Shown: positions 1-64,000 of the stretch, piece after piece
Numbering within the stretch: the first letter of the stretch is position 1
Layout of the letters: each line of letters opens with the position of its first letter
From: Cupriavidus necator A5-1
GTDB taxonomy: Bacteria > Pseudomonadota > Gammaproteobacteria > Burkholderiales > Burkholderiaceae
Reading direction: 5' to 3'
Assembly (NCBI RefSeq): GCF_000744095.1
Contig: NZ_JQLI01000001.1
Coordinates: forward strand, 2,728,001-2,792,000
DNA length: 64,000 nt
The notes under the pieces: model-generated
The model's database searches: none
What the model saw: only the letters and a program-made list of their open reading frames with translations
Told to the model about the DNA's origin: nothing
Translations under genes and position numbers: made by a program

Positions 1-1473
1 CGCGCCGGTTTCGTTGGCGGGCGCGGCAGCCGTTTCGTATCCGCCGCCGAGGGCGCGGATCAGTTCCAGGTGCAGCGTGCGTTCCTCGGTTTCGAGATCG
101 ATCAGCAATTGCTTCTGCTGCAGGACCTGGCCTTCGGCCGACAGCACCTGCAGGTAGTTGCCGACGCCACTGCGATAGCGCGACACGGCCATGTCGTAGG
201 CCTCCTGCGTCAGCTGCAGCGCTTGTTGCTGTTCGCCGGCGCGCTCGGCCAGCCAGCGCAGCGCCACCAGCTGGTTGACCACGTCATGCAGCGCGGTGAC
301 CAGCGTGGCGTTGTATTGCTCGGCAGCGGCGTCGTATTCCGCCTGCCTGGCGCCGAGGTTGGAGCGCAGCCGGCCACCGTCGAAGATCGGCAGCGAGATC
401 GCCGGGCCGATGCCGAAGGTGCGGCTGCCCGCCGTCAGCAGGTCGGACAGGCTCAGGCTTTGCAGGCCCGCAAACGCGGTCAGGCTGATGTTGGGATAGA
501 ACTGGGCCTTGGCCGCCTTGATATCGTGTCTGGCAGCTTCCACGCGCCAGCGCTGCGCGACCACGTCCGGCCGGCGGCCGATCAGCTCGGCCGGCAGCGA
601 AGCCGGGACTGCTACCGCGTAGTCATCGCGAAGCTGCGGGCGGCGGATATCGGCGCCCGCGTCCGGGCCTTTGCCGACCAGCGCGGCGAGCTGGTTCTGG
701 GTCAGCGCAATGATCTCGTTGATCGCGGCAAGGCGCTCGCGCGTGGCGGGCAGCGCCGCTTCGGCCTGCTTCATGTCGAGCCGCGAGTCGAGTTGCGCGT
801 CGACGCGCCGGCGCGTCAGCTCCAGCGTGTTCTGGCGCTGGCGATAGGTCTGTTCGGTCAGCGCGCGCTGCGCATAGGCGGCATCGAGCTTCAGGTAGGT
901 CCGCACCACGGACGTGGTCAGGATCAGTTCCGCCGCGTGGTAGTCGACTTCCGCGGCGCGGGCGCGGTCGAGCGCAGCGTCGAACGTCGCCTGGTTCTTG
1001 CCCCAGAAGTCCAGCTCGTAGCCGAGGCCAAGCTGCACGTCGCTGGCCCATTTCCAGCTGCCTGCCAGCGGCCGTGGCACGAGGCCGTTCTCGCTGAAGC
1101 GCTGGCGCGTGCTCCTGGCGTTCAGGTTGACTTGCGGAGACAGCGCGGCTTCGGCACCGCCTGCCAGCGCATCCGCCTGGCGCACTCGCGCCGCGGCGAT
1201 GCGCAGCGTCGGCTGTCCGGCCAGGGCCGCCTCGACCAGCGCATCCAGCTGCGGGTCGCCAAAGCCCTGCCACCATGCGCGCTCCGGCCATGCCGCCGGC
1301 GACACGGGGGTAGCGCCCAGCGACGCGGTCGCGGCGAGGCGGTTGGCATCGTCCACCGTGGCCTGCGTCTCCAGCCCCTTCATGCTGGCGCAGCTCGCCA
1401 GGAGCACGGCTGCGCCCAGTACGCCGAGGCGTCGCAAGGCCGGGACGGTGCGCGCCTTTCGTGGAATAGTCAT
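1..1473 (-). CDS. NodT-family outer-membrane efflux lipoprotein, 3' end outside window
   Basis: Outer-membrane factor of a tripartite efflux pump: a trimeric channel that carries substrate from the periplasm across the outer membrane. The minus frame is open from the ATG at 1473 to position 1 (491 codons), so the C-terminus is cut off by the window. The N-terminus has a short hydrophobic signal and an LASC lipobox, so it should be lipid-anchored. Both TolC-like repeats are present, including the typical WWQGFGDPQL, DFWGKN, RRPDV and LPIFDGGRLR signatures and a late RALGGGY. It resembles the outer-membrane factor at 5240-6727. Its pump partners are not on this side of the window. Its start overlaps the stop of a small FAD-protein remnant (ATGA). 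Confidence 0.9.
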   Translation of the reverse strand, partial: MTIPRKARTVPALRRLGVLGAAVLLASCASMKGLETQATVDDANRLAATASLGATPVSPAAWPERAWWQGFGDPQLDALVEAALAGQPTLRIAAARVRQADALAGGAEAALSPQVNLNARSTRQRFSENGLVPRPLAGSWKWASDVQLGLGYELDFWGKNQATFDAALDRARAAEVDYHAAELILTTSVVRTYLKLDAAYAQRALTEQTYRQRQNTLELTRRRVDAQLDSRLDMKQAEAALPATRERLAAINEIIALTQNQLAALVGKGPDAGADIRRPQLRDDYAVAVPASLPAELIGRRPDVVAQRWRVEAARHDIKAAKAQFYPNISLTAFAGLQSLSLSDLLTAGSRTFGIGPAISLPIFDGGRLRSNLGARQAEYDAAAEQYNATLVTALHDVVNQLVALRWLAERAGEQQQALQLTQEAYDMAVSRYRSGVGNYLQVLSAEGQVLQQKQLLIDLETEERTLHLELIRALGGGYETAAAPANETGA

Positions 1474-1622
1474 CGCCTTTCTCCGCAACGCTTTGGCCAG
1501 CCCAAATATGCCTGCGCAGATAACTCCACATCCGAACTGCGGTGCCGCTCCACGTCGAATACGCGCGCCGCTGGCCAAAGACCGGCAAAGCCGCCGCCGA
1601 TAATCAGGATCTTTCGTGCCAC
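1470..1622 (-). pseudogene. N-terminal remnant of an FAD/NAD-dependent oxidoreductase
   Basis: A 50-codon GTG-initiated frame begins VARKILIIGGGFAGLW, the dinucleotide-binding beta-alpha-beta fold (GxGxxG) that opens type II NADH dehydrogenases and related FAD oxidoreductases. Those proteins are about 400 residues or longer. Here the similarity stops after about 20 residues, and the frame ends at a TGA overlapping the ATG of the outer-membrane factor. I infer an internal deletion that left only the start of the gene. A short genuine peptide is possible but less likely. Confidence 0.55.
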
Positions 1623-1807
1623 GGTGTTACCTCATTTCTTCAGGTGGAGATGCTGCCGGCAGACGGGGGAGTTGCGGCAGCAGGCGAAGTAAAGCGGGAC
1701 AGGGCAAGCCAGCATCCCACTTCATGGGTGAAGGCCGGCAGATCGGCGTTGCCTTGCCGACTGGATGGATGCGGCCCGTCGTTACCGGGCCTGGGGTGAA
1801 CCGGTTG

Positions 1808-1972
1808 CTACTTCACCGGCGTCAGGATCGGCATGAACCCGGGCGCGTCATGGCGATGAACCGGATCGGCGCCGCCAGGCGGATACTCTACGGCGATCAT
1901 CTGGACCTTCTTTTGCCGCAGGGACGGCTTGGAGTGAATCCTAGGCTTCGGCTCAGGATGTCGGTAGTGCCG
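1808..1972 (-). pseudogene. Cupin-domain remnant
   Basis: The frame reads KKVQMIAVEYPPGGADPVHRH and then DAPGFMPILTPVK before a stop. The segment PPGGADPVHRHDAxxF is the first metal-binding motif of small cupin proteins. The glycine-rich turn and second motif expected downstream are missing. No start codon is visible between the upstream in-frame stop (1973-1975) and the motif. I read it as a fragment about 50 codons long of a cupin gene of about 130-150 residues. Nothing else recognisable lies between 1623 and 2239. Confidence 0.5.
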
Positions 1973-2239
1973 TCACGGCGCGCACGCTGTTGTCGCTTTG
2001 GCACCAATCGCGCAGTCAGTCTGAAACCGTAATCAGTCCAGCAGGTGCAATCAGATGTCTCGCGTGCGCGGGATGACGACCGCCTGGCCGTGCTGCTTGC
2101 CGTCCGCATCGAGAAGTTGCCACAGCGTCGCCTCCTCGATCATGAAGCGCTGGCCTGACTTGGTGATACGCACGCCCCTGTCAGGAACTGCATAGTCAGG
2201 CGTCCTGTCATGACTGCGGGACGTGCGTAGTCTTTTCAC

Positions 2240-3802
2240 TCAGTGCGCAGCCGCAGCAGCGGCTGCAGAGCCGCCCCTGGCGGGCTTCGTGAACCAGATC
2301 AGCGGCACGATGGCGACGAAGATCACGCCCGAGATCCAGAAGATGTCGTTCAGGCCCAGCATGATGGCCTGGGTGTTCAGGCCGCGTTCGAAGTAGGCGA
2401 CGGCCTGGCCCTGCGTGAATCCCATCGTCGCTTGCAGCGCTTCGATCGACTTGGCGTACAGGGGGTTGTGCACGCTGGCCTGTTCCGCGAGCTGCGCGTG
2501 GTGCAGGATGGCGCGGTTGTTCCAGCCGGTGGTCGCGAGCGACGTACCCACCGCACCGCAGAACACGCGAACGAAGTTTGACAGGCCTGCGGCAGCGGGA
2601 ACCTTTTCGGCCGGCTGGCCGGACAGGATGATGGCCGTCAGCGGCACGAAGAAGAGTCCGGTCGGAATGCCTTGCAGCAGGGTAGGCAGCACCAGCGTGT
2701 AGGTATCCACGCCCGTGGTGTAGTGCGAGCGCATGAAGTACACCGCCGCGAATCCCAGGAAGGAGAGGGTGGCGAGCACGCGCAGTTCTGACTTCGGCAG
2801 GATCTTGCCCACCACCGGGGCCATCAGCACGGCGAAGATGCCCAGCGGCGCGGTCACCAGCCCGGCGTTGACGGCGGGGTAGCCCAGGTATTGCTGCATC
2901 CACTGCGGCAACACGACCAGGTTGGCGAAGAAAACCGCAAAGGCGACCGAGATGGCGACGGTGCCGGCCAGGAAGTTGCGGCCCTTGAACAGGCGCAGGT
3001 CGATGATCGGATTGGGTTCGGTCAGCTCCCAGATCACGAAGAAGATGAAGCTGAGCATTGCGACGATGCCCAGCCCGATGATGACGGGCGAGCTGAACCA
3101 GTCCAGATCCTTGCCCTTGTCGAGCATGATCTGCAGCGACGCAACCCAGGTGACCAGCGAGGCCAGGCCCACCACGTCGATCGACAGCTTGCGCGTCGGC
3201 GTTTCGCGGTCGCGGTAGGTCGCCCAGGTGACGGCGGCGGCGAACAGGCCGACCGGCACGTTGATGTAGAAGATCCACGACCACGCGTAGCTGTCGGTCA
3301 GCCAGCCGCCCAGCGCCGGGCCGGCGATGGGGCCGACGGTGGCGGTAATGGCCCACAGCGCCAGCGCGGTGGCGCTCTTTTCCTTGGGGTACGACGACAG
3401 CAGGATCGACTGCGACAGCGGGATCAGTGGCCCCGCCACGGCACCCTGCAGGATGCGCGCGGCGAGCAGCGTGGTCAGGTTGGGCGCCACGCCGCATAGC
3501 CAGGATGACAGCACGAACAGCAGGATGGCGCCGACGAACAGGCGGACCTGTCCGATGCGCTGCGTGAGCCAGCCGGTCAGCGGGATCGCGACAGCATTGG
3601 CCGCGGCGAACAGCGTGATCACCCAGGTGCCTTCGTCAATCGACACGCCGAGGTTGCCGGCGATCGTCGGGATCGCCACATTGGCGATCGACGAATCCAG
3701 CACGTTCATGAAGGTGGCCAGGGCCACGGCGAAGCTTCCCATCAGGAGCTTGCCGCCGGTGAGCGGGGCTGGCACGAGTGAGGTCTGGGCTTGGGATTGC
3801 AA
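2240..3802 (-). CDS. emrB: EmrB/QacA-type MFS drug exporter (DHA2 family)
   Basis: Proton-driven multidrug exporter of the 14-TM DHA2 family in the inner membrane, expected to pair with the EmrA-type adaptor encoded just upstream. At 520 residues it has the normal family length. Visible motifs are LDSSIANVAIPTI in TM1, the loop motif GWLTQRIGQVR and the antiporter motif C GPIAGPALGGWL in TM5. The start is a TTG at 3802 (MQSQAQ...), chosen because GGAG lies six bases upstream and no ATG occurs before TM1. The 79-bp gap to emrA holds a copy of the operator-like repeat seen twice more upstream, so emrB may also be controlled separately. Gene order on this strand is marR, outer-membrane factor, emrA, emrB. 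Confidence 0.93.
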   Translation of the reverse strand: MQSQAQTSLVPAPLTGGKLLMGSFAVALATFMNVLDSSIANVAIPTIAGNLGVSIDEGTWVITLFAAANAVAIPLTGWLTQRIGQVRLFVGAILLFVLSSWLCGVAPNLTTLLAARILQGAVAGPLIPLSQSILLSSYPKEKSATALALWAITATVGPIAGPALGGWLTDSYAWSWIFYINVPVGLFAAAVTWATYRDRETPTRKLSIDVVGLASLVTWVASLQIMLDKGKDLDWFSSPVIIGLGIVAMLSFIFFVIWELTEPNPIIDLRLFKGRNFLAGTVAISVAFAVFFANLVVLPQWMQQYLGYPAVNAGLVTAPLGIFAVLMAPVVGKILPKSELRVLATLSFLGFAAVYFMRSHYTTGVDTYTLVLPTLLQGIPTGLFFVPLTAIILSGQPAEKVPAAAGLSNFVRVFCGAVGTSLATTGWNNRAILHHAQLAEQASVHNPLYAKSIEALQATMGFTQGQAVAYFERGLNTQAIMLGLNDIFWISGVIFVAIVPLIWFTKPARGGSAAAAAAAH

Positions 3803-3832
3803 GATGCGCTCCGGGGTTTTGGGCCGCTTTTT

Positions 3833-3849
3833 CTGATGGGTCAGTTAAA
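3833..3849. promoter_or_regulatory. Putative MarR operator copy 3, upstream of emrB
   Basis: CTGATGGGTCAGTTAAA lies between emrA and emrB. It matches the copies at 6731 and 7371 except in the spacer (GGG instead of CTG). It keeps the inverted half-sites CTGA and TCAG and the flanking TTAA. The repetition at all three intergenic positions of this locus suggests binding by the adjacent MarR protein, which is inference. Confidence 0.5.
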
Positions 3850-3881
3850 TTGGCGCGGGAAGGCGATTGGCGTGATGCCGC

Positions 3882-5198
3882 TCATGCGCCGGAGGCGGTG
3901 CCGGCAGCTTGCGCCGTGCGCTGGATCGCCTGAGGTTGCTGCGCAACTTGCGAAGCTGGCGATGACTGCCCCTCAGCTGACTTGCCGTTGCTGTTCTGCG
4001 CGATGATCCGCGTGATCTCGCGGTTGGCCTCTTCGCCGTAGCGCTGGAACACGTCGGTGCGATAGGCGGTGCGATAAGTGGTGTGTTCGGGCACTTCCGC
4101 GCCCGGGCTCAGGTGCGAACCGGAATTCTTGCGCGTTTCCACGTCGACCTGCATTGACAGCCCGATCTGCAGCGGATGCTTGCGCAGCTCCACCGGATCG
4201 AGCTGGATGCGCACCGGCAGGCGCTGCACGACCTTGATCCAGTTGCCCGTGGCGTTCTGCGCCGGCAGGGCCGAGAACGCGCTGCCGGTGCCGGCCGACA
4301 AGCCGATCACCTTGCCGTGATAGGTCACGCTGCTGCCATACAGATCGGCCTGGAGTTCGACCGGCTGGCCGATGCGGATGTGCTTGAGCTGGACCTCCTT
4401 GAAGTTGGCATCGACCCACACGCCGTCGAGCGGCACGATGGCCATCAGCGGGTTGCCGGGGGCAACGCGCTGGCCCACCTGCACCGAGCGCCGCGCCACA
4501 TAGCCGGTCACGGGTGCCGGCAGCGAGTTGCGGGCGTTGGCCAGGTAGGCGTCGCGCACCTTGGCGGATGCGGCCTGCACGCTGGGATGGTCGGCGACGC
4601 TCGTCTTGTCGGTCAGCGCATGGTTGGCGGCAAGCTGCTGGCGGGCGGTCTCGAGCGCGGCTTCGGCGGCCTTGACGGCGTCACGGGCATGCGCCACGTC
4701 TTCCGCCGCGACGGCGCCGGATTCGGCCACCTCGGTGCGGCGGCGCAGGTCGTCCCGGGCGCGGGCCAGGTCTGCCTGGCGTTGCTGGACGGTGGCACCG
4801 AGCACGTCATTGTTGACATAGAGCGCGCTGATCTGGCGCACGGTCTGGCCGAGGGTGGCCTCCGCATTGGCCAGCGCCACCTTTGCATCGGCAGCGTCGA
4901 GGGTCACCACGGGCTCGCCGGCCTTCACGATCTGCGTGTCATCGGCATTCACCGCGACCACCGTGCCGGCGACCTGCGGCGTGAGCTGGACGAGGTTGCC
5001 GTTGACGTAGGCATCGTCGGTGTGCTCGTGGAAGCGGGCCACGGTGTAGTAGTACGCGCCGTAGCCGGCGGCGGCGAGCGCGGTGGTCAGGCCGAGCAGG
5101 GCCAGCAGGCGCTTGCGGGTGTTCCTGGCGGGCGTCGGTGCGGCCGCGGCGGGTGCGGTTTGCGGGTCGGCCGGGGTGGTCTTGGTCGTATCGTTCAT
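3882..5198 (-). CDS. emrA: EmrA-type membrane-fusion (HlyD) adaptor
   Basis: Periplasmic adaptor that links an MFS exporter to the outer-membrane channel. A cytoplasmic Ala/Pro/Thr-rich N-terminus is followed by one TM segment near residues 30-50. Next comes the HTDDAYVNGN motif typical of EmrA, the first half of a biotinyl-lipoyl domain (VTLDAADAKVAL), a long alpha-helical coiled coil, and the second lipoyl half (PVTGYVARRSVQVGQRV). The ATG at 5198 (MNDTTK) was preferred over an in-frame GTG five codons earlier; neither has a strong ribosome site. It lies between the outer-membrane factor and emrB and is probably co-transcribed with them. Confidence 0.92.
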   Translation of the reverse strand: MNDTTKTTPADPQTAPAAAAPTPARNTRKRLLALLGLTTALAAAGYGAYYYTVARFHEHTDDAYVNGNLVQLTPQVAGTVVAVNADDTQIVKAGEPVVTLDAADAKVALANAEATLGQTVRQISALYVNNDVLGATVQQRQADLARARDDLRRRTEVAESGAVAAEDVAHARDAVKAAEAALETARQQLAANHALTDKTSVADHPSVQAASAKVRDAYLANARNSLPAPVTGYVARRSVQVGQRVAPGNPLMAIVPLDGVWVDANFKEVQLKHIRIGQPVELQADLYGSSVTYHGKVIGLSAGTGSAFSALPAQNATGNWIKVVQRLPVRIQLDPVELRKHPLQIGLSMQVDVETRKNSGSHLSPGAEVPEHTTYRTAYRTDVFQRYGEEANREITRIIAQNSNGKSAEGQSSPASQVAQQPQAIQRTAQAAGTASGA

Positions 5199-5239
5199 TG
5201 CGTCAGCTGTCACTGTGATTGTTTGCGTCGAGAGGAGAG

Positions 5240-6727
5240 TCAGCGGACCAGGGCCGCCTTTGTGGTCGATTCGGAAGCATCGGTAAAACCGCCGCCCAGC
5301 GCGGCCGCCAGCGCAATCTGCCGGTCGCGGCGGTTCATGCGCAGGTTGGCCACCACCTGGCTGCTGCGCAGCGCGTTGGTCTGCGCGTTTAGTACGGTCA
5401 GTTGCGTGGTCAGGCCGGCCTTGTACTGCGCCAGCGCCAGCGTCAGGGCGCGTTGCGCGGCGGTGTCGCTGCGCACGGCATTGTCGATCTGCGCGTCGAC
5501 GGCGCGGATGTCAGAGAGTTGGGTGGCCACGTCGGTCAGGGCGTTCACCAGCGTCTCGTTATAGTTGGCGACCGCGAAGTCAAAATCTGCGTAGCGGCCC
5601 TTGAGCTGGGCGCGCAGCGCGCCGCCGTCGAAGATCGGCAGGTGGATGGCGGCGCCGCCCGAGGCGGTGCGGCTGGCGGCGCGCAGGAAGCGGCCCCAGC
5701 CGATGGCATCCAGGCCGATCATCGCCGTCAGGTTGATGTCCGGGTAGAACTCGGCCTTGGCCACCTTGATGTCGTGCAGGGTGGCGTCGACGCGCCAGCG
5801 CGCGGCAACGATGTCGGGACGGCGCGAAACCAGGTCGGCCGGCAGGTTGTCGGGCAGGCGGACTTCGTCGCCGGCGCCGAGGTTGGGGCGGGCGATCGCC
5901 TGGCCGCGGTCCGGGCCCTGGCCGAGCAGCGCGCCGAGCTGGTAGCGGGTGCGCTGGATGCTGCCTTCCAGCGCGGCGACGGCGACTTCGCTGGCGGCGA
6001 GATTGGCCTCGGCGGTGCGTTTCTCGACTTCGGTCTCCAGGCCCATGGTCACCCGGCCGTTGGTCACGCGCAGTACTTCGCGGCGCTGTTTGACTTCATC
6101 CCTGGAGATATCGAGCAGCGTGTAGAGGCGGGCGAGTTCGTTGTAGGCGCGCGCGATGGCGGTGCTCAGCGTCAGCTTCACCTGTTCGGCCTCGGCTTCG
6201 CCGGCATGCACACCAGACACCGCGGACTTCAGCGCCTCGCGGTTCTTGCCCCACAGGTCGAGGTCATACGAGGCATTGATGAACGCCTTGTTCTCCGACT
6301 GCCACGTCCCGGCGAACTGCGGCGGCACCATCGCGTTTTCCGTGTAGCGCTGGCGGTTGAACGAATAGCCGGCGCCCACCTGCGGCAGCGTGTTGGCATT
6401 GGCGCCCTCGCTGAACGCCACCGCGGAGGCCACGCGGGCACGGGCCTTTTCCAGTGCCGGGCTGCCCTGCAGCGCTTCGGCAATCAACGCCTTGAGCTGG
6501 GCGTCGCCGAACTGGTCGGCCCAGTCCGCCGAAGGCCAGTGGCCTTGCTCGGCGGGGATGCTTTGCGTGGTGGCGTAGGTGGTGGGTTCGGCGATTCGCT
6601 TGTCGCTGCGGATGCCGGCGTAGTTGGCACAGGCGCTCAGGACTGCAGCTACCAGCACCGAGAGCAGGGGACCGGCAAAGCGGCGGGCCAGGCTGGGCGC
6701 GGCCGGGAGAGTAATTTGACTGTGCAT
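5240..6727 (-). CDS. NodT-family outer-membrane efflux lipoprotein of the Emr system
   Basis: Outer-membrane factor for the EmrAB pump. It has 495 residues with a signal peptide and LSAC lipobox at about residue 32, so it is lipid-anchored, followed by two TolC-type repeats. Recognisable signatures are DQFGDAQL, DLWGKN, SRRPDI and LPIFDGGALR, and the end is AALGGGF. The ATG at 6727 is only three bases from an operator-like repeat (6731-6748), and no Shine-Dalgarno sequence is visible before it. The transcript leader may be very short, or a regulator bound there would cover the start region. It is the first gene of the outer-membrane factor, emrA, emrB order. Confidence 0.92.
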   Translation of the reverse strand: MHSQITLPAAPSLARRFAGPLLSVLVAAVLSACANYAGIRSDKRIAEPTTYATTQSIPAEQGHWPSADWADQFGDAQLKALIAEALQGSPALEKARARVASAVAFSEGANANTLPQVGAGYSFNRQRYTENAMVPPQFAGTWQSENKAFINASYDLDLWGKNREALKSAVSGVHAGEAEAEQVKLTLSTAIARAYNELARLYTLLDISRDEVKQRREVLRVTNGRVTMGLETEVEKRTAEANLAASEVAVAALEGSIQRTRYQLGALLGQGPDRGQAIARPNLGAGDEVRLPDNLPADLVSRRPDIVAARWRVDATLHDIKVAKAEFYPDINLTAMIGLDAIGWGRFLRAASRTASGGAAIHLPIFDGGALRAQLKGRYADFDFAVANYNETLVNALTDVATQLSDIRAVDAQIDNAVRSDTAAQRALTLALAQYKAGLTTQLTVLNAQTNALRSSQVVANLRMNRRDRQIALAAALGGGFTDASESTTKAALVR

Positions 6728-6730
6728 TGT

Positions 6731-6748
6731 CTGATCTGTCAGTTAAAT
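6731..6748. promoter_or_regulatory. Putative MarR operator copy 2, upstream of the outer-membrane factor
   Basis: CTGATCTGTCAGTTAAAT directly abuts the start of the outer-membrane factor gene. Its first 12 bases are identical to the copy in front of marR (7371). CTGA and TCAG form an inverted repeat around a four-base centre. Confidence 0.6.
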
Positions 6749-6884
6749 GCGTAAAGAAAGGGACGATCTCGGGCAGTTGGCGCAGGCAGCAGGCACTTCG
6801 GGCCATCAGGACGGAGAGGGCGGGGCCGGCGAAGCCGGCGCGCCTGGCGCAATCTCTGACATTTGCACCCTCAACTAAATGGGC

Positions 6885-6906
6885 AAAAAAGACGCGCTCA
6901 CGCGTC
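6885..6906 (-). terminator. Intrinsic terminator of the marR gene
   Basis: Read on the minus strand, GACGCG-TGAG-CGCGTC is followed directly by TTTTTT. The perfect six-base stem overlaps the marR stop codon. It implies that marR is at least partly a separate transcript from the outer-membrane factor/emrA/emrB genes, which would then start from their own promoter around 6750-6880. Confidence 0.7.
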
Positions 6907-7335
6907 CGCAAATTTGGCGAGCAGCCGGCGGAACTCGGAAAATTCTTCCTTGCTGAAGTTCCTGAGGCGCTGATTGAGTACTTTGGGGGCCACGTCCGGG
7001 ATGCGCTCGGCAACTTCCTGGCCCTTTGGGGTCACCGTCAGGTTTACCACACGGCGATCGTCGAGACTGCGGCTGCGTGACAGCAATCCCTTGGCCTCCA
7101 GCTTGTCCAGCATGCGGGTCATCAGGCCGGTGTCGATGCCAAGCACCTTGCTCAATTCGAAGGGGGTGGTAGCAACGCCATGCGTGAGCGACATCAGGAT
7201 CCCCATCTGCTGACCAGTGATGTCCAGATCCTTCAATGCCGCATCCATTTCCATCAGCAGCGTGTTGCGCGCGCGGTTGAGGAAGAAGCCGATGCTCTGG
7301 GTGATCTGGAAGTCTTCCTTTGAGTAGTGGTCCAT
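6898..7335 (-). CDS. MarR-family transcriptional regulator of the efflux locus
   Basis: Dimeric winged-helix repressor, here 145 residues, the usual MarR size. It shows the family pattern LDITGQQMGILMSL (helix 2-3), the winged helix SKVLGIDTGLMTRMLDKLEAKGL in pieces, and the wing DDRRVVNLTVTPKG. The start MDHYSKED at 7335 gives the typical N-terminus; a longer in-frame extension adds 39 residues without family character. It lies directly upstream of the efflux genes in the same direction. An operator-like repeat in its own promoter suggests autoregulation, as is common for EmrR-like regulators. The effector is unknown; phenolic or acidic compounds are usual for the family. Confidence 0.9.
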   Translation of the reverse strand: MDHYSKEDFQITQSIGFFLNRARNTLLMEMDAALKDLDITGQQMGILMSLTHGVATTPFELSKVLGIDTGLMTRMLDKLEAKGLLSRSRSLDDRRVVNLTVTPKGQEVAERIPDVAPKVLNQRLRNFSKEEFSEFRRLLAKFADA

Positions 7336-7370
7336 GACGCGGATTCCTTGATTGCTGACCTGGACAATAG

Positions 7371-7387
7371 CTGATCTGTCAGATAAT
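7371..7387. promoter_or_regulatory. Putative MarR operator copy 1, in the marR promoter
   Basis: CTGATCTGTCAGATAAT lies 36 bp upstream of the marR start. It shares CTGATCTGTCAG with the copy at 6731 and has the same inverted CTGA/TCAG halves. An autoregulatory site for the MarR protein is the simplest reading. Confidence 0.6.
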
Positions 7388-7705
7388 CGCAAGGAAAAAT
7401 TTGTGATGCATATCAAATACGCTGCGCAACAAGGCCGGATCGGCGAGCGCACGCTAGGAACAAATCGGAAGTCTCAGCAATTGGCTAACGGGGCGATCCG
7501 GCTCTAAGTTGCTGTTACCCGTAGATGCCCAAACTACGTGGCAATCGTTCAATGCCGAGGTGTCGATCTCAATCGACGGCGCACACCCAACGCCCCAGTC
7601 TCGCGTACGGCGATGACGATGACCGAGTGTCCTACGTCAATGCGTCCGGCCCATCGATTCTCTGCACATCTCGCAATACCCACGCGACCAAGCCAGAACC
7701 CTCCA

Positions 7706-8267
7706 GGCTCAACAATTCCATCCACGACGGACGATTTGCAGCCGTTGGCGGCGACGCCGAAATCCTGTCTCTGGCAGGACCGGCAACGAACGTGATCGAC
7801 CTTAAGGGACGGTCCGCCTTGCCAGGACTGATCGACAACCATACGCACGTCGTGCGCGGTGGCCTGAATCCTCTACGCCACGCTGGCCAAGGGCCCAAAA
7901 CTGCTGTATCCGCAACGGAATCTCCTTGACCGTGATACCGCGCTCCGCATGTGGACAGAGAAGGTGGCGTGGTTCTCGAACGAGGAAGGCGCCAAGGGTC
8001 AAGTCATGGCCGGTCAATTGGTTGACCTGATCGTTCCGGACCGCGACTTACTTCTTCACCTGTCCTGAAGACGAGATTGTGAACACGACGTCGGACCTGA
8101 CGATCGTCGGCGGCCGCGTTGTCTACGGGGCAGGCGATTTCCAGCATCTTGACCGCAATGCGCCACCGCCGGCGATGCCTGACTGGTCTCTCGTCCGCAA
8201 ATTCGGTGGCTTCGGCGCCTGGAAGCTGGAGCGGAGCCCCTCAAGCAGGTCATGGGTAACGGCAAGA
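7706..8267 (+). pseudogene. Broken YtcJ-like amidohydrolase (metal-dependent)
   Basis: Pieces of a roughly 600-residue amidohydrolase appear in order but joined by deletions. The N-terminal part reads DGRFAAVGGDAEILSLAGPA and ALPGLIDNHTHVVRGGLN (the metal-binding HTH motif). It then jumps, with a frame change, to ILYATLAKGPK. It jumps again to the C-terminal part LYPQRNLLDRDTALRMWTEK and KGQVMAGQLVDLIVPDRD. A one-base insertion near 8048 (gactta for gacta) breaks the frame. Reading resumes as YFFTCPEDEIVNTTSDLTIV and ends around GFGAWKLE. The catalytic barrel is largely absent. About 250 bp before it (7453-7705) holds nothing I recognise. Confidence 0.75.
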
Positions 8268-8389
8268 TGTAGGGTATGGACGCGCAAACCATATCGCCTA
8301 CAGTATGGGGGGACGGCGCGGCACCCCGTGCGCGCCACGCGTACCATTCGCCTCAAATCTGGAGCATCGACTAGAAGAGGATCCGATCC

Positions 8390-9136
8390 ATGAACATGGT
8401 TGAAATGCTGCAAGCGGCGGGCATTGATGGCCACAAGGCCGACTTTTACCTCGCCTCACTGGAACTGGGCGAAGCAACTGTTGCTGCAATCGCACAAAAG
8501 GCAGGTATCGGGCGAACTAATGCCTACGAAGTGCTGGACAGGCTCGTAGCGTCGGGCTTCGTATCGACGATCCAGAAAGGCGCACGCTCTTATGTAATTC
8601 CACAGGATCCGATCATGCTGTTACGCAAGATCGAATCTCAGCGTCAAATCATTCAGGAGGTTCTCCCTCAACTCCGCTCCATTCACAATTCCTCTGGAGG
8701 AAAACCGAAAGTCCGATTTTTCTCGGGATTGGAGGGCATCAAGACTGTCATGAGTGAAACGCTGGAATGTCAATCGAAAGAAGTCAGCGCGATTATGTCT
8801 AACAGCGAGCTGTTCCGTACCCCAGGCTTTGACTTCATCAATGATCTTATAGCCCGTCGCGCGAAGGCAGGGATCAATGTGCGCGTCATTCGTACTGGGC
8901 CGGGCGATTCTCGGGATTTATGGCGATCGTCAAAAAAGGACCGGCGAGAACTTCGGTGCGCACCGGAGGACTTTGAAATCGGTGTGACAACTTATCTATT
9001 CGACGACAAAGTGTCCATCATTTCCTCACGTGCCGAACACTATGCACTGTCGATCCAAAGCCCGGAGTTCTTTGCTTTTCAGATGAGCCTCTTCGAAATA
9101 CTTTGGAGCGTTAGCGCTCCAGTTAGTGCGAGCTAA
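8390..9136 (+). CDS. TrmB-family HTH transcriptional regulator
   Basis: The N-terminal ~70 residues are a TrmB-type winged helix (YLASLELGEATVAAIAQKAG, then RTNAYEVLDRLVASGFV). An amphipathic coiled segment around residues 85-105 (IESQRQIIQEVLPQLR) and a C-terminal phospholipase-D-like/TrmB effector domain follow. At 248 residues it has the family length. Start choice: ATG at 8390 with AGAGGA upstream; a second ATG lies two codons later. TrmB regulators are best known from archaeal sugar control, and bacterial members are mostly uncharacterised. The gene is visibly AT-richer than its neighbours and stands alone between a pseudogene and an empty region, which hints at horizontal acquisition. 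Its target is unknown. Confidence 0.8.
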   Translation: MNMVEMLQAAGIDGHKADFYLASLELGEATVAAIAQKAGIGRTNAYEVLDRLVASGFVSTIQKGARSYVIPQDPIMLLRKIESQRQIIQEVLPQLRSIHNSSGGKPKVRFFSGLEGIKTVMSETLECQSKEVSAIMSNSELFRTPGFDFINDLIARRAKAGINVRVIRTGPGDSRDLWRSSKKDRRELRCAPEDFEIGVTTYLFDDKVSIISSRAEHYALSIQSPEFFAFQMSLFEILWSVSAPVSAS

Positions 9137-9686
9137 GCCCAAGGTTTGACTCGAGCCAGCGCTCGCTCTTCGGGCAACACGCATCGTGGGATGCGTGCAT
9201 TGCGCCTGCCGCAGCGACCGCCGCCCTGACAAGGCAGTGGATCCGCGCAATCTCGGCCGCAAGCGACGCACTTGGCGGGAGTCCACTGCCGCTCCTGGCC
9301 CATAGTCACTAAGGGCTCGGACGATTCATCGTCAAATCAGACACGGCCCGCTAGCGTGCCACCACCAGGACGGATCGTCTCAAAGACACAACGGCCTGAC
9401 ACGTTCTGAGGATCCCGGATTTCGATATACCCAACGTGTCGGCTCGCTTGCTCTATCTGGACCGTTAATTTCAATCGCCCCGCCATGCTCCAACTCGTTC
9501 TGGGATCGGAGCGTGTCAGTATTTGCGGGCCGGATACGCTCGCCCGGATGAAAGATCTCCGGGCGCTGGTAGACGTCCGGAAAGGGGCGCCCCCGCTTGC
9601 CAGGCGAATCCATGCTTGCATGGACCCGCGACCTTGTCGGCGCGGGCGACAGCCGGGGCCATAGCCGGGGTGATAAGGGGCGGGCG
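9137..9686. other. 550-bp region without a recognisable gene
   Basis: Both strands carry only short, unconvincing frames. On the minus strand around 9380-9610 two overlapping frames look weakly protein-like (HPGERIRPANTDTL in one, SRHVGYIEIRDPQNVSGR in the next). This could be the residue of a decayed gene, but I cannot name a family. Confidence 0.5.
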
Positions 9687-10961
9687 CTAGCGAATGGCGC
9701 CCGCGCCGCGCATCGATTCAATCTCGTTCTTCTCATAGCCGGTCGCCAGCAGGATCTCTTCGGTGTGCTCGCCCAGCATCGGGGCGCGCTGGCGGATGCT
9801 GCCGGGCGTGCTGCTGAGCTTGATTGGCACCCCGGCGATCTTGACCGGCACGGCCGAGCCCGGCTGGTCCACGTCGACCAGCATGTCGCGCACACGGTAG
9901 TGCTCATCCTCGAAGATTTCGGCCGAGGTGTAGACCGGGCCGAACGGCACCTTCCCGCCCAGGCACTGCGCAAGTTCTTCCTTGGTGCGCTGTGCGGTGA
10001 AGGCTTCGATTGCGTCGATCACGCGCTGGGCATTCCGTACGCGGGCGGCGTTGGTGGCGAACGCTTCGTTGCTGCCCATTTCCGGGTGGCCAATGGCGAT
10101 TGCCAGCTTTTCCCAGAAGGCGTCGGTCGCACAGGCGATGGAGACGTAGCCATCGCGCGCGCGGAACACCCCGAACGGGCAAAGCAGCGGGTGGCGGTTG
10201 CCCTCTGGCGTGGGGACCGTGCCGGTGTAGGAGGTCTGGTAGACGATGCGCTCGCACATGGCCAGCACCGCGTCGGTCATGGCCACGTCGACAAACTGGC
10301 CTTCGCCGGTGTCGCGGGCACGGTGCACGGCGGCCAGGATGCCGATGCAGAGCATCAGCGCCGGGACGGTGTCGCCCACGCCGGGGCCGATCTTGGTGGG
10401 GGTGTCGCGATCCGGCCCGGTGATCCCCATCATGCCGCCCATGGCCTGCGAGACCACGTCGTAGGCAGGCCAGTGCGCATAGGGGCTTTCGCCGCTGCGC
10501 GGGTCGCCGAAGCCGCGCACGGTGCCGTAGACCAGGCGCGGATTGGACTGGCGCAGCGTTTCGAACGACAGGCCAAGCCGCTCCATCACGCCGGCGCGGA
10601 AGTTCTCGACGACGATGTCGGCGTGGTCGATCAGCTTGCGCACGATCTCGCGGCCCGCTTCCGTCTTGAGGTCCACGGCGATCGAGCGCTTGTTGCGGTT
10701 GACGCTCTGGAAATAGCCGCCGAATTCACGCAGGGTGTCGTCTTCGCGGAATGGCCCGGTGATGCGGGTACCGTCGCCGGTCATGGCCTCGACCTTGATG
10801 ACGTCGGCGCCGTGGTCGGCCAGGATCTGCGTGCAGAACGGGCCCGCCAGCATCTGCGTGAGGTCGACCACCCGGAGGCCGGCGAGGGCGCCGGTGGCTT
10901 TGTGCGGGGGCTGCATGCGTGGGTCCAAGGGGGCCTCCATTGCTGTCGCAGGGGTTTTCAT
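9687..10961 (-). CDS. Class III (CaiB/BaiF) CoA-transferase
   Basis: Family III CoA-transferases move CoA from a donor acyl-CoA to a free carboxylic acid through an aspartyl-CoA anhydride. The 424-residue protein has the N-terminal Rossmann half (LRVVDLTQMLAGPFCTQILA, ADVIKVE) and the interlocked C-terminal half. The likely catalytic Asp is in KIGPGVGDTVPALM. The motif NRNKRSIAVDLKTEAG is typical. The ATG at 10961 overlaps the stop of the upstream acyl-CoA dehydrogenase (ATGA), so the two are translationally coupled. It is the last gene of the 27.1-9.7 kb run and probably activates the pathway acid or recycles CoA from a product. The substrate cannot be told from sequence. Confidence 0.9.
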   Translation of the reverse strand: MKTPATAMEAPLDPRMQPPHKATGALAGLRVVDLTQMLAGPFCTQILADHGADVIKVEAMTGDGTRITGPFREDDTLREFGGYFQSVNRNKRSIAVDLKTEAGREIVRKLIDHADIVVENFRAGVMERLGLSFETLRQSNPRLVYGTVRGFGDPRSGESPYAHWPAYDVVSQAMGGMMGITGPDRDTPTKIGPGVGDTVPALMLCIGILAAVHRARDTGEGQFVDVAMTDAVLAMCERIVYQTSYTGTVPTPEGNRHPLLCPFGVFRARDGYVSIACATDAFWEKLAIAIGHPEMGSNEAFATNAARVRNAQRVIDAIEAFTAQRTKEELAQCLGGKVPFGPVYTSAEIFEDEHYRVRDMLVDVDQPGSAVPVKIAGVPIKLSSTPGSIRQRAPMLGEHTEEILLATGYEKNEIESMRGAGAIR

Positions 10962-12127
10962 TGCGCGACAGCCTTGCCGAGGAGCGCATCGGAGATGATC
11001 CGCATCTGGATTTCCGAGGTGCCTTCGAAGATCTTGGTGAGGCGCGCATCGCGCCAGTAGCGCTCGGCCGCGAAATGCGTGGTGTAGCCGGCGCCGCCAT
11101 GGATCTGGAGGCCTTCGCTGGTGACGCGCTCGGACATCTCGCTGGCAAAGAGCTTCACCATCGAGGCTTCGGTGTCGGTGCGCACGCCTTCGTCGATCTT
11201 CTCGCACACGGCGTAGAGCAGGGCACGCGACGCCTCGATCTGCGTGGCCATGTCCGCCAGCTTGAAGCGGATCGCCTGGAAGTTGCCGATGGGCGTGCCG
11301 AACTGGGCGCGATCCCTTGCAAATTGCAGTGAATCCTCCAGGCTGCCCTGCGCCAGCCCGATCGAGCGCGCGGCCGTGTGCGCGCGGGCGGTCTCCAGCC
11401 CGGCGGTGGCGAGGTAGAACGCCTTGCCTTCCTCGCCCACCATGCACGATGCCGGCACGCGGCAGCCGTCGAACGCCAGTTCCCAGGTGGTCCAGCCGTG
11501 ATAGCCGATCTTGGGGATGACACTGCCCTGCACGCCATCGGGCAGGGCGCCGCGAGGCTTTTCGAGCATGAAGGCGCTGAGGCCGCGGTGGCGCGCCTTG
11601 GTGTCGACGACGGGATCCGTGCGGCAGATCACTAGGATGAAGTCGGCCTGGTCGGCAAAGGTGCACCAGTACTTGCTGCCGGTGATGATCCACTCGTCGC
11701 CGTCACGCACCGCGCGACAGGAGATATTGGCCACGTCGGAACCCGCGTTCGGTTCGGACAGCGAAAACGCGCCAAGGAACTCGCCGCGCGCCATGCGCGG
11801 CAGGTACTCCGCCTTCTTTTCAGGTGACAGGGCCTTGAGCGCGCCAATGAGGCCGTTGCCGCGCGCGATCAGGCTGCCGACGCTCATCCAGCCGCGCGAG
11901 AGCTGCTCGGCCACCAGGCAGTACTCGTAGGCGCCCAGCCCGAGGCCGCCGTATTCCTCGGGAATCAGGATACCGAAGTAACCCAGTTCCGCCATCTCGT
12001 CGATCAGGTCACGCGGGATCTGGCCCTTTTCCGGATCCAGCTTGTTGGCGAGCGGCAGCACGCGTTCGATCGTGAACTGGCGCGCCGCCTCCTGGATCAT
12101 GCGCCGCTCTTCGGTCAGTCTTTGCAC
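10958..12127 (-). CDS. Acyl-CoA dehydrogenase
   Basis: FAD enzyme making 2,3-enoyl-CoA; 389 residues, the usual size. It shows the FAD/substrate signature FSLSEPNAGSDVANI, WIITGSKYWCTFA, the helical region RDRAQFGTPIGNFQAIRFKL and QIHGGAGYTTHFAAERYWRD. The C-terminal IFEGTSEIQ keeps the usual catalytic-base Glu. The start is a GTG at 12127 (MQRLTEER), preferred because AAGGAG lies six bases before it; an upstream ATG would add 17 non-homologous residues. It lies between a Bug receptor and a CoA-transferase, with which it overlaps. Confidence 0.93.
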   Translation of the reverse strand: MQRLTEERRMIQEAARQFTIERVLPLANKLDPEKGQIPRDLIDEMAELGYFGILIPEEYGGLGLGAYEYCLVAEQLSRGWMSVGSLIARGNGLIGALKALSPEKKAEYLPRMARGEFLGAFSLSEPNAGSDVANISCRAVRDGDEWIITGSKYWCTFADQADFILVICRTDPVVDTKARHRGLSAFMLEKPRGALPDGVQGSVIPKIGYHGWTTWELAFDGCRVPASCMVGEEGKAFYLATAGLETARAHTAARSIGLAQGSLEDSLQFARDRAQFGTPIGNFQAIRFKLADMATQIEASRALLYAVCEKIDEGVRTDTEASMVKLFASEMSERVTSEGLQIHGGAGYTTHFAAERYWRDARLTKIFEGTSEIQMRIISDALLGKAVAQ

Positions 12128-12206
12128 CTTGAACTCCTTCTTTGTGGTCCTGCTGTACCCATCGCTATGTACGTACATGGCAGCAGGGGAATTTTTTGGG
12201 GGGACA

Positions 12207-13199
12207 CTACTCCGGCTGGATGCCGGCGATGGCGATCAGGCGCTTCCAGACTTGCTGGTCTTCCACGATGGCCTTGCTGACCTCCGGGCCAGTGGCCGGA
12301 TACGCTGCGCTGCCGCGGCTGGCGTAGTGCGCGGCCGCTTCCGGTGACTTCACGAACTCAAGGCTCAGGCGGGAGAGCCGCTCCACGATCGCAGCCGGCG
12401 TGCCGGCCGGTGCGAACAGACCCGTCCAGTTGATCATGGTGAGTTCAGGCATGCCGGCCTCGGCCAGGGTCGGCACGTCGCCCAGCGCCGGAATGCGGGT
12501 CGGGCCCATGACCGCGAGCGCCCGCATCTTGCCGGAGCGCACATGCGGCGCCACCGCGGAAGCATCGACGCCGGCGTAGTCGACCACGCCGCCCATCACA
12601 TCGGTGAGCAGGTTGCCCTGCGTCTTGTAGGGAACGTTGACCGTGCGCATCTTTCCCGCTTCCCGGAATGCGGCCATGAGGATCTGGAAGCCCGTGCTGC
12701 TGGTGCCATAGTTCAGTGAGTCCGGCCGCGCGCGCGCTGCCGCGGTCAGGTCGGCGATGGTGCGATAGGGCGAAGAGGCGGGTACGACGATGGCGACAGG
12801 CAAGGCGTGCAGGCGTGCGACCGGCACGAAGTCTTTCGCGGGGTTGTAAGGGAGTTGCTTGAACAGGTACGGATTGGCCGCCATGGTGCTGGAACCCGCG
12901 TAGAGCAGGGTGTAGCCGTCCGGCGCGGCCTTGGCCACGTAGTCGGTGCCGATGATCATGCTGGCGCCGGGCCGGTTCTCGATCACCACGCTCTGGCCCA
13001 GCTTCTGGCCAAGGTATTTCGCCAGCAGGCGCGAATAGTCGTCGAGGCCAGTGCCGGGGCTGGTGACCGATACGATCTTGACCACGCGTTCGGGATAGTT
13101 CTGCGTCTGGCCGCCTGCCGGCAAGGCCAGGCCGAGCAGCGTGCCGAGGGTTGCCAGGCCGATCAGGTGGCGCCTGGCGGGTGCTTGGTTCTTGGTCAT
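12207..13199 (-). CDS. Bug/TctC-family periplasmic substrate-binding protein
   Basis: Extracytoplasmic receptor of the tripartite tricarboxylate transporter type; such receptors bind carboxylates. The 330-residue protein has a Sec signal peptide ending near residue 30. The Bug pattern follows: NYPERVVKIVS, IENRPGASMIIGTDYVAKAA, PDGYTLL, FVPVARL, VPYKTQG and GDVPTLAEAG. No TctA/TctB membrane genes are nearby, as is usual for the expanded Bug family, so it may be a sensor or share a transporter encoded elsewhere. It is clearly paralogous to the Bug at 26114-27091; both end IAGIQPE. It is embedded in the catabolic run and so likely recognises the pathway substrate. Confidence 0.92.
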   Translation of the reverse strand: MTKNQAPARRHLIGLATLGTLLGLALPAGGQTQNYPERVVKIVSVTSPGTGLDDYSRLLAKYLGQKLGQSVVIENRPGASMIIGTDYVAKAAPDGYTLLYAGSSTMAANPYLFKQLPYNPAKDFVPVARLHALPVAIVVPASSPYRTIADLTAAARARPDSLNYGTSSTGFQILMAAFREAGKMRTVNVPYKTQGNLLTDVMGGVVDYAGVDASAVAPHVRSGKMRALAVMGPTRIPALGDVPTLAEAGMPELTMINWTGLFAPAGTPAAIVERLSRLSLEFVKSPEAAAHYASRGSAAYPATGPEVSKAIVEDQQVWKRLIAIAGIQPE

Positions 13200-13256
13200 G
13201 CTTGTCTCCGGTGTTTTTTGTATTGATGGTTTGACGATGCCGGGCGCAGCGGCTGT

Positions 13257-15407
13257 TCAGGCGCTGGCCGCCTGGATCCTGGCGATCAGCGCGTCCACCG
13301 CGACCACGCCGTCGGCGCCGCAGATCAGGGGATTGACATCGAACTCGGCGACGGCCGTGCGCTGGTCCGCGGCAAACTCCGAAAGCCTGGCAATGGCGTC
13401 GGCCAGCCCGTCGATATCGGCCCGGGCGGCGCCACGGAAGCCTTGCAGCAGCGGATAGCCGCGCAGCCGTTCGAGCAGGCGATGCGCCTCTTCCTTCGAA
13501 CAAGGCACGCTGCTGGTCACGGTGTCCTGCATCAGCTCCACCAACACGCCGCCCATGCCGACCACCAGCAGGGGGCCGAGGTGCGGGTCCATTTGCGCGC
13601 CGACCAGGATCTCCACGCCGGCCGGCACCTGCCTTTGCACCAGCACGCCATGAATGGCGGCTTCGCCGGCTATCTTGCGGGCGTTGGCCATGATCTCGCG
13701 GTAGGCCGTGGCCACGGCGCCGGCATCGCGCAGGCCGATGCGGATCACGCCGGCCTCGGACTTGTGCGGGATCTCGGGGCTTTCGACCTTGAGTACTACG
13801 GGGTAGCCGCATGCCGCAGCCGCCTGCACCGCCGCGTCTTCACTCGCCACGAGCTGCTCGCCGACCACCGGCACGCCATAGAGGGCGAGCACATCCTTGG
13901 ATTGCCGCTCGGTCAGTACCCGCGACGGCGCGGCCTCGATCATGCGGCGCGCATCGCGGATCACGGATTCGTCCGTCAGGCGGGGCGGGCGCGGTACGCT
14001 GCGCGCCGCCATCCACTGTTCGCGCGCATGCCAGGCGGCCAGCGCGGCAAAGCAGTCCGATGCCGAGCGGAACAGGGCCAGGTGGGGCAGGTTCTCGGCC
14101 ATGGCGGCGTTGGGGCCTTCCAGCCATTCGGACAGCCACAGGCCGCAGGCCAGCTTGCCGTGCTTCTGGGCCAGGTCGTTGAACAGCTGCAGGCGCTGGA
14201 TGTTGGGCGCGCCCGTGACGGGCAGCGGCAACACCACGGCAGCGTAGGCCGGGTCGCTGAACATGGCTTCGCCGCACGCGACGAACGAGTTGAAGTTGTT
14301 CGCGGCCTCTGCGGTGACGTCGCACGGGTTGCGCGCGGCGCCGAAGTCCGGGATGCAGCGCTCCAGCACGGCGCGGGTGGCCTCGGCGGGCTGGGGCAGG
14401 GCGACCTGGAAGCGCTCGGCCTCGTCGGCGGCGATGATGCCGGCCCCGCCCGAGATCGACACGATGGCGGTGCCGGCGGCGCTGGGGCGCGGCGCCTTGG
14501 CAAAGAAGGCGGTGGTGGGGATCAGCTGCTCGAGCGTTTCGACCTGGACCACGCCGGCCTGCCGGAACGCCGCGGCATAGGCGCGGTCCGAACCGGCCAG
14601 CGAACCGGTATGCGACATGGCCGCCTCGGCGCCCAGCTTGCCGCGCGCGGTCTTGAATACCACCAGCGTCTTGCCCGCCTCGGCACAGGCTTGCGCCGCG
14701 GCAACGATGCGGCTGGCGTCGGACAGGCCCTCGAAGATGCAGGCGACCGCGGCACAGTTGGGGTCACCGGCCAGATAGGAGATCTGGTCCGCGACGTCGA
14801 TATCACCGGCGTTGCCGCAGGAAAACACATGGCTGAAGGCCGTGCCGTGGTGGACTGCCTCCTGCATGGCAAAGGCGAGGGCCCCGGACTGGCTGACCAC
14901 GCCGATGGCATGCCCCGGCAATGGGGTAGTGCGCGGCGCCAGGTCGGCAAAGGAGACGATCGCGTTGTCGACATAGTTGGCGTAGCCGATGCAGTTCGGT
15001 CCGAGCAGGCGCACGCCGCTCTCGCGCGCAATCCGGATCAGGCTGAGCTGCTCCACGACGTGCCCGGGCTTGCCGGTCTCGGCATAGCCGGAGGCGAACA
15101 CCACCACGCCACCGACGCCAAGCTCGCCGCACTGGCGCACGATCGGCTCCACGGTGTCGCGTGCCGTGGCGATCAGGACGCAGTCGGGGGTCTCAGGCAG
15201 GCTGGCGAGCGAGGGGTAGCAGGCCTGCTCGCCGATGCGCTCGTACTTCGGGTTGACCAGCAGCGTGCGTCCGAAAAAGCCGCGCAGGTTGGCCATGGCG
15301 CGGCCGGCGAAGGCGCGGTCGTTCGGCGTCGCGCCGACAAGCGCGATGCTGCGGGGATGGAAGATGCGCCGCAGGTCGGCATGGGTGTACAGCATGCGTG
15401 AAGCCAT
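13257..15407 (-). CDS. NDP-forming acyl-CoA synthetase (acetyl-CoA synthetase, alpha-beta fusion)
   Basis: Reversibly forms acyl-CoA from acid, CoA and ATP/GTP through a phosphohistidine. The 716-residue chain has the CoA-binding Rossmann domain (IFHPRSIALVGATPNDRA), the succinyl-CoA-ligase-like domains with the His loop AMSHTGSLAG, and a C-terminal ATP-grasp domain (YPVVLKVESPEIPHKSEAGV, then FDVNPL). The ATG at 15407 (MASRMLY) has GGAG six bases upstream; a TTG four codons earlier lacks one. It probably activates the acid substrate of the run, or recovers energy from an acyl-CoA. A second, divergent copy lies at 41654-43807. Confidence 0.92.
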   Translation of the reverse strand: MASRMLYTHADLRRIFHPRSIALVGATPNDRAFAGRAMANLRGFFGRTLLVNPKYERIGEQACYPSLASLPETPDCVLIATARDTVEPIVRQCGELGVGGVVVFASGYAETGKPGHVVEQLSLIRIARESGVRLLGPNCIGYANYVDNAIVSFADLAPRTTPLPGHAIGVVSQSGALAFAMQEAVHHGTAFSHVFSCGNAGDIDVADQISYLAGDPNCAAVACIFEGLSDASRIVAAAQACAEAGKTLVVFKTARGKLGAEAAMSHTGSLAGSDRAYAAAFRQAGVVQVETLEQLIPTTAFFAKAPRPSAAGTAIVSISGGAGIIAADEAERFQVALPQPAEATRAVLERCIPDFGAARNPCDVTAEAANNFNSFVACGEAMFSDPAYAAVVLPLPVTGAPNIQRLQLFNDLAQKHGKLACGLWLSEWLEGPNAAMAENLPHLALFRSASDCFAALAAWHAREQWMAARSVPRPPRLTDESVIRDARRMIEAAPSRVLTERQSKDVLALYGVPVVGEQLVASEDAAVQAAAACGYPVVLKVESPEIPHKSEAGVIRIGLRDAGAVATAYREIMANARKIAGEAAIHGVLVQRQVPAGVEILVGAQMDPHLGPLLVVGMGGVLVELMQDTVTSSVPCSKEEAHRLLERLRGYPLLQGFRGAARADIDGLADAIARLSEFAADQRTAVAEFDVNPLICGADGVVAVDALIARIQAASA

Positions 15408-15518
15408 CGGATTCTCCAACGTTCAGAAGGACTGCGAAAGGCAAGCGCACCAGGCGCTCGCGGCAAGGCGCCCGGCGCGGCGGTTAGGCCGTGCCCAGCC
15501 GGGGCGGCCCGCAGGCGG

Positions 15519-16094
15519 CTATCGCGCGGCGCCGCGCCGGTGTTCCGGCCAGAGCACCTTGACGGCTTCGCCGTCGATGCGGTGGGTATGGCAGCTGTTG
15601 ACCAGCGTCGGCTTTGGCATCGGACCTTGCTCGTCGGCCGGCCGGCGGCTGCCGCGCTCGGTGCGCAGCAGTGCAAAGATGGTCTGCATGGCGGTGGTGG
15701 CCAGCACGCTGACCAGTTCCGTCAGGTGCGTGCAGCCCTGCACGCCGCCCAGCCGTGCCTTGACCTCGCGCTTGAAGCCGGGGCCGATGCGCATGCCGCT
15801 CAGCGCCGCATAGGCCGACTCGATTTCAGGGCAATAGATGGTCGGGCCGCTCTCGATGCGCGCGCGCGCGCCCCGGATGACCAGTTCCCGATCCACCGTC
15901 AGCACGATGCGCAGGTCATGGATCGGGGTGCCGGCAGGCACTGTCCTGAAAATCAGGTCGGTGCCGTCGGGGCTGATGTCCTGCAACTGTCCTTCGATAT
16001 CGAACAGGCCATCGTTGCGCGCAAAGCCGGAGGTCGCGATATGGCGGTGATGCAGCGGCTTTCTCCAGGCTGGAGCCGGAATGGATGGACTCAT
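15519..16094 (-). CDS. DUF2889 family protein
   Basis: A 191-residue protein of unknown function that I place in DUF2889 from its N-terminus (LHHRHIATSGFARNDGLFDI), the two-stranded LIFRTVPAGTPIHDLRIVLT region and GCTHLTELV. The start ATG at 16094 (MSPSIPAP) gives the usual family beginning; a longer frame upstream looks unrelated. His, Cys and Asp residues are frequent, but no catalytic motif is evident. The family tends to sit in acyl-CoA catabolic clusters, and here it is flanked by a MaoC hydratase and a CoA ligase, so a role in the same pathway is inferred. Confidence 0.75.
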   Translation of the reverse strand: MSPSIPAPAWRKPLHHRHIATSGFARNDGLFDIEGQLQDISPDGTDLIFRTVPAGTPIHDLRIVLTVDRELVIRGARARIESGPTIYCPEIESAYAALSGMRIGPGFKREVKARLGGVQGCTHLTELVSVLATTAMQTIFALLRTERGSRRPADEQGPMPKPTLVNSCHTHRIDGEAVKVLWPEHRRGAAR

Positions 16095-16196
16095 GGGTAT
16101 GCCTTGCCCGAAAGAAGTAGGTTCGCGCCGCGCCTTGCCCGTGGCAGAGCCGCAGGGCAAGGGCGACGCGCAGGTTGACGGATCGCGCGCAGGGAA

Positions 16197-16652
16197 TCAG
16201 GGCAGCCGGCGCATGATCGATTCCGCCACGCAGACCGGCTTGTCCAGGCCCTGGCATTCGACCGTCATCTCGACCTTCATCTGTGCGCCGCCATGGTCCA
16301 GTGCCTCCCACGACAGCAGCCGGAAATGCGCGCGAACCAGGCTGCCGACCCGCACGGGCGCGGGGAAGCGGACCTTGTCGAGCCCGTAGTTGACGCCGGT
16401 GCGGGCGTCGAGAATCTTGTAGGCGGTCGCGGTCAGCGCCGGCAACAGGCTTAACGTCAGGAACCCATGTGCGATCGGGCCGCCGAACGGGCCGCTCCTG
16501 GCGCGTTCCGGATCGACGTGAATCCATTGGTGATCGCCGGTGACATCCGCGAACAGGTTGACACGCGCCTGGTCGATGGCGAACCAGTCGCTGATCCCGA
16601 TGCACTCGCCGACATGTCTGGCGAGGTCGGCAATTTTTTCGTAGGTCTTCAT
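16197..16652 (-). CDS. MaoC-type enoyl-CoA hydratase
   Basis: Single hot-dog-fold hydratase of 151 residues, adding water to an enoyl-CoA. The hydratase-2 motif is intact: FADVTGDHQWIHVDPERA (Asp and His), followed by GGPIAHGFLTLSL. The ATG at 16652 overlaps the stop of the preceding acyl-CoA dehydrogenase subunit (ATGA), so dehydrogenation and hydration are translationally linked. Confidence 0.92.
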   Translation of the reverse strand: MKTYEKIADLARHVGECIGISDWFAIDQARVNLFADVTGDHQWIHVDPERARSGPFGGPIAHGFLTLSLLPALTATAYKILDARTGVNYGLDKVRFPAPVRVGSLVRAHFRLLSWEALDHGGAQMKVEMTVECQGLDKPVCVAESIMRRLP

Positions 16653-17812
16653 GGCAAGTCTTCCCCCGGCGTCAGCGACGCCTGTAGTGTTGCCGCGCAA
16701 GCGGCTTCGTGGCGGTCGCTGTTGCCGAACAGGACGTCGGCGACGACAGCGCGCTTCAGGTAGTGGCCCACGGCGTATTCCTCGGTCATGCCGATGCCGC
16801 CGTGCAACTGGATCGCCTGGCCGCAGACTTCCTTCGCGGCGCGACCGATCAATGCCTTGGCCTGCGACAGCGTGTGCCCGCGTGCAGCCTCGTCGTCGTT
16901 GGCAAGGGAGGCGAGCAAGGCGTACAGCATCGAGCGCGACAGTTCCAGGTCCGCCGCCATGTCGGCCATGCGATGCTGCAAGGCCTGGAAGCTGCCGATC
17001 GGCACGCCGAACTGCTTGCGGATCTTCAGGTACTCCGCGGTGAGTTCGATGGCCCGCTCCATTACTCCTACCAGCTCCGCGCACAGGGCCGTGATGGCGT
17101 GCTCCAGGCCATGCCGCAGTGCCGCCGCGCCCTGGCCCGGTTCGCCGAGCACGGCGGCAGGTCCGACCTGGACGCCATCGAACACAAGTTCGGCGGCGGC
17201 GCTGCCGTCATGCAGGCGCAATGGGTGTACGGTCAGGCCCGGGGTGCCGGCATCCACCAGGAACAGGGTGGTGGAGGACTGCCCGACGGGTTGCGGCACC
17301 AGCGTGGCCGACACGATAAAGGTATCGGCCACGGTCCCGCCCAGCACCAGCGTCTTCGTGCCGTGCAGGGCATAGCCGTCGACCGAGGCCTCGGCACGCA
17401 GCGCCACGGGCTCGGGGAAGCCGCGCGACTGCGCTTCGCTGTAGGCCAGCGCGAAGCTGCGCGAGCCGTCGGCCAGGTGCGGCACCAGCCGGGCCAGCTG
17501 TGCGGGCCTGGCGGCCGCCACCAGCGTCTGGGCGGCCAGCACGGCGCAGCCGAGATAGGGCTCGACCACCAGCCCGCGTCCCAGTTCGTGGCAGATCAGC
17601 GCGGTGTCGAGGAGGGTGCCGCCGAGGCCGTCGTGGTCCTCCGGCAGGGCCGCCGCGAGCCAGCCGTTGCTGGCGAAGGTGCGCCAGTGCTCGTTACCGC
17701 CGGAGCCGCTCTTGAGCTGGGTGGTACGGCTGTCAAAGCTGTAGCTCCGTTCGACGAAGCGCCGTACGCTGTCCTGCAGGAGCTGCTGCCCGGAATCCAA
17801 ATTAAAGTTCAT
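16649..17812 (-). CDS. Acyl-CoA dehydrogenase, probable small subunit
   Basis: A 387-residue acyl-CoA dehydrogenase-fold protein. It has the N-terminal helical domain, a middle beta domain (TKTLVLGGTVADTFIVSA) and the C-terminal helices RKQFGVPIGSFQALQHRMAD and LHGGIGMTEEYAVGHYLKRA. The C-terminal EGTSE motif carrying the catalytic Glu is absent and the chain ends with FGNSDRHEA. The adjacent 399-residue homologue lies 13 bp upstream. This resembles the two-gene heteromeric dehydrogenases of pimeloyl-CoA and steroid side-chain pathways, so I infer one alpha2beta2-type enzyme acting on a bulky or dicarboxylic acyl-CoA. The ATG at 17812 starts MNFNLDSGQQLL. Confidence 0.88.
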   Translation of the reverse strand: MNFNLDSGQQLLQDSVRRFVERSYSFDSRTTQLKSGSGGNEHWRTFASNGWLAAALPEDHDGLGGTLLDTALICHELGRGLVVEPYLGCAVLAAQTLVAAARPAQLARLVPHLADGSRSFALAYSEAQSRGFPEPVALRAEASVDGYALHGTKTLVLGGTVADTFIVSATLVPQPVGQSSTTLFLVDAGTPGLTVHPLRLHDGSAAAELVFDGVQVGPAAVLGEPGQGAAALRHGLEHAITALCAELVGVMERAIELTAEYLKIRKQFGVPIGSFQALQHRMADMAADLELSRSMLYALLASLANDDEAARGHTLSQAKALIGRAAKEVCGQAIQLHGGIGMTEEYAVGHYLKRAVVADVLFGNSDRHEAACAATLQASLTPGEDLP

Positions 17813-17825
17813 GATCGCTCGGCTC

Positions 17826-19025
17826 TTAGAGTTGGAACAGCGTCTTGGCGATGATTCCGCGCTGGACCTCGCTGGTGCCGCCATAGATGGTCGAGGCACG
17901 GCGGAAGAACATCTCGGCGGCGAACCCCCGTCCGGGCCATTCCGTCGGCAACGCCGCACCCGCGGCTTCCTCTTGCTGGCTGGGGTAGGCCACTGCGCCG
18001 TAGTCGCCCAGCGACTCCACCACGAAGGCGCTCATCCGCTGTTGCAGCTCGGTGCCCCGCACCTTGAGGATGGAGCCCATGGCATGCGCTGACGGGCTGT
18101 GGTCCTGCTCCAGCGTGGCGACGCGCTGGACCATCATGGCAATGGCCGCCGCTTCCGCTTCAAAGCGCGCCAGTCGCAGCGCGAACTCGTGGTGCTCGGC
18201 CAGTGTGCGCATGCCGCTGCGCTGGCTGACCGCCAGTTGCCGCAGCTGCGCCAGGTAGCGCCGCAGCGTCGGCAGGTCGGCCGCCGAGGCGTGCTCGTTA
18301 TTGAGCAAGAACTTGGTGATCTTCCAGCCTTCGCCTTCCTCGCCAATACGATTGGCGACCGGTACGCGCACGCTGTCGAAGAAGGTCTCGTTGAGGTGGT
18401 GGCGGTCGTCGATGCTGCGGATCGGGCGCACCGTGATGCCGGGTGTCTTCATGTCCACCAGCAGGAAGGTGATGCCCGCCTGCTTCTTCACCTCGGTATT
18501 GGTCCGCACCAGCAGAAAGATCCAGTCGGCGCGATGCGCGTAGCTGGTCCAGATTTTCTGGCCGTTGACGATGTAGTCGTCGCCGTCGCGCTCGGCGCTG
18601 GTGCGTAGTGAGGCCAGGTCCGAGCCGGAGCCCGGTTCGGAGAATCCCTGGCACCAGGTGCGGTCGGCATTGAAGATCGGCGGCAGGTGCTCGGCCTTTT
18701 GTGCCGGCGTGGCGAATTCGTTCAGCACCGGCCCGATCAGCTTCTGTGCCGCGCCGTCCTGCGACGGGGCCCCGGCGGCCATGCATTCCTCGTCGAACGC
18801 CAGCCGCTGCAGCACCGACCAGCCGGTACCGCCGTGCTCCCTGGCCCAGTAGGGTGCGCCCCAGCCACGCTGGTTCAGGATGCGTTGCCAGCGGACCAGG
18901 TCCGCGTTGGGTGAGCGGGTGCCGCTGCGCACGGGCGTTACCAGGTCGGCGGGCAGGTGATCGCGCAGGAATTCACGCACCTCCTGCCGGAACGACTCGA
19001 GCCCCGGATCGGGTTGAAAGTCCAT
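17826..19025 (-). CDS. Acyl-CoA dehydrogenase, probable large subunit
   Basis: A 399-residue partner of the protein encoded 13 bp downstream. FAD/substrate motifs are clear: QGFSEPGSGSDLASLRT and YIVNGQKIWTSYAHRAD. A typical insert contains VRTNTEVKKQAGITFLLVDM. At the end, IYGGTSEVQRGIIAKTLF has Gly where many family members have the catalytic Glu. This is common in the FadE/PimC-like large subunits, where another acidic residue serves. The pairing points to a heteromeric dehydrogenase for a large or branched acyl-CoA. It is 90 bp downstream of the SCP2-type thiolase gene. Confidence 0.9.
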   Translation of the reverse strand: MDFQPDPGLESFRQEVREFLRDHLPADLVTPVRSGTRSPNADLVRWQRILNQRGWGAPYWAREHGGTGWSVLQRLAFDEECMAAGAPSQDGAAQKLIGPVLNEFATPAQKAEHLPPIFNADRTWCQGFSEPGSGSDLASLRTSAERDGDDYIVNGQKIWTSYAHRADWIFLLVRTNTEVKKQAGITFLLVDMKTPGITVRPIRSIDDRHHLNETFFDSVRVPVANRIGEEGEGWKITKFLLNNEHASAADLPTLRRYLAQLRQLAVSQRSGMRTLAEHHEFALRLARFEAEAAAIAMMVQRVATLEQDHSPSAHAMGSILKVRGTELQQRMSAFVVESLGDYGAVAYPSQQEEAAGAALPTEWPGRGFAAEMFFRRASTIYGGTSEVQRGIIAKTLFQL

Positions 19026-19115
19026 TTCGCTTCCTTCTCATCTGAAATCCATCGCGACGGCGCATCTCTGCCCGCGCCGTCGCGCGCCGCGCGCCTGCGC
19101 GGCTCGTTGCCTGAC

Positions 19116-20294
19116 TCAAACGTGCAGGATGGTGGCGACGGCGGCTGCGCCGTCCACGCCAACCTGGCCGCCGCCGTTCTCGGCGAGCGCGAGCGTGGCG
19201 TTCTCGCGCTGGCGCGGGCCGGCCTCGCCACGCAGCTGCTGGGCCAGCTCGACCAGTTGTGCGACCCCGGTGGCGCCGATCGGATGGCCCTTGCTCAGCA
19301 GGCCGCCGCTGGGATTGACGGAGATCTTGCCGTTCAGGCCGGTGGCGCCGCTGCGCAACATGCCGAGACCTTCGCCAGGCCGGCACAGGCCGAGGCTTTC
19401 GTAGTACATCAGTTCCGACGGCGCGGAAGCGTCGTGCACTTCGGCGACATGGATGTCCAGCGGATCGACGCCGGCCTGTTCGTACACGCCATACGAGGCC
19501 CGGATGGCGCAATGCGCGAGGCTGCCGTCGGGCGTGCCCGAAACCAGCACCGAGCCGCCCACCCAGACCGGGCGCGCGGCGGTCATGCGCTTGAGGAATT
19601 CCGGCGAGCACAGCACCACGGCGCAGGCACCGTCGCCGATCGACGAGCACATCTGCAGGGTCAGCGGGTCGCTGATCATGCGGCTGGCCAGCACTTCTTC
19701 CACCGTGGTTTCGGTCCGGAACTGGGCGTACGGGTTCAGCGAGGCGGCCTTGCGGCTCTTGACCACGATCTGCGCGATGTCCGCCGCCGTGGCGCCGGTT
19801 TCGGCCATGTACTTGCGGGTCTTGGCGGCGTAGATGTCCATGAAGATCGAGCCGCTGCCCGAGCCCACGTGGGCCTGCTGCGGTTCCTCGAGATCGACCG
19901 CCCTGGCCAGCGCGCCAAAGGAAACGCGCTTGTCCTCATGTGTCATCCGTTCGGCGCCCACCACCAGCGCCACCTGCGCCTGGCCACTGCGCACCGCATT
20001 CCAGGCGAGGTGGAAGGCGGTGCTGCCGGTCGCGCAGGCGTTTTCCACGTTGAATACCGGCTTGCCCATCAGGCCGGTGAAACGCAGCGCCGCCTGCCCG
20101 CGGATCATTTCCTGGCCGGTGATGAGGCCAGCCACGGCGTTGCCGAAATACACCTGGTCGACGTCCTGCGGCTGCAGGCCGGCATCGTCCAGCGCGGCCT
20201 TGACCGCGGTCTCCGCCAGCATCCGTACGGTCTGGTCAGGGAACTTGCCGAAGCGGGTCATGCCGACGCCGACGATTGCACAAGTCTTGTTCAA
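19116..20294 (-). CDS. SCP2-type thiolase (acetyl-CoA acetyltransferase family)
   Basis: Thiolase of the sterol-carrier/lipid-transfer subgroup, 392 residues, which cleaves 3-ketoacyl-CoA or acts as an aldolase component. The nucleophilic Cys lies in NVENACATGSTAFH. The His/HDA region is VAEVHDASAPSELM, and SKGHPIGATGVAQLVELAQQ carries the second catalytic motif. The start is a TTG at 20294 (MNKTCAIVGVG), supported by GGAG seven bases upstream and the lack of an ATG. It sits between the porin and the large dehydrogenase subunit. A second SCP2-type thiolase lies at 22558-23760. Confidence 0.9.
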   Translation of the reverse strand: MNKTCAIVGVGMTRFGKFPDQTVRMLAETAVKAALDDAGLQPQDVDQVYFGNAVAGLITGQEMIRGQAALRFTGLMGKPVFNVENACATGSTAFHLAWNAVRSGQAQVALVVGAERMTHEDKRVSFGALARAVDLEEPQQAHVGSGSGSIFMDIYAAKTRKYMAETGATAADIAQIVVKSRKAASLNPYAQFRTETTVEEVLASRMISDPLTLQMCSSIGDGACAVVLCSPEFLKRMTAARPVWVGGSVLVSGTPDGSLAHCAIRASYGVYEQAGVDPLDIHVAEVHDASAPSELMYYESLGLCRPGEGLGMLRSGATGLNGKISVNPSGGLLSKGHPIGATGVAQLVELAQQLRGEAGPRQRENATLALAENGGGQVGVDGAAAVATILHV

Positions 20295-20324
20295 TTTACT
20301 TCTCCGCTAATGGATTCGGGTTCG

Positions 20325-21473
20325 TCAGAAGCTGTGCCGCATGCCCAGGGTCACCGCAAACTGGCTGTTCTTGCCAGCGCCGAGGTAGTAGCCGGTGCCC
20401 AGGCCGCCCACCGAGGTGTCGAAGTTCAGGCCGGCGTTCTTCGAGTAAGCGGTGGAGAGATACAGGCTCGTGCGCTTGCTGAAGAAGTACTTGGTCGTGA
20501 ACATCACCTGCCAGGGGTTCTTGATGTTGCCGAGCAAGGTGCCGTTGACCGGGTTGGCCACCTGCCGCACGTCGTCGTAGTAGTAGGCCAGCGTGGATTC
20601 GAGCTGAGGCGTGAAGGAGTAGGTGCCGCCGACCCAGTAGTAGTTGTCGCGCAGGATCTCGACATCCGCCGGGTTCTGGCTGCGGCCCCAGCGGTAGCCG
20701 GCCACCAGGCGTAAATCACCGGCGGCATACTTGCCCGCGACGGCGGCACGCCTGGCCTTGCCCGGGGGACCGCCGGCGGTGGTGGGGGCGTCGACCTCGT
20801 CGTAGGCCACGCCGATGCCGAAGGGCCCGGACGTGTAGCTGGCCGCGCCGCCGTAGGCAGCGCCCGAGCGGAAGCTGCCCGGCACCTCGCCCGCGGTGGC
20901 GGGCGAAGCTGTATCGACCCCGAACGACCAGTGTGCGGCGAGCTCGACCGGGCCAAACTTTGCGCCGTACTTGACCACGTTGTCTTCGCGGTAGTAGCGC
21001 CCCAGGTACGCCACCACCGGCTCGTACTGCGGCTGGTAGAAGCCAGCCTGGAAGTTGGCCAGCACATCGAAGATCGAGGTGTACTGGCGTCCGAAGGTCA
21101 GCTTGCCGTAGGGGCTGTCAAAGCCAACGAATGCCTGGCGCCCGAACAGCCGGCCGCTGTTGGCCATCTTGCCGTCATCCGAACTGAAGCCGCTTTCCAG
21201 CACGAACACGCCCTTGAGCCCGTTGCCCAGGTCCTCAACGCCGCGCAGGCCCCAGCGCGAGCCGCCAATGCCACCCGTCAGCATGGCGAAGCGGTTCTCC
21301 GCCGGCCCCGGCGGCACCGTGGGACCGGTGCGCGACTGGTTGTTGACGTACTCGAGGTTGGTGTCGATCAGGCCATACAGCGTCACGGACTGCGCGTTGG
21401 CGGTACCTGCCAGCGCGGCGCTGGCAGCGACCAGCGCAAGGCGGGCAGACCGGAATCGTTTGACCAGCTTCAT
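20325..21473 (-). CDS. Gram-negative (Burkholderia-type) porin
   Basis: Outer-membrane diffusion channel of 382 residues with a Sec signal peptide ending ANA at about residue 25. The mature start is QSVTLYGLIDTNLEYVNN, the hallmark of beta-proteobacterial 16-strand porins. The sequence has regular alternating strands and ends in RHSF, whose terminal Phe is the BAM recognition signal. The ATG at 21473 follows GGAGACATCC. Its place inside the acyl-CoA gene run suggests uptake of the same organic acid across the outer membrane, complementing the Bug receptors. Confidence 0.92.
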   Translation of the reverse strand: MKLVKRFRSARLALVAASAALAGTANAQSVTLYGLIDTNLEYVNNQSRTGPTVPPGPAENRFAMLTGGIGGSRWGLRGVEDLGNGLKGVFVLESGFSSDDGKMANSGRLFGRQAFVGFDSPYGKLTFGRQYTSIFDVLANFQAGFYQPQYEPVVAYLGRYYREDNVVKYGAKFGPVELAAHWSFGVDTASPATAGEVPGSFRSGAAYGGAASYTSGPFGIGVAYDEVDAPTTAGGPPGKARRAAVAGKYAAGDLRLVAGYRWGRSQNPADVEILRDNYYWVGGTYSFTPQLESTLAYYYDDVRQVANPVNGTLLGNIKNPWQVMFTTKYFFSKRTSLYLSTAYSKNAGLNFDTSVGGLGTGYYLGAGKNSQFAVTLGMRHSF

Positions 21474-21600
21474 GGATGTCTCCGTTTCTATTTTTTGATG
21501 GATCGTGGCGGGCGGACGCTTGCGTGCGGCCCCGGATCGCGGCAAGACTGGAAATTGCCGCAGCGCGGGTTGCCCGTGCTGCGGCGGGCGGCTTAAAGGA

Positions 21601-22512
21601 TCAGACCGGATCCCACGGGAACACGTCGCGCGACAGTTCGAGCGGGTAAAACGAACCCTTCAGCATGGGGATGGCGCGCTCGATGCACGACTGCACGGTC
21701 CAGCCTTCGCTGGCATGCGCGGTGCGGATCGGGCGCGGCTGCGAGAACAGGTAGATCTCATTGTTGCGCACGCCGAACACCTGGCCGGTGACCTGGCGGC
21801 CCTGGTCGCTCAGCAGCGCCAGCGTGAACGGCGCGATCTTGCCGGCCTCCAGCGTCATGTTGATCTTCATGCGCTCGGCGGCTTCCGGGGTGTTGGTCGG
21901 GATGCTGCCGACCATGCGCGTGAAGGCGAACGGCGCGATGCAGTTCGAGCGCACGTTGAACTTCTGCATGTCCACCGCGATGGACTTGGACAGGCCGACG
22001 ATGCCCAGCTTGGCGGCGGCGTAGTTGGCCTGGCCGAAGTTGCCGATCAGCCCGGAGGTCGAGGTCATGTGCACGAAGGCCCCGCCTTCCTGCGCCTTGA
22101 AATGCGGCGCCACGGCACGCGACACGTTCCAGCTGCCCTTCAGGTGCACGCGCACCACCGCGTCGAATTCTTCCTCGCTCATCTTGTGGAAGATGACGTC
22201 GCGCAGGTTGCCGGCGTTGTTGACCACGCCGTCGATGCGCCCGTACAGGTCCAGTGCCTGCTGGGCGATCTTCTGCGCCGAACCCCACTCGGCCACGCTG
22301 TCGGTATTGGCGCTGGCGTCGCCGCCGGCCGCCTTGATCAGGTCGACGGTTTCCTGGGCGGGGCCGGCGCTGCCGCCGCTTCCGTCCATATTGACGCCGA
22401 GATCGTTGACGATCACGCGCGCGCCCTGGCGTGCCGCTTCCAGTGCAATGCCGCGGCCCACGCCGGCACCGGCGCCGGTGACGATGATGACTTTCCCTTC
22501 AAGCAGACTCAT
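21601..22512 (-). CDS. Short-chain dehydrogenase, probable 3-hydroxyacyl-CoA dehydrogenase
   Basis: NAD(P)-dependent SDR of 303 residues. The Gly-rich cofactor loop is VTGAGAGVGRGIALEAARQG, then NNAGNLRD, and the catalytic Ser/Tyr/Lys are in TSTSGLIGNFGQANYAAAKL. It is about 50 residues longer than a minimal SDR and resembles the dehydrogenase part of peroxisomal multifunctional enzyme 2 (HSD17B4-like). That fits oxidation of the hydroxyacyl-CoA made by the MaoC hydratase of the same run. The ATG at 22512 is preceded by AAGGAGAG. Confidence 0.88.
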   Translation of the reverse strand: MSLLEGKVIIVTGAGAGVGRGIALEAARQGARVIVNDLGVNMDGSGGSAGPAQETVDLIKAAGGDASANTDSVAEWGSAQKIAQQALDLYGRIDGVVNNAGNLRDVIFHKMSEEEFDAVVRVHLKGSWNVSRAVAPHFKAQEGGAFVHMTSTSGLIGNFGQANYAAAKLGIVGLSKSIAVDMQKFNVRSNCIAPFAFTRMVGSIPTNTPEAAERMKINMTLEAGKIAPFTLALLSDQGRQVTGQVFGVRNNEIYLFSQPRPIRTAHASEGWTVQSCIERAIPMLKGSFYPLELSRDVFPWDPV

Positions 22513-22557
22513 GGTTGAAACTCTCCTTCGCAACGAATGAAATTGGACTGGCCGGCG

Positions 22558-23760
22558 TCAGTGGCTCAGGCCCAGGATGCTCACGGCCGCGATGCCCTGG
22601 TAGGGCACGCCGCCAAGGTTGTGCGTGAGGCCGATGGTGGGACTGGCAAGCTGGCGCTCGCCGGCACGGCCCTGCAGCTGGTTGTAGATCTCGTAGGCCA
22701 TGCGCAGGCCGGAAGCCGCGATCGGATGGCCGAAGCACTTCAGGCCGCCATCGACCTGGCATGGCACGCCATGGCCGTCGCGGTCGTAGAAGCCGTCGAG
22801 CACGTCGTGCACGGCGCGGCCGGGCTCCGAGATAAACAGGTCTTCCATGGTCACCAGCTCGGTGATCGAGAAGCAGTCGTGCACCTCGATCAGCGACAGC
22901 TGCTGGCGCGGGTCGGTGATGCCGGCCTCGGCGTAGGCGCGCTGGGTGGCCATGCGGGTATTGCGCACGTGGCTGCCGTCCCAGGCGTTGGTGGTCGATT
23001 CGATGCCCGAGCTGACGCTGAGCTGGATCGCCTTGATCGTGACCATGTCTTTGCGGCCGAGTGCGCGGGCGATCTCCGGCGTGGTGACGATGGCCGCCGC
23101 GGCGCCGTCGCTGACGCCGCAGCAGTCGTACAGGCCAAGCGGGTCGGCGATCATCGGCGCGGCCAGGATCTGCTCCATCGACACCGGCTTGCGCAGGTGC
23201 GCCTTGGGGCTGAGCGCGCCGTTCTGGTGGCTCTTCCAGGACACTCGCGCCAGCGCGCGCTTGAGGTCTTCCTTCGAGATGCCGTGGCGCGTGCGATAGC
23301 CGTCGGCCAGCTGCGCGAAGCCTGCGGGCGCCGATCCCAGCGGCAGCCACAGGTCGTTCATGGTGCCCTTGTACGAAAACGGCAGGCCGCCGTAGCCGGT
23401 GTCCTTGAGCTTCTCGGCGCCGATCGCCAGCGCGATATCGACCGCGCCCGACGCCACTGCATAGGCCGCGCCGCGCAGCGCCTCGGTGCCAGTGGCGCAC
23501 ATGTTCTCGGTGCGGCTGACCGGGATGCCGTCGAGCCGCAGCGCCAGTGAAGCGGGGATGGCGGAATTGCCGATGTTGACCGCGTCCAGGCACGAGCCGA
23601 ACCACGCCGCGCCGATCTCCTTGCGCCCGATGCCGGCATCGACCAGTGCTTCGTCGAATGCCTCGGCCAGCAATTCATGGGTGCCCACGTCCCAGCGCTC
23701 GCCAAAGCGCGAGCAGCCCATGCCGATGATGGCGACCTTGTCCTTGATACCGTTTGCCAT
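22558..23760 (-). CDS. SCP2-type thiolase/acetyl-CoA acetyltransferase
   Basis: A 400-residue lipid-transfer-type thiolase. The active-site Cys is in TENMCATGTEALRGAAYAV, EVHDCFSITELVTMEDL is the central motif, and GGLKCFGHPIAASGLRMAYE the last. It begins MANGIKDKVAIIGMG at 23760, 14 bp after the HMG-CoA-synthase-like/DUF35 protein gene. DUF35 proteins in steroid side-chain degradation (ChsH2) pair with a thiolase-like protein (Ltp2) to form an aldolase. By analogy this thiolase and its neighbour may form one C-C bond-cleaving complex, which is inference. Confidence 0.9.
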   Translation of the reverse strand: MANGIKDKVAIIGMGCSRFGERWDVGTHELLAEAFDEALVDAGIGRKEIGAAWFGSCLDAVNIGNSAIPASLALRLDGIPVSRTENMCATGTEALRGAAYAVASGAVDIALAIGAEKLKDTGYGGLPFSYKGTMNDLWLPLGSAPAGFAQLADGYRTRHGISKEDLKRALARVSWKSHQNGALSPKAHLRKPVSMEQILAAPMIADPLGLYDCCGVSDGAAAAIVTTPEIARALGRKDMVTIKAIQLSVSSGIESTTNAWDGSHVRNTRMATQRAYAEAGITDPRQQLSLIEVHDCFSITELVTMEDLFISEPGRAVHDVLDGFYDRDGHGVPCQVDGGLKCFGHPIAASGLRMAYEIYNQLQGRAGERQLASPTIGLTHNLGGVPYQGIAAVSILGLSH

Positions 23761-23774
23761 GACTGTGAGTTCCC

Positions 23775-25235
23775 TTATGCCGCCACCGGCGTGGCTTTCC
23801 AGAAGTAGCGCGGATAGTTGCGCGCGCGGTCGACGTCCTTGATGCGGAACACCATCTGCAGCGGCGTGCCGACCCCCAGGCCCTGCTGGCCGACGTCCAC
23901 GATCTCCATCAGCACGCGTGCGTCGTTGTCGAACTGCACGAAGCCAACGTAGAGCGGCGGCGACGGGTGGTAGGACAGCCAGTCCGCCGTGCTGGTCAGG
24001 ACCCTGGCGGGCACGTCGTACAGGTGAGTGCGCCGGAATCCCGACGCCGGCGCGTTGCAGCCCGCCTTGACGCAGTAGGAAAGCTGGGGGAACTGCACGG
24101 TGCCGCACTGGCAGCACGTGCCCGCGACGAAGCTGGCCAGCTGGTGCGAAGAGCGGTACTGGTCGGTGAAGGCGGTCTTGAGCGGCTTCTCGGCGCGCAT
24201 GCCCCATTCGAGCTCGATGGCATTGCCGTACGACAGCATGCGTAGGTAGGCATCGTGGACCTGGCCTTCGGCAACGGCCCTGGCCACGCCGCGGCGCGGC
24301 CGGAAGCCGGTGATGGCTTCGGTCGTGCGCAGCACCAGCACGTCGCAGCCCTGGCCGAAGCCGGCGACCACGATCAGCTGGCCGGGCTGCGCGCGCTCCA
24401 GCACGTCGGCCAGCATCAGGCAGCCATGCGCCGTGCCGGCATAGCCGCAGTGCTCGTCCAGGTGGGCGGCGACCGCTTCGGGCGAGAAGCCGCAGCCCTT
24501 GGCCACCATCGCGGCGGCGCCCTTCAGCGGCGATGCCAGGATGAAATGGCTGACGTCCCTGGGCTCCACGTTCGCCTGTGCCAGCGCCTGCCTGACGGTT
24601 TCGGGCACGACCTTGCCGTAGCCCTCGTCGCGGATCCAGCGCTCTTCCCAGTAGTAGTCGTACTTGCCGTCCGCGGCGCGGAAGTGGTCCACGAACAGGT
24701 TGGCGCAGCTGGCACTGCCGACCAGGCTGGCGACGATGTCCTCGCTGCCCAGCGTGAACGCGGCCGCGCCGGCGCCATAGGTTAGTTCCTGCGTGCTGGC
24801 GGGCTTGCCGGCAGGGTGGTCGCTGGCGATGAACAGTGCCTCGCCGTCCGCGGCGCGCAATTGCGCCAGCAGTCCGGCCACGCCGGCGCGCTGCGACTGG
24901 CCGACATCCAGCGTGCGCACATTCGCCGGCAGGTCAAGCGCGCCTGCCACGATGCTGGCGCTCTGCAGGTCGCTGAAAGCCGGCCGCGTGGTGGCCAGCG
25001 CGAGCGCGGTGATGTCCTGGCGCGGGCGGCTGTCCAGCGCATCGCGCGCCGCTTCCACGGCCATGGTCACGCTGTCCTCGTCCCAGCTGCAGAAGGCGCG
25101 ATGGCCTTTTGCCATGGCCATATTGGCCGGCGCCATCCAGCGGTGTGCGGCGGCAATGGCGGCGCGCTGCATACGCAGGCGCGGGACATAGCCCCCGTAT
25201 CCGGTGATTCCGTACGGTGTCATCGTTTTGCTCAT
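23775..25235 (-). CDS. HMG-CoA-synthase-like domain fused to DUF35 (zinc ribbon/OB fold)
   Basis: A two-part 486-residue protein. Residues 1 to about 330 follow the HMG-CoA synthase/KAS III thiolase fold (ITGYGGYVPRLRM, the CGYAGTAHGCLMLADVLE helix, VAGFGQGCDVLVL). Residues about 365-486 are a DUF35 module: a zinc ribbon (Cys374, Cys377, Cys388, Cys393) and an OB fold. The usual acyl-accepting Cys is not seen; the matching segment reads VGQSQRAGVAGLL around residues 111-123. It may therefore not condense acyl groups itself. Directly upstream of an SCP2 thiolase, it could be the acyl-binding half of an aldolase-like complex, as in ChsH2/Ltp2. Confidence 0.85.
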   Translation of the reverse strand: MSKTMTPYGITGYGGYVPRLRMQRAAIAAAHRWMAPANMAMAKGHRAFCSWDEDSVTMAVEAARDALDSRPRQDITALALATTRPAFSDLQSASIVAGALDLPANVRTLDVGQSQRAGVAGLLAQLRAADGEALFIASDHPAGKPASTQELTYGAGAAAFTLGSEDIVASLVGSASCANLFVDHFRAADGKYDYYWEERWIRDEGYGKVVPETVRQALAQANVEPRDVSHFILASPLKGAAAMVAKGCGFSPEAVAAHLDEHCGYAGTAHGCLMLADVLERAQPGQLIVVAGFGQGCDVLVLRTTEAITGFRPRRGVARAVAEGQVHDAYLRMLSYGNAIELEWGMRAEKPLKTAFTDQYRSSHQLASFVAGTCCQCGTVQFPQLSYCVKAGCNAPASGFRRTHLYDVPARVLTSTADWLSYHPSPPLYVGFVQFDNDARVLMEIVDVGQQGLGVGTPLQMVFRIKDVDRARNYPRYFWKATPVAA

Positions 25236-25284
25236 GTTGTCGGTGCCGTCACGACGGCTGATGGTGGTTCGTGGTTGCCTGGGA

Positions 25285-26079
25285 TCAGGGTCGGCTTGCA
25301 GCCGGCAGTTCGAGCGTGTCGCCGCGCATGACCGCCTGGTTCAGCAGGGCCATCGGGCTCGCGTCAGCCGGCCAGGGAGCGGCCGGGCCCTCTCTCCCGC
25401 GCGCCTGCGACGCATGACTGGTCATGACGGCGAAGGCACGATGACTCAGGGTTGCGACGCGGGGCTGGCCGGGGCCGTCCAGCATGCAGGCCATGACGGC
25501 GGGGTCCGGTCCGCATGCCTGCATCGGAACCGGCCCGATGCCCGCTGCCAGCGCATCCGGCAAGCCGTGCATGCCGGCGGGGCGCACGGCGGCCTGGGCT
25601 GGCGCGGTGGCATCGGCGGTATCCGGGCAAGCAGCAACCAGGCATCCCCGCAGGCTTGCGTCGGCGAGCAGGGGCGTAATGACCTCCTGCAAGCCGGCCG
25701 CGACAATGGCGACCCGAGCGCCGGTGCTGCGCGCACAGCGGGCGAGCGCCGCGCTCGAGGTGTCCGGGTCTACCATCACCACGACGGCGTCGCAACGCAG
25801 CACCCCATACCAGGCCATGGCGAACTGCGGGCACGCGGGCATGGCCAGCAGGACCCGGTCGCCGCGCCGCACTTCAAAATGCTGCTGGAGATAGCCCGCG
25901 AGGCACAGGGCGGCACGGTGCAGTTCACCATAGCCGACGCGCTGGCCGCGATACACGATCGCGTATTTGTCGTGATCGTGCAGCGCGCGCGCTTCGAGGT
26001 GGCTGAACAGGTGGCTGTCCGGCGACCCGGGTGCGGCAGCAGTGCCGGAGGCGTCGTGGGGGCGGCAGAGGGTGGCCAT
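25285..26079 (-). CDS. Truncated AMP-binding (acyl-CoA synthetase-like) protein
   Basis: A 264-residue frame matches only the N-terminal part of adenylate-forming ligases: KYAIVYRGQRVGYGELHRAA, RRGDRVLLAMPACPQFAMAW, VVMVDPDTSS. The phosphate-binding A3 loop (normally SGTTGxPKG) is replaced by LDGPGQPRVATLSHRAF. The chain stops about 60 residues later, so the whole catalytic core and C-terminal lid are absent. It is probably a decaying gene, although its frame is intact and its place in the operon (34 bp after a Bug gene) is regular. A non-catalytic role is possible. Confidence 0.7.
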   Translation of the reverse strand: MATLCRPHDASGTAAAPGSPDSHLFSHLEARALHDHDKYAIVYRGQRVGYGELHRAALCLAGYLQQHFEVRRGDRVLLAMPACPQFAMAWYGVLRCDAVVVMVDPDTSSAALARCARSTGARVAIVAAGLQEVITPLLADASLRGCLVAACPDTADATAPAQAAVRPAGMHGLPDALAAGIGPVPMQACGPDPAVMACMLDGPGQPRVATLSHRAFAVMTSHASQARGREGPAAPWPADASPMALLNQAVMRGDTLELPAASRP

Positions 26080-26113
26080 ATCGCTTGCCAGTGGGAAGGG
26101 TTCGGAGCTGCGC

Positions 26114-27091
26114 TCACTCCGGCTGGATGCCGGCGATGTTGATGAGCCGCTTCCACATCTTCTGGTCCTCGACGATGATCTTGCTGAGCTCGGGACCGGT
26201 GGCGGGGAATGCCAGGCTGCCGCGCTCGGCGTAGTGGGCCCGGGCCTCCGGCGAATTGACGAATTCAAGGCTCAGCCGCGCGAGCTTGTCGATGATTGGC
26301 TGCGGCGTGCCAGCCGGGGCGAACAGGCCGGTCCAGCTGGTGACCTGGACCCCGGGCACGCCGGCTTCGGCCAGGGTGGGCACATCGGGCAGCAGGGCCA
26401 TGCGGCTTGGGCTCATTACCGCGAGGGCACGCAGCTTGCGGCCCTGGACCTGCGGCACCGCTGAGGCGACGTCGGTGAGGCCGTAGTCCATGGTGCCGCC
26501 GATCAGGTCGGTGATCATGTTGGCCATGCCCTTGTACGGCACGTTGACGGCCTTGATGCCGGCGGCCTCGTTGAAGGCTGCCACGGCAACCTGGGAGGGC
26601 GCGCTGGCGGTGCCGTAGTTCAGCTTGCCGGGCCTGGCGCGCGCGCCGGCCACCAGCTCGGACACGCTGTGGTACGGCGAGGTGGCCGGCACCACGATGG
26701 CGACCGGCAGCATCGACAAGCGTGCGATCGGCGTGAAGTCCTTGCGCGGATCGTAGGGCAGGTGCTTGAACAGATTGGGGTTGGCGGCCATCGTGCCGGA
26801 GGTCGCCAGCAGCAGCGTGTAGCCATCCGGCGCTGCCTTGGCCACGTACTCGCCGGCCATCATCATGTTGGCGCCGGGCCGGTTGTCCACCACGAAGCTC
26901 TGTCCCAGCTTCTCGCCCAGGTACTTCGCCAGCAGGCGCGTGTAGCTGTCGGCACCGGTGCCGGCGCTCGACACTGAAACCATCCGCACCATCCGCTCGG
27001 GGTAGTTCTGTGCGGCGGCCGGCCAGGCCATGGCCAGCAGCGTGCCAAATACCGCCATGCGGCGCCTGGCGGGAGCGGTGAAAGTGGTCAT
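26114..27091 (-). CDS. Bug/TctC-family periplasmic substrate-binding protein
   Basis: A 325-residue receptor with a signal peptide (to AWPAAA, about residue 28) and full Bug signatures: NYPERMVRMVS, VDNRPGANMMMAGEYVAKAA, PDGYTLLLA, FTPIARL, VPYKGMANMITDL and LPDVPTLAEAG. The start is the ATG at 27091 (MTTFTAPARRR). It is the first gene of the 15-gene minus-strand run and a close paralogue of the Bug at 12207-13199, sharing the end IAGIQPE. Two similar receptors in one operon suggest two related ligands or a duplication. The promoter region lies in 27092-27433, between this gene and the transposase-fused regulator. Confidence 0.92.
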   Translation of the reverse strand: MTTFTAPARRRMAVFGTLLAMAWPAAAQNYPERMVRMVSVSSAGTGADSYTRLLAKYLGEKLGQSFVVDNRPGANMMMAGEYVAKAAPDGYTLLLATSGTMAANPNLFKHLPYDPRKDFTPIARLSMLPVAIVVPATSPYHSVSELVAGARARPGKLNYGTASAPSQVAVAAFNEAAGIKAVNVPYKGMANMITDLIGGTMDYGLTDVASAVPQVQGRKLRALAVMSPSRMALLPDVPTLAEAGVPGVQVTSWTGLFAPAGTPQPIIDKLARLSLEFVNSPEARAHYAERGSLAFPATGPELSKIIVEDQKMWKRLINIAGIQPE

Positions 27092-27311
27092 GCAGGTCTC
27101 CTGTCTTCGTTGCTTGATGGTGATGCGTGGGGCAGCGGTTCGCGCCGCGCCGATGCCGGCTGCGGTTCCTTGCAGGAACGGCGCGTGCACCGGTATCGCC
27201 TTGCTTTCGTCTTGCTGAATGATTGACCTGCGAGGGGGGGAGGGCACTCCCCGGCCTGGGGGGGCGGTGCCAGAGGAGCGGCTGGCGGGGTGCTCGGGTG
27301 TTTCGCATGAA

Positions 27312-27360
27312 ATGGCACGCTGTGCCGCTTGTGCGCGGCCAGGCGCATGCCACGTGCCAT
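27312..27360. promoter_or_regulatory. Inverted repeat upstream of the 15-gene run
   Basis: In the 342-bp gap 27092-27433, ATGGCACG (27312-27319) and CGTGCCAT (27353-27360) form a perfect inverted repeat about 220 bp before the Bug start. On the minus strand the right half reads TGGCACGTGGCATGCG. This matches the GG of a sigma-54 -24 element and GC near -12, but with ATGC rather than TTGC. It could be a binding site for the neighbouring LuxR-type regulator or a sigma-54-like promoter. The rest of the gap shows no gene. Confidence 0.35.
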
Positions 27361-27433
27361 GGCCCGCTTGCCGTGTGCAGCCGGCGCCCGGGCGAGCGGG
27401 GGTGAACTGGGGGCGGAAGCCGCCTGTTGACGG

Positions 27434-30400
27434 TCAGGGGCGCCGGGCGGCCGGCTGTCCGGAGGCGAACTCGCGCAGGCGTGCGGCGGCGCCGCCTCGG
27501 CCACTCACGCCGAGCTTGGCGTAGATGTTCTTCAGGTGCCACTTCACCGTTTCCGGCGACAGGTTCAGTACCAAGGCGATTTTCTTGTTCGGCATCGCCT
27601 GCGCGGCCAGGTTCAGGACCTCGCGCTCGCGCTCGCTGAGCGCGTCGGCGGAAGCGGCTGGCATACCCTGGCGGGCCTCGCTCTGGTACTGCGTGGCCGT
27701 GGCCGCGGCGGCGGACAGCAAGCGCTGCACGTAGAACTTCAGCACGGGATCGAGCGTGTGGGTCTCGAGCAGCGACCCCAGCGCGCGCGGCAAGTCCGCG
27801 GACACATCGAGCAGGGTGCGCACCAGACCCAGCCGATGCCCGATCTGCAGCCCCTGACGGAAGTGCTGCAGCGCCGCCTGAGCATTCCCGAGCTGCTGCT
27901 GCGCGAGCGCCAGTTGCAGCCACAGCGCGGCCAGCCGGACCTGCTGGCCCCGTTCCTGGCACGCTTCGATATAGCCCGCGATACGGGGCACGGCGCCAGC
28001 GAAATCGTGGACGTAGAGACCCATCGCAATGCGGGCGCGCTCCGCGCCATAGGCGATCCTCAGCGCCTTACCGGCCCTGGAGCCGGCATGGGCGCTGGCC
28101 AGTGCATCAATACGCTGCAGTACGCTGCCCGCTTGCTCCATCTCGCCCGCGTCGAGGTGGCGCCGCATGCGTAATTCCAGTGCAGTGACCCGAAGCCGGT
28201 CCAGCCCGAAGCGGTCGGCGTAGCGGGCGAGCCGGGCGAGGCAGGCGTCTGCCTCGGCGCGCCGGCCAGTCAGCCACTGCGACTCCGACAGCACCAGCAG
28301 TGCCCTCAGCACGGTGTCGGGCAGCGAGACCCGTTCCAGAACGTCGATGCGTGGCTCCACCAGCCGGAGCGCGCCCTCCAGGTCGTTTTGCTCGTACAGC
28401 GTATCCGCCAGCAGCCCGGTGGCCATGCACGACACGCCGACATAGGCCGGGCCGCACTGGTCGGCTTCGTGCAGTACCTCGCGCACGGTCCTCTCGGCCT
28501 GCGCGATGTGGCCCTCCAGGGCCAGGCTCATGGCGCTGATGCAGCGGCCAAGCAGGCGGCTGCGCGGCGCCGCGGGGCGCTCGCCGGTCTCGTCCAGGAC
28601 CGCTCGCGCGCGGTCGTACTGGCCCCGAGAGACGTAGGCCCACGACAGCACGTTGCTGCGGCCAGTCCAGGCAAAGTCGGTCGCGTCCGGGGGGATGGCG
28701 CTGACGGCGTCGAGCAGCGCATAGACCGTATCGGTATCGTCCTGTTGCAACGCCAGGCCGCATCGCAGCAGGGAGATGGCGTAGCGCTGCCCGGCGTCGA
28801 GCCGGTCCTGCTGCGAGGCCATCCGGGCCAGGCTTTCCTTGAGCGCGTCGAACTTCCTGGTGTAGAGCTGCAGGTAGGCGGACGCAACCAGCAGGCCGAA
28901 GCGCGACTGGACCTGTTCAGCCGGCAGCCGGCGCAGCAGGCTGGCCAGTTGGCCGAGTTCCCCGCCCGACAACAGCTCGTAGGCGCAGTGTTCCACCATG
29001 CCGGCTGCCGCCCCGGCGTCGCCGGCCAGCACCGCGTGGTGCACGGCATCGTCGATATGGCCGCGCTCGCCGAACCAGTTCCAGGCATCGGCATGGAGTG
29101 CGCGCTGCGCGGCTTCCGGCCAGCCTGCCACGCGGGCCAGCAATACCTCGCGCAGCAGCGGGTGCAGGCGATACCAGGTCTCGCGGTCATGGCTGCCGAT
29201 CTGCGTGAGGAAGAGATTGTCGTGCTCCAGCTGCGCCAGGCGGGCTGCCATCTGCGGCGCGTCTTGCGGCCTGCCCAGCACGCTCGCGCACAGCGAGGCG
29301 CAGATGCGGTTGCAGGCGGCCATGCGGGTCAGCATGTCCAGGTCGTCAGGTTCCAGCCGCACCAGCACTTCCTGTTCGAAATAGCTGGCGAAAGTGCGCG
29401 CATCGCGCACCTGCACCAGCGGGTAGGTGCCGCCCTCCCGCGTCCGCATGTCGACCGCGAACAATTGCAGCCCGGCTACCCAGCCGTCGGTCAGTGCATG
29501 CAGGGCGGCGGCGTCGCGCTTGTCGATGACGCCCAGGCGGTCGCACAGGAACCGCTCCGATTCGTCGGCGGTGAAGCGCAGGTCGCGCATGTCGATCTCG
29601 GTCAGCCTCCCTTGCGAGCGCAGCCGTTCCAGCGATAGCGGCAGCGCGCTGCGCGAGCTGAGCGCCAGGTGCACATGCCCGGGAGCGTAGTCCAGCAGCC
29701 ACTGCAGCGCCTGGTAGATGCGGGGGTCGTCAATGTGATGCAGGTCGTCGAGCATCACCACGATCTCGCGCCGGCGTGCGGCCAGCCCCTGCACCAGGCT
29801 GATCACCCAGTGCTCGATGGCGGCATCGTCGCTGTCGCGGCCGATCAGCAGGGCAGCTTCTCGCACGATGGCGGGATCGACCTCGCCGATGCTTGCCAAC
29901 AGGCAGTCAAAGAAGCGGGTGGGCTCGTTGTCTTCCGGCGCGAGCGTGAGCCAGGTGACGTCATAGTCGAGTGACAGCAGCGACCTGCGCCAGGCCAGCA
30001 GGGTGCTGGTCTTGCCGCTGCCGGCCTGCCCCTGCACCACCATGCAGCGCTGGCGCCGCGCATCCTGCAGGCGTGCCATCAGCGCTTCGCGCGGAATCAG
30101 GTTGCGCGCGGTGCGCGGGGGCATGACCTTGGTGCTGGCCACCGACTCCACCGCGCTGCCCGCCGGCAAGTCGGCGGCGGCCAGCGGCGGCGGCGCGACG
30201 GTGCTTCCCTCTGTTCTGGAGTCGGGTACTTGTGTTGCATCGTCGATGGAACTTAACACTTGCGTGGTCCCGTGCGCGGGCTTGCGTTCCAAGGTGGCCA
30301 CCCAGGTGAAAGGCTTGCCGTCGGCGCGCGGCGGGTGGGCGTCGATCGCAGCGAGCATGGCCGGGACGCCGGGTCGATGCGGCCCCGCTGCGGTGGCGCG

Positions 30401-31252
30401 GAAAAAGCGCTGCAGCATGCGCAGCCATGCGGCCGGACTCGGCGCGAAGTGCGCACGGATGCGTGGATGCCGTGCCAGCCATTTCTGCACGGCGGCCTGG
30501 TGATGGGTCGGATAGTTGTCCGCGACCAGGTGGAGGGTCCGGCCCGGCGGTGCGCTGCGCTCGATCCTGCGCAGAAACGCAAGCCATTCGGTGCCGCGCT
30601 GCTGCGCGTCCGGCAGGGCCTGTACGCTCCCCTGCATTTCCCGGAGTGTAGCCAGCAGCCGCGTGACGCCGGGCTGCCTGCCGTCTTGCGCCGCCACGCT
30701 ATGGTCTGCCGCGCCGGAAACGGGCGCGGCCCCGGCATCGACACTTAGCACCAGCGCATGTTCTGCGGGGGACATATACAGGCCCATGATCTCCGGCTGC
30801 TGACCGCCCAAACCGAGATCGGCCGCTGCGCCGTGCGCTTGCGCGGCAGGCAGCGTGACGCCGGCCGCGCGCAGGTGCCGGGAGATGCTGGCCGCGCTCA
30901 CCCCAAGCTGCTCGGCCAGTTTGCGCGTGCTCCACGGGGCGGGCGAATCCGGCCGGCTTTGCGCGGTCAATGCCGCCAGCCGCTCGATATCCACTTTCAC
31001 CGGGGGCGCACCGCGCGGCAGGGTGGCCTCGATGCCGGCAAGCCGCAGTTGCGCATACCGCTCGCGCCAGCGCGACACCTGCACACGGCCTACGCCGAGT
31101 TGCTCGGCGATGTCCTTGTTCTGCAAGCCGTCGGCGGCGAGCAGCACCATGCGCGCACGCTGCGCAAGCCGTTCGCCGTGGCCGGCTTGCAGCAGTTGCT
31201 CCAGCTCGGCCCGCTCCGCGGCCGTGAGCACAATGTCAGGGGCAATTCGCAT
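27434..31252 (-). CDS. Fusion of an IS630-type transposase with a MalT-like LuxR (STAND) regulator
   Basis: A 1272-residue protein. Residues 1-135 carry two helix-turn-helix units as in IS630 transposases (RARMVLLAADGLQNKDIAEQ; STRKLAEQLGVSAASISRHL). Residues 165-325 follow the transposase DDE core: LVLSVDAGAAP (Asp172), LHLVADNYPTHHQAAVQKWL (Asp245), FAPSPAAWLRMLQRFF, and the terminal DGKPFTWVA. The third acidic residue is Gln281, so cutting activity should be lost. Residues about 375-1272 form an ATP-dependent LuxR regulator: Walker A GQAGSGKTS (408-416), Walker B VVMLDDLHH, a long helical-repeat sensor, and a C-terminal HTH (LSEREREVLNLAA, SPETVKWHLKNIYAKLGV). The ATG at 31252 has GGAG upstream; a longer frame adds 67 unlikely residues. 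It lies between the two catabolic gene sets and probably regulates one or both. Confidence 0.88.
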   Translation of the reverse strand: MRIAPDIVLTAAERAELEQLLQAGHGERLAQRARMVLLAADGLQNKDIAEQLGVGRVQVSRWRERYAQLRLAGIEATLPRGAPPVKVDIERLAALTAQSRPDSPAPWSTRKLAEQLGVSAASISRHLRAAGVTLPAAQAHGAAADLGLGGQQPEIMGLYMSPAEHALVLSVDAGAAPVSGAADHSVAAQDGRQPGVTRLLATLREMQGSVQALPDAQQRGTEWLAFLRRIERSAPPGRTLHLVADNYPTHHQAAVQKWLARHPRIRAHFAPSPAAWLRMLQRFFRATAAGPHRPGVPAMLAAIDAHPPRADGKPFTWVATLERKPAHGTTQVLSSIDDATQVPDSRTEGSTVAPPPLAAADLPAGSAVESVASTKVMPPRTARNLIPREALMARLQDARRQRCMVVQGQAGSGKTSTLLAWRRSLLSLDYDVTWLTLAPEDNEPTRFFDCLLASIGEVDPAIVREAALLIGRDSDDAAIEHWVISLVQGLAARRREIVVMLDDLHHIDDPRIYQALQWLLDYAPGHVHLALSSRSALPLSLERLRSQGRLTEIDMRDLRFTADESERFLCDRLGVIDKRDAAALHALTDGWVAGLQLFAVDMRTREGGTYPLVQVRDARTFASYFEQEVLVRLEPDDLDMLTRMAACNRICASLCASVLGRPQDAPQMAARLAQLEHDNLFLTQIGSHDRETWYRLHPLLREVLLARVAGWPEAAQRALHADAWNWFGERGHIDDAVHHAVLAGDAGAAAGMVEHCAYELLSGGELGQLASLLRRLPAEQVQSRFGLLVASAYLQLYTRKFDALKESLARMASQQDRLDAGQRYAISLLRCGLALQQDDTDTVYALLDAVSAIPPDATDFAWTGRSNVLSWAYVSRGQYDRARAVLDETGERPAAPRSRLLGRCISAMSLALEGHIAQAERTVREVLHEADQCGPAYVGVSCMATGLLADTLYEQNDLEGALRLVEPRIDVLERVSLPDTVLRALLVLSESQWLTGRRAEADACLARLARYADRFGLDRLRVTALELRMRRHLDAGEMEQAGSVLQRIDALASAHAGSRAGKALRIAYGAERARIAMGLYVHDFAGAVPRIAGYIEACQERGQQVRLAALWLQLALAQQQLGNAQAALQHFRQGLQIGHRLGLVRTLLDVSADLPRALGSLLETHTLDPVLKFYVQRLLSAAAATATQYQSEARQGMPAASADALSEREREVLNLAAQAMPNKKIALVLNLSPETVKWHLKNIYAKLGVSGRGGAAARLREFASGQPAARRP

Positions 31253-31499
31253 TTGTGCACTCCACTTGGCTTGCCGCAGGTCCCGGATTTCGGGGGCAGT
31301 AGAACATAAATTCCGTTTTGCGTGCAACTCTCCGTGACCAGCATGCGTGTGGAATTGCCGGGAAAACCTGGGTTTCGCGCCGCGCGGCCACTTCGCCCAC
31401 CCCGAAATGAGTAGTGCCGGGAGCGTGACGGGCGAATAGATTGATCCTGCCAAGACATCAGGACGGATGTCCGTTCCAATCTATTACCTGGAGAGACAG

Positions 31500-32270
31500 A
31501 TGAGTGTTTCGCAAGCCCTGGTCGGCTCGGTCGGCTGGCTGACCCTGAATCGCCCCGACAAGCTCAACAGCCTGACCCGCGCCATGGTCGAGGGCATGAC
31601 CATCGAGCTGAAGGCGTGGCGCGACGATGCCGCCGTGCGCGTGGTGGTGGTGACCGGCACCGGGCGCGCCTTCTGCGCCGGCGCGGACCTGAAGCAGGGC
31701 GCCGCAGCGCCGCTCCCCGGTGAAAGGGACTCGCTCGACATCATCGTCGAGTTCTTCGACACGCTGCGTTCGTTCCCCAAGCCCGTGATCGCCGCGGTCA
31801 ATGGCCTGGCACTGGCCGGCGGCCTGGAAGTGGTGCTGGCCTGCGATATCGTGCTGGCCGCCGAAAGCGCCCGCCTGGGCGACGCGCACTCGAACTACGG
31901 CGTCTTCCCTGGCGGTGGCGGCGCCGCCATCCTGCCGCGCAAGGTGCCCGACAACGTGGCCCGCTACCTGCTGTTCACCGGCGACTCACTGAGCGCGGCG
32001 GAGATGAAGGGCTATGGGCTGGTCAATGAAGTCATCGCCGATGCGGAATTGAGCGATCGCGCCCAGGCCCTGGGCGACAAGCTCGCCGGCAAGAGCCCGC
32101 TGGTGCTGGCGCGCATGAAGCGCGTGGTGTCTCAGGCAACCGACAAGACCACCGCCGACGCGCTGCGCCATGAGGTGCTGGAACTGCGCGACCACAAACG
32201 CTCGTACGACATCCAGGAAGGCCTGCGTGCCTTCGCTGAGAAGCGCGAGCCCCAGTTCAAGGGCTATTGA
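31500..32270 (+). CDS. Enoyl-CoA hydratase/isomerase (crotonase) family protein
   Basis: Crotonase-fold protein of 256 residues. It has the oxyanion-hole motifs GRAFCAGADLKQG and VNGLALAGGLEVVLACDIV. In the catalytic stretch AHSNYGVFPGGGGAAILPRK the position of the first catalytic Glu (usually in PE.xLG) is Ser, so simple hydration is uncertain. An isomerase, hydrolase or aldol-type reaction is possible. The ATG at 31500 follows GGAGAG five bases upstream; an ATG at 31467 would add 11 residues without a ribosome site. It is the first gene of a two-gene plus-strand unit divergent from the transposase-fused regulator. Confidence 0.9.
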   Translation: MSVSQALVGSVGWLTLNRPDKLNSLTRAMVEGMTIELKAWRDDAAVRVVVVTGTGRAFCAGADLKQGAAAPLPGERDSLDIIVEFFDTLRSFPKPVIAAVNGLALAGGLEVVLACDIVLAAESARLGDAHSNYGVFPGGGGAAILPRKVPDNVARYLLFTGDSLSAAEMKGYGLVNEVIADAELSDRAQALGDKLAGKSPLVLARMKRVVSQATDKTTADALRHEVLELRDHKRSYDIQEGLRAFAEKREPQFKGY

Positions 32271-32302
32271 GCCCGTCCCCGACATCCGCAACGAGCACCG
32301 AT

Positions 32303-33445
32303 ATGACCTACCAACTTCCCACCGAAGACCAGACCCTGGCGGTCGAGAGCTTCCGCAAGTTCCTGCAGGCCGAGATCCGGCCCGTGGTCAAGGAGTACCG
32401 CGACCGCTTCATCCCCAAGGAGATCATGCGCGAACTGACGCAGAAGATCGCGCAGTTCGGCTTGCCCGGCTGCACGCTTCCCGTCGAGCATGGCGGCATG
32501 GGCTTGTCGTTCACCACCCACTGCATGCTGTTCGAGGAGCTGGTGGCCTGCTCCTGCGATATCGCGCTGACGGTGATGATCAACAACGGCATCGCGCGCC
32601 GCCTGCTGTCGGCGAAGCCCGAGATCCGCGACCGCTACCTGCCAGGCATCCTGGCCGGCAAGCTGTTCGGCTGCGCGGGCATCAGCGAGCCGGACGTCGG
32701 CTCCAACGTGGCCGAGATCAAGACCCGCGCGGTGCGCGACGGCGACCATTTCATCATCAACGGCGAGAAGACCTGGATCACCAACGGTTTTTACTCTGAC
32801 TTCCTGATCTGCACCGTGCGCGGCGAGAACGGCCTGTCGCACATCCTGATCGATCGCGAAGCGCACGGCTACGAGGCCCGCAATATCCAGAAGATCGGGC
32901 TGAACTCGCAATCGACCGCGCAGATCTTCATCACCGATGCGCGCGTGCCGGCCAGCAACCTGATCGATGACGAAGGCGCGGGCCTGAAGAACACCATGAA
33001 GATGTTCGAGCACGCCCGCGGCCACGTCGGCATGCTGTCGGTCGGCATCATGCGGGCAGCGCTGGAAGAGTCGATTGCCTATGCCAAGGAGCGCAAGCAG
33101 TTCGGCAAGGTCATCGCCAGCCACCAGCTGATTGCGGCCAAGATCGCCGACATGGCGATGATGCTCGACGCGGCTCGCCTGATGTGCATGCGGGTCTTCG
33201 GCATGATGGACGCCGGCGTGCGTTGCGACCTCGAAGCATCCATGGCCAAGGCCTTCGCCACCGAAGCCGCGGTCCAGGTGTGCCGGGATGCGGTCCAGCT
33301 GCATGGCGGCAACGGCATCACCAAGGAGTTCAACGTCGAGCGCTATCTGCGTGAAGCCATCATCATCCCGATTCCCGACGGCACCACGGAAATCCAGCGG
33401 CTGTTCATCTCGCGCAGGCTGACAGGGATTTCGGCGTTTGTCTGA
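32303..33445 (+). CDS. Acyl-CoA dehydrogenase
   Basis: A 380-residue flavoenzyme with AGISEPDVGSNVAEIKTRAV, FIINGEKTWITNGF, KERKQFGKVIASHQLIAAKI and QLHGGNGITKEFNVERYLRE. The C-terminal motif is IPDGTTEIQRL, with Asp where the catalytic Glu usually sits. This may mean a different base or altered activity. The ATG at 32303 lies 32 bp after the crotonase gene, so the pair is probably one operon. It resembles the acyl-CoA dehydrogenase at 44328-45491, which keeps Glu. Confidence 0.92.
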   Translation: MTYQLPTEDQTLAVESFRKFLQAEIRPVVKEYRDRFIPKEIMRELTQKIAQFGLPGCTLPVEHGGMGLSFTTHCMLFEELVACSCDIALTVMINNGIARRLLSAKPEIRDRYLPGILAGKLFGCAGISEPDVGSNVAEIKTRAVRDGDHFIINGEKTWITNGFYSDFLICTVRGENGLSHILIDREAHGYEARNIQKIGLNSQSTAQIFITDARVPASNLIDDEGAGLKNTMKMFEHARGHVGMLSVGIMRAALEESIAYAKERKQFGKVIASHQLIAAKIADMAMMLDAARLMCMRVFGMMDAGVRCDLEASMAKAFATEAAVQVCRDAVQLHGGNGITKEFNVERYLREAIIIPIPDGTTEIQRLFISRRLTGISAFV

Positions 33446-33466
33446 TGGGGTAGTGCGTGAAGAAGG

Positions 33467-33493
33467 TCGGCGTCGGGGGGGCGCCGGCTTTTT
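33467..33493 (+). terminator. Intrinsic terminator after the crotonase/dehydrogenase pair
   Basis: GTCGGCG and CGCCGGC pair around an eight-base G-rich loop (one G-T pair) and are followed by TTTTTC, 21 bp after the dehydrogenase stop. The convergent LysR gene ends just beyond. Confidence 0.65.
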
Positions 33494-33529
33494 CTTTGGT
33501 TCAACGCGATTCCGCTACACCACCAGCCC

Positions 33530-34462
33530 TCAGCACACCGACGCGCGCTCGGGCGCGCCGCCAGCCGTTTCGTCTTCCTTGCAGAAGGCGACCAGCGCCT
33601 CGCGGAACTCCAGGCACAGCGGGGAGAGATAGCCATCCGCCCGCCAGAACACGGCCACTTCGAGCTGGCGCAAGACATCCTCGCCGCCGATCACGCACAG
33701 CCCGCGGCCTTCAGGCTGCGTCAGGGTGCGCTGCGGCACGAGGCCGAGCAGATCGGTATTTCGCAGCAGTTCGGCGATGGCAATCCCCGACCCGGTCCAT
33801 TCCACGGCGATGCGCGGCGGCGGCAGACCGCGCTCGGCAAACTGGTCGGCCAGCACCTGGTACAGGCTGGACGAGGCTTGCGGCAGCGCCCAGCGCTCCA
33901 GCGCCAGGTCTGCCGGTGTCTTGAGCGCGCTGAGCCGAGGATGGTCAGCCCGCGCAACGATCTTGAGACTGAGTGGCCGTAGCCGGGTATGGGCGATATC
34001 GTGCGGCACATCGGCGGTCATTCCGCCGCATGCCAGGTCTGCTTCCCCTGACTGCAGCGCCACGATCGAACCTGCAGTCAGGCGTGTTTCCACCGAGAAC
34101 GTTGCCAGCGGGCGCGTGTCGAGAAAGCGGGCAACCACCGGGGTCAGCAGCGTGGACAGCAGATAGGGCGTTGCAGCCAGCCTGAGCTTTCCGGACCGTG
34201 CCGTGCGCTGGGCTTCGATTGCGCCTTCGAGCTCGTTGGTCGCCAATACCACGCTGCGCGCGTGCTCGAGCAGAAGCTGTCCGGTCGGGGTCAGCGTCAC
34301 GCCGCGCGAGCTGCGGTCGAACAGGCGCATGCCGGCGTCGGCCTCCAGCCGCGCCAGCGCCTTTGACATCGCCGGCTGCGTCAGGCCTAGGTGCCGCGTG
34401 GCGCGGTGCAGGCTTCCGTGTTGGGCCACAAGCAGGAACACCCGCAGGTCGTCGATTCGCAT
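33530..34462 (-). CDS. LysR-family transcriptional regulator
   Basis: A 310-residue LysR-type regulator. The N-terminal winged HTH is DDLRVFLLVAQHGSLHRATR, then LTQPAMSKALARLEADAG and LFDRSSRGVTLTPTG. A two-lobed effector-binding domain follows from about residue 90. It is transcribed divergently from the TauD-type dioxygenase gene with 171 bp between starts, the normal arrangement for LysR control of the adjacent operon. The inducer is probably the substrate of the dioxygenase/Bug/aldolase genes. Confidence 0.92.
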   Translation of the reverse strand: MRIDDLRVFLLVAQHGSLHRATRHLGLTQPAMSKALARLEADAGMRLFDRSSRGVTLTPTGQLLLEHARSVVLATNELEGAIEAQRTARSGKLRLAATPYLLSTLLTPVVARFLDTRPLATFSVETRLTAGSIVALQSGEADLACGGMTADVPHDIAHTRLRPLSLKIVARADHPRLSALKTPADLALERWALPQASSSLYQVLADQFAERGLPPPRIAVEWTGSGIAIAELLRNTDLLGLVPQRTLTQPEGRGLCVIGGEDVLRQLEVAVFWRADGYLSPLCLEFREALVAFCKEDETAGGAPERASVC

Positions 34463-34633
34463 GGTGTTTTGGGCTGGTAGCTGGAACGTCCGGAGCAGTA
34501 TGCCCGAATGGAATCACCAGGCACAGGCGGGGAATCACCGAGGCGTCCCATACTGGCTAGAGTTGTCCTCCAGTCCGCATGGATACGCGCGGCGGCGAAT
34601 GGCGCCGCTGGCTACGACAATCAGGAGACAACC

Positions 34634-35659
34634 ATGAACACGAACACCGGATCCCTCGACCCCGCCCTCATCCATGCACTTGGCAAGGACGTGCAGTGCC
34701 ATGAGCTTGCGCCCGGGCGGCCGCCGCTCTTCATCGAGCCCAAAGGCGCTGAGCTGCTGGACCGCGCGCGCTTCCGCGCCTGGACGCGGCGCGTCAAGCC
34801 GGTGCTGGAGCAGCTCATCACCCGGCACGGCGGCATCGTGTTGCGAGGCTTCCCGACGCCCGAGACCGCGGATTTCGCGGACATCATTGAGCAGTATCCA
34901 CAGTTCGACGACGGCTACGTGGGCGGACGCGCCCCGCGCACGAAGATCAGCGGCCACGTGATGGAGGCGACCCGGCTGGAAGCCAGCGCCGGGCTGGGGG
35001 TGCATTCGGAAATGGCGTACCGGCGCCACTATCCGAAGCGCATCGCGTTTTTCTCGCGGCTGACAGCGCCCGTGGGCGGAGAGACCACCATCGCCGACGC
35101 GCGCAGGCTGGCCGACGACATGGCGCCCGCGCTCGCGGCCAAGATCGCCGCGCTTGGCATCCGCGCGGCGATGAACTACGGGCCGAAGTCGGAGGCGGTC
35201 GATGCGTCGTATGCCGACATGGACCGGCACGGCTGGAACCATGCCTTCCATACCGACGATCCGGCAGAGGTGGAGACGCTGTGCGCGGCGCGCGGCCTCG
35301 AGCCGCTGTGGCATGACGACGGCTCGCTGACGGTGTTCACCACGCTTGAGCCGTTCGTGCACCATCCGGTGACGGGCAAGAAGCTGTACCGCTCGGGACT
35401 GCACCGGGCGCATACGGCCACGCTGGTGCTGAGCACAGAGATCCGCAAGAACCACAAGTATCCGACCGGGATGTTCCTCGGCAACGCACAGCGCCTGGAC
35501 CCCGCGGAAGTCGAGCACATCAACACGCTGTGCGACAAGGTGACCTACAGCTGGCCCTGGCGTAATGGTGACGTGATGATCCTGGACAACCTGCAGGTAT
35601 GGCATGGCCGCAATCCCTACGAGGGTCCGCGCGACGTGCAGGTTGCGCTGCTTGACTGA
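34634..35659 (+). CDS. TauD/TfdA-type Fe(II)/2-oxoglutarate dioxygenase
   Basis: A 341-residue double-stranded beta-helix enzyme. The metal triad is recognisable as VHSEMAYRRHYP (His-x-Glu in place of the commoner His-x-Asp) and a distal His in LQVWHGRNPYEGPRD, whose Arg would bind 2-oxoglutarate. ITRHGGIVLRGF is a typical N-terminal motif. The His-x-Glu form occurs in clavaminate-synthase-like and related TauD-fold members. The ATG at 34634 follows AGGAGACAACC. It is the first gene of a LysR-flanked set with a Bug receptor and a class II aldolase, so it probably hydroxylates the imported compound. The substrate is unknown. Confidence 0.88.
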   Translation: MNTNTGSLDPALIHALGKDVQCHELAPGRPPLFIEPKGAELLDRARFRAWTRRVKPVLEQLITRHGGIVLRGFPTPETADFADIIEQYPQFDDGYVGGRAPRTKISGHVMEATRLEASAGLGVHSEMAYRRHYPKRIAFFSRLTAPVGGETTIADARRLADDMAPALAAKIAALGIRAAMNYGPKSEAVDASYADMDRHGWNHAFHTDDPAEVETLCAARGLEPLWHDDGSLTVFTTLEPFVHHPVTGKKLYRSGLHRAHTATLVLSTEIRKNHKYPTGMFLGNAQRLDPAEVEHINTLCDKVTYSWPWRNGDVMILDNLQVWHGRNPYEGPRDVQVALLD

Positions 35660-35752
35660 AAGCCGCAGGCGAAAGCAGGGCCCGTGCGCGGGCTCGCGCC
35701 GCCCCGGGCGGGATTGCAGACCAGAAGACCTATTACAGCAGGGAGACAAGCA

Positions 35753-36745
35753 ATGAACGCACTCAACCAATTCAGGCGCCGGCGCAGGTGCCTGGCCGCC
35801 ATGGCCATTGCCGCGTGCGGCATCCATGTGGCGCACGCCGCGGAGCCGGCCTATCCGGCACGGCCGGTCAAGGTAGTGGTACCTTCCGTACCAGGCGGGC
35901 CGATCGATGCCGTGTCGCGGCTGGTCAGCACCAGGCTGGCCAGCCGGCTTGGCGCGAGTTTCTATATCGAGAACAAGCCCGGCAGCAATGTGCAGATCGG
36001 CACCAGCTACGTCGCCAGGTCCGAACCGGACGGTTACACGCTGCTCACCACGGCGCCGGCGCACATCGCCAATCCGCTGCTCTACAGCAAGCTGCCCTAT
36101 GACCCCCTCAAGGACCTGACCGGGGTGGCGATGATGGCCCAGGTGCCGCTACTGCTGGTGGTGAACGCCGATCTGCCGATCCACTCGGTTGCCGACCTCA
36201 TCGCCTGGGGCAAGGCCCATCCGGACCGCCTGCGCTATGGCAGTTCGGGCGTGGGCTCGGGCGCGAACCTGGTGGGGGAACTGTTCTCCATGCATGCCGG
36301 CATCCAGCTGGACCACGTCCCGTACAAGGGCGCCGCAGCCGTTATGCCAGACCTGCTGGGCGGCCGGCTCGAGATCATGATCGACACGCTCCAGTTGTTT
36401 GCCCCCTATATCAAGGCAGGCAAGCTGCGCGCCATCGCGTTCACGGGCGCCAGGCGCATGCCCGCCATGCCGAACGTGCCCACGCTTGCCGAGTCGGGCT
36501 ACCCGGACGTGGTCGCCAACTCCTGGCTCGCCATCGTCACGCCCGCCAGGACGCCACAGGGCGTGATCGACAAACTGGCACATGCAGTCGGCGAAGTGTT
36601 GATGGAGCCGCAGGTGCGCAAGCAGATCGCCGACTACGGCATGGAGCCGGAAATCATGACCCCGGCGCAGCTCAACCGGTATTTCGATACAGAAACCGCG
36701 CGCTGGAGCAAGGTCGTCAAGGCGCGCAATATCCGCGTGGAGTAA
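35753..36745 (+). CDS. Bug/TctC-family periplasmic substrate-binding protein
   Basis: A 330-residue receptor with a signal peptide ending HAA near residue 28. Bug motifs are present: YPARPVKVVVPSVPGG, IENKPGSNVQIGTSYVARS, PDGYTLL, VPYKGAAAVMPDLLGG and VPTLAESGYPD. The ATG at 35753 follows GGGAGACAAGCA. It is less similar to the two IAGIQPE-type receptors and is placed between a dioxygenase and an aldolase, suggesting a distinct ligand. Confidence 0.92.
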   Translation: MNALNQFRRRRRCLAAMAIAACGIHVAHAAEPAYPARPVKVVVPSVPGGPIDAVSRLVSTRLASRLGASFYIENKPGSNVQIGTSYVARSEPDGYTLLTTAPAHIANPLLYSKLPYDPLKDLTGVAMMAQVPLLLVVNADLPIHSVADLIAWGKAHPDRLRYGSSGVGSGANLVGELFSMHAGIQLDHVPYKGAAAVMPDLLGGRLEIMIDTLQLFAPYIKAGKLRAIAFTGARRMPAMPNVPTLAESGYPDVVANSWLAIVTPARTPQGVIDKLAHAVGEVLMEPQVRKQIADYGMEPEIMTPAQLNRYFDTETARWSKVVKARNIRVE

Positions 36746-36754
36746 GACGTGCAC

Positions 36755-37537
36755 ATGACCAACGAGATTTCCGTGCCGCGCGAAGCGGTGCGGGCCCACG
36801 TCGGCGAGGCCGAGTGGGCCGCGCGCGTGCGGCTGGCCGCCTGCTACCGGCTCATGGACCGGTACGGCATGACCGACCTGATCTACAACCACGTCACGCT
36901 GCGCATCCCCGGCACGGAACACCTGCTGATCAATGCGTATGGCTACCTGTACTCGGAGATCTGCGCGTCGAACCTGGTCAAGATCGACCTCGACGGCAAC
37001 GTGCTGCTGGATCCGCACAACGAGCACGGCTACGAGGTGAACCGCGCGGGCATGGTGATCCACACCGCGATCCACAGGGCCAGGCCAGACGTGGGCTGCG
37101 TGATCCACACGCATACCCGCGCCGGGATGGCGCTGTCGGCCATGCAGGCTGGACTGTTGCCGATCACCCAGACCGCGCTGCGGTTCTACGGGAAAACCGG
37201 CTACCACGACTTCGACAGTCCGGTGGTGGATCTGGACCAGCAGTCCGGGCTGGTCCGCTCGCTTGGCAGCCACGACGTGGTGGTATTGCGCAACCATGGG
37301 CTGCTGGCAGTAGGGCCGGGCGTGGCGGAGGCGTTCAACCGCATCTACTGGCTGGAGATGGCCTGCCGCGCGCAGATGGATGCGATGGCTTCCGGCACGG
37401 AACTGGTCTTGCCGCCGCAGCACGTCATCGACGACACCCGGGCCGTGATGGACGTTCGCGCCCACACCTTCGGCAATCGCGAATGGCCCGCCTTGGTGCG
37501 GCTGGTGGAGCGGATCGATCCCGGCTACAAGGACTGA
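36755..37537 (+). CDS. Class II aldolase/adducin family protein
   Basis: A 260-residue zinc aldolase-fold protein of the fuculose-phosphate aldolase/adducin family, which cleaves hydroxyacid or sugar-type substrates or decarboxylates them. The zinc His residues are in CVIHTHTRAGMALSAMQ and VVLRNHGLLAVG; GMTDLIYNHVTLRIPG is the N-terminal family motif. I prefer the ATG at 36755 over the in-frame GTG two codons earlier. It starts 9 bp after the Bug stop, so the three plus-strand genes form one unit, closed by a strong terminator. Confidence 0.88.
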   Translation: MTNEISVPREAVRAHVGEAEWAARVRLAACYRLMDRYGMTDLIYNHVTLRIPGTEHLLINAYGYLYSEICASNLVKIDLDGNVLLDPHNEHGYEVNRAGMVIHTAIHRARPDVGCVIHTHTRAGMALSAMQAGLLPITQTALRFYGKTGYHDFDSPVVDLDQQSGLVRSLGSHDVVVLRNHGLLAVGPGVAEAFNRIYWLEMACRAQMDAMASGTELVLPPQHVIDDTRAVMDVRAHTFGNREWPALVRLVERIDPGYKD

Positions 37538-37562
37538 CCGGCGCGAGTTCCCCGCAAAAAGA

Positions 37563-37598
37563 AGAGGCGGATCCCGACGAGCGCCGGGATCCGCCTCT
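37563..37598. terminator. Bidirectional terminator between convergent genes
   Basis: AGAGGCGGATCCCG (37563-37576) and CGGGATCCGCCTCT (37585-37598) form a perfect 14-base stem with an eight-base loop. It lies between the aldolase (plus) and the AMP-ligase (minus). AAAAAGA on the left would be a U-rich tail for minus-strand transcripts. Confidence 0.75.
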
Positions 37599-37615
37599 GC
37601 GGGTTACTGCGCGTA

Positions 37616-39184
37616 TCAGGCCACCCGGCGGGCGTGTCCCTTCCAGTACTTCTCCCGCACCTGCCGGCGCTGCACCTTGCCCACCACGCTGACGGGCAGC
37701 TCCGCGACGAACGTGATCGCCTTGGGCGCCTTGAACCGGCCGATGCTGCGCTTGACGTACTCGATCAGCTCTTCCTGGCTGACGTGGCCGCCTGGCTTGA
37801 GCACGACTTCGGCGTGCACCGCTTCGCCCCATTGTTCGTGTGGCACACCGACCACGGCCGAGATGGCAACGTCGGGGTGCGAGTTCAGCGCGGCCTCGAC
37901 CTCGATGGCGTAGACGTTGAAGCCGCCGGTGATGATCATGTCCTTCTTGCGGTCCACGATGAACAGGAAGCCGTCTTCATCCAGGTAGCCCAGGTCGCCC
38001 GACTTCCAGAAGCCGTTCTCGAACTCGGCGGCGGTGCCCTCCGGGTTGTTGAAGTAGCCCGGAATGATGCCGCGGCCGCGCAGCCAGATTTCTCCGGTCT
38101 GGCCTGGCGGGAGCTCCTTGCCGGCCTCGTCGACGACCAGCAGTTCGGTCCCGGCAATCACCCGGCCGGCCGAGCCCAGCCGTTCGTCGGAGGCAGTGAA
38201 GTGATCGGCCTTGGTCAGCGCGCTCACACGCTGGATGCACTCGGTCGACCCGTACACCTGCACGAAGATATTGCCGAAGCGCTGTTGCAGCTGCCGCAGC
38301 TTGACCGGGCTCATCGGCGCCGCGCCGTAGAAGAGGGTGGTCAGGCTGGAGAGGTCGTATGCCGTGGCCTCGGCCATGTCCAGCAGGCGGTAGAGCAGCG
38401 TGGGCACCATCATGCCAATGGTGATCTTCTCGGTCTGCACGTTGCGGCACCAGTCGGCCAGGTCGGGCACGTTCTGCGTGACGGTGCAGCCGCCGCGGAA
38501 GAGCGTGGGCAGCATGCCCATGCCCGAGCCGTGGCTGATCGGCGCCATGTGCATGTAGCGCGTGCCGGTGTCGAGCCAGTGCTCGTCGACGGCGTAGAAC
38601 GAATCGCGGTTGGACAGCCAGTTGTCCATGGTGTACTGGGCACACTTGCTCTTGCCGGTGGTGCCGCCGGTGAAGCGGTACACCAGGATATCGCTGGTGG
38701 TGTCGCTTTCAATACCGGGGTCGGTGTCGGCCACGCCTTCGATCAGGTCGGTGAAGCAGGAGAGGCCCTCGCGGGGCGTGCCTGGCGGGTCCATGCAGAC
38801 CACGTGGATGCCGCGCTCGTGCAGCATGTCGAAGTAGCGGTCGAGCAGGGCGTTTTCAAGGAACACCACCTTGGGCCGGATGAACTCCACCTGCCAGCGG
38901 TGCTCGTCGATGGCATCGCGGTAGTTGGTCCAGGCCACGGCGGCCTCGCCCTTGAGGGCGGTCCAGGCGTGCAGCAACGACAGGTTGTCGTTTTCAAGGA
39001 TGCACAGGTATACGTCGCCACGGCGCAGCGACAGCCGCTCGCGCATCATGTTGACAACCCGGTTGGTGAAGCGATGCAGTTCGGCATAGGTGAAACGCCG
39101 CTTGCGCTCGATGTTGACCAGCGCCTCCCGGTCGCGATGGAGCATCGCCAGTTGCCCGGTCAAGCGGGCGAAGTTCATCTTCAT
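37616..39184 (-). CDS. AMP-forming acyl-CoA ligase
   Basis: Adenylate-forming ligase of 522 residues that activates a carboxylic acid to acyl-CoA. The phosphate loop is YRFTGGTTGKSKC, then QVYGSTECIQR, the ATP motif WKSGDLGYLDEDG, the hinge DRKKDMIITGGFNVY and the C-terminal catalytic Lys in LPVSVVGKVQRRQVR. Because all core motifs are intact it contrasts with the truncated copy at 25285-26079. The ATG at 39184 follows GGAGACAACA. It is the last gene of the second minus-strand acyl-CoA cluster. Confidence 0.93.
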   Translation of the reverse strand: MKMNFARLTGQLAMLHRDREALVNIERKRRFTYAELHRFTNRVVNMMRERLSLRRGDVYLCILENDNLSLLHAWTALKGEAAVAWTNYRDAIDEHRWQVEFIRPKVVFLENALLDRYFDMLHERGIHVVCMDPPGTPREGLSCFTDLIEGVADTDPGIESDTTSDILVYRFTGGTTGKSKCAQYTMDNWLSNRDSFYAVDEHWLDTGTRYMHMAPISHGSGMGMLPTLFRGGCTVTQNVPDLADWCRNVQTEKITIGMMVPTLLYRLLDMAEATAYDLSSLTTLFYGAAPMSPVKLRQLQQRFGNIFVQVYGSTECIQRVSALTKADHFTASDERLGSAGRVIAGTELLVVDEAGKELPPGQTGEIWLRGRGIIPGYFNNPEGTAAEFENGFWKSGDLGYLDEDGFLFIVDRKKDMIITGGFNVYAIEVEAALNSHPDVAISAVVGVPHEQWGEAVHAEVVLKPGGHVSQEELIEYVKRSIGRFKAPKAITFVAELPVSVVGKVQRRQVREKYWKGHARRVA

Positions 39185-39277
39185 TGTTGTCTCCGTCTTG
39201 CAAAGGTGGCGCATGCCTGGCGGAACATGCGCCGGTTCTGTTGTCGGCGGCGCCGCGTATGCGCCGCGCCAGTGTGG

Positions 39278-40390
39278 TCAGCGTGCCAGCCAGTCGGCCA
39301 GCACCGCCTCCGTGTGTTCGCCCCGGCGCGGGATCGGCCCAGGCCTGCCGGCCGGCGTGTGCGAGAAGCGCGGCGCGGGATTGGCCTCCAGCACGCCGCG
39401 CGCACGCGTGTAGATGCCGCGCGCCTGCATATGCGGATGCTCCGCCGCCTCTTCCGGGCTGAGCACCGGCGCGAAGCAGGTGTCGCTGCCTTCCAGCAGG
39501 GCGCACCAGGCGGCACGGTCGCGGCTGGCAAAGAGCCCGGCAAGGCGCTCGCGCAGTTGCGGCCAGGCCGCCCGCTCGTATTGACTATCGTAGGCCGGAT
39601 CGGCATCGAGGCCGAGCTTCTGCCGCAATTCCCGATAGAACCGGGGTTCCACCGGACCGATCGAGATATGGCGGCCGTCGGCGCAACGGTAGGTGTTATA
39701 CCAGTGCGGGCCGTCCAGGTCGCCGGTGCCACGCGCGGCTGCCATCCTGCCGGAGGCCAGCAAGCCGTGCAGCAGCGTCATCATATGGGCGCTGCCATCG
39801 ACGATGGCCGCATCGACCACCTGTCCCTTGCCGGTCGCGCGCGCATGCATGATGCCCGCCAGCAACCCGACGGCGAGATACATGGCGCCGCCGCCGACAT
39901 CGCCCACCAGGCTGGGCGGGGCCACGGGCGCCGTGCCGGGCTGGCCCGCATACCAGAGCGCGCCGGACAGCGCGATGTAGTTGATATCGTGCCCGGCGGC
40001 ACGGGCAAGCGGGCCGTCCTGGCCCCAGCCCGTCATGCGCCCGAAGACCAGGCGCGGATTGCGTTGCAGGCAGACCTGCGGGCCCAGCCCCAGGCGTTCC
40101 ATCACGCCGGGCCGCATGCCTTCGATCAGTGCATCGCAGTGTCCGGCCAGGTCGAGCACCGTCGCCACGCCGGCTTGCGTCTTCAAATCGATGGTCACGG
40201 CGCGCTTGCCGCGCCGTGACAGCGCATGCCCGCTGAGGTCGGTTTCCGGCGCGTCGGGCTGTACACGGTCGATCACGACCACGTCGGCGCCCAGGTCAGC
40301 CAGCAGCATGCCGCAGAAGGGCCCGGGGCCGATCCCCGACATCTCCAGGACCCGGATGCCGGCCAGCGGGCCCTGCCTGTTTGCTTCCAT
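39278..40390 (-). CDS. CaiB/BaiF family protein, alpha-methylacyl-CoA racemase-like
   Basis: A 370-residue family III protein closest in motif to AMACR enzymes, which epimerise 2-methylacyl-CoA. The catalytic His and Asp of racemases are visible in AGHDINYIALSGAL and PPSLVGDVGGGAMYLAVG. PGVMERLGLGP and GPFCGMLLADLGADVVVIDR are typical. The ATG at 40390 (MEANRQG) was chosen for the GGAG seven bases upstream over an earlier ATG. A racemase next to an acyl-CoA ligase and dehydrogenase suits a branched substrate whose 2R form must be converted before oxidation. CoA-transferase activity cannot be excluded. Confidence 0.85.
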   Translation of the reverse strand: MEANRQGPLAGIRVLEMSGIGPGPFCGMLLADLGADVVVIDRVQPDAPETDLSGHALSRRGKRAVTIDLKTQAGVATVLDLAGHCDALIEGMRPGVMERLGLGPQVCLQRNPRLVFGRMTGWGQDGPLARAAGHDINYIALSGALWYAGQPGTAPVAPPSLVGDVGGGAMYLAVGLLAGIMHARATGKGQVVDAAIVDGSAHMMTLLHGLLASGRMAAARGTGDLDGPHWYNTYRCADGRHISIGPVEPRFYRELRQKLGLDADPAYDSQYERAAWPQLRERLAGLFASRDRAAWCALLEGSDTCFAPVLSPEEAAEHPHMQARGIYTRARGVLEANPAPRFSHTPAGRPGPIPRRGEHTEAVLADWLAR

Positions 40391-40436
40391 ATCTTGACTC
40401 CACATATCGGACCCCGGACGCGGGGCGCGCCAGCGC

Positions 40437-40832
40437 CTACCAGGGATAAGAGGGCGCCGGCATCTGGCCCGGCATGCGCACCCGCCGGGCGCCGAGCATC
40501 CGGCGGTGCGCCGCCCAGAACAGCACGCGCAGCGCAAAGCCCCTGCCGCCTGACATGGCCTGCCTGCACTCGTCGGCTTGCAGGTCGACCGGAATGCCGA
40601 GTTCCGCCGCCGCGGCATAGCAGAGGATCTTCAGGCGCGGATCGGCGCTGCGCATGCAACGGTCGATCAGCTGCCGCAACCTCGTGTCGTAGGCGTGGCG
40701 GTCGCTGTCGCTGTCATTGTCGCTGCCGGGCGTCGAACTTGCCGCACGCTGCAGCAGGTCCCGGCTGAACTGCCGGACCTCCTGCCGCAGGTCGATCAGC
40801 CCTTCCATACGGGTCTGGGATAGCCGTGGCAT
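40437..40832 (-). CDS. Hypothetical protein with Ser/Asp repeat
   Basis: A 131-residue frame with the strong GC-ending codon pattern of its neighbours, so it is probably real. I do not recognise the family. It begins MPRLSQTRMEGLIDLRQEVR and has a short low-complexity DNDSDSDRH segment encoded by a hexamer-like repeat near 40709. Two helical regions follow (RLRQLIDRCMRSADPRLKIL; GFALRVLFWAAHRRMLG). No signal peptide or TM helix is evident. It sits between the AMACR-like gene and the citryl-CoA-lyase-like gene in the same direction. The start could also be the second ATG. Confidence 0.6.
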   Translation of the reverse strand: MPRLSQTRMEGLIDLRQEVRQFSRDLLQRAASSTPGSDNDSDSDRHAYDTRLRQLIDRCMRSADPRLKILCYAAAAELGIPVDLQADECRQAMSGGRGFALRVLFWAAHRRMLGARRVRMPGQMPAPSYPW

Positions 40833-40889
40833 CGCGTCAGGCCGGTATGGAACACGTGCCGCCGGCGGCCGGGTGGAAGGGCAGGGCGG

Positions 40890-41660
40890 TCATGGCAGTT
40901 CGTTGCGCGGGTCGTCCTTGAGGACGAGCTGCCAGGCTTCACGGGCCATGGGCGCGCTCTTCTCCTCCATCACGTGCGCCAGCAGCCCGGCGGAACGGCC
41001 GACCAGCGACAGTCCGCGCGCGATCAGCGGGTCCAGGCCCATGGCCGCAACCATCGCCGCGATGGCGCCCACCGCATTGAGCGGCAGGTTCTTGCCTTGC
41101 TCCTTGGTCAGCACGTGGCCAATGGCGTCCATCAGGCGCCAGTGCACACCGTAGTAGCCGTTGGCGCGCGAGAGCTCGCGCAGTGTTGGCACGCGCGGGT
41201 CGCCGTCGACGTGGATCGGGTGGCCGACTCCGTAGATGGCGCGGCGCTGCTCCTTGTGCAGGCGGATCACGGCCCGCGCGGCGTCCAGGACCTGCTCGTC
41301 GGTGGCGACGTTGCTCAGCTCGCGTGCGCCTTCGTTCAGCATCTCGGCGGCGTTCTGCATGGTGCCGAGGAAGACGCTGCCGGCGCCCAGCAGGCCCGCC
41401 GCGACCGCGCCCTGCAGCGCTTCGGGCGCGCCGATGTAGGTCAGGCGGGCGGCCAGCGAGCTGGGCGTGATGCCGTGGTCAGCCGTGGTCACCAGCAGGG
41501 CGTTGACCATGGTCTTCTCCTGCGGGCTGGGCAGGCGTGCCAGGGTGGTGTGGAAGATCATGTCGACAAAGTCGAACTTGCCGATGATCTCGGTGGCGAG
41601 GTTCAGGCCACGAACCATGATGGTGTCGGTGGTCGTGTAGCCGATTTCAGTCTTTACCAT
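40890..41660 (-). CDS. Citryl-CoA-lyase-like protein (citrate synthase fold)
   Basis: A 256-residue protein matching the short citrate-synthase C-terminal family that includes citryl-CoA lyases, which cleave citryl-CoA to acetyl-CoA and oxaloacetate. Citrate synthase histidines are present in VTTADHGITPSSLAARL and YGVGHPIHVDGDPRVPTL, and GRSAGLLAHVMEEK is the C-terminal signature. In the third catalytic segment it reads LPLNAVGAIAAMV. As I recall the family pattern (NVDG), the catalytic Asp is replaced. Its ATG lies inside the end of the upstream CoA-ligase gene (7-bp overlap), so the two are coupled. It probably cleaves a 3-hydroxyacyl-CoA made by the adjacent dehydrogenase and hydratase. 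Confidence 0.85.
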   Translation of the reverse strand: MVKTEIGYTTTDTIMVRGLNLATEIIGKFDFVDMIFHTTLARLPSPQEKTMVNALLVTTADHGITPSSLAARLTYIGAPEALQGAVAAGLLGAGSVFLGTMQNAAEMLNEGARELSNVATDEQVLDAARAVIRLHKEQRRAIYGVGHPIHVDGDPRVPTLRELSRANGYYGVHWRLMDAIGHVLTKEQGKNLPLNAVGAIAAMVAAMGLDPLIARGLSLVGRSAGLLAHVMEEKSAPMAREAWQLVLKDDPRNELP

Positions 41661-43807
41661 GTCAAAGGCTCCGTGCCTTGATATGAGAGGACGGCGTCAA
41701 GCGCAGTCACTCCCTGTCCTTGCGGCCTGACCGCAAGCGGGTTGATTTCCAGCTCGTCGATGCGGTCGGCGTGGCTGACGACGAAGTCAGACAGCCGCAC
41801 CAGCGTATCGGCGAGCGCGTCGATGTCATAGGCTGCCTGGCCGCGATGGCCCTTGAGAAGTTCGTAGCAGCGGGTCTCGGTGATCATCTGCCGGGCCGAC
41901 TCGGGCGTGAGCGGCAGCAGGCGCCGGCTCACGTCCTTGAACAGCTCGATGCTGACGCCGCCCAGCCCGAAGGTGCAGACATGGCCGAACACCGGGTCGC
42001 GGTGAATGCCCACGACGGCCTCGACAAACGGGCCGGGCAGCATCGGCTCGACCAGCACGCCTTCGATCTGGGCCGCATCGCAGGCCCTGGTGCCGTTGGC
42101 ATGAATCTGCGCGAAGGCGGCCTTCGCCTCGGGTTCGGAGGCAATCCCCAGGCACACACCACCAATGTCGGTCTTGTGCGTGATGCTGGCGCTGACGATC
42201 TTCATGACCGCGCGGCCATTCGCCACGTCGCTGAAGGCCCGCGCGGCTTCGTCGGCCGAGCGGGCCACCACGCCACGCGGGGCCGGTATGCCGGCCAGCT
42301 CCAGCAGCGCCTTGGTGCGGGCCTCCGACAGGTTGGTGGTGCCGTCCGAGGCCGCCACGTTGCCCAGCGGCCGCCATGCGCCGTCGAATCCGGCGCGCCA
42401 GCGGCCGTACTCGATAAAGCGCTTGACGGCCAGCACGGCGTTGCCGACCGCGCGCATCGGCATCAGGCCGCCGTCGATCATGCGGCGCTGGCCTTCGCCG
42501 GTGCGGTCGCTCATCCAGACCGGCACGATCGGCGTGTCGACTTCGTTCTGCACCCGGACCATGCTGTCGGCCAGCAGCACCGTGGTCTGGCCGTACTCGA
42601 CCGGGATCGGCACCAGCACCAGGTCGGTATTCGGGTCACTGGCGGTGGCCTTCAGCGTGGCATAGCTGACCTCGGCGTTGACCAGCACTTCGGCGGTGAC
42701 GTCGACCGGGTTGTTGATGGCGGCAAAGCCCGGCAACGCATTCGCCAGTGCGTCGATCGTCGCCGGCTGGAACTCGGCCAGCTTCAGGCCGGCGGTGCCG
42801 ACCATGTCGGAGGCCAGCGCGGCGGTGCCGCCGGAGAAGCTGTATACCGCAAGCTGTTCGCGGCCGGTGGGCTTGCGGCGCGCCAGCAGCGAGGCCACGT
42901 CGATCAGTTCGTCGATGTCATCGACCTCGATGATGCCCAGCTGGCGGAACACCGCACTGTTGATCTCGGCCGAGCCGGCAATGGCCGCGGTGTGCGATTG
43001 CGCGGCTTTGGCCCCATACTCCGACTTGCCGACCTTGATGGCCACGATGGGCTTGCCGCGCTGTGCGGCGTGCAGGGCGGCCGCCATGAAGCGCGGGCCG
43101 TTGCGCACGCCTTCCAGCGTGGTCACGATGACCTCGATGTCGGGCGCATCCGCCATGTAGTGGATGTAGTCGCTGACCTCGAGATCCGCTTCGTTGCCGC
43201 CGGAGCACCACAGGCCGATGCCAACGCCGCGGTCCATCGCCTGGATGAACGAACGCCCGAGCCCGCCGCCCTGCGTGGCGACGCCGATCGGGCCGGGGCG
43301 CCGGTCGATGCGCCACGCCGGCGAAAAGGTCAGGCCGAGCGGCGCGTTCATATTGTTCAGGCCGGGGCAGTTCGGGCCGTAGATGCGCATGCCGGTGCGG
43401 GCCACGATCTCGCGCATCTGCGCTTCGACCGCGCGTCCGGCCTCGCCGGTCTCGCCGAAGCCGGAGGTGAAGACGATGGCGAACTTGACGCCGAGCTCGC
43501 CGCAGTCGCGCAAGGTGTCGAGCACAGCATCCGCACGCACGGCCAGAATTGCCAGGTCAGGCGCTGCCTCCAAGTCCTTGACCGAGGCTACGCAGGGCCT
43601 GCCGTGGATTTCGGCGCGGCCCGGGTTGACCAGGTAGAGGTCGCCGCGAAAGTCAGAGTACTTGGTCAGGTTTTCCAGTGTGCGGCCGCCGATGCTGTCG
43701 GGCTTCTCGGAGGCGCCGACCAGCACGATCGAGTGCGGCAGGACCAGCCGGGAGAGGTCGCTGAACCACAGCGACGGCTTCGCGTCAGCTGCGTTCGCGG
43801 TGCTCAT
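41654..43807 (-). CDS. NDP-forming acyl-CoA synthetase
   Basis: A 717-residue alpha-beta fused acyl-CoA synthetase of the acetyl-CoA synthetase (ADP-forming) type. The CoA-binding domain begins VLPHSIVLVGASEKPDSIGG. The phosphohistidine loop is AAQSHTAAIAGSAEI. The C-terminal ATP-grasp half has AVMKIVSASITHKTDIGG and ELEINPLAVRPQG. The ATG at 43807 overlaps the stop of the MaoC gene (ATGA), and its own end overlaps the lyase gene. This chain of overlaps (MaoC, ligase, lyase) argues for one pathway in which the acid is activated here. It is paralogous to 13257-15407 but clearly diverged. Confidence 0.92.
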   Translation of the reverse strand: MSTANAADAKPSLWFSDLSRLVLPHSIVLVGASEKPDSIGGRTLENLTKYSDFRGDLYLVNPGRAEIHGRPCVASVKDLEAAPDLAILAVRADAVLDTLRDCGELGVKFAIVFTSGFGETGEAGRAVEAQMREIVARTGMRIYGPNCPGLNNMNAPLGLTFSPAWRIDRRPGPIGVATQGGGLGRSFIQAMDRGVGIGLWCSGGNEADLEVSDYIHYMADAPDIEVIVTTLEGVRNGPRFMAAALHAAQRGKPIVAIKVGKSEYGAKAAQSHTAAIAGSAEINSAVFRQLGIIEVDDIDELIDVASLLARRKPTGREQLAVYSFSGGTAALASDMVGTAGLKLAEFQPATIDALANALPGFAAINNPVDVTAEVLVNAEVSYATLKATASDPNTDLVLVPIPVEYGQTTVLLADSMVRVQNEVDTPIVPVWMSDRTGEGQRRMIDGGLMPMRAVGNAVLAVKRFIEYGRWRAGFDGAWRPLGNVAASDGTTNLSEARTKALLELAGIPAPRGVVARSADEAARAFSDVANGRAVMKIVSASITHKTDIGGVCLGIASEPEAKAAFAQIHANGTRACDAAQIEGVLVEPMLPGPFVEAVVGIHRDPVFGHVCTFGLGGVSIELFKDVSRRLLPLTPESARQMITETRCYELLKGHRGQAAYDIDALADTLVRLSDFVVSHADRIDELEINPLAVRPQGQGVTALDAVLSYQGTEPLTW

Positions 43808-44304
43808 TGCGCTTCCCCGGGATGGCGGCGCTTGAACAGGCAGGTGGCGGCCATTTCGGCCACGACTTCGCCGCGCTGGTTGACGCCGCGGCGCATGAAG
43901 CCGACGATGCCGCGCTCCGGGCGGCTGGTGGGGCGCTGCTCCGTCACTTCGATCTCCACGCGCAGGGTGTCGCCGATGAAGGTGGGCTTGGGGAACTTGA
44001 GGCGGTTCTCCAGCACGCTGAAGAGGGCGCCTTCCATCAGCTGGTTGGGAATCGAGCGCGAGGTCAGGCCGGCCATGAAGGAGGCCACCAGCATGCCGTG
44101 CGCGATGCGCTGGCCGAAGATGGTGCCCTTGGCATACTCGGCATCGACGTGGACCTTGTTGAAGTCGCCGGTCAGCGCGGCAAAGGCGGCGACGTCCGCT
44201 TCCGTGATGGTGCGCGACGAGGTGGTGTAGCGGGTGCCGACGGTCAGGTCTTCCCAAAAAATCGCGGTCTGGGCGATTTCGTCGATGATGGCGGATTGGG
44301 TCAT
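43804..44304 (-). CDS. MaoC-type (R)-enoyl-CoA hydratase
   Basis: A 166-residue hot-dog protein with the hydratase-2 motif FAALTGDFNKVHVDAEYA and the following FGQRIAHGMLVASFMAGL. The ATG at 44304 starts MTQSAIIDEIAQT. It is 23 bp downstream of the acyl-CoA dehydrogenase and overlaps the CoA-ligase start. It would hydrate the enoyl-CoA made by that dehydrogenase, giving a 3-hydroxyacyl-CoA for the SDR or the citryl-CoA-lyase-like enzyme. Confidence 0.9.
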   Translation of the reverse strand: MTQSAIIDEIAQTAIFWEDLTVGTRYTTSSRTITEADVAAFAALTGDFNKVHVDAEYAKGTIFGQRIAHGMLVASFMAGLTSRSIPNQLMEGALFSVLENRLKFPKPTFIGDTLRVEIEVTEQRPTSRPERGIVGFMRRGVNQRGEVVAEMAATCLFKRRHPGEAQ

Positions 44305-44327
44305 GTTCTTGTGTCTCCTCAATGTCC

Positions 44328-45491
44328 TCAGGTCAGCGCCGAGATGCCGAGAATCTCGCGGCCGATGATTAGTGTCTGGATTTCCGTCGTCCCCTCGGGG
44401 ATCATGCCGCCGCGGGTATCGCGGAAGATGCGCTCGATGGGGTATTCGGTGGCGTAGCCCATGCCGCCGTGCACCTGCAGCGCCAGGTTGGCGACCTCGA
44501 AGGCGGCCTCGGTGGCATACAGCTTGGCGATCGAGCATTCCGTGCGCGAGGTGCCAATCTGCATGGAGCGCGCGGCGCGGTAGCCGAGCGAGCGCGCTGC
44601 CTGCGTCTTCATGGTCATGTCGACGATATGCTTCTGCACCAGCTGGAACGCGCCGATCGGGCGGCCGAACTGCTTGCGCTGCAGCGCATAGTCGATCGAC
44701 AGGTCCAGCGCGGACTGGGCGGCACCGACGGCGCCCATCGCCACGTTCAGCCGGCCGAAGTTCAGGCCGATCAGGATCTGCTTCAGGCCCTGGCCTTCCT
44801 TTCCGAGCAGGTTGGCCGCCGGCACTTCGGCGTTCTCAAAGGTGAAGGCCGCGGTGCCGGTACTGCGCGCGAACATTGTCTCGACGCGGTTGATCTCATA
44901 TTTGGTCTCGTCGCGCTCGACCAGGAACAGCGACAGTTCGCCGTTGCAGGTGTCGCTGAAGGTGCGCGCGACCACGATGCCGAAATCCGCGAACATGCCG
45001 TTGGTGATCCACAGCTTGCTGCCGTTGAGCACGTAGCGGTCGCCGCGCTTGTCGGCGCGGGTCTTGATCTCGGCCACGTTGGAGCCCACGTCCGGCTCCG
45101 AGATCGACACGAAGGTCTTGCGCTCGTTGCGCAGCAGCGGGCGCATGTAGCGCTCCTTCTGGTCTTCGGTGCCGTACGCGTTGATGATCCCGGAAACGAT
45201 GTTCAGGCCATTGAGCAGGATGCGCAGCGATAGCCAGCAATAGCCTGCTTCTTCCATCATCACCGCCCAGGTCAGGTAGTCCAGGCCCAGCCCGCCGTCG
45301 GCTTCGGGCAGGTAGCCACCGAAGTAGCCGAAGTCGCCCAGACCGGTCAGCAACTCGTGCGGGAAGCGCTTGTCCGCTTCGGCCTGCTGGATGCGCGGCG
45401 CGAAATGCTCCTTGAGGTAGCGGCGGATGTTGTCGCGCAGCAATTGCTGGCCGGCATCCAGGCCGTCCACGTCCACCATTGGCTCAGCCAT
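44328..45491 (-). CDS. Acyl-CoA dehydrogenase (glutaryl/short-chain type)
   Basis: A 387-residue flavoenzyme with VSISEPDVGSNVAEIKTRAD, YVLNGSKLWITNGMFADFGI, LQRKQFGRPIGAFQLVQKHI and QVHGGMGYATEYPIERIFRD. MIPEGTTEIQTL retains the catalytic Glu. The ATG at 45491 overlaps the end of the SDR gene by eight bases. It is the probable first oxidation step of the second acyl-CoA cluster. Confidence 0.93.
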   Translation of the reverse strand: MAEPMVDVDGLDAGQQLLRDNIRRYLKEHFAPRIQQAEADKRFPHELLTGLGDFGYFGGYLPEADGGLGLDYLTWAVMMEEAGYCWLSLRILLNGLNIVSGIINAYGTEDQKERYMRPLLRNERKTFVSISEPDVGSNVAEIKTRADKRGDRYVLNGSKLWITNGMFADFGIVVARTFSDTCNGELSLFLVERDETKYEINRVETMFARSTGTAAFTFENAEVPAANLLGKEGQGLKQILIGLNFGRLNVAMGAVGAAQSALDLSIDYALQRKQFGRPIGAFQLVQKHIVDMTMKTQAARSLGYRAARSMQIGTSRTECSIAKLYATEAAFEVANLALQVHGGMGYATEYPIERIFRDTRGGMIPEGTTEIQTLIIGREILGISALT

Positions 45492-46233
45492 AGCGGCCTC
45501 CGGTCACGAAGAGGGTGGTGCCGGTGATGTAGCGCGCGTGCTCCGACGCCATGAAGGCCACCGCGCCGGCGATGTCGCTGGTCTGGCCGGGGAAGGTCAC
45601 CGCGTTCTTCGCCATCACGTTCTCGAGGATGGTGTCGTAGTTCGGCAGGCTCTTGATGTATTCGGTCTCGATATAGCCCGGAGCGATCGCGTTGACGGTC
45701 ACGCCTTTGCGCGCCTGCTCCAGCGACAGCGCGCGCGTGAAGCCGACCAGTCCTGCCTTGGCGGTGGAATAGTTGGCCTGGCCCGGGTTGCCGAACAGTG
45801 CACGCGAGCTGATGTTGATGATGCGGCCCCAGCCCTTCTCATGCATGAACGGCAGCGCGGCACGGCAGCAATGGAACGCGCCCTTGAGCGTCACGCCGAG
45901 CACCAGGTCCCAGTCGGCTTCGTCCATCTTGAGGATGGTGCGGTCCTTGACGAGGCCGGCGTTGTTGACCAGTACGTCGATGCCACCGAATGCTTCATTG
46001 CCCGCCGCCATCATCTTGCGTACCTGGTCTTCATCGCGCACATCGCACTGCACCGCGATGGCCTTGCCGCCAGCGGCCTCGATGCCGCGCGCGGTCGCGA
46101 CGGCCGCATCGAGGTCAAGGTCGCTGACGACAACCGCCATGCCTTCCTGCGCCAGCATGCGTGCGGTCTCAGCGCCTATGCCTCGCGCCGAGCCGGTGAT
46201 AACCGCGACGCGATCTTTCAGTCCTAAGTCCAT
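45484..46233 (-). CDS. SDR-family oxidoreductase (FabG-like)
   Basis: A 249-residue classical SDR: cofactor loop VAVITGSARGIGAETARMLA, acidic DLDLD after beta-2 (NAD-preferring), NNAGLVKDRTI, and catalytic Ser/Tyr/Lys in NISSRALFGNPGQANYSTAK. It is the first enzyme gene of the cluster, directly after the IclR regulator gene (31-bp gap) and overlapping the dehydrogenase. It likely oxidises a 3-hydroxyacyl-CoA or a related alcohol. Confidence 0.9.
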   Translation of the reverse strand: MDLGLKDRVAVITGSARGIGAETARMLAQEGMAVVVSDLDLDAAVATARGIEAAGGKAIAVQCDVRDEDQVRKMMAAGNEAFGGIDVLVNNAGLVKDRTILKMDEADWDLVLGVTLKGAFHCCRAALPFMHEKGWGRIINISSRALFGNPGQANYSTAKAGLVGFTRALSLEQARKGVTVNAIAPGYIETEYIKSLPNYDTILENVMAKNAVTFPGQTSDIAGAVAFMASEHARYITGTTLFVTGGRYG

Positions 46234-46264
46234 TTCTTTGTCTCCACTCTGTATATGGGTTGGC

Positions 46265-47005
46265 TCAACTGTCGGCCAGCAGCGAATTCCGGACTTCGCG
46301 CAGTGCCGCCAGGTAGTTTTCTCGGTTCTTAGCGATACGTTCGGCCGGGCCCGCCAGCGAGATCCCGACCGGCTGGTCTCCTAGCCATCCCGCGACTGCC
46401 AGCGCGGTCACGCCTTCGGTGCCTTCGTCGCGCGCCTCGTACCAGCCGAGTTCGCGCCCTTGCGCCAGTTGTGCCATCAGCGGCTCGATCTCGACCACGG
46501 TATGCGGGGTGACGGCGCGTCGCTCGATGCTTTCCAGCCTGGCGCGCGCGGCCTCGGGCGGGAGCAGGCCGAGCATGGCCTTGCCCAGCCCGGAGGCGTG
46601 CAGGGCGACGCGTTCGCCCACGTCAAGGATGTAGCGCAGCGGCAGCCGGCTGGGCTGTGCTGCGGCTACCTTGACGGCCGTGGGCTCGAGTACGCCGAAG
46701 AAGGCGCTCTCATTGGTCTTTTCCGTCAGTTGCTCCACGGCTTCCTGGGCCAGCGTGGTCAGCGGGTCGTTCTCCCGGATCTGGCGCGCGGTCTCGAACA
46801 GGCGGCCGGTGGGGTAGAAGCGGCGCGTGCGCGACGTCCGCATCAGGTAGCCAAGTGAATGCAGGGTGTGCAGCAGGTCGGAGGAACTGCTCTCGGCGAC
46901 CGACAGCAGGCGCGCCATGTCCGAGTTGGAGAGTTCACGCTTTTCGCGGGCAAACACCTCAAAAACGGCCATGGTTCGGCTGGCGGCTGGGATCAGGGTG
47001 GGCAT
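46265..47005 (-). CDS. IclR-family transcriptional regulator
   Basis: A 246-residue IclR regulator with an N-terminal winged HTH (RELSNSDMARLLSVAESSSS, then LLHTLHSLGYL) and the C-terminal effector domain (LHASGLGKAMLGLLPPEAAR, then TALAVAGWLGDQPVGISLAG). The ATG at 47005 (MPTLIPAASR) was preferred to an upstream in-frame TTG lacking a ribosome site. It is divergent from a Bug receptor gene and in line with the SDR/dehydrogenase/MaoC/ligase genes. Two palindrome-like elements lie in the shared intergenic region, so it probably controls both directions. Confidence 0.92.
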   Translation of the reverse strand: MPTLIPAASRTMAVFEVFAREKRELSNSDMARLLSVAESSSSDLLHTLHSLGYLMRTSRTRRFYPTGRLFETARQIRENDPLTTLAQEAVEQLTEKTNESAFFGVLEPTAVKVAAAQPSRLPLRYILDVGERVALHASGLGKAMLGLLPPEAARARLESIERRAVTPHTVVEIEPLMAQLAQGRELGWYEARDEGTEGVTALAVAGWLGDQPVGISLAGPAERIAKNRENYLAALREVRNSLLADS

Positions 47006-47054
47006 GCTCGGGGTTCCTGGGGTTTGCAATTTACTACGAGGGATGGGACAACTA

Positions 47055-47068
47055 TACGGTATTTCGTA
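47055..47068. promoter_or_regulatory. Putative IclR operator, iclR side
   Basis: TACGGTATTTCGTA: TACG and CGTA form an inverted repeat around six bases, 50 bp upstream of the iclR start. A related element lies at 47141. Confidence 0.45.
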
Positions 47069-47140
47069 GTATGGTCAAGAAATTTTGCTGTTGCCCGGCA
47101 ACCGTCAGATGACTTGCTAATCCGACATATCGAAGTACTA

Positions 47141-47157
47141 TACGACTTGTCGTCGTA
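47141..47157. promoter_or_regulatory. Putative IclR operator, Bug side
   Basis: TACGAC and GTCGTA form a six-base inverted repeat around TTGTC, about 80 bp upstream of the Bug start. It shares the TACG/CGTA halves with the element at 47055. The intergenic region is notably AT-rich, as expected for a divergent promoter. Confidence 0.5.
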
Positions 47158-47236
47158 AATTGGCGACGCATTTGAGCAGAAAGCGCCGTTACGCGCACTC
47201 ATGGTGGCGTATACGGCACACGAAGGAGACTGAAGA

Positions 47237-48250
47237 ATGTTTCGCCATTTCCACCAGAGCTCGCTCCGCGCGGGCCGCAAATGGGCCATCGCCCTGACCA
47301 TGCTCACAATGAGCTTGTGTGGCATCGCGTCGCCGGCGTCAGCGCAGGCGGCCTATCCGTTCAAGCCGGTGACGCTAGTGGTACCCGGGCCGCCCGGCGG
47401 CATCACTGACCAGCTGGGCAGGCTGGTGGCCGCCAGGCTGACGAGCCATTTCGGCATCAAAGTCATCGTGGATAACCGCCCGGGCGCCGGCGGCAACGTG
47501 GCAAGCGAGATCGTTGCGCGGGCCGAGCCCGACGGCTATACGATCCTGCTGGGCACCCAGGGCACCATGGCGACAAACCAGTATCTGTACAAAGCGCTGC
47601 GCTTCGACCCGGCGAAGGATTTCGTCGCGGTACATGGACTGATGTCGGTGCCGAACATCCTGGTGGTCAACAGCCACTTGCCTTATCAATCCGTCAAGGA
47701 GCTGGTGACGTTTGCCAAAGCGCATCCCGGCAAGCTGACGGTGTCATCCGCGGGCAACGGCACGGGCACGCACCTGGCAGCCGAACTATTTCAGGCCCAG
47801 GCCGGCGTGAAGTTCGTGCACATTCCGTACAAGGGCAGTGCACCCTCGATCAACGACCTGCTCGGCGGACAGGTTGATATGACGTTCGACTACCCCGCGT
47901 CGACGCTGGCGCAAGTCCAGGCCGGCAAGCTCCGCGCGCTAGCCGTGACAGGGCCCACGCGTTTGCCGCTGTTGCCGCAGGTGCCAACCATCGCGGAGGG
48001 CGGCTATCCTGATGCGCAGTCCACCTCCTGGATCGGGCTGTTTTTCCCAGCCCGCACGTCGACGCCGATCATCAAGACATGGCAGGATCAGGTGGGGCGT
48101 GTGCTGCAAGATGGCGCGGCGATTGAGGCGATCAGCAAGATGGGGGGCATGCCGCTGCCACTAAGCGGCGAGCGGTTTGCCAGCTTTGTGCAGGCGGAGC
48201 GCATCAAATGGAAGGCCACGATCGAGCGTTCCGGAGCGACCATCGATTGA
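47237..48250 (+). CDS. Bug/TctC-family periplasmic substrate-binding protein
   Basis: A 337-residue receptor with a signal peptide ending ASA near residue 36. Bug motifs are YPFKPVTLVVPGPPGG, VDNRPGAGGNVASEIVARA, PDGYTILLG, IPYKGSAPSINDLLGG and VPTIAEGGYPD. The ATG at 47237 follows AGGAGACTGAAGA. It is divergent from iclR and so likely delivers the substrate of the second acyl-CoA cluster. Its last codons lie in the first copy of a 16-bp direct repeat. Confidence 0.93.
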   Translation: MFRHFHQSSLRAGRKWAIALTMLTMSLCGIASPASAQAAYPFKPVTLVVPGPPGGITDQLGRLVAARLTSHFGIKVIVDNRPGAGGNVASEIVARAEPDGYTILLGTQGTMATNQYLYKALRFDPAKDFVAVHGLMSVPNILVVNSHLPYQSVKELVTFAKAHPGKLTVSSAGNGTGTHLAAELFQAQAGVKFVHIPYKGSAPSINDLLGGQVDMTFDYPASTLAQVQAGKLRALAVTGPTRLPLLPQVPTIAEGGYPDAQSTSWIGLFFPARTSTPIIKTWQDQVGRVLQDGAAIEAISKMGGMPLPLSGERFASFVQAERIKWKATIERSGATID

Positions 48251-48268
48251 AGGGAGCGACCATCGATT
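48233..48268. repeat. 16-bp tandem direct repeat at the end of the Bug gene
   Basis: GGAGCGACCATCGATT occurs at 48233-48248 and again at 48253-48268, with four bases between. The first copy contains the codons before the Bug stop. It could be a small slippage duplication or a scar of an insertion linked to the downstream transposase remnant. Confidence 0.6.
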
Positions 48269-48344
48269 TAAGGCGAGAGCTAAGCTTGAATCCTAGTTCT
48301 GCATAAAGGTTGGAGGGGCAGCGGTCCAACATCAATTGTCTAGG

Positions 48345-48385
48345 CTAAGTTCAAATGTCCGGCGCTCAGCTAAGCTAAATGTCCG
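48345..48385. repeat. Paired 16-17-bp repeats next to the transposase remnant
   Basis: CTAAGTTCAAATGTCCG (48345-48361) and CTAAGCTAAATGTCCG (48370-48385) are near-identical direct repeats 8 bp apart, about 40 bp beyond the transposase 3' end. They could be the terminal region of the insertion sequence, since such ends often carry repeated transposase sites. The other end of the element is not found. Confidence 0.45.
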
Positions 48386-48424
48386 ATCTAGAAGGTGTGG
48401 TGTTGAGGTTCGGTGTTTGGCTTT

Positions 48425-49370
48425 CTATGGTTTCCCGTAAGGCAGTGGTGCATTGAAAGTCTTTTCGATGGCAGCCTGCAAGTCTGCGGCGCTGAGCTGT
48501 CTCTGAGGTTTTTTGCCCGGGGCGGCTTTGCGAGGCCGCGGTGGCGTGCCTGTGGTGGTTCGGGCGGGTGCGCTGGCGCTGCGCCGGCTATCGCGCTTGG
48601 CCTGCATCTCCTGCGCCACGCGCAGGACGTGACCGAGCCGCTTGTGCTCGACGATCGCGCCCTGGTCGATCTCGGCCAACCGGTCATAGGTGGTGTAGGG
48701 CAGGGTGGCGCCATCGGCCCACAGCTCGATCCGGCCGTCCGGATATTCGGCCACCTCGAGGTAGCGGTGAATCAGAGCGCGATGCGCGGGCTGGTCTGCC
48801 AGCAGGTACAGCGTCTTGTCGTACTGCAGCGTGAGGCTTTGCGACACCTTGCGCCATTCACGCCAGGTGAAGATCCGCGCCAGGTCCTCATCGCGCGCAC
48901 TGGGCGATGCGCATTAAAGTCGCTCCTGGGCGGTTTGGCAAAGCGGGCGTTGAAGTCGGCCACAAAGACCGCCACGAAGGCGTTGGCGTCGGCCTGAGAC
49001 GAGATCCGGCGCAGCCGCAGCTCCTTGACCAGGCGGTCCTGCAGCGTGCCGTTCATCCGTTCGACACGGCCCTTGGCCTGGCTGCTGTTGGCGCACAAGC
49101 TATCGATATTGAGCTCGTACAGCGCGCGCCCGAATTGGGTGTAGCCGTCGCCGCCGGTGGCATTGGGCCGGTTGACCCGGAACACACTGGCCTTGTCGCT
49201 ATAGAACGCGATCGGCTTGCCGTGGCACTCAAGGTAAGCCCGTGTCGCCTCGAAATACGCAAAAGCGGATTCCGTCGGCGCGAAGCGCAACGCCATCAGC
49301 CGGCTGGTAGCGTCATCGACGTACACCAGCAACGTGCAGGCTGGTGCACGGTCCTCGAACCAGGCGTGGC
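48425..49370 (-). pseudogene. 5'-truncated, frameshifted ISNCY-type transposase
   Basis: Two overlapping minus-strand frames form one transposase with an integrase-type core. The upstream part runs from HAWFEDRAPACTLLVYVDDA (about 49370) through PIAFYSDKASVFRVNRPNA and SSQAKGRVERMNGTLQDRLV (catalytic Asp and Glu regions). Near 48893-48898 one base is missing. The frame then continues as DEDLARIFTWREWRKVSQSL, QYDKTLYLLADQPAHR and IDQGAIVEHKRLGHVLRVAQ. The N-terminal DNA-binding part and the first catalytic Asp are gone. It resembles ISNCY-family elements of Burkholderiales. It is probably immobile. Confidence 0.8.
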
Positions 49371-50051
49371 GACATTAGAAAAAACGGCCAACAACAACTG
49401 TGCGCATAATCTATCTTATGTAAAATCGCATGCTTGTACACTTGCCGCCCTCAGCTTGCGGCAGGGACAGAGCGCGAGCAAATCTCGTCAAAAATTTGTC
49501 ATTCGCCAGTGGCAAATGGCCCGCGCCCTCTAATCCAGACTAGGACGGAAGTGTCAATTCTTGATGACGAACGCGATCTTCGCCTTCAATCGCGGTTAGC
49601 ACAGGGCAGCTGCGCACCAAGAGCAGTTTCATCTTATCAAGCGATTTTCCTCCTTCCATGGCCCCTCCTCCGCTACCCGACTCATTCGGTCAAGATCCTG
49701 TACGCAGGATGCCGGTCATTCCTGAGGAATCCCGGCAGGCACCAGAGCACGCATAACGGCTCGATCGCACGCGCAGATATGATGCGCCTATCCGAACTGA
49801 CGGCGCGGGCTACCTTGCAACAGCGGCGAAAGCTAAGCCGAGCAAGGCAACAGCCAGCGCGGACACAAACGATCCCGCTGGCTGATGATTGAACTGCCGT
49901 GAAGCTGATTACGCTACCAGCCAGCGAGTGAGTTCGCGCAGTGGTTTAATAAGTCTTCGCGTTGTCCGGCCAGCGCATGCGGGGCATCGGTATTGTCGAC
50001 TCGCCAGCCGAATGGCGATTGCTCTGTGGCGCTAAAGAAACGGGTCGAAAC
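49371..50051. other. 680-bp AT-richer stretch without a supported gene
   Basis: After the truncated transposase the base composition drops and both strands are closed by frequent stops. The 152-codon plus-strand frame at 49434-49892 has no codon bias and no recognisable motif. I see no repeat or RNA gene here. Confidence 0.5.
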
Positions 50052-50630
50052 ATGACTTTACTGGTATTGGGATTGTTCATTTTTCTGGGTGCGCACTCAG
50101 TGCGCATGGTTGCTGACCCATGGCGTACCGCGCAGATTGCAAGGCTCGGCCCGGGTGGCTGGAAAGGCTTGTACACCCTGGTTTCCATCGCTGGCCTGGC
50201 GCTGGTTGTCTGGGGCTACGGCCTGGCCAGCGCGCATCCTCTGCTGGTCTGGACGCCGCCGGCGTGGGGGCGGCACGTTGCAGCATTGCTCACGATCCCG
50301 GCCTTCGTGCTGATTGCGGCGGCATATGTGCCTGGCAACCGCATCAAGGCTGCGCTTGGTCATCCGATGCTGGCAGGCGTGCAGGCCTGGGCCCTGGCGC
50401 ACCTGCTTGCCAGCGGAACACTCGCCGCAGTGGTGCTGTTTGGCGCGTTCCTGGCTTGGGCGGTGGCGGACTTCGTGTCATCGCGCCGGCGGGACCGGGA
50501 AGCAGGAACCAGCTACCCGACCGGGACACCTGCGCGCGATGCGATGGTGGCGGTCATCGGGCTCGCAGGCTGGGCGCTGTTCGGCTTCGTGCTTCATGGA
50601 TGGATGACCGGCGTGCGGCCGTACGGGTGA
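50052..50630 (+). CDS. nnrU: NnrU family membrane protein
   Basis: A 192-residue inner-membrane protein with about five hydrophobic helices, starting MTLLVLGLFIFLGAHSVRM. NnrU motifs are visible: GLYTLVSIAGLALVVWGYG and RIKAALGHPMLAGVQAWALA. The family is named for a role in nitrite/nitric-oxide metabolism and is related to NnrS-linked or isoprenoid membrane proteins, but its function is not settled. The ATG at 50052 is chosen because the longer frame upstream is not homologous. No denitrification genes are nearby. Confidence 0.88.
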   Translation: MTLLVLGLFIFLGAHSVRMVADPWRTAQIARLGPGGWKGLYTLVSIAGLALVVWGYGLASAHPLLVWTPPAWGRHVAALLTIPAFVLIAAAYVPGNRIKAALGHPMLAGVQAWALAHLLASGTLAAVVLFGAFLAWAVADFVSSRRRDREAGTSYPTGTPARDAMVAVIGLAGWALFGFVLHGWMTGVRPYG

Positions 50631-50648
50631 ACGCAAGATCTAGCTGAA

Positions 50649-50822
50649 GCACGGTACCAGCCCGGGCTCGGCAGCCGGTACCTGGCGGTGGAAGCGCGCC
50701 AGCCGCTGATTGCCGAACAGATTGCGCTGCTGAGCGTCGACGGCCAAAAGATCAGCCAGGAAATCGCGGTGGCCAAGGCGCATGGGAGTGGCTATCGCGC
50801 CGATCCACCGGTTGAGCTGTAG
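50649..50822 (+). pseudogene. C-terminal remnant of an outer-membrane efflux factor
   Basis: A 57-codon frame reads ARYQPGLGSRYLAVEARQPL, IAEQIALLSVDGQKIS and then KAHGSGYRADPPVEL before a TAG. It matches the end of NodT/FusA-type outer-membrane factors (ARYQAGLG ... ALGGGYR). No start codon or preceding domain is present. It is a leftover of an efflux operon and different from the intact factors in this window. Confidence 0.6.
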
Positions 50823-50998
50823 CCGCGCTGAGCGGGCGAGGCGATGAAATGGTGGACCTCGCCAGAACCAACCTGCCCTAGGCCCAGGTGCCATGCGCCG
50901 TATGCGAGCGTGGCTGCAATTTGACTCTCTTGAGCCCGGCGACCAAACTGTAAGCGGCACTTTGCACAGGAAGGCGGCCGTACCGCAGGGAGGCCAGC

Positions 50999-51154
50999 AT
51001 GCCAAAGGGAAAGAAAAAGACCAGGCTCGACCCATCCGGATCAGGCGACCATGGGACGTCCATGTCCTTCAAGGAATACAGGAACATGCTGCTCCCCTTG
51101 CATGCAAAGCTGGTCAAGTTGCAGGAGTGAGTGGTGCAAACTGGCGCCAGGATC
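50999..51154 (+). pseudogene. Polyphosphate kinase 2 N-terminal remnant
   Basis: The frame starts MPKGKKKTRLDPSGSGDH with a good ribosome site (GGGAGG). It continues MSFKEYRNMLLPLHAKLVKL and QE, then TGA, VVQTGARI and a second TGA. PPK2 proteins have LVKLQEWVVQTGARI at this position, so TGG has become TGA. The sequence then breaks off before the Walker A loop. It runs straight into the SulP start, indicating a deletion that joined the two genes. PPK2 normally makes nucleotides from polyphosphate. Confidence 0.75.
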
Positions 51155-51159
51155 TGATC

Positions 51160-52914
51160 ATGCAACGCGGATGGCCACGCCAGCCCGGCCGCCCTCGCTC
51201 TCCCGCCGGCGCACGCCGCATGGCATCAGGTTCCGTCAGCCTGCCCATGCCCCGGTGGCTGCATCACTACCGGAAGGAATGGGCGGCACCGGACATGGTG
51301 GCCGGACTGACGGTTGCTGCGGTGGTCATTCCCAAGGCACTTGCCTATGCAACCATTGCCGGTCTGCCCGTCCAGGTGGGCCTGTATACCGCTTTTGCCC
51401 CAATGCTGATTTACGCCCTGCTCGGCTGTTCGCGTACGCTCAGCGTGAGTACAACGACGACGCTTGCGATCCTGGTTGCAGCGGCATTTTCCAGCCTGGG
51501 CCCGCACCCCGGTTCATCGACACTGATTGCCGCGTCGGCCACGCTGGGGTTCCTGGTAGGCGTCATGCTCCTCGCAGCACGACTGCTGCGCCTTGGCTTT
51601 GTCGCCGACTTTATCTCCGAGCCCGTGCTGGTCGGCTTCAAGGCGGGGATCGGGGTGGTCATCGTGGTGGACCAGATCCCGAAGCTGCTTGGCATTCATA
51701 TTCAAAAGGGTTCTTTCTTCCATAACCTGCTGGCCATTGCGCAGGGCATTCCGCAAACATCATTGGCGACCGCGGCCGTGGGTATCGCGATGGTCGGGAT
51801 CCTGTTGACGATGGAGCACTGGCTGCCGCGGGCTCCTGCGCCCCTGATTGCTGTGGCTGCCGGCATTGCCGGCGTTTCGCTGCTGAACCTCCCGGCCTAT
51901 GGCGTGGCCATCGTCGGCAAGGTGCCGACCGGCCTGCCGCCGCTGACACTCCCCAATGTGGAATTGATGCAGCAGCTATGGCCTGGGGCACTTGGCGTCG
52001 CGCTGATGAGCTTTACGGAAAGTATTGCTGCCGGACGGGCATTCGCGCAGAGCGGGGAGCCGCCGCCGGAGGCGAACCGGGAACTGATGGCCACGGGATT
52101 CGCGAACCTGGGAGGCGCGTTCCTTGGCGCCATGGCTGCCGGCGGAGGGACCACGCAGACCGCCGTCAATCAGATGGCCGGCGCGCGTTCGCAATTAGCC
52201 GGCCTGGTTACCGCCCTGGCATCCTTGGGCACGATGCTGGTCCTCGCACCATTGGTGGGGTTGATGCCGGAAGCCACCCTCGCAGCCGTGGTCATCGTCT
52301 ACTCGGTAACGCTGATCAAGCCCGCCGATTTTCGCCTGATCCTCGCTGTCCGACGGACGGAATTCAGCTGGGCGGTAATTGCCATGGTGGGCGTGGTCGC
52401 CCTGGGCACCTTGCAGGGCATCGTGATTGCCATCATCGTGTCGCTGCTGGCGCTGGCTTACCAGACGTCCGACCCGCCCGTCTATGTCCTGGTCCGCAAA
52501 CCGAACACCAACGTATTCCGACCGCGATCGGATGCGCATCCTGGAGACGAAGCCATCCCCGGCTTGCTGATGCTGAGGCCGGAAGGAAGAGTCTATTTTG
52601 CCAATGCGCGGCGCATCGGGCACAAGCTCAGGCCGATGGTTGCCGAAGCCAGGCCAAAGGTAGTGGTGGTGGACCTGGCCGGCGTTTCAGACCTGGAGTA
52701 CACCGCACTTCATATGCTGACCGATACGGAGAAGAAGCTGCGCGAGCAGGATGGGGTCATGCTGTGGCTCGTCGGCATGAATCCCGATGTGCTCGCGATG
52801 GTCCGGCGCTCTCAGCTGGGCGAAACGCTGACGCGTGACCGGATGTTCGTTACCCTTGACCTGGCAGTTGCCAGGTATCAAGCCAGCCAGGCCAATACCC
52901 CTGGGGGGCAATGA
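51160..52914 (+). CDS. SulP-family anion transporter with STAS domain
   Basis: Inner-membrane transporter of 584 residues for sulfate, bicarbonate or a related anion. The TM domain contains the family motif DMVAGLTVAAVVIPKALAYA and many hydrophobic helices. A cytoplasmic STAS domain follows at about residues 460-570 (RVYFANARRIGHKLRPMV, VVVDLAGVSDLEYTALHML). I chose the ATG at 51160, with AGGA seven bases upstream; a later ATG at 51220 would give 564 residues. It lies directly behind the PPK2 remnant, whose deletion may have changed its promoter. Substrate specificity cannot be read from the sequence. Confidence 0.9.
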   Translation: MQRGWPRQPGRPRSPAGARRMASGSVSLPMPRWLHHYRKEWAAPDMVAGLTVAAVVIPKALAYATIAGLPVQVGLYTAFAPMLIYALLGCSRTLSVSTTTTLAILVAAAFSSLGPHPGSSTLIAASATLGFLVGVMLLAARLLRLGFVADFISEPVLVGFKAGIGVVIVVDQIPKLLGIHIQKGSFFHNLLAIAQGIPQTSLATAAVGIAMVGILLTMEHWLPRAPAPLIAVAAGIAGVSLLNLPAYGVAIVGKVPTGLPPLTLPNVELMQQLWPGALGVALMSFTESIAAGRAFAQSGEPPPEANRELMATGFANLGGAFLGAMAAGGGTTQTAVNQMAGARSQLAGLVTALASLGTMLVLAPLVGLMPEATLAAVVIVYSVTLIKPADFRLILAVRRTEFSWAVIAMVGVVALGTLQGIVIAIIVSLLALAYQTSDPPVYVLVRKPNTNVFRPRSDAHPGDEAIPGLLMLRPEGRVYFANARRIGHKLRPMVAEARPKVVVVDLAGVSDLEYTALHMLTDTEKKLREQDGVMLWLVGMNPDVLAMVRRSQLGETLTRDRMFVTLDLAVARYQASQANTPGGQ

Positions 52915-52992
52915 CTTCCGCGGCGGGGGGGCTCTTGTCGAAAGCGGCCGGCATGCCATACGCTACCGGGATGACTGCAGTGAGGTAGGCCA

Positions 52993-53885
52993 ATGGCTGC
53001 GTCTGTGTCGATGGAACGTGCCCCGGCCGGACAACCGCACTGGCGTCTCGAGAACAGCACCGCCGTTCGATGGGCTGTGGACGTTTTCCGCGCTGCAGGG
53101 CCAGATCGCTGCCACCGAAAAGGCCCTTCACGCCCTGACCGCATCGCGCTGGGACATCAGCGGCGTGGAGCGCTTCGACACCGTCGGCCTGCGTCTGCTG
53201 GGCTCAGGCCCCCTCCCATGGCGTGAACTGTCGGTGGAAAGCTATCGGGCAGGTGTCACTGCGCTGGGTATCACCGCACTGGTCGGCTACCTAATCGGCA
53301 TGGTGCTGAGCTACCTGTCTGCACAGCCGTTACTGCAGTACGGTGCGAACATCTTCATCGTCGACTTCCTCGGTATCGCCGTCCTGCGCGAGCTTGGCCC
53401 CCTGCTGTGCGCCATCCTGATCGCAGGCAGGTCGGGTCCGGTGCTGATCGCGCGGATCGGCGCCATGAAGCTGAGCCAGTAGCTCGATGCCATGAGCGTG
53501 CACGGGATCTCCCATACGCTGCGCCTCTACTGGCCGATGATTTCCTCTCTGGCCCTTGCCGTGCCGCTGCTGACCCTCTGGACCACGCTGTTCGCGCTGG
53601 CGGGCGGCGCGGTGGCCGCCAGGGCGCAACTGGATATCCCGTTCTCGCTGTTTATCGACCGCTTCCGTGATGTCGTGCCGGTACGGCAGCTCTATATTGG
53701 ACTGGCCAAAGGCGTCATGTTCGGCTTCGCCATCGGCATGGTCGGTTGCCACTTTGGCGAACGCGTGAAGCCGGACAGCACCAGTGTCGGCACCTCCACC
53801 ACGGCCTCCGTGGTGGCATCGATCACCCTGGTGATCGTGCTGGACTAAATCGTCTGCAATTGCGCTGTCACTGGCGGGCAAATAA
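52993..53885 (+). pseudogene. Broken MlaE-type ABC permease with STAS domain
   Basis: A STAS-MlaE fusion, normally the membrane part of a phospholipid/toluene-tolerance ABC system, is spread over several frames. The start ERAPAGQPHWRLENSTAV shifts frame near 53065 into LWTFSALQGQIAATEKAL and RWDISGVERFDTVG. A segment is missing near 53215. The permease core LVGYLIGMVLSYLSAQPLLQ and LRELGPLLCAILIAGRSG follows. A TAG at 53480 (probably from GAG) interrupts the conserved LDAMSVHGISHTLRL, another stop falls at 53846, and one more shift leads to IALSLAGK and the final TAA. Confidence 0.8.
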
Positions 53886-53887
53886 GC

Positions 53888-54052
53888 ATGCCTGAGCCCG
53901 CGCAACCAGCCCTGCCCGTGCGCATGACCGGAATCTGGACGACATTCGGCAGCAAGGTCATCCACAGGGACCTCAGCCTGGAAGTCAGGGCTGATCAATC
54001 CCGAAAATCAGAAACAGGTGAAGATCACAGCTGGTCATCCTCGTCCGAATAG
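53888..54052 (+). pseudogene. MlaF-type ABC ATPase N-terminal remnant
   Basis: Two bases after the broken permease, a 54-codon frame starts MPEPAQPALPVRMTGIWTTF and continues GSKVIHRDLSLEVRA, the usual beginning of Mla-type ATPases. It stops before the Walker A motif and ends in an unrelated, charged tail. With the permease it shows that a whole mla-like operon was present and has decayed by deletion. Confidence 0.75.
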
Positions 54053-54121
54053 GGAAACCAGGGTGTGGCGTAGAAGCTGCCGAGATCGGACCCGAGGTCA
54101 TACCCCCAAAGGAGGCGTAAG

Positions 54122-54562
54122 ATGCTTCAGTTTTCTCAGTTCCTGGCCACCTGGTGCTGCTGTGTGTTCACGGGAGCAGCCATCTATATCAATTTCGTCG
54201 AGCATCCTGCGCGCATGGGATGCGACACAAAAACGGCTGCCACCGTTTGGGCACCAAGCTATAAGCGGGCTACTGCGATGCAGGCGCCACTGGCTGTTCT
54301 CAGCTGCCTTGCCGGGATACTGGCCTGGCTCCTGGGCGGAAGTGTCATATGGCTGGCAGGCGCCTGCATGATCGGGCTGGTTTTGCCAGTCACGTTCCTT
54401 GTCATCATGCCCACCAACAAACGTCTACTTGCTGAGGGACGCGACCTGGCATCTGCGGAAACTCGCGCACTTCTGCACACTTGGGGCAGGCTACACGCCA
54501 TCCGGAGTGTGCTGAGTCTTCTCTCCTCGGTGATCTATGTGGGTTCCTTGGTCAGGGCATGA
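54122..54562 (+). CDS. DUF1772 family membrane protein
   Basis: A 146-residue protein with four predicted TM helices: FLATWCCCVFTGAAIYINFV, then LAVLSCLAGILAWLLGG, LAGACMIGLVLPVTFLVIM and a C-terminal helix SVLSLLSSVIYVGSL. The motif FVEHPARM and the MPTNKRLL loop are typical of DUF1772 (anthrone-oxygenase-like) proteins. The ATG at 54122 has a strong AAGGAGG. It appears intact although it lies next to decayed genes. The function is unknown in bacteria. Confidence 0.85.
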   Translation: MLQFSQFLATWCCCVFTGAAIYINFVEHPARMGCDTKTAATVWAPSYKRATAMQAPLAVLSCLAGILAWLLGGSVIWLAGACMIGLVLPVTFLVIMPTNKRLLAEGRDLASAETRALLHTWGRLHAIRSVLSLLSSVIYVGSLVRA

Positions 54563-54740
54563 CCAGCAGCGAATGCGGCGAATTCCCGCATCAATTACTG
54601 GTCGTCGACAACTCCCCGTGGCTAGCCAGTCAAAGTTTCCGGCGCGGCATCTCCACACATTGCACTGGCGTCGGCCAAGGCATTGCAATAGCCGCCGAAA
54701 CTTCGATCGAGTAACGAGACCGGCGCATCGCAGGGTTTAC

Positions 54741-54774
54741 TTCGCACGCGAAATATATATACTTCGTATGCGAA
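54741..54774. promoter_or_regulatory. Double operator upstream of the enoyl-CoA hydratase gene
   Basis: TTCGCACGCGAA (54741-54752) and TTCGTATGCGAA (54763-54774) are two copies of an inverted repeat, TTCGNANGCGAA, spaced 22 bp centre to centre (two helical turns). They are separated by AATATATATAC-like AT-rich DNA, 42 bp before the hydratase start. This is a good candidate site for a dimeric repressor, perhaps the MarR encoded at 55640-56086. Confidence 0.6.
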
Positions 54775-54815
54775 ATAACCCCTGTGCTGAACTACCGTAC
54801 CAAGGAGACATAGGC

Positions 54816-55592
54816 ATGCACACTGAAGTGAAACTCGATCGGACCGCCGGTGTACTGACAATCACGCTTTCCCGTCCGGACAAGAAGAACGCCCTGACCG
54901 ATGCGATGTACGGTGTCCTGGCGGACGCGATCGACAGTGCGTCATCCGATCAGGAAGTGCGGGTCATCCTGATCCAGGGCGAGGGTGACGCGTTCACGGC
55001 AGGAAACGACCTCGGTGAATTCGCCGCTCAGGCCGCAGGGTCCGGACCGGCCGAACCCAATGTCGCCCGGTTCCTCCACAACATTGCCAGCACCAGTGTC
55101 CCGGTGATCGCCGCGGTACAGGGCAAGGCGGTGGGGGTGGGCACGACCATGCTGCTGCATTGCGACTATGTGATCCTGTCGGAGGATGCCCAGCTGATCA
55201 CGCCCTTTATCAACCTGGCATTGGTGCCGGAAGCCGCCTCGAGCTACCTTCTCCCCTTGCGCATCGGCCACGCCCGCGCCTTCGAGATGTTCGCGTTTGG
55301 AGAGCCCCTGCCTGCGGCCACGGCACTGGCGTGCGGGATTGCGAACAAGGTCGTGCCGAATGCCGACCTGCGAAGCGAGGCAAGGCGGGTGGCGGAACGG
55401 ATCGCGGCGAAGCCATACGGATCCATGACCGCAATGAAGCAACTCATGCGCGACGTGGAGAAACTCGCGTCGCAGATGGGCGCTGAGCGCGCTGTGTTCA
55501 CGAAGCGGCTGCAAAGCGAGGAAGCGCGGGAAGCGTTCAGGGCCTTTAGCGAAAAACGCCGGCCCGATTTCTCACGGATCAATGGCCGCTAG
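54816..55592 (+). CDS. Enoyl-CoA hydratase/isomerase family protein
   Basis: A 258-residue crotonase-fold protein with GDAFTAGNDLGEFAAQAAG and VPVIAAVQGKAVGVGTTML for the oxyanion hole. FINLALVPEAASSYLLPLRI carries a likely catalytic Glu. The pattern VPEAASS with FSEKRRPDF near the end is typical of the ECI2/enoyl-CoA isomerase-like branch. The ATG at 54816 follows AAGGAGACATAGGC. It stands alone behind a double operator, with a MarR gene convergent downstream. Confidence 0.9.
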   Translation: MHTEVKLDRTAGVLTITLSRPDKKNALTDAMYGVLADAIDSASSDQEVRVILIQGEGDAFTAGNDLGEFAAQAAGSGPAEPNVARFLHNIASTSVPVIAAVQGKAVGVGTTMLLHCDYVILSEDAQLITPFINLALVPEAASSYLLPLRIGHARAFEMFAFGEPLPAATALACGIANKVVPNADLRSEARRVAERIAAKPYGSMTAMKQLMRDVEKLASQMGAERAVFTKRLQSEEAREAFRAFSEKRRPDFSRINGR

Positions 55593-55639
55593 AAGGCTCC
55601 GCCGGAAGCCAGGCGGCAACTGCCGCGAGTTGCCCTGCC

Positions 55640-56086
55640 CTATTCCAGGCCCGGGTCGCCTTCCGCGGATGGGAACTTGTCCTGCAGACTGCCCAGCCAG
55701 CGGGCAACCACGTCGATTTCCGCCTTGGAGAAGCCTTCGGTCAAGCGGGCGTTCAGATCGACCAGCCCATCCCGGGAGCGCCTGACGGCTGCCCGCCCCT
55801 TCGCGGTCAGCCACAGGCGCCATACGCGCCGGTCGGCTTCATCCACCTGGCGAGTGACCAGTCCCGCGTGTTCCATGCGGTCGGCCAGGCCACTCAGGCC
55901 CGAAGCGCTGAGATCGAGCCCGGCCGCCACTTCGCTCATCAACGCCCCATCCTTCTTCTCAAGGTAAAACAGCAGGCCGGCCTGCGCCGCTGTGACGCCG
56001 CCAACGCTGGTCCGCGACTGGGTCCAGCGCTGGAGTCTGCGATGCCCGACGTTGAGTAGATAGACCAGGCGGTGATCGGTTGCCAT
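55640..56086 (-). CDS. MarR-family transcriptional regulator
   Basis: A 148-residue winged-helix regulator. It has VGGVTAAQAGLLFYLEKKDG, the recognition region AAGLDLSASGLSGLADRMEH and the wing VDEADRRVWRLWLTAKGRAA. The ATG at 56086 (MATDHRLVYLL) fits the family length; a longer frame adds 42 unlikely residues. It is convergent with the enoyl-CoA hydratase gene, 47 bp apart, and is the only regulator near its double operator. It is not closely similar to the MarR protein at 6898-7335. Confidence 0.88.
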   Translation of the reverse strand: MATDHRLVYLLNVGHRRLQRWTQSRTSVGGVTAAQAGLLFYLEKKDGALMSEVAAGLDLSASGLSGLADRMEHAGLVTRQVDEADRRVWRLWLTAKGRAAVRRSRDGLVDLNARLTEGFSKAEIDVVARWLGSLQDKFPSAEGDPGLE

Positions 56087-56208
56087 ATACGTAGCTACAC
56101 AAGCCACTTGCCCCGGCCACGCAGGCCGAGGAACTGGCGGCAAAATAAAGTGGCCACGAATATAGCACGCCCATAGGCGGCTGGAATCTTGCATACCAGC
56201 CCGGCCGG

Positions 56209-56395
56209 TCACTGGGATTTCGCCCTGCCCTTTACCGTCGCCCTCGCCAATTGCCGCCTCCCAGCACCGTCGCCAGCGTGACGGCCGCTCAGGTCATCCA
56301 GTTCGATGCCGGCCTGCGCGACTTCACGCACCGCATTCAGTACCGCTTCGTTGTACTGGGCGATCAGCAGATTGCTCTGCAGCCCAGGACGTTCT
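56209..56395 (-). pseudogene. Remnant of an outer-membrane efflux factor
   Basis: A minus frame reads SNLLIAQYNEAVLNAVREVA and QAGIELDDLSGR, the conserved helix near the end of outer-membrane factors (AQYNQTLLDALREVAD). It then runs into non-homologous residues and a TGA at 56209. The rest of the gene is missing. It belongs to a third, lost efflux gene separate from the intact factor at 56841. Confidence 0.55.
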
Positions 56396-56423
56396 GGCGC
56401 CCCAGACCAGGATCATGGCCGTG

Positions 56424-56668
56424 ACCCGGGGTCAGTCCGTGGAAAGAACTTCGAAGAGAAGGTCACCGTCGCCGCATGGAAGACCAGGCCATCCTGGTAC
56501 GTGCTCAGCGAGTAGGATCACATGATCCAGCCTGCGCTGCAGGAGGCGATGGCAAAGAAGATTTCCGCCCACGTCGTGAAACTGCCGACGAGCCACGTGC
56601 CGCAGTTGTCGAGGCCGAGGCAGGTTGCAGGCGCCATCTTTGCGGCAGCGGTGCATCAGTCGAAGTAA
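56424..56668 (+). pseudogene. C-terminal remnant of an alpha/beta hydrolase
   Basis: The plus frame reads AAWKTRPSWYVLSE, TAG, DHMIQPALQEAMAKKISAHV and SHVPQLSRPRQVAGAIFAAA, ending at TAA 56666. This is the end of alpha/beta hydrolases of the haloperoxidase/esterase type, with the catalytic Asp (DHMI) and His (SHVPQLSRP) in place. The nucleophile half is missing, and a stop codon at 56513 interrupts the piece. The remaining stretch to 56840 shows no gene. Confidence 0.7.
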
Positions 56669-56840
56669 CTGCGCTGTGCGGCAGGTTCAAGTGCATCCAC
56701 AGGCCAGGGCGACGGCGCGCGGCTGAAGCCACCGAGCTGCTTCGCGATGCAATCGCCTGCCAATCCGGCTCCGCGCGCTGCCTGGCGGCGCGCGATACAA
56801 CGGATTCAGCGATACGGCGGGGATTACCACGGCGATTGCC

Positions 56841-58295
56841 CTATGAGGCATTTACCGGTGTCCACCCGCCGCCGAGCGCCTTGAACGCTGCTACGGCGGC
56901 GCGGGCGGATTCGGTCTGTGCCTGTGCCCTTGCATCGGACGTCCGCAGAAGGCGCTCGTCGGCATGCAGGACCTCGATCAGGCGGACAACGCCTTTCTGG
57001 TAAGCGGCAAATGAGGCGTTTCTCGCTTGGGTCAGCGATGTTTCGCCTTGTGCCAACGTGCCGGCCTGGTCTTCACGCTTGATCAGCGCGGAGAAGGCAT
57101 TCTCGACATCCTCGGTCGCGCGCAGCACAGCCTGACGGTATGCCGCCAGGGTTTCTGCTTCCTGGCCTCGAGCCAGGTCGATCTGTGCATCGATGCGGCC
57201 GAAATCGAACAGGCGCCAGCGCAATCCCAGCACACCGGCCGCCTGGCTCGCACCGGCAGAAAAGAGGTTCCCGCTTGCGACGGATGTGGCGCTGCCCAGC
57301 AAGGCACTGAGCGAGAATTTGGGGTAGTACTCCGCGATGGCTACGCCGATGCGTGCGTTGGCTGCCGCCAGGCGGCGCTCCGCGACGATGAGATCGGGTC
57401 TGCGCCGCAGCAGATCCGCGGGCGAGCCCGTGCCGGTGAGCTGTGGTGCGACGGGAATCGCCCTGGTGTCGGCCAGTTCGGTGCGATAGGTGCCGGGCGG
57501 AACACCCAGCATTACGTCCAGCGCATTCAGCGCGGCATCGAGTCCCGCCTCAAGCACCGGGATGGTAGCGCGAACCTCGGCGAGCGCGCCTTCGGCCTGT
57601 CGTACTTCCAGTTCAGCCGCAAGTCCTTTGCTGTAGAGAAGGTTGACCGTCGAAACCAGTCTCTGTTGCGTTTGGACTTGCTGCCTGGCGATGGCAAGGC
57701 GAGACTGCAGGCCGCGCACGCTGATATAGAGGTCTGCGGTTTGCGCGGCCACAGCCAGACGAGTCGCCGTCGCGCCGGCTTCCGACGCCTGGTACTCAGC
57801 CAGCGCGGCCTCCCGCCCGCGGCGCAGGCCCCCGAATACGTCCAGTTCCCAGGTGGCACCGAGGTTTGCCTCATAGCTGTTGCCATACCGGTCAAAGCCA
57901 GGCGTTGCATTGAGCAACTGCCCGAGAGGGGTCTCGATCGACTGGTACGTTCTTGCGGCCTGCGCGCTGGCGCTGGCCGAAGGCAGCAAGGCCGCGTTGG
58001 CCAGGCCGAGCCCGGCGCGCGCCTGGGTGACGCGCGCTGACGCCTGCGCCAGATCCAGGCTCTGATCCAATGCCAACGACACCAGGCGGGTCAGCAGCGG
58101 ATCGCCGAATCCCTCCCACCACCTGGCGAGATCTGCCGGGGATGACGCCTGCCTTTGTTCAAGCCCGGACTGGCCAAGGTAGCGCGCAGGGAGAGGGGCG
58201 TCCGGCTTTCTGTAGTCCGGGCCGACTGCACAGCCTGCTGATACGCCGACACTCAGCACAAGGGGAAGGAAGCGATGGGAGAGCATGGGCGTCAT
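56841..58295 (-). CDS. Outer-membrane efflux lipoprotein of the RND system
   Basis: A 484-residue NodT/OprM-type outer-membrane factor. The N-terminal signal ends at SAGC, so it is lipidated, followed by AVGPDYRKPDAPLPARY. Signatures are WWEGFGDPLL, WELDVFGGLRRGREAA, LLRRRPDLIVAERRLAAANA, WRLFDFGRIDAQID and FKALGGGW at the end. It is divergent from the tetR gene, with a 24-bp palindrome between them. It should serve the adaptor and RND pump at 59080-63320, with which it forms a complete tripartite set. Confidence 0.92.
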   Translation of the reverse strand: MTPMLSHRFLPLVLSVGVSAGCAVGPDYRKPDAPLPARYLGQSGLEQRQASSPADLARWWEGFGDPLLTRLVSLALDQSLDLAQASARVTQARAGLGLANAALLPSASASAQAARTYQSIETPLGQLLNATPGFDRYGNSYEANLGATWELDVFGGLRRGREAALAEYQASEAGATATRLAVAAQTADLYISVRGLQSRLAIARQQVQTQQRLVSTVNLLYSKGLAAELEVRQAEGALAEVRATIPVLEAGLDAALNALDVMLGVPPGTYRTELADTRAIPVAPQLTGTGSPADLLRRRPDLIVAERRLAAANARIGVAIAEYYPKFSLSALLGSATSVASGNLFSAGASQAAGVLGLRWRLFDFGRIDAQIDLARGQEAETLAAYRQAVLRATEDVENAFSALIKREDQAGTLAQGETSLTQARNASFAAYQKGVVRLIEVLHADERLLRTSDARAQAQTESARAAVAAFKALGGGWTPVNAS

Positions 58296-58319
58296 GGAAA
58301 TCTGAAAGCAAAAGGAGCT

Positions 58320-58343
58320 GTGACTATATTATAAAATGGTCAC
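58320..58343. promoter_or_regulatory. Putative TetR operator between the outer-membrane factor and tetR
   Basis: GTGACTA-N10-TGGTCAC, an imperfect palindrome in an AT-rich centre, lies 38 bp before tetR and 25 bp before the divergent outer-membrane factor start. The same 24-bp architecture is found at 59015. Confidence 0.75.
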
Positions 58344-58381
58344 TGGTTGTCAATAGACGTTCGACGCAGTAATCTGACCGC

Positions 58382-58999
58382 ATGACCGAAACCACACCCC
58401 TTGCCCCGTCCTCGCGGGGGCCCGCCGACCACAATGTCCGCTCCCAGATCGTGGAGGCGGCTACCGAGCACTTCAGCCTTTACGGTTATGAGAAGACCAC
58501 GGTGTCCGACCTGGCCAAGGCGATCGGATTTTCCAAGGCGTACATCTACAAGTTCTTCGATTCCAAGCAGGCCATCGGCGAAGTGATCTGCGCTAACTGC
58601 CTGAGCGCCATCACGGACGAGGTCGATGCGGCCATTACGGAACTCCCGACAGCTTCCGAGCGGTTGCGCCGCCTGTTCAAGGTACTGGTGGAGGCAGGCA
58701 CCCGCCTGTTTTTCCAGGACCGCAAGCTCTACGCCATTGCTTCGGCGGCGGCCCAGGAGCGCTGGCAGCCTGTTCGCGCCTATGAGGACCACATCAGACA
58801 AATCGTGGTGCAGATTGTCCTGGCGGGGCGCAAGTCCGGCGAGTTCGAGCGCAAGACACCGCTGGACGAGACGGCCAACGGCATCTACCTGGTTATGCGT
58901 CCTTACATCGATCCCCTGCTGCTACAGCACAACCTCGATCTTGCAGCGGAAGCCCATGTGCAGCTTTCCAGTCTGATACTGCGCAGTCTCGCGCCTTAA
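58382..58999 (+). CDS. TetR-family repressor of the RND efflux system
   Basis: A 205-residue TetR regulator. The N-terminal HTH is EAATEHFSLYGYEKTTVSDL, then AKAIGFSKAYIYKFFDSKQA, followed by an all-helical ligand-binding domain. The ATG at 58382 gives MTETTPLAPSS. It lies between the divergent outer-membrane factor and the co-directional adaptor and pump genes. Each of these has the same palindrome upstream, so it very probably represses both and itself. The inducing compound is unknown. Confidence 0.92.
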   Translation: MTETTPLAPSSRGPADHNVRSQIVEAATEHFSLYGYEKTTVSDLAKAIGFSKAYIYKFFDSKQAIGEVICANCLSAITDEVDAAITELPTASERLRRLFKVLVEAGTRLFFQDRKLYAIASAAAQERWQPVRAYEDHIRQIVVQIVLAGRKSGEFERKTPLDETANGIYLVMRPYIDPLLLQHNLDLAAEAHVQLSSLILRSLAP

Positions 59000-59014
59000 G
59001 AAGCCCTCGGTTTT

Positions 59015-59038
59015 GTGACCATTGACTAAATTGGTCAC
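59015..59038. promoter_or_regulatory. Putative TetR operator upstream of the RND adaptor
   Basis: GTGACCA-N10-TGGTCAC is a perfect seven-base inverted repeat 41 bp before the adaptor start. It has the same arms and spacing as the site at 58320. Confidence 0.8.
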
Positions 59039-59079
59039 AGGTACAATACTACAGGTCCTGTCTTGCATGAGAGGACCGT

Positions 59080-60216
59080 ATGCTTCCGCGCCGAATTGCC
59101 TTATCCGCCACCGCCTGCCTGGTGCCCTTTGTACTCGCCGCGTGCGGCGAGAAAGCGCAGCCCGATCCGCGCACGCAGGCTCCGCTGGTCAGAGTTGGAG
59201 TTGTTCAAAGCCCATCCGCCGCGTCGCGGGCCTTCACGGGAACCGTTGCCGCCCGGATACAGGGTGATCTGGGCTTTCGTGTCTCGGGAAAAGTGCTGGA
59301 GCGTCTGGTCGATGCGGGCCAGACCGTCAAGCGCGGTCAGCCGCTCATGCGCATCGACCCGAACGACCTGAAGCTGGCGGCGCACGCGCAGCAGGAGGCG
59401 GTCGTGGCCGCCAGGGCACGGGCCAGGCAAACTGCGGAGGATGAGGCCAGGTATCGCGATCTGGTGCCGTCCGGCGCCGTATCGGCCTCGGCCTATGACC
59501 AGATCAAGGCGGCGGCGGAATCGGCCAGGGCGCAGCTCAACGCAGCAGAAGCCCAGGCTGATGTGGCAAGGAATGCGACCGGCTACGCGGTCTTGCTCGC
59601 TGACGCCGACGGCGTTGTCGTGGAGACGCTGGCCGATGCCGGACAAGTGGTCAATGCCGGCCAGGTCGTGGTACGCGTAGCGCATGCCGGCCGCCGCGAA
59701 GCCATCGTTCACCTGCCGGAAACCTTGCGCCCTGCCGTGGGTTCGGTCGGACAGGCCACGCTTTACGGCAAGGACACGATGACCGTAGCGGCCAGACTCA
59801 GGCAGCTTTCGGATTCGGCGGACCGGCTCACCCGCACGTACGAAGCGAGGTACGTACTGGAGGGCGCGCTGGCCGACGCCCCGCTCGGCGCGACCGTCAC
59901 CATCCAGATCCCGGAAGGCCGCGCATCGGCGCAAGCCGATCTGCAGGTGCCGATCGGCGCGCTCTTCGATCCGGGCAAAGGCCCGGGCGTGTGGGTGCTT
60001 GAGGGCAAGCTCAATCGCGTCACCTGGCGCCCGGTGAAGATTCACAGCCTGGATGACGATGCCGCGCGGGTCGCGGGTGAGCTCAGGATCGGGGACCGGA
60101 TCGTTGCCCTCGGCGCCCATCTCATGCGCGAAGGCGAGCAGGTACGGATCGCGGCAAACAAAAGCGGAAGCGGAAGCGGATCGGGTCCGGTTTCTGGTCA
60201 GGGAGTGCAGCAATGA
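59080..60216 (+). CDS. RND efflux periplasmic adaptor lipoprotein
   Basis: A 378-residue membrane-fusion protein with a signal peptide and LAAC lipobox at about residue 22, so it is anchored in the inner membrane. The lipoyl halves are GDLGFRVSGKVLERLVDAGQ and ADGVVVETLADAGQVVNAGQ, separated by a coiled coil of about 70 residues (RARQTAEDEARYRDLVPSGA). A beta barrel and a membrane-proximal domain follow. The end is a Gly/Ser-rich tail (SGSGSGSGPVSGQGVQQ). The stop overlaps the RND pump start (ATGA). Confidence 0.92.
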   Translation: MLPRRIALSATACLVPFVLAACGEKAQPDPRTQAPLVRVGVVQSPSAASRAFTGTVAARIQGDLGFRVSGKVLERLVDAGQTVKRGQPLMRIDPNDLKLAAHAQQEAVVAARARARQTAEDEARYRDLVPSGAVSASAYDQIKAAAESARAQLNAAEAQADVARNATGYAVLLADADGVVVETLADAGQVVNAGQVVVRVAHAGRREAIVHLPETLRPAVGSVGQATLYGKDTMTVAARLRQLSDSADRLTRTYEARYVLEGALADAPLGATVTIQIPEGRASAQADLQVPIGALFDPGKGPGVWVLEGKLNRVTWRPVKIHSLDDDAARVAGELRIGDRIVALGAHLMREGEQVRIAANKSGSGSGSGPVSGQGVQQ

Positions 60217-63200
60217 GTGGCTTCAACCTTTCTGCACTCGCTGTCCGTGAACGATCGGTCACGCTGTTCCTGATCATCCTGGTGTCGCTGGCGGGCGTTA
60301 TCGCCTTCTTCCAGCTGGGCCGGGCGGAAGATCCCGCCTTTACGGTGAAGACCATGACCGTCATCACCGCCTGGCCGGGAGCCACGGCGCAGGAGATGCA
60401 GGACCAGGTGGCGGAACGGCTGGAAAAGCGCATGCAGGAGCTGCGCTGGTACGACCGCACGGAAACCTACACCCGGCCCGGTCTGGCTTTCACCACAGTG
60501 ACCCTGCTCGACAGCACACCGCCTTCCGAGGTCCAGGAAGAGTTCTACCAGGCCCGCAAGAAAATCAGGGACGAGGCGGGCAATCTGCCTGCCGGTGTCA
60601 TCGGCCCCATCGTGAACGACGAGTATTCGGACGTGACCTTCGCCCTGTTCGCGTTGAAGGCCAAAGGCGAGCCACAGCGGCTGCTGGTCCGCGACGCCGA
60701 AACACAGCGTCAGCGCCTGCTGCACGTGCCGGGCGTGAAGAAGGTGAACATCATCGGGGAACAGTCCGAACGCATCTTCGTGGCCTTTTCCCATGACCGC
60801 CTGGCCACGCTGGGTGTCTCCCCGCAGGACATCTTCGCGGCCCTCAACGGCCAGAACGCCCTCACGCCCGCCGGGTCGATCGACACCGCGGGTCCCCAGG
60901 TGTTCATTCGCCTCGACGGCGCCTTCGACAAGCTCCAGAAAATCCGTGACACGCCGGTGGTGGCGCAGGGACGGACCCTGAAGCTGTCGGATGTCGCCAC
61001 GGTTGAGCGAGGGTACGAGGACCCCGCGACATTCCAGATCCGCAATAACCGCGAACCCGTGCTGCTGCTGGGCATCGTGATGCGCGACGGCTGGAACGGC
61101 CTGGATCTGGGCAAGGCGCTGGATACGGAAGTCGCGGCCATCAATGCCGAACTGCCACTGGGCATGAGCCTGACCAAGGTGACCGATCAGTCCGTCAACA
61201 TCAGTTCCTCGGTCGATGAGTTCATGGTCAAGTTCTTCGTCGCCCTCCTCGTGGTCCTGGTGGTGAGTTTCCTGAGCATGGGCTGGCGCGTGGGCATCGT
61301 CGTCGCGGCGGCCGTGCCGCTGACGCTGGCCGCCGTGTTCGTCGTCATGGCCGCCACCGGCAAGAACTTCGACCGCATCACGCTGGGAGCGCTGATCCTG
61401 GCGCTGGGCCTGCTGGTGGACGACGCCATCATCGCCATCGAAATGATGGTGGTGAAGATGGAGGAAGGCTACAGCCGCATTGACGCATCCGCCTATGCCT
61501 GGAGCCACACCGCCGCGCCGATGCTGTCCGGCACCCTGGTGACCGCGATCGGCTTCATGCCCAATGGCTTTGCCCGTTCCACCGCCGGCGAATACACCAG
61601 CAACATGTTCTGGATCGTGGGCATCGCACTGATCGCATCCTGGCTCGTCGCCGTCGCCTTCACGCCTTACCTGGGTGTCAAGCTGCTACCGGAGATCAGC
61701 AAGGCCGAAGGCGGCCATGATGCCATCTATGGCAGCCCGAACTACAACCGCTTCCGCCGCCTGCTGGGGCGCGTGATCCAGCGCAAGTGGATCGTCGCCG
61801 GCGTCGTGGTGGGCGGCTTCGCGGTGGCCGTGCTTGGCATGGGCATGGTGAAGAAGCAATTCTTCCCGACTTCCGACCGCCCCGAGGTGCTGGTCGAAGT
61901 CCAGATGCCTTATGGCGCTTCCATCGGCCAGACCAGCGCCGCCGCGGCCAAGGTCGAGGCCTGGCTTGCCAGGCAGGCGGAGGCGAAGATCGTGACGGCC
62001 TACATCGGCCAGGGCGCGCCGCGCTTCTACCTTGCCATGTCGCCCGAGCTGCCGGACCCTTCCTTTGCGAAGATTGTCGTGCGGACAGAGAACCAGGACG
62101 AACGCGAGGCCCTGAAGTTCAGGCTGCGCAAGGCCATCGCCGACGGACTGGCACCGGAGGCCCGCGTGCGTGTCAGCCAGCTGGTGTTCGGCCCGTACTC
62201 GCCGTTCCCGGTGGCATTCCGTGTCGCGGGGCCGGACCCGGACAGGCTGCGTGCGATTGCGGCGGACGTGCGGCGGGTGATGGACACCAGCCCGCTGATG
62301 CGAACCGTCAATACCGATTGGGGACAGCGCACACCCGCCCTGCACTTTACGCTGCAGCAGGATCGGCTGCAGGCGGTCGGCCTGACTTCCAGCGGGGTCG
62401 CGCAGCAACTCCAGTTCCTGCTCAGCGGCTTGCCCGTCACCGAAGTCCGTGAAGACATTCGCTCGGTGCAGGTCCTCGCGCGAGCCGCAGGCGACATACG
62501 CCTGGACCCGGAGAAGATCGCCGGCTTCACGTTGATCGGCGCTGCGGGACAGCGTGTCCCGCTCTCTCAGGTAGGCACTGTCGATGTGCGCATGGAAGAT
62601 CCGATCCTGCGCCGGCGTGACCGCACGCCGACCATCACGGTGCGCGGCGACATCGCCGAGGGGCTGCAGCCGCCCGATGTGTCCACGGCCATCCTGACGC
62701 AACTGGAGCCAATCATCGCCAAACTGCCGGCCGGCTACCGGATCGAGCAGGCCGGCGCCATCGAGGAAGCGGACAAGGCCACCCAGGCACTGCTGCCGTT
62801 GTTCCCGATCATGCTTGCCTTGACCCTGTTGATCATCATCCTGCAGGTGCGCTCGATCTCGGCCATGGTCATGGTGTTTGCCACCAGCCCGCTGGGACTG
62901 ATCGGGGTGGTGCCAACCTTGCTGCTGTTCCAGCAGCCGTTCGGCATCAATGCCCTGGTCGGCCTGATCGCGTTGTCTGGCATCCTGATGCGCAATACGC
63001 TGATCCTGATCATGCAGATCCAGCAAAACAAGAGCGATGGACTGGCGCCGTTCGACGCTGTCGTCGAAGCGACGGTGCAACGTGCCCGGCCAGTGATCCT
63101 GACCGCGCTGGCGGCGATCTTTGCCTTCATCCCGCTGACGCATTCGGTGTTCTGGGGAACGTTGGCCTACACGCTGATCGGCGGCACCTTCGCTGGCACG

Positions 63201-63320
63201 GTCCTGACGCTGGTGTTCCTGCCAGCGATGTACGCCATCTGGTTCCGGATCAGGGTTCCTGCGGATGCGGACGACAGGAATCCGGAAGCTTCCACGGTCG
63301 TTTCGTATTCCGCGGAGTGA
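60213..63320 (+). CDS. RND multidrug efflux pump (AcrB/HAE1-like)
   Basis: A 1035-residue inner-membrane proton antiporter of RND type with 12 TM helices and two large periplasmic loops. The proton-relay Asp pair is in ALGLLVDDAIIAIEMMVVKM. FFQLGRAEDPAFTVKTMTV and PPSEVQEEFYQARKKIRDEA are N-terminal family motifs, and LIALSGILMRNTLILIMQIQ lies in the second half. It is translationally coupled to the adaptor gene. Together with the divergent outer-membrane factor it forms one tripartite pump under TetR control. The type resembles the AcrB-like pumps whose adaptors are lipoproteins; the substrate is unknown. Confidence 0.94.
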   Translation: MSGFNLSALAVRERSVTLFLIILVSLAGVIAFFQLGRAEDPAFTVKTMTVITAWPGATAQEMQDQVAERLEKRMQELRWYDRTETYTRPGLAFTTVTLLDSTPPSEVQEEFYQARKKIRDEAGNLPAGVIGPIVNDEYSDVTFALFALKAKGEPQRLLVRDAETQRQRLLHVPGVKKVNIIGEQSERIFVAFSHDRLATLGVSPQDIFAALNGQNALTPAGSIDTAGPQVFIRLDGAFDKLQKIRDTPVVAQGRTLKLSDVATVERGYEDPATFQIRNNREPVLLLGIVMRDGWNGLDLGKALDTEVAAINAELPLGMSLTKVTDQSVNISSSVDEFMVKFFVALLVVLVVSFLSMGWRVGIVVAAAVPLTLAAVFVVMAATGKNFDRITLGALILALGLLVDDAIIAIEMMVVKMEEGYSRIDASAYAWSHTAAPMLSGTLVTAIGFMPNGFARSTAGEYTSNMFWIVGIALIASWLVAVAFTPYLGVKLLPEISKAEGGHDAIYGSPNYNRFRRLLGRVIQRKWIVAGVVVGGFAVAVLGMGMVKKQFFPTSDRPEVLVEVQMPYGASIGQTSAAAAKVEAWLARQAEAKIVTAYIGQGAPRFYLAMSPELPDPSFAKIVVRTENQDEREALKFRLRKAIADGLAPEARVRVSQLVFGPYSPFPVAFRVAGPDPDRLRAIAADVRRVMDTSPLMRTVNTDWGQRTPALHFTLQQDRLQAVGLTSSGVAQQLQFLLSGLPVTEVREDIRSVQVLARAAGDIRLDPEKIAGFTLIGAAGQRVPLSQVGTVDVRMEDPILRRRDRTPTITVRGDIAEGLQPPDVSTAILTQLEPIIAKLPAGYRIEQAGAIEEADKATQALLPLFPIMLALTLLIIILQVRSISAMVMVFATSPLGLIGVVPTLLLFQQPFGINALVGLIALSGILMRNTLILIMQIQQNKSDGLAPFDAVVEATVQRARPVILTALAAIFAFIPLTHSVFWGTLAYTLIGGTFAGTVLTLVFLPAMYAIWFRIRVPADADDRNPEASTVVSYSAE

Positions 63321-63408
63321 GCGACGGGGGCCCGGACACTCCCGCTGCCACCACTTGACTCGGCAGGCTGGCGTTCTTCCTTTCTCTGGACTCAGCCTGG
63401 CGCTGACC

Positions 63409-64000
63409 TCAGCCACATACGAGGTCGCCAGGCTGAGGCAGATCTCCTGGTATAGCCAACGCTGACTTTGCCCCTTCCACCTTCAGGACATCTGGCAAGG
63501 AGACGTGGTTCCTAGCGGCCACCACCTCGGCCAGAATCGAGATTGCGATCTCCGGCGGGGTACGGCTGCCGATATAGATGCCCGCCGGCCCACGTAGCCG
63601 CGCCAGCTGCTGGCCGGTCAGGTCGAATTCCGTCAGGCGCTCGCGCCGTGCCTGGTTGTTGCGGCGCGAACCCAGCGCGCCAACGTAGAAGGCCGGGGTG
63701 CGCAGCGCCTCCATCAGTGCCAGGTCGTCCAGCTTGGGATCGTGGGTCAGCGCGATGACCGCGCAGCGTTCGTCCAGCGCCATCGCCACCACGGTGTCGT
63801 CCGGCATGGTGCGCACCATGGTGACGCCAGGGACGGTCCAGGTCTCGGTATATTCCTCGCGAGGGTCGCACACCGTCACATCGAAGCCGAGTCCGACGGC
63901 GATCTCGCAGAGGTATTTCGAGAGCTGCCCGGCGCCGATCACCAGCATGCGATAGCGCGGGCCGTGGATTGTCAACAAGGACTTGCCGTCGAACAACAGG
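63409..64000 (-). CDS. xdhC: XdhC-family protein, 5' end outside window
   Basis: XdhC proteins bind the molybdenum cofactor and mature xanthine-dehydrogenase-type enzymes. The frame reads RYRMLVIGAGQLSKYLCEIA (Rossmann fold), VTVCDPREEYTETW, ALTHDPKLDDLALMEAL, FYVGALGSRRNNQARRERL and IYIGSRTPPEIAISILAEVV, which are all XdhC C-terminal domain motifs. The frame stays open to position 64000 and no convincing start is present, so the N-terminal part lies beyond the window. The gene probably belongs with molybdenum hydroxylase genes further right. Confidence 0.88.
   Translation of the reverse strand, partial: LLFDGKSLLTIHGPRYRMLVIGAGQLSKYLCEIAVGLGFDVTVCDPREEYTETWTVPGVTMVRTMPDDTVVAMALDERCAVIALTHDPKLDDLALMEALRTPAFYVGALGSRRNNQARRERLTEFDLTGQQLARLRGPAGIYIGSRTPPEIAISILAEVVAARNHVSLPDVLKVEGAKSALAIPGDLPQPGDLVCG

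Follow-up and report, generated by a model that had tools for sequence, protein, structure and literature searches.

A domesticated IS630-type transposase predicted to form the N-terminus of a MalT-like LuxR regulator in Burkholderiaceae

Cupriavidus necator A5-1 carries a gene in which the decayed descendant of an IS630-type transposase is continued, in one frame, by a MalT-like regulator. Comparative sequence analysis supports the initial interpretation, domestication of a transposase as part of a LuxR/STAND regulator, with the residues needed for cutting lost and the DNA-binding part kept. The fusion is widespread, its N-terminal HTHs are under purifying selection, and they persist even in members that have lost the DDE domain. 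The explanation that we favor, and consider quite probable, is the insertion and fusion of an IS630 element followed by the loss of catalysis, with the HTHs acting as a second DNA-binding module, acyl-CoA operons as the targets, and probable autoregulation.

Architecture of the fused gene

The window analyzed here is a stretch of 64,000 nucleotides, in which the fused gene occupies positions 27434..31252 of the minus strand, with its ATG at 31252, the end of its stop codon at 27434, and no internal stops. The initial annotation had proposed a single unbroken gene of 1272 codons joining a nearly full IS630-type transposase to a MalT-like ATPase with a C-terminal LuxR HTH, which the open frame and the profile matches bear out. 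The 1272-aa product, all of whose parts are encoded on the minus strand, starts with a transposase-derived region formed by HTH1, of the IS630 type (residues 28-76, 31025..31171; HTH_23/HTH_29 profiles, alignment, and dN/dS), HTH2 (residues 102-132, 30857..30949; alignment), where a ELGVSAASISRH-type helix is kept across the fusions, and a decayed DDE domain (about residues 150-322, 30287..30805). A fast-evolving linker (residues 323-370, 30143..30286; dN/dS 0.56 against L009) leads into the regulator, which consists of a MalT-like STAND NTPase (residues 371-700, 29153..30142), a MalT-like TPR region (residues 830-1159, 27776..28765), and a C-terminal LuxR/GerE HTH (residues 1204-1255, 27488..27643).

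The NCBIfam IS630 transposase profile NF033545 matches residues 31-280 with 117.5 bits (cut-off 100), and Pfam DDE_3 matches residues 194-285 with 30.7 bits (cut-off 28.6); HTH_23 and HTH_29 exceed their cut-offs in the N-terminal part, and HTH_32 falls slightly under its own. The N-terminal half is thus recovered as mariner/IS630, as had been suggested, by profile, and weakly by fold: in a Foldseek search with a model of mean pLDDT 74 and pTM 0.50, no hit reached E 0.001; Mos1 transposase took the first two places (E 5.5e-3 and 9.3e-3, both at low TM-scores) and the SETMAR DBD 7s03 the third (E 0.081). In the regulator half, the TPR_MalT and GerE (LuxR HTH) profiles clear their cut-offs, the MalT structure 8bob aligns to residues 376-792 (E 4.7e-32), and the NTPase contains GQAGSGKT, which by eye we take to be a Walker A motif. 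The protein shares with MalT and the LAL-type LuxR regulators the STAND NTPase, the MalT TPR, and the C-terminal LuxR HTH, and scores 253.6 of the 537 bits set as the MalT equivalog cut-off. It differs from them in that its NTPase is not N-terminal: unfused relatives begin shortly before the NTPase, whereas in the fusion it follows a stretch of about 370 residues made up of the transposase part, with a further predicted DNA-binding domain, and the linker.

The two halves could instead be made as separate proteins, or their join could be an assembly artefact. Residue 371 of the window protein is a GTG with GGAG upstream, and thus a possible internal start; some GTG or TTG with a Shine-Dalgarno-like match occurs in the scanned stretch of 6 of 18 fusions, and five of the six clade-1 members have a Met at position 377, encoded by an ATG with no Shine-Dalgarno-like match. 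However, none of the 18 has an ATG with such a match, the other 13 have L or A at position 377, and L119 and L120 have no candidate internal start at all. Independent assemblies show the fusion again, complete plasmid records among them. Production as two separate proteins is unlikely on this evidence, and we give this whole alternative, artefact included, very little credence.

Occurrence and origin of the fusion

Full-length homologues of the fused protein, with 50-78% identity, are found in other genomes among the best 80 of 248 relatives analyzed, so the fusion is more than a chance event. It occurs in at least 13 genomes of Cupriavidus, Caballeronia, and Paraburkholderia, from 13 of which at least 18 distinct fusions were collected, 16 with the DDE domain and two without it; these are minimum counts, since the genome surveys scored up to two candidates per genome (up to eleven in one survey). 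Among plasmid records, eight of the 529 with a match were examined, and two of the eight carry fusions. The situation that would speak against domestication, a fusion confined to one genome and still flanked by IS630 ends, is not the one encountered: many species have it, and no intact ends were found in the window.

In the tree of the C-terminal half (94 sequences), 19 form one clade with an SH-aLRT of 100 (the 18 fusions plus L022, which lies at a contig edge), nested among unfused regulators. In the tree of the N-terminal half (25 sequences), a single branch (100/99) separates the 18 fusions from seven chosen IS630 transposases. Both trees lend statistical support to the fusion having arisen once, from within a family of regulators that are not fused.

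Loss of catalytic residues and selection on the HTHs

Residues 172, 245, and 281 of the window protein are D, D, and Q (codon of the last at 30410-30412), as initially described, and the terminal motif KPFTW noted then aligns with KPFIW of an IS630 transposase. All 16 DDE-bearing fusions have Gln at the place of the third catalytic acid, versus E in 7/7 IS630 transposases, and all 16 have lost the DEKSQ motif that surrounds the first acid. The intact D-D-E/D triad in a DEKSQ context that characterizes IS630 is hence missing from the fusions. The view that the first two acids remain holds for Asp245, invariant together with N246 in 16/16; Asp172 is a poor remnant, with D in only 4/16.

In the sublineage of L119 and L120, the DDE domain has been deleted and both HTHs retained. 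For the HTHs, dN/dS ranges from 0.04 to 0.35 in eight of nine chosen pairs; the ninth, L016/L002, is uninformative, with a dS of about 0.01. These values are lower than those of the NTPase in 5/8 pairs and lower than or equal to those of the TPR in 7/8, whereas the LuxR HTH is under stronger constraint in six of the eight and weaker in two. Purifying selection on the HTHs is comparable to that on the NTPase and TPR parts. In addition, 49 of the 64 invariant N-terminal columns fall within residues 1-132.

One could see in the N-terminal half a mere passenger: what remains of a transposase, adding nothing to a working MalT-like regulator. Its DDE domain changes more rapidly than the HTHs and has been lost in one sublineage, unfused relatives are commoner than fused ones among the matches listed, and broken fusion copies exist (L058 and G312). 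The intact frames of the 18 fusions do not argue against this, because those used for dN/dS were picked for having a long frame. The selection on the HTHs, at levels close to those of the NTPase and TPR, and their persistence where the DDE domain was deleted do, and we regard a passenger role as improbable.

The expectation that cutting was lost and DNA binding kept agrees with the missing catalytic residues and the selected HTHs, but "only DNA binding kept" is too simple, because Asp245 is invariant and the DDE domain, with a dN/dS of 0.19-0.49, is still constrained; a pure HTH role leaves both facts unexplained. This constraint, present in most members, would suit an N-terminal half devoted to protein-protein assembly, since transposases multimerise, rather than to DNA binding. 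However, the invariant columns concentrate in the HTH part, which is exactly what the DDE-less members keep, so that assembly as the main role seems no likelier to us than a passenger.

IS-end traces, candidate targets, and known systems

According to the favored explanation, the starting event would have been the insertion of an IS630 element ahead of the gene for a MalT-like (LAL-type) Burkholderiaceae regulator, in the same reading frame, and the loss of the transposase stop would have fused the two frames; in a living relative, this stop lies within the right inverted repeat. Catalysis would have been lost through the change of the third acid from E to Q and the destruction of the first motif, while selection would have retained the two HTHs as a second module with predicted DNA binding. 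The result would be an NTPase regulator gated by a signal from a putative inducer and predicted to bind DNA through domains at its N- and C-termini.

Paired terminal inverted repeats with a target duplication are missing from the fused gene, which has only diverged traces, and a search of the window for the L005 end core, allowing up to 3 mismatches, found nothing. The left trace is a 42-bp block (31296..31337, minus strand) that starts 85 bp before the ATG, lies 85-113 bp before the start in the window's clade, and is common to six clade-1 loci; its part at 31307-31337 resembles the IS630 left inverted repeat. The mean pairwise identity of its two 20-bp bins is 0.72 and 0.79, versus 0.24-0.41 around it. 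An IS-end matrix, built from four of the six IS630 elements with ends examined (clear repeats were missing in L123, and L126 was excluded), finds its best match at the block in 5/6 loci, and the fixed-register score was reached by 0/3000 column permutations (1/1000 with a free offset). An IS-end-like promoter block is supported statistically by these figures. Compared with a whole IS left end, only the window's upstream region is clearly similar (2/500 shuffles), and the other five loci range from 34 to 137/500.

The same block can be read as a sigma70-like promoter, and it occurs in its own genome at one exact place and at another, with 3 mismatches, just before a tRNA, so its conservation need not reflect binding of the regulator. 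In the window's clade, the left end inherited from the IS would probably still be recognized by the N-terminus, at the promoter of the fused gene itself. None of the clade-2 loci scanned has the block, and as they keep the HTHs, autoregulation at an IS end would not be their only role. A search for a regulon based on the block found none in the genome beyond the tRNA-adjacent match, and IS-end-like operators sought elsewhere at 17 fusion loci gave scattered matches, several of them coding, with no site common to the clades.

At the fusion junction, a weak trace of the right inverted repeat (30229..30255, plus strand) agrees with 20/27 consensus positions, at a local alignment score reached by 11/2000 shuffles. 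With the last 60 IS bases as query, the best alignment lies elsewhere, and the gene's antisense strand reaches a score of 21 versus 22; among ten other fusions scanned, L009 alone has a short (9-base) match near the junction place.

The resemblance between the HTH regions of fusion and IS could also mean that the fused protein restrains resident IS630 elements, a dead transposase competing for their inverted repeats. Four of 12 fusion-bearing genomes of the genus contain an IS with 90% or more identity to the L005 element (G000, G303, G305, where it is truncated, and G311). The other eight lack one, in three of the 12 (G243, G281, and G231) no separate relative reaches E 1e-50, and the fused gene is located in catabolic clusters. 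IS control as the main function was discarded on the missing near-identical IS and the catabolic setting, and as an explanation it appears decidedly improbable.

Beyond the preferred domestication route, a more specific reading can be proposed, tentatively and at somewhat less than even chances: a bacterial transcription-factor family born from a DDE transposase, a signal-gated STAND regulator with DNA-binding modules at both of its ends, the N-terminal one still reading the fossil IS end in the gene's promoter and potentially looping or coupling this site to catabolic promoters bound by the LuxR domain. With this family, it becomes possible to test whether a single event can turn a transposase and its end into a regulator with its operator. 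The history is still readable in living IS relatives at about 50% identity, unfused regulators, IS-end-like traces, catalytic loss, and the DDE-less sublineage.

TldR proteins are derived from TnpB. They are described as RNA-guided transcription factors of bacteria and phages (PMC13418256), and share with the fusion the conversion of a transposon-related protein into a transcription factor; they differ in being RNA-guided and in having no DDE transposase ancestry and no signal-sensing NTPase fusion. SETMAR, a primate fusion of the Hsmar1 transposase to a SET domain, kept its end-binding DBD and lost end-specific cleavage (PMC9062482). SETMAR and the bacterial fusion both join a Tc1/mariner/IS630 superfamily transposase to a host protein, and the bacterial fusion has the marks of a SETMAR-like transcription factor in that it is conserved in several species, with a DNA-binding part under purifying selection and catalytic residues lost; SETMAR is eukaryotic, has a SET methyltransferase partner and no NTPase switch, and binds about 5000 dispersed ends. 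IS630-family transposases, such as the roughly 50% identical L004-L007 element and the IS630 relative ISY100, where two HTHs in an N-terminal domain bind the ends of the element (PMC2170065), share the two HTHs and the DDE domain, and differ in having the triad, intact inverted repeats, and no regulator attached. Transposase-derived transcription factors are known in animals and plants (PMC10027918, PMC13306707), and the fusion is an apparent bacterial parallel to them. A review of mobile-element co-option in prokaryotes gives Xre-type regulators and antitoxins as sources of transcription factors, with DDE transposases not named in the portion available (PMC8987985), and titles and abstract openings of the open-licence literature yielded no description of a transposase-MalT/LuxR fusion.

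A MalT-box-like GGGGTGG, more frequent upstream of unfused relatives (16/84) than in control stretches (32/840), was not used as evidence: it is absent from 12 of the closest 14 and confounded by coding versus non-coding composition. The acyl-CoA catabolic operons on either side of the fused gene would be the targets of the LuxR domain. A catabolic set that, like the gene, is on the minus strand follows downstream (16649..27247), encoding a TctC receptor, a partial AMP-binding enzyme, an HMG-CoA synthase-like protein, a thiolase, an SDR, a porin, a second thiolase, and two acyl-CoA dehydrogenases. Divergent enoyl-CoA hydratase and acyl-CoA dehydrogenase genes (31467..33445, plus strand) lie on the other side of the fused gene and, while not kept at L014, are retained at L009, L010, L118, and L121.

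Architecture of the fused gene

The fused gene is read from a single minus-strand frame, from the ATG at 31252 to a stop ending at 27434. Its 1272 codons run without an internal stop, as described in the initial annotation. Profile searches identify residues 31-280 as an IS630 transposase (117.5 bits, cut-off 100), with a DDE_3 domain scoring above its cut-off, and residues 374-890 as a MalT-like NTPase (PRK04841, 253.6 of the 537 bits required of an equivalog), and also recover the MalT TPR and the LuxR HTH. Residues 376-792 align with the solved MalT chain 8bob, and the GQAGSGKT of the NTPase is consistent with a Walker A motif. The proposed joining of an IS630-type transposase to a MalT-like ATPase with a LuxR HTH is thus borne out by the profiles and this alignment.

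The fold of the N-terminal half is less clear-cut. A model of residues 1-344, built from 13 sequences, reached a mean pLDDT of 74 and a pTM of 0.50. A Foldseek search of this model against the PDB returned nothing at E 0.001 or better, but of the top three matches, all weaker than this, two were structures of the Mos1 transposase and the third was the DNA-binding domain of SETMAR bound to its transposon end. The transposase identity of this half is carried by the sequence profiles, to which the modelled fold adds weak support.

The linker could in principle provide a start for a separate regulator. Some GTG or TTG with a Shine-Dalgarno-like match is found in 6 of the 18 rows scanned, including GTG 371 of the window, and an ATG at residue 377, without such a match, is common to five of the six rows of clade 1, the window's own clade. 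No ATG with a Shine-Dalgarno-like match is present in the linker stretch of these 18 rows, and L119 and L120, the two fusions lacking the DDE domain, have no candidate internal start in the stretch scanned. On sequence grounds, a separate internal product is unlikely to be the main product of the fused gene.

Full-text searches of open papers yielded no description of a transposase-MalT/LuxR fusion, in agreement with the earlier remark that no regulator of this build had been described. In the sections consulted, one paper names Xre regulators and antitoxins among the proteins that gave rise to transcription factors (PMC8987985), and another relates transposase ATPases to STAND NTPases but does not describe the present architecture (PMC8195603). 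Transposon-derived transcription factors are already known from metazoans (PMC10027918).

Distribution and origin of the fusion

The 9.7-Mb genome of strain A5-1 contains a second full fusion (L002, 54% identity), an unfused relative (L003), and 377-residue IS630 transposases at about 50% identity. L002 and L003 lie about 16 kb apart (G000:C8), and such pairs of fused or unfused relatives, separated by roughly 10-25 kb of the same contig, recur in several genomes (L061/L076, L025/L030).

The same fusion is present in other genomes, with at least 13 fusion-bearing genomes including A5-1, taking G281 as Cupriavidus yeoncheonensis and G208 as C. necator SHC 2-3 (locus or contig identical), and so is not confined to one genome. 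Complete fusions occur in Burkholderiaceae bacterium 16, C. lacunae, C. numazuensis, C. pinatubonensis and C. yeoncheonensis, on plasmids of C. necator N-1 (pBB1) and Cupriavidus sp. KK10 (p1), and in Caballeronia concitans, Paraburkholderia sacchari and the genus member G243; DDE-less fusions occur in C. necator SHC 2-3 and the genus member G231. Among 60 genus genomes searched, a DDE-bearing single-frame fusion was found in nine (G000, G243, G281, G303, G304, G305, G309, G311, G313), a DDE-less one in two (G208, G231) and a broken one in G312; the N-termini of G309 and of one of the two G305 copies were confirmed separately, and the flagged stop of G303 and of G311 is simply where the gene itself ends. 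With two candidates scored per genome, relatives with an E value of 1e-100 or lower were present in 33 of 299 family genomes, at least seven of which have a fusion; of 399 genomes sampled from the order, A5-1 alone reached this level.

A tree of the C-terminal halves (94 rows), built by a quick method and with several long branches elsewhere, unites the 18 fusions and a contig-edge copy (L022) in a single clade (SH-aLRT 100), which is itself surrounded by unfused regulators. In a midpoint-rooted N-terminal tree of 25 rows, one branch (100/99) separates the 18 fusions from seven chosen IS630 transposases. Both trees point to a single origin of the fusion. The Caballeronia/Paraburkholderia pair falls inside an otherwise Cupriavidus clade, which suggests transfer between genera.

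In L119 and L120 (= L019), the entire DDE domain is deleted and both HTHs are retained, joined directly to the regulator. This pair is sister to L012 in the C-terminal tree, and the DDE domain was therefore probably lost once. The two loci represent a natural minimal version of the fusion, useful experimentally.

Catalytic residues and selection

At the three catalytic places, the seven IS630 proteins carry DEKSQ, DN and VERF, respectively. In the 16 DDE-bearing fusions the third place is always Q, the second is always D, and the DEKSQ context is always gone, as had been noticed for the window (D172, D245, Q281). However, the first D, reported there as remaining, is kept in only 4/16.

Simple Nei-Gojobori counting was applied to nine chosen pairs, of which L016/L002 was set aside (dS near 0.01). 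When the window's gene is compared with L009, the HTHs give a dN/dS of 0.15, the DDE domain 0.33, the linker 0.56, the NTPase 0.16, the TPR 0.18 and the LuxR domain 0.26. The seven other informative pairs give 0.04-0.35 for the HTHs and 0.19-0.49 for the DDE domain, where the L119/L120 value rests on 21 residual codons only. The HTH value is below that of the NTPase in five of the eight pairs, at or below that of the TPR in seven, and below that of the LuxR HTH in two; the linker reaches 0.56-1.13 in five pairs, and in L015/L021 it has no replacement at all. Residues 1-132 hold 49 of the 64 invariant N-terminal columns of 11 fusions and two IS630 proteins. As judged from these comparisons, catalytic residues are lost while the HTHs are kept, in line with the suggestion that DNA binding was retained and cutting lost; however, the DDE domain is itself still constrained, and retains some role in most members.

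Gene setting, IS630 traces and proposed mechanism

The fused gene does lie, as initially noted, between two divergent catabolic sets. It is divergent from enoyl-CoA hydratase and acyl-CoA dehydrogenase genes, beyond which are genes for a LysR regulator, a TauD-type dioxygenase, TctC, a class II aldolase, a CoA ligase and a CoA transferase. On its own strand it is followed by genes for a TctC receptor, a partial AMP-binding enzyme, an HMG-CoA-synthase-like protein, a thiolase, an SDR, a porin, a further thiolase and acyl-CoA dehydrogenases. In frames read without a gene caller, the hydratase and dehydrogenase also adjoin the fusion at four further loci (L009, L010, L118 and L121), and matches to the SDR with 79-98% identity lie near other fusions. 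These neighbours suggest an acyl-CoA catabolic regulon. The AMP-binding gene (25285-26268) matches only the first third of its profile (2-129 of 384), and looks truncated or like a short paralogue.

Traces of the ancestral element were sought by comparison with a living IS630 relative (L004-L007), bounded by inverted repeats adjoining CTAG. In its copy L005, the right repeat, beside the CTAG target, contains the last ten residues and the stop codon of the transposase, an arrangement that could ease read-through fusions to downstream genes. In the genus member G310, where none of the 11 candidates scored is a fusion, 62 matches (copies and fragments) to the IS630 element akin to the fusion's transposase represent a recent burst.

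Upstream of the fused gene, a 42-bp block (31296-31337, minus strand) is common to the six clade-1 loci, with mean pairwise identities of 0.72 and 0.79 in 20-bp bins, against 0.24-0.41 around it. A matrix built from eight ends of four IS630 elements, scanned over 330 bp on both strands, has its best match inside the block in five of the six loci and ranks it second in L009; none of 3000 column permutations reached the score in fixed register, and one of 1000 did so when the offset was left free. The distance from the start of the block to the ATG is 85 bp in the window, L009 and L014, 90 bp in L118, 92 bp in L121 and 113 bp in L010. The left end of the L004-L007 element lies 85 bp before its assigned GTG start; the corresponding distance is 80 bp in L124 and 72 bp in L127, two annotated relatives. 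Since L014 keeps the block without the divergent hydratase gene, the block goes with the fused gene. Two caveats apply. The block is also readable as a sigma70 promoter, as is the one further near-match in the genome, which directly precedes a tRNA. Moreover, global alignment makes a convincing case for similarity to the IS left end only in the window (2/500 shuffles), with 34 to 137/500 for the other five loci. The block was not found in the five loci scored upstream in clade 2, a second clade of fusions.

The junction (30229-30255, plus strand) is the window's best match to the IS end consensus (20/27), and the frame there is that of the IS tail (LSS); 11/2000 shuffles match as well. Against this trace, the last 60 IS bases find their best alignment at another place, and the gene's antisense strand scores 21 versus 22. 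What may remain of the inverted repeats near the gene is diverged end-like traces upstream and at the junction, the latter weak.

The stretch separating the fused gene from the divergent hydratase contains another conserved element, CACTACTC-N4/5-GGGGTGG (31397-31403, CCACCCC on the plus strand, within 31253-31499). It is complete in four of five aligned clade-1 loci, and the fifth, L118, retains GGGGTGG alone. This element bears a faint resemblance to a MalT box, and could be the site of the LuxR domain.

The ISY100 transposase, of the same superfamily, binds its ends via an N-terminal two-HTH domain (PMC2170065), and in SETMAR end binding is retained after loss of end-specific cleavage (PMC9062482). 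By this analogy, the N-terminal module of the fusion should bind DNA. In MalT, the NTPase and TPR gate the protein by ligand; they would do the same in the fusion, and catabolic promoters would be the targets of its LuxR HTH. For clade 1, autoregulation via the inherited IS left end is the simplest reading. Clade 2 implies that the HTHs must also have another role. Looping between two sites by the fused protein is a possible, conjectural extension.
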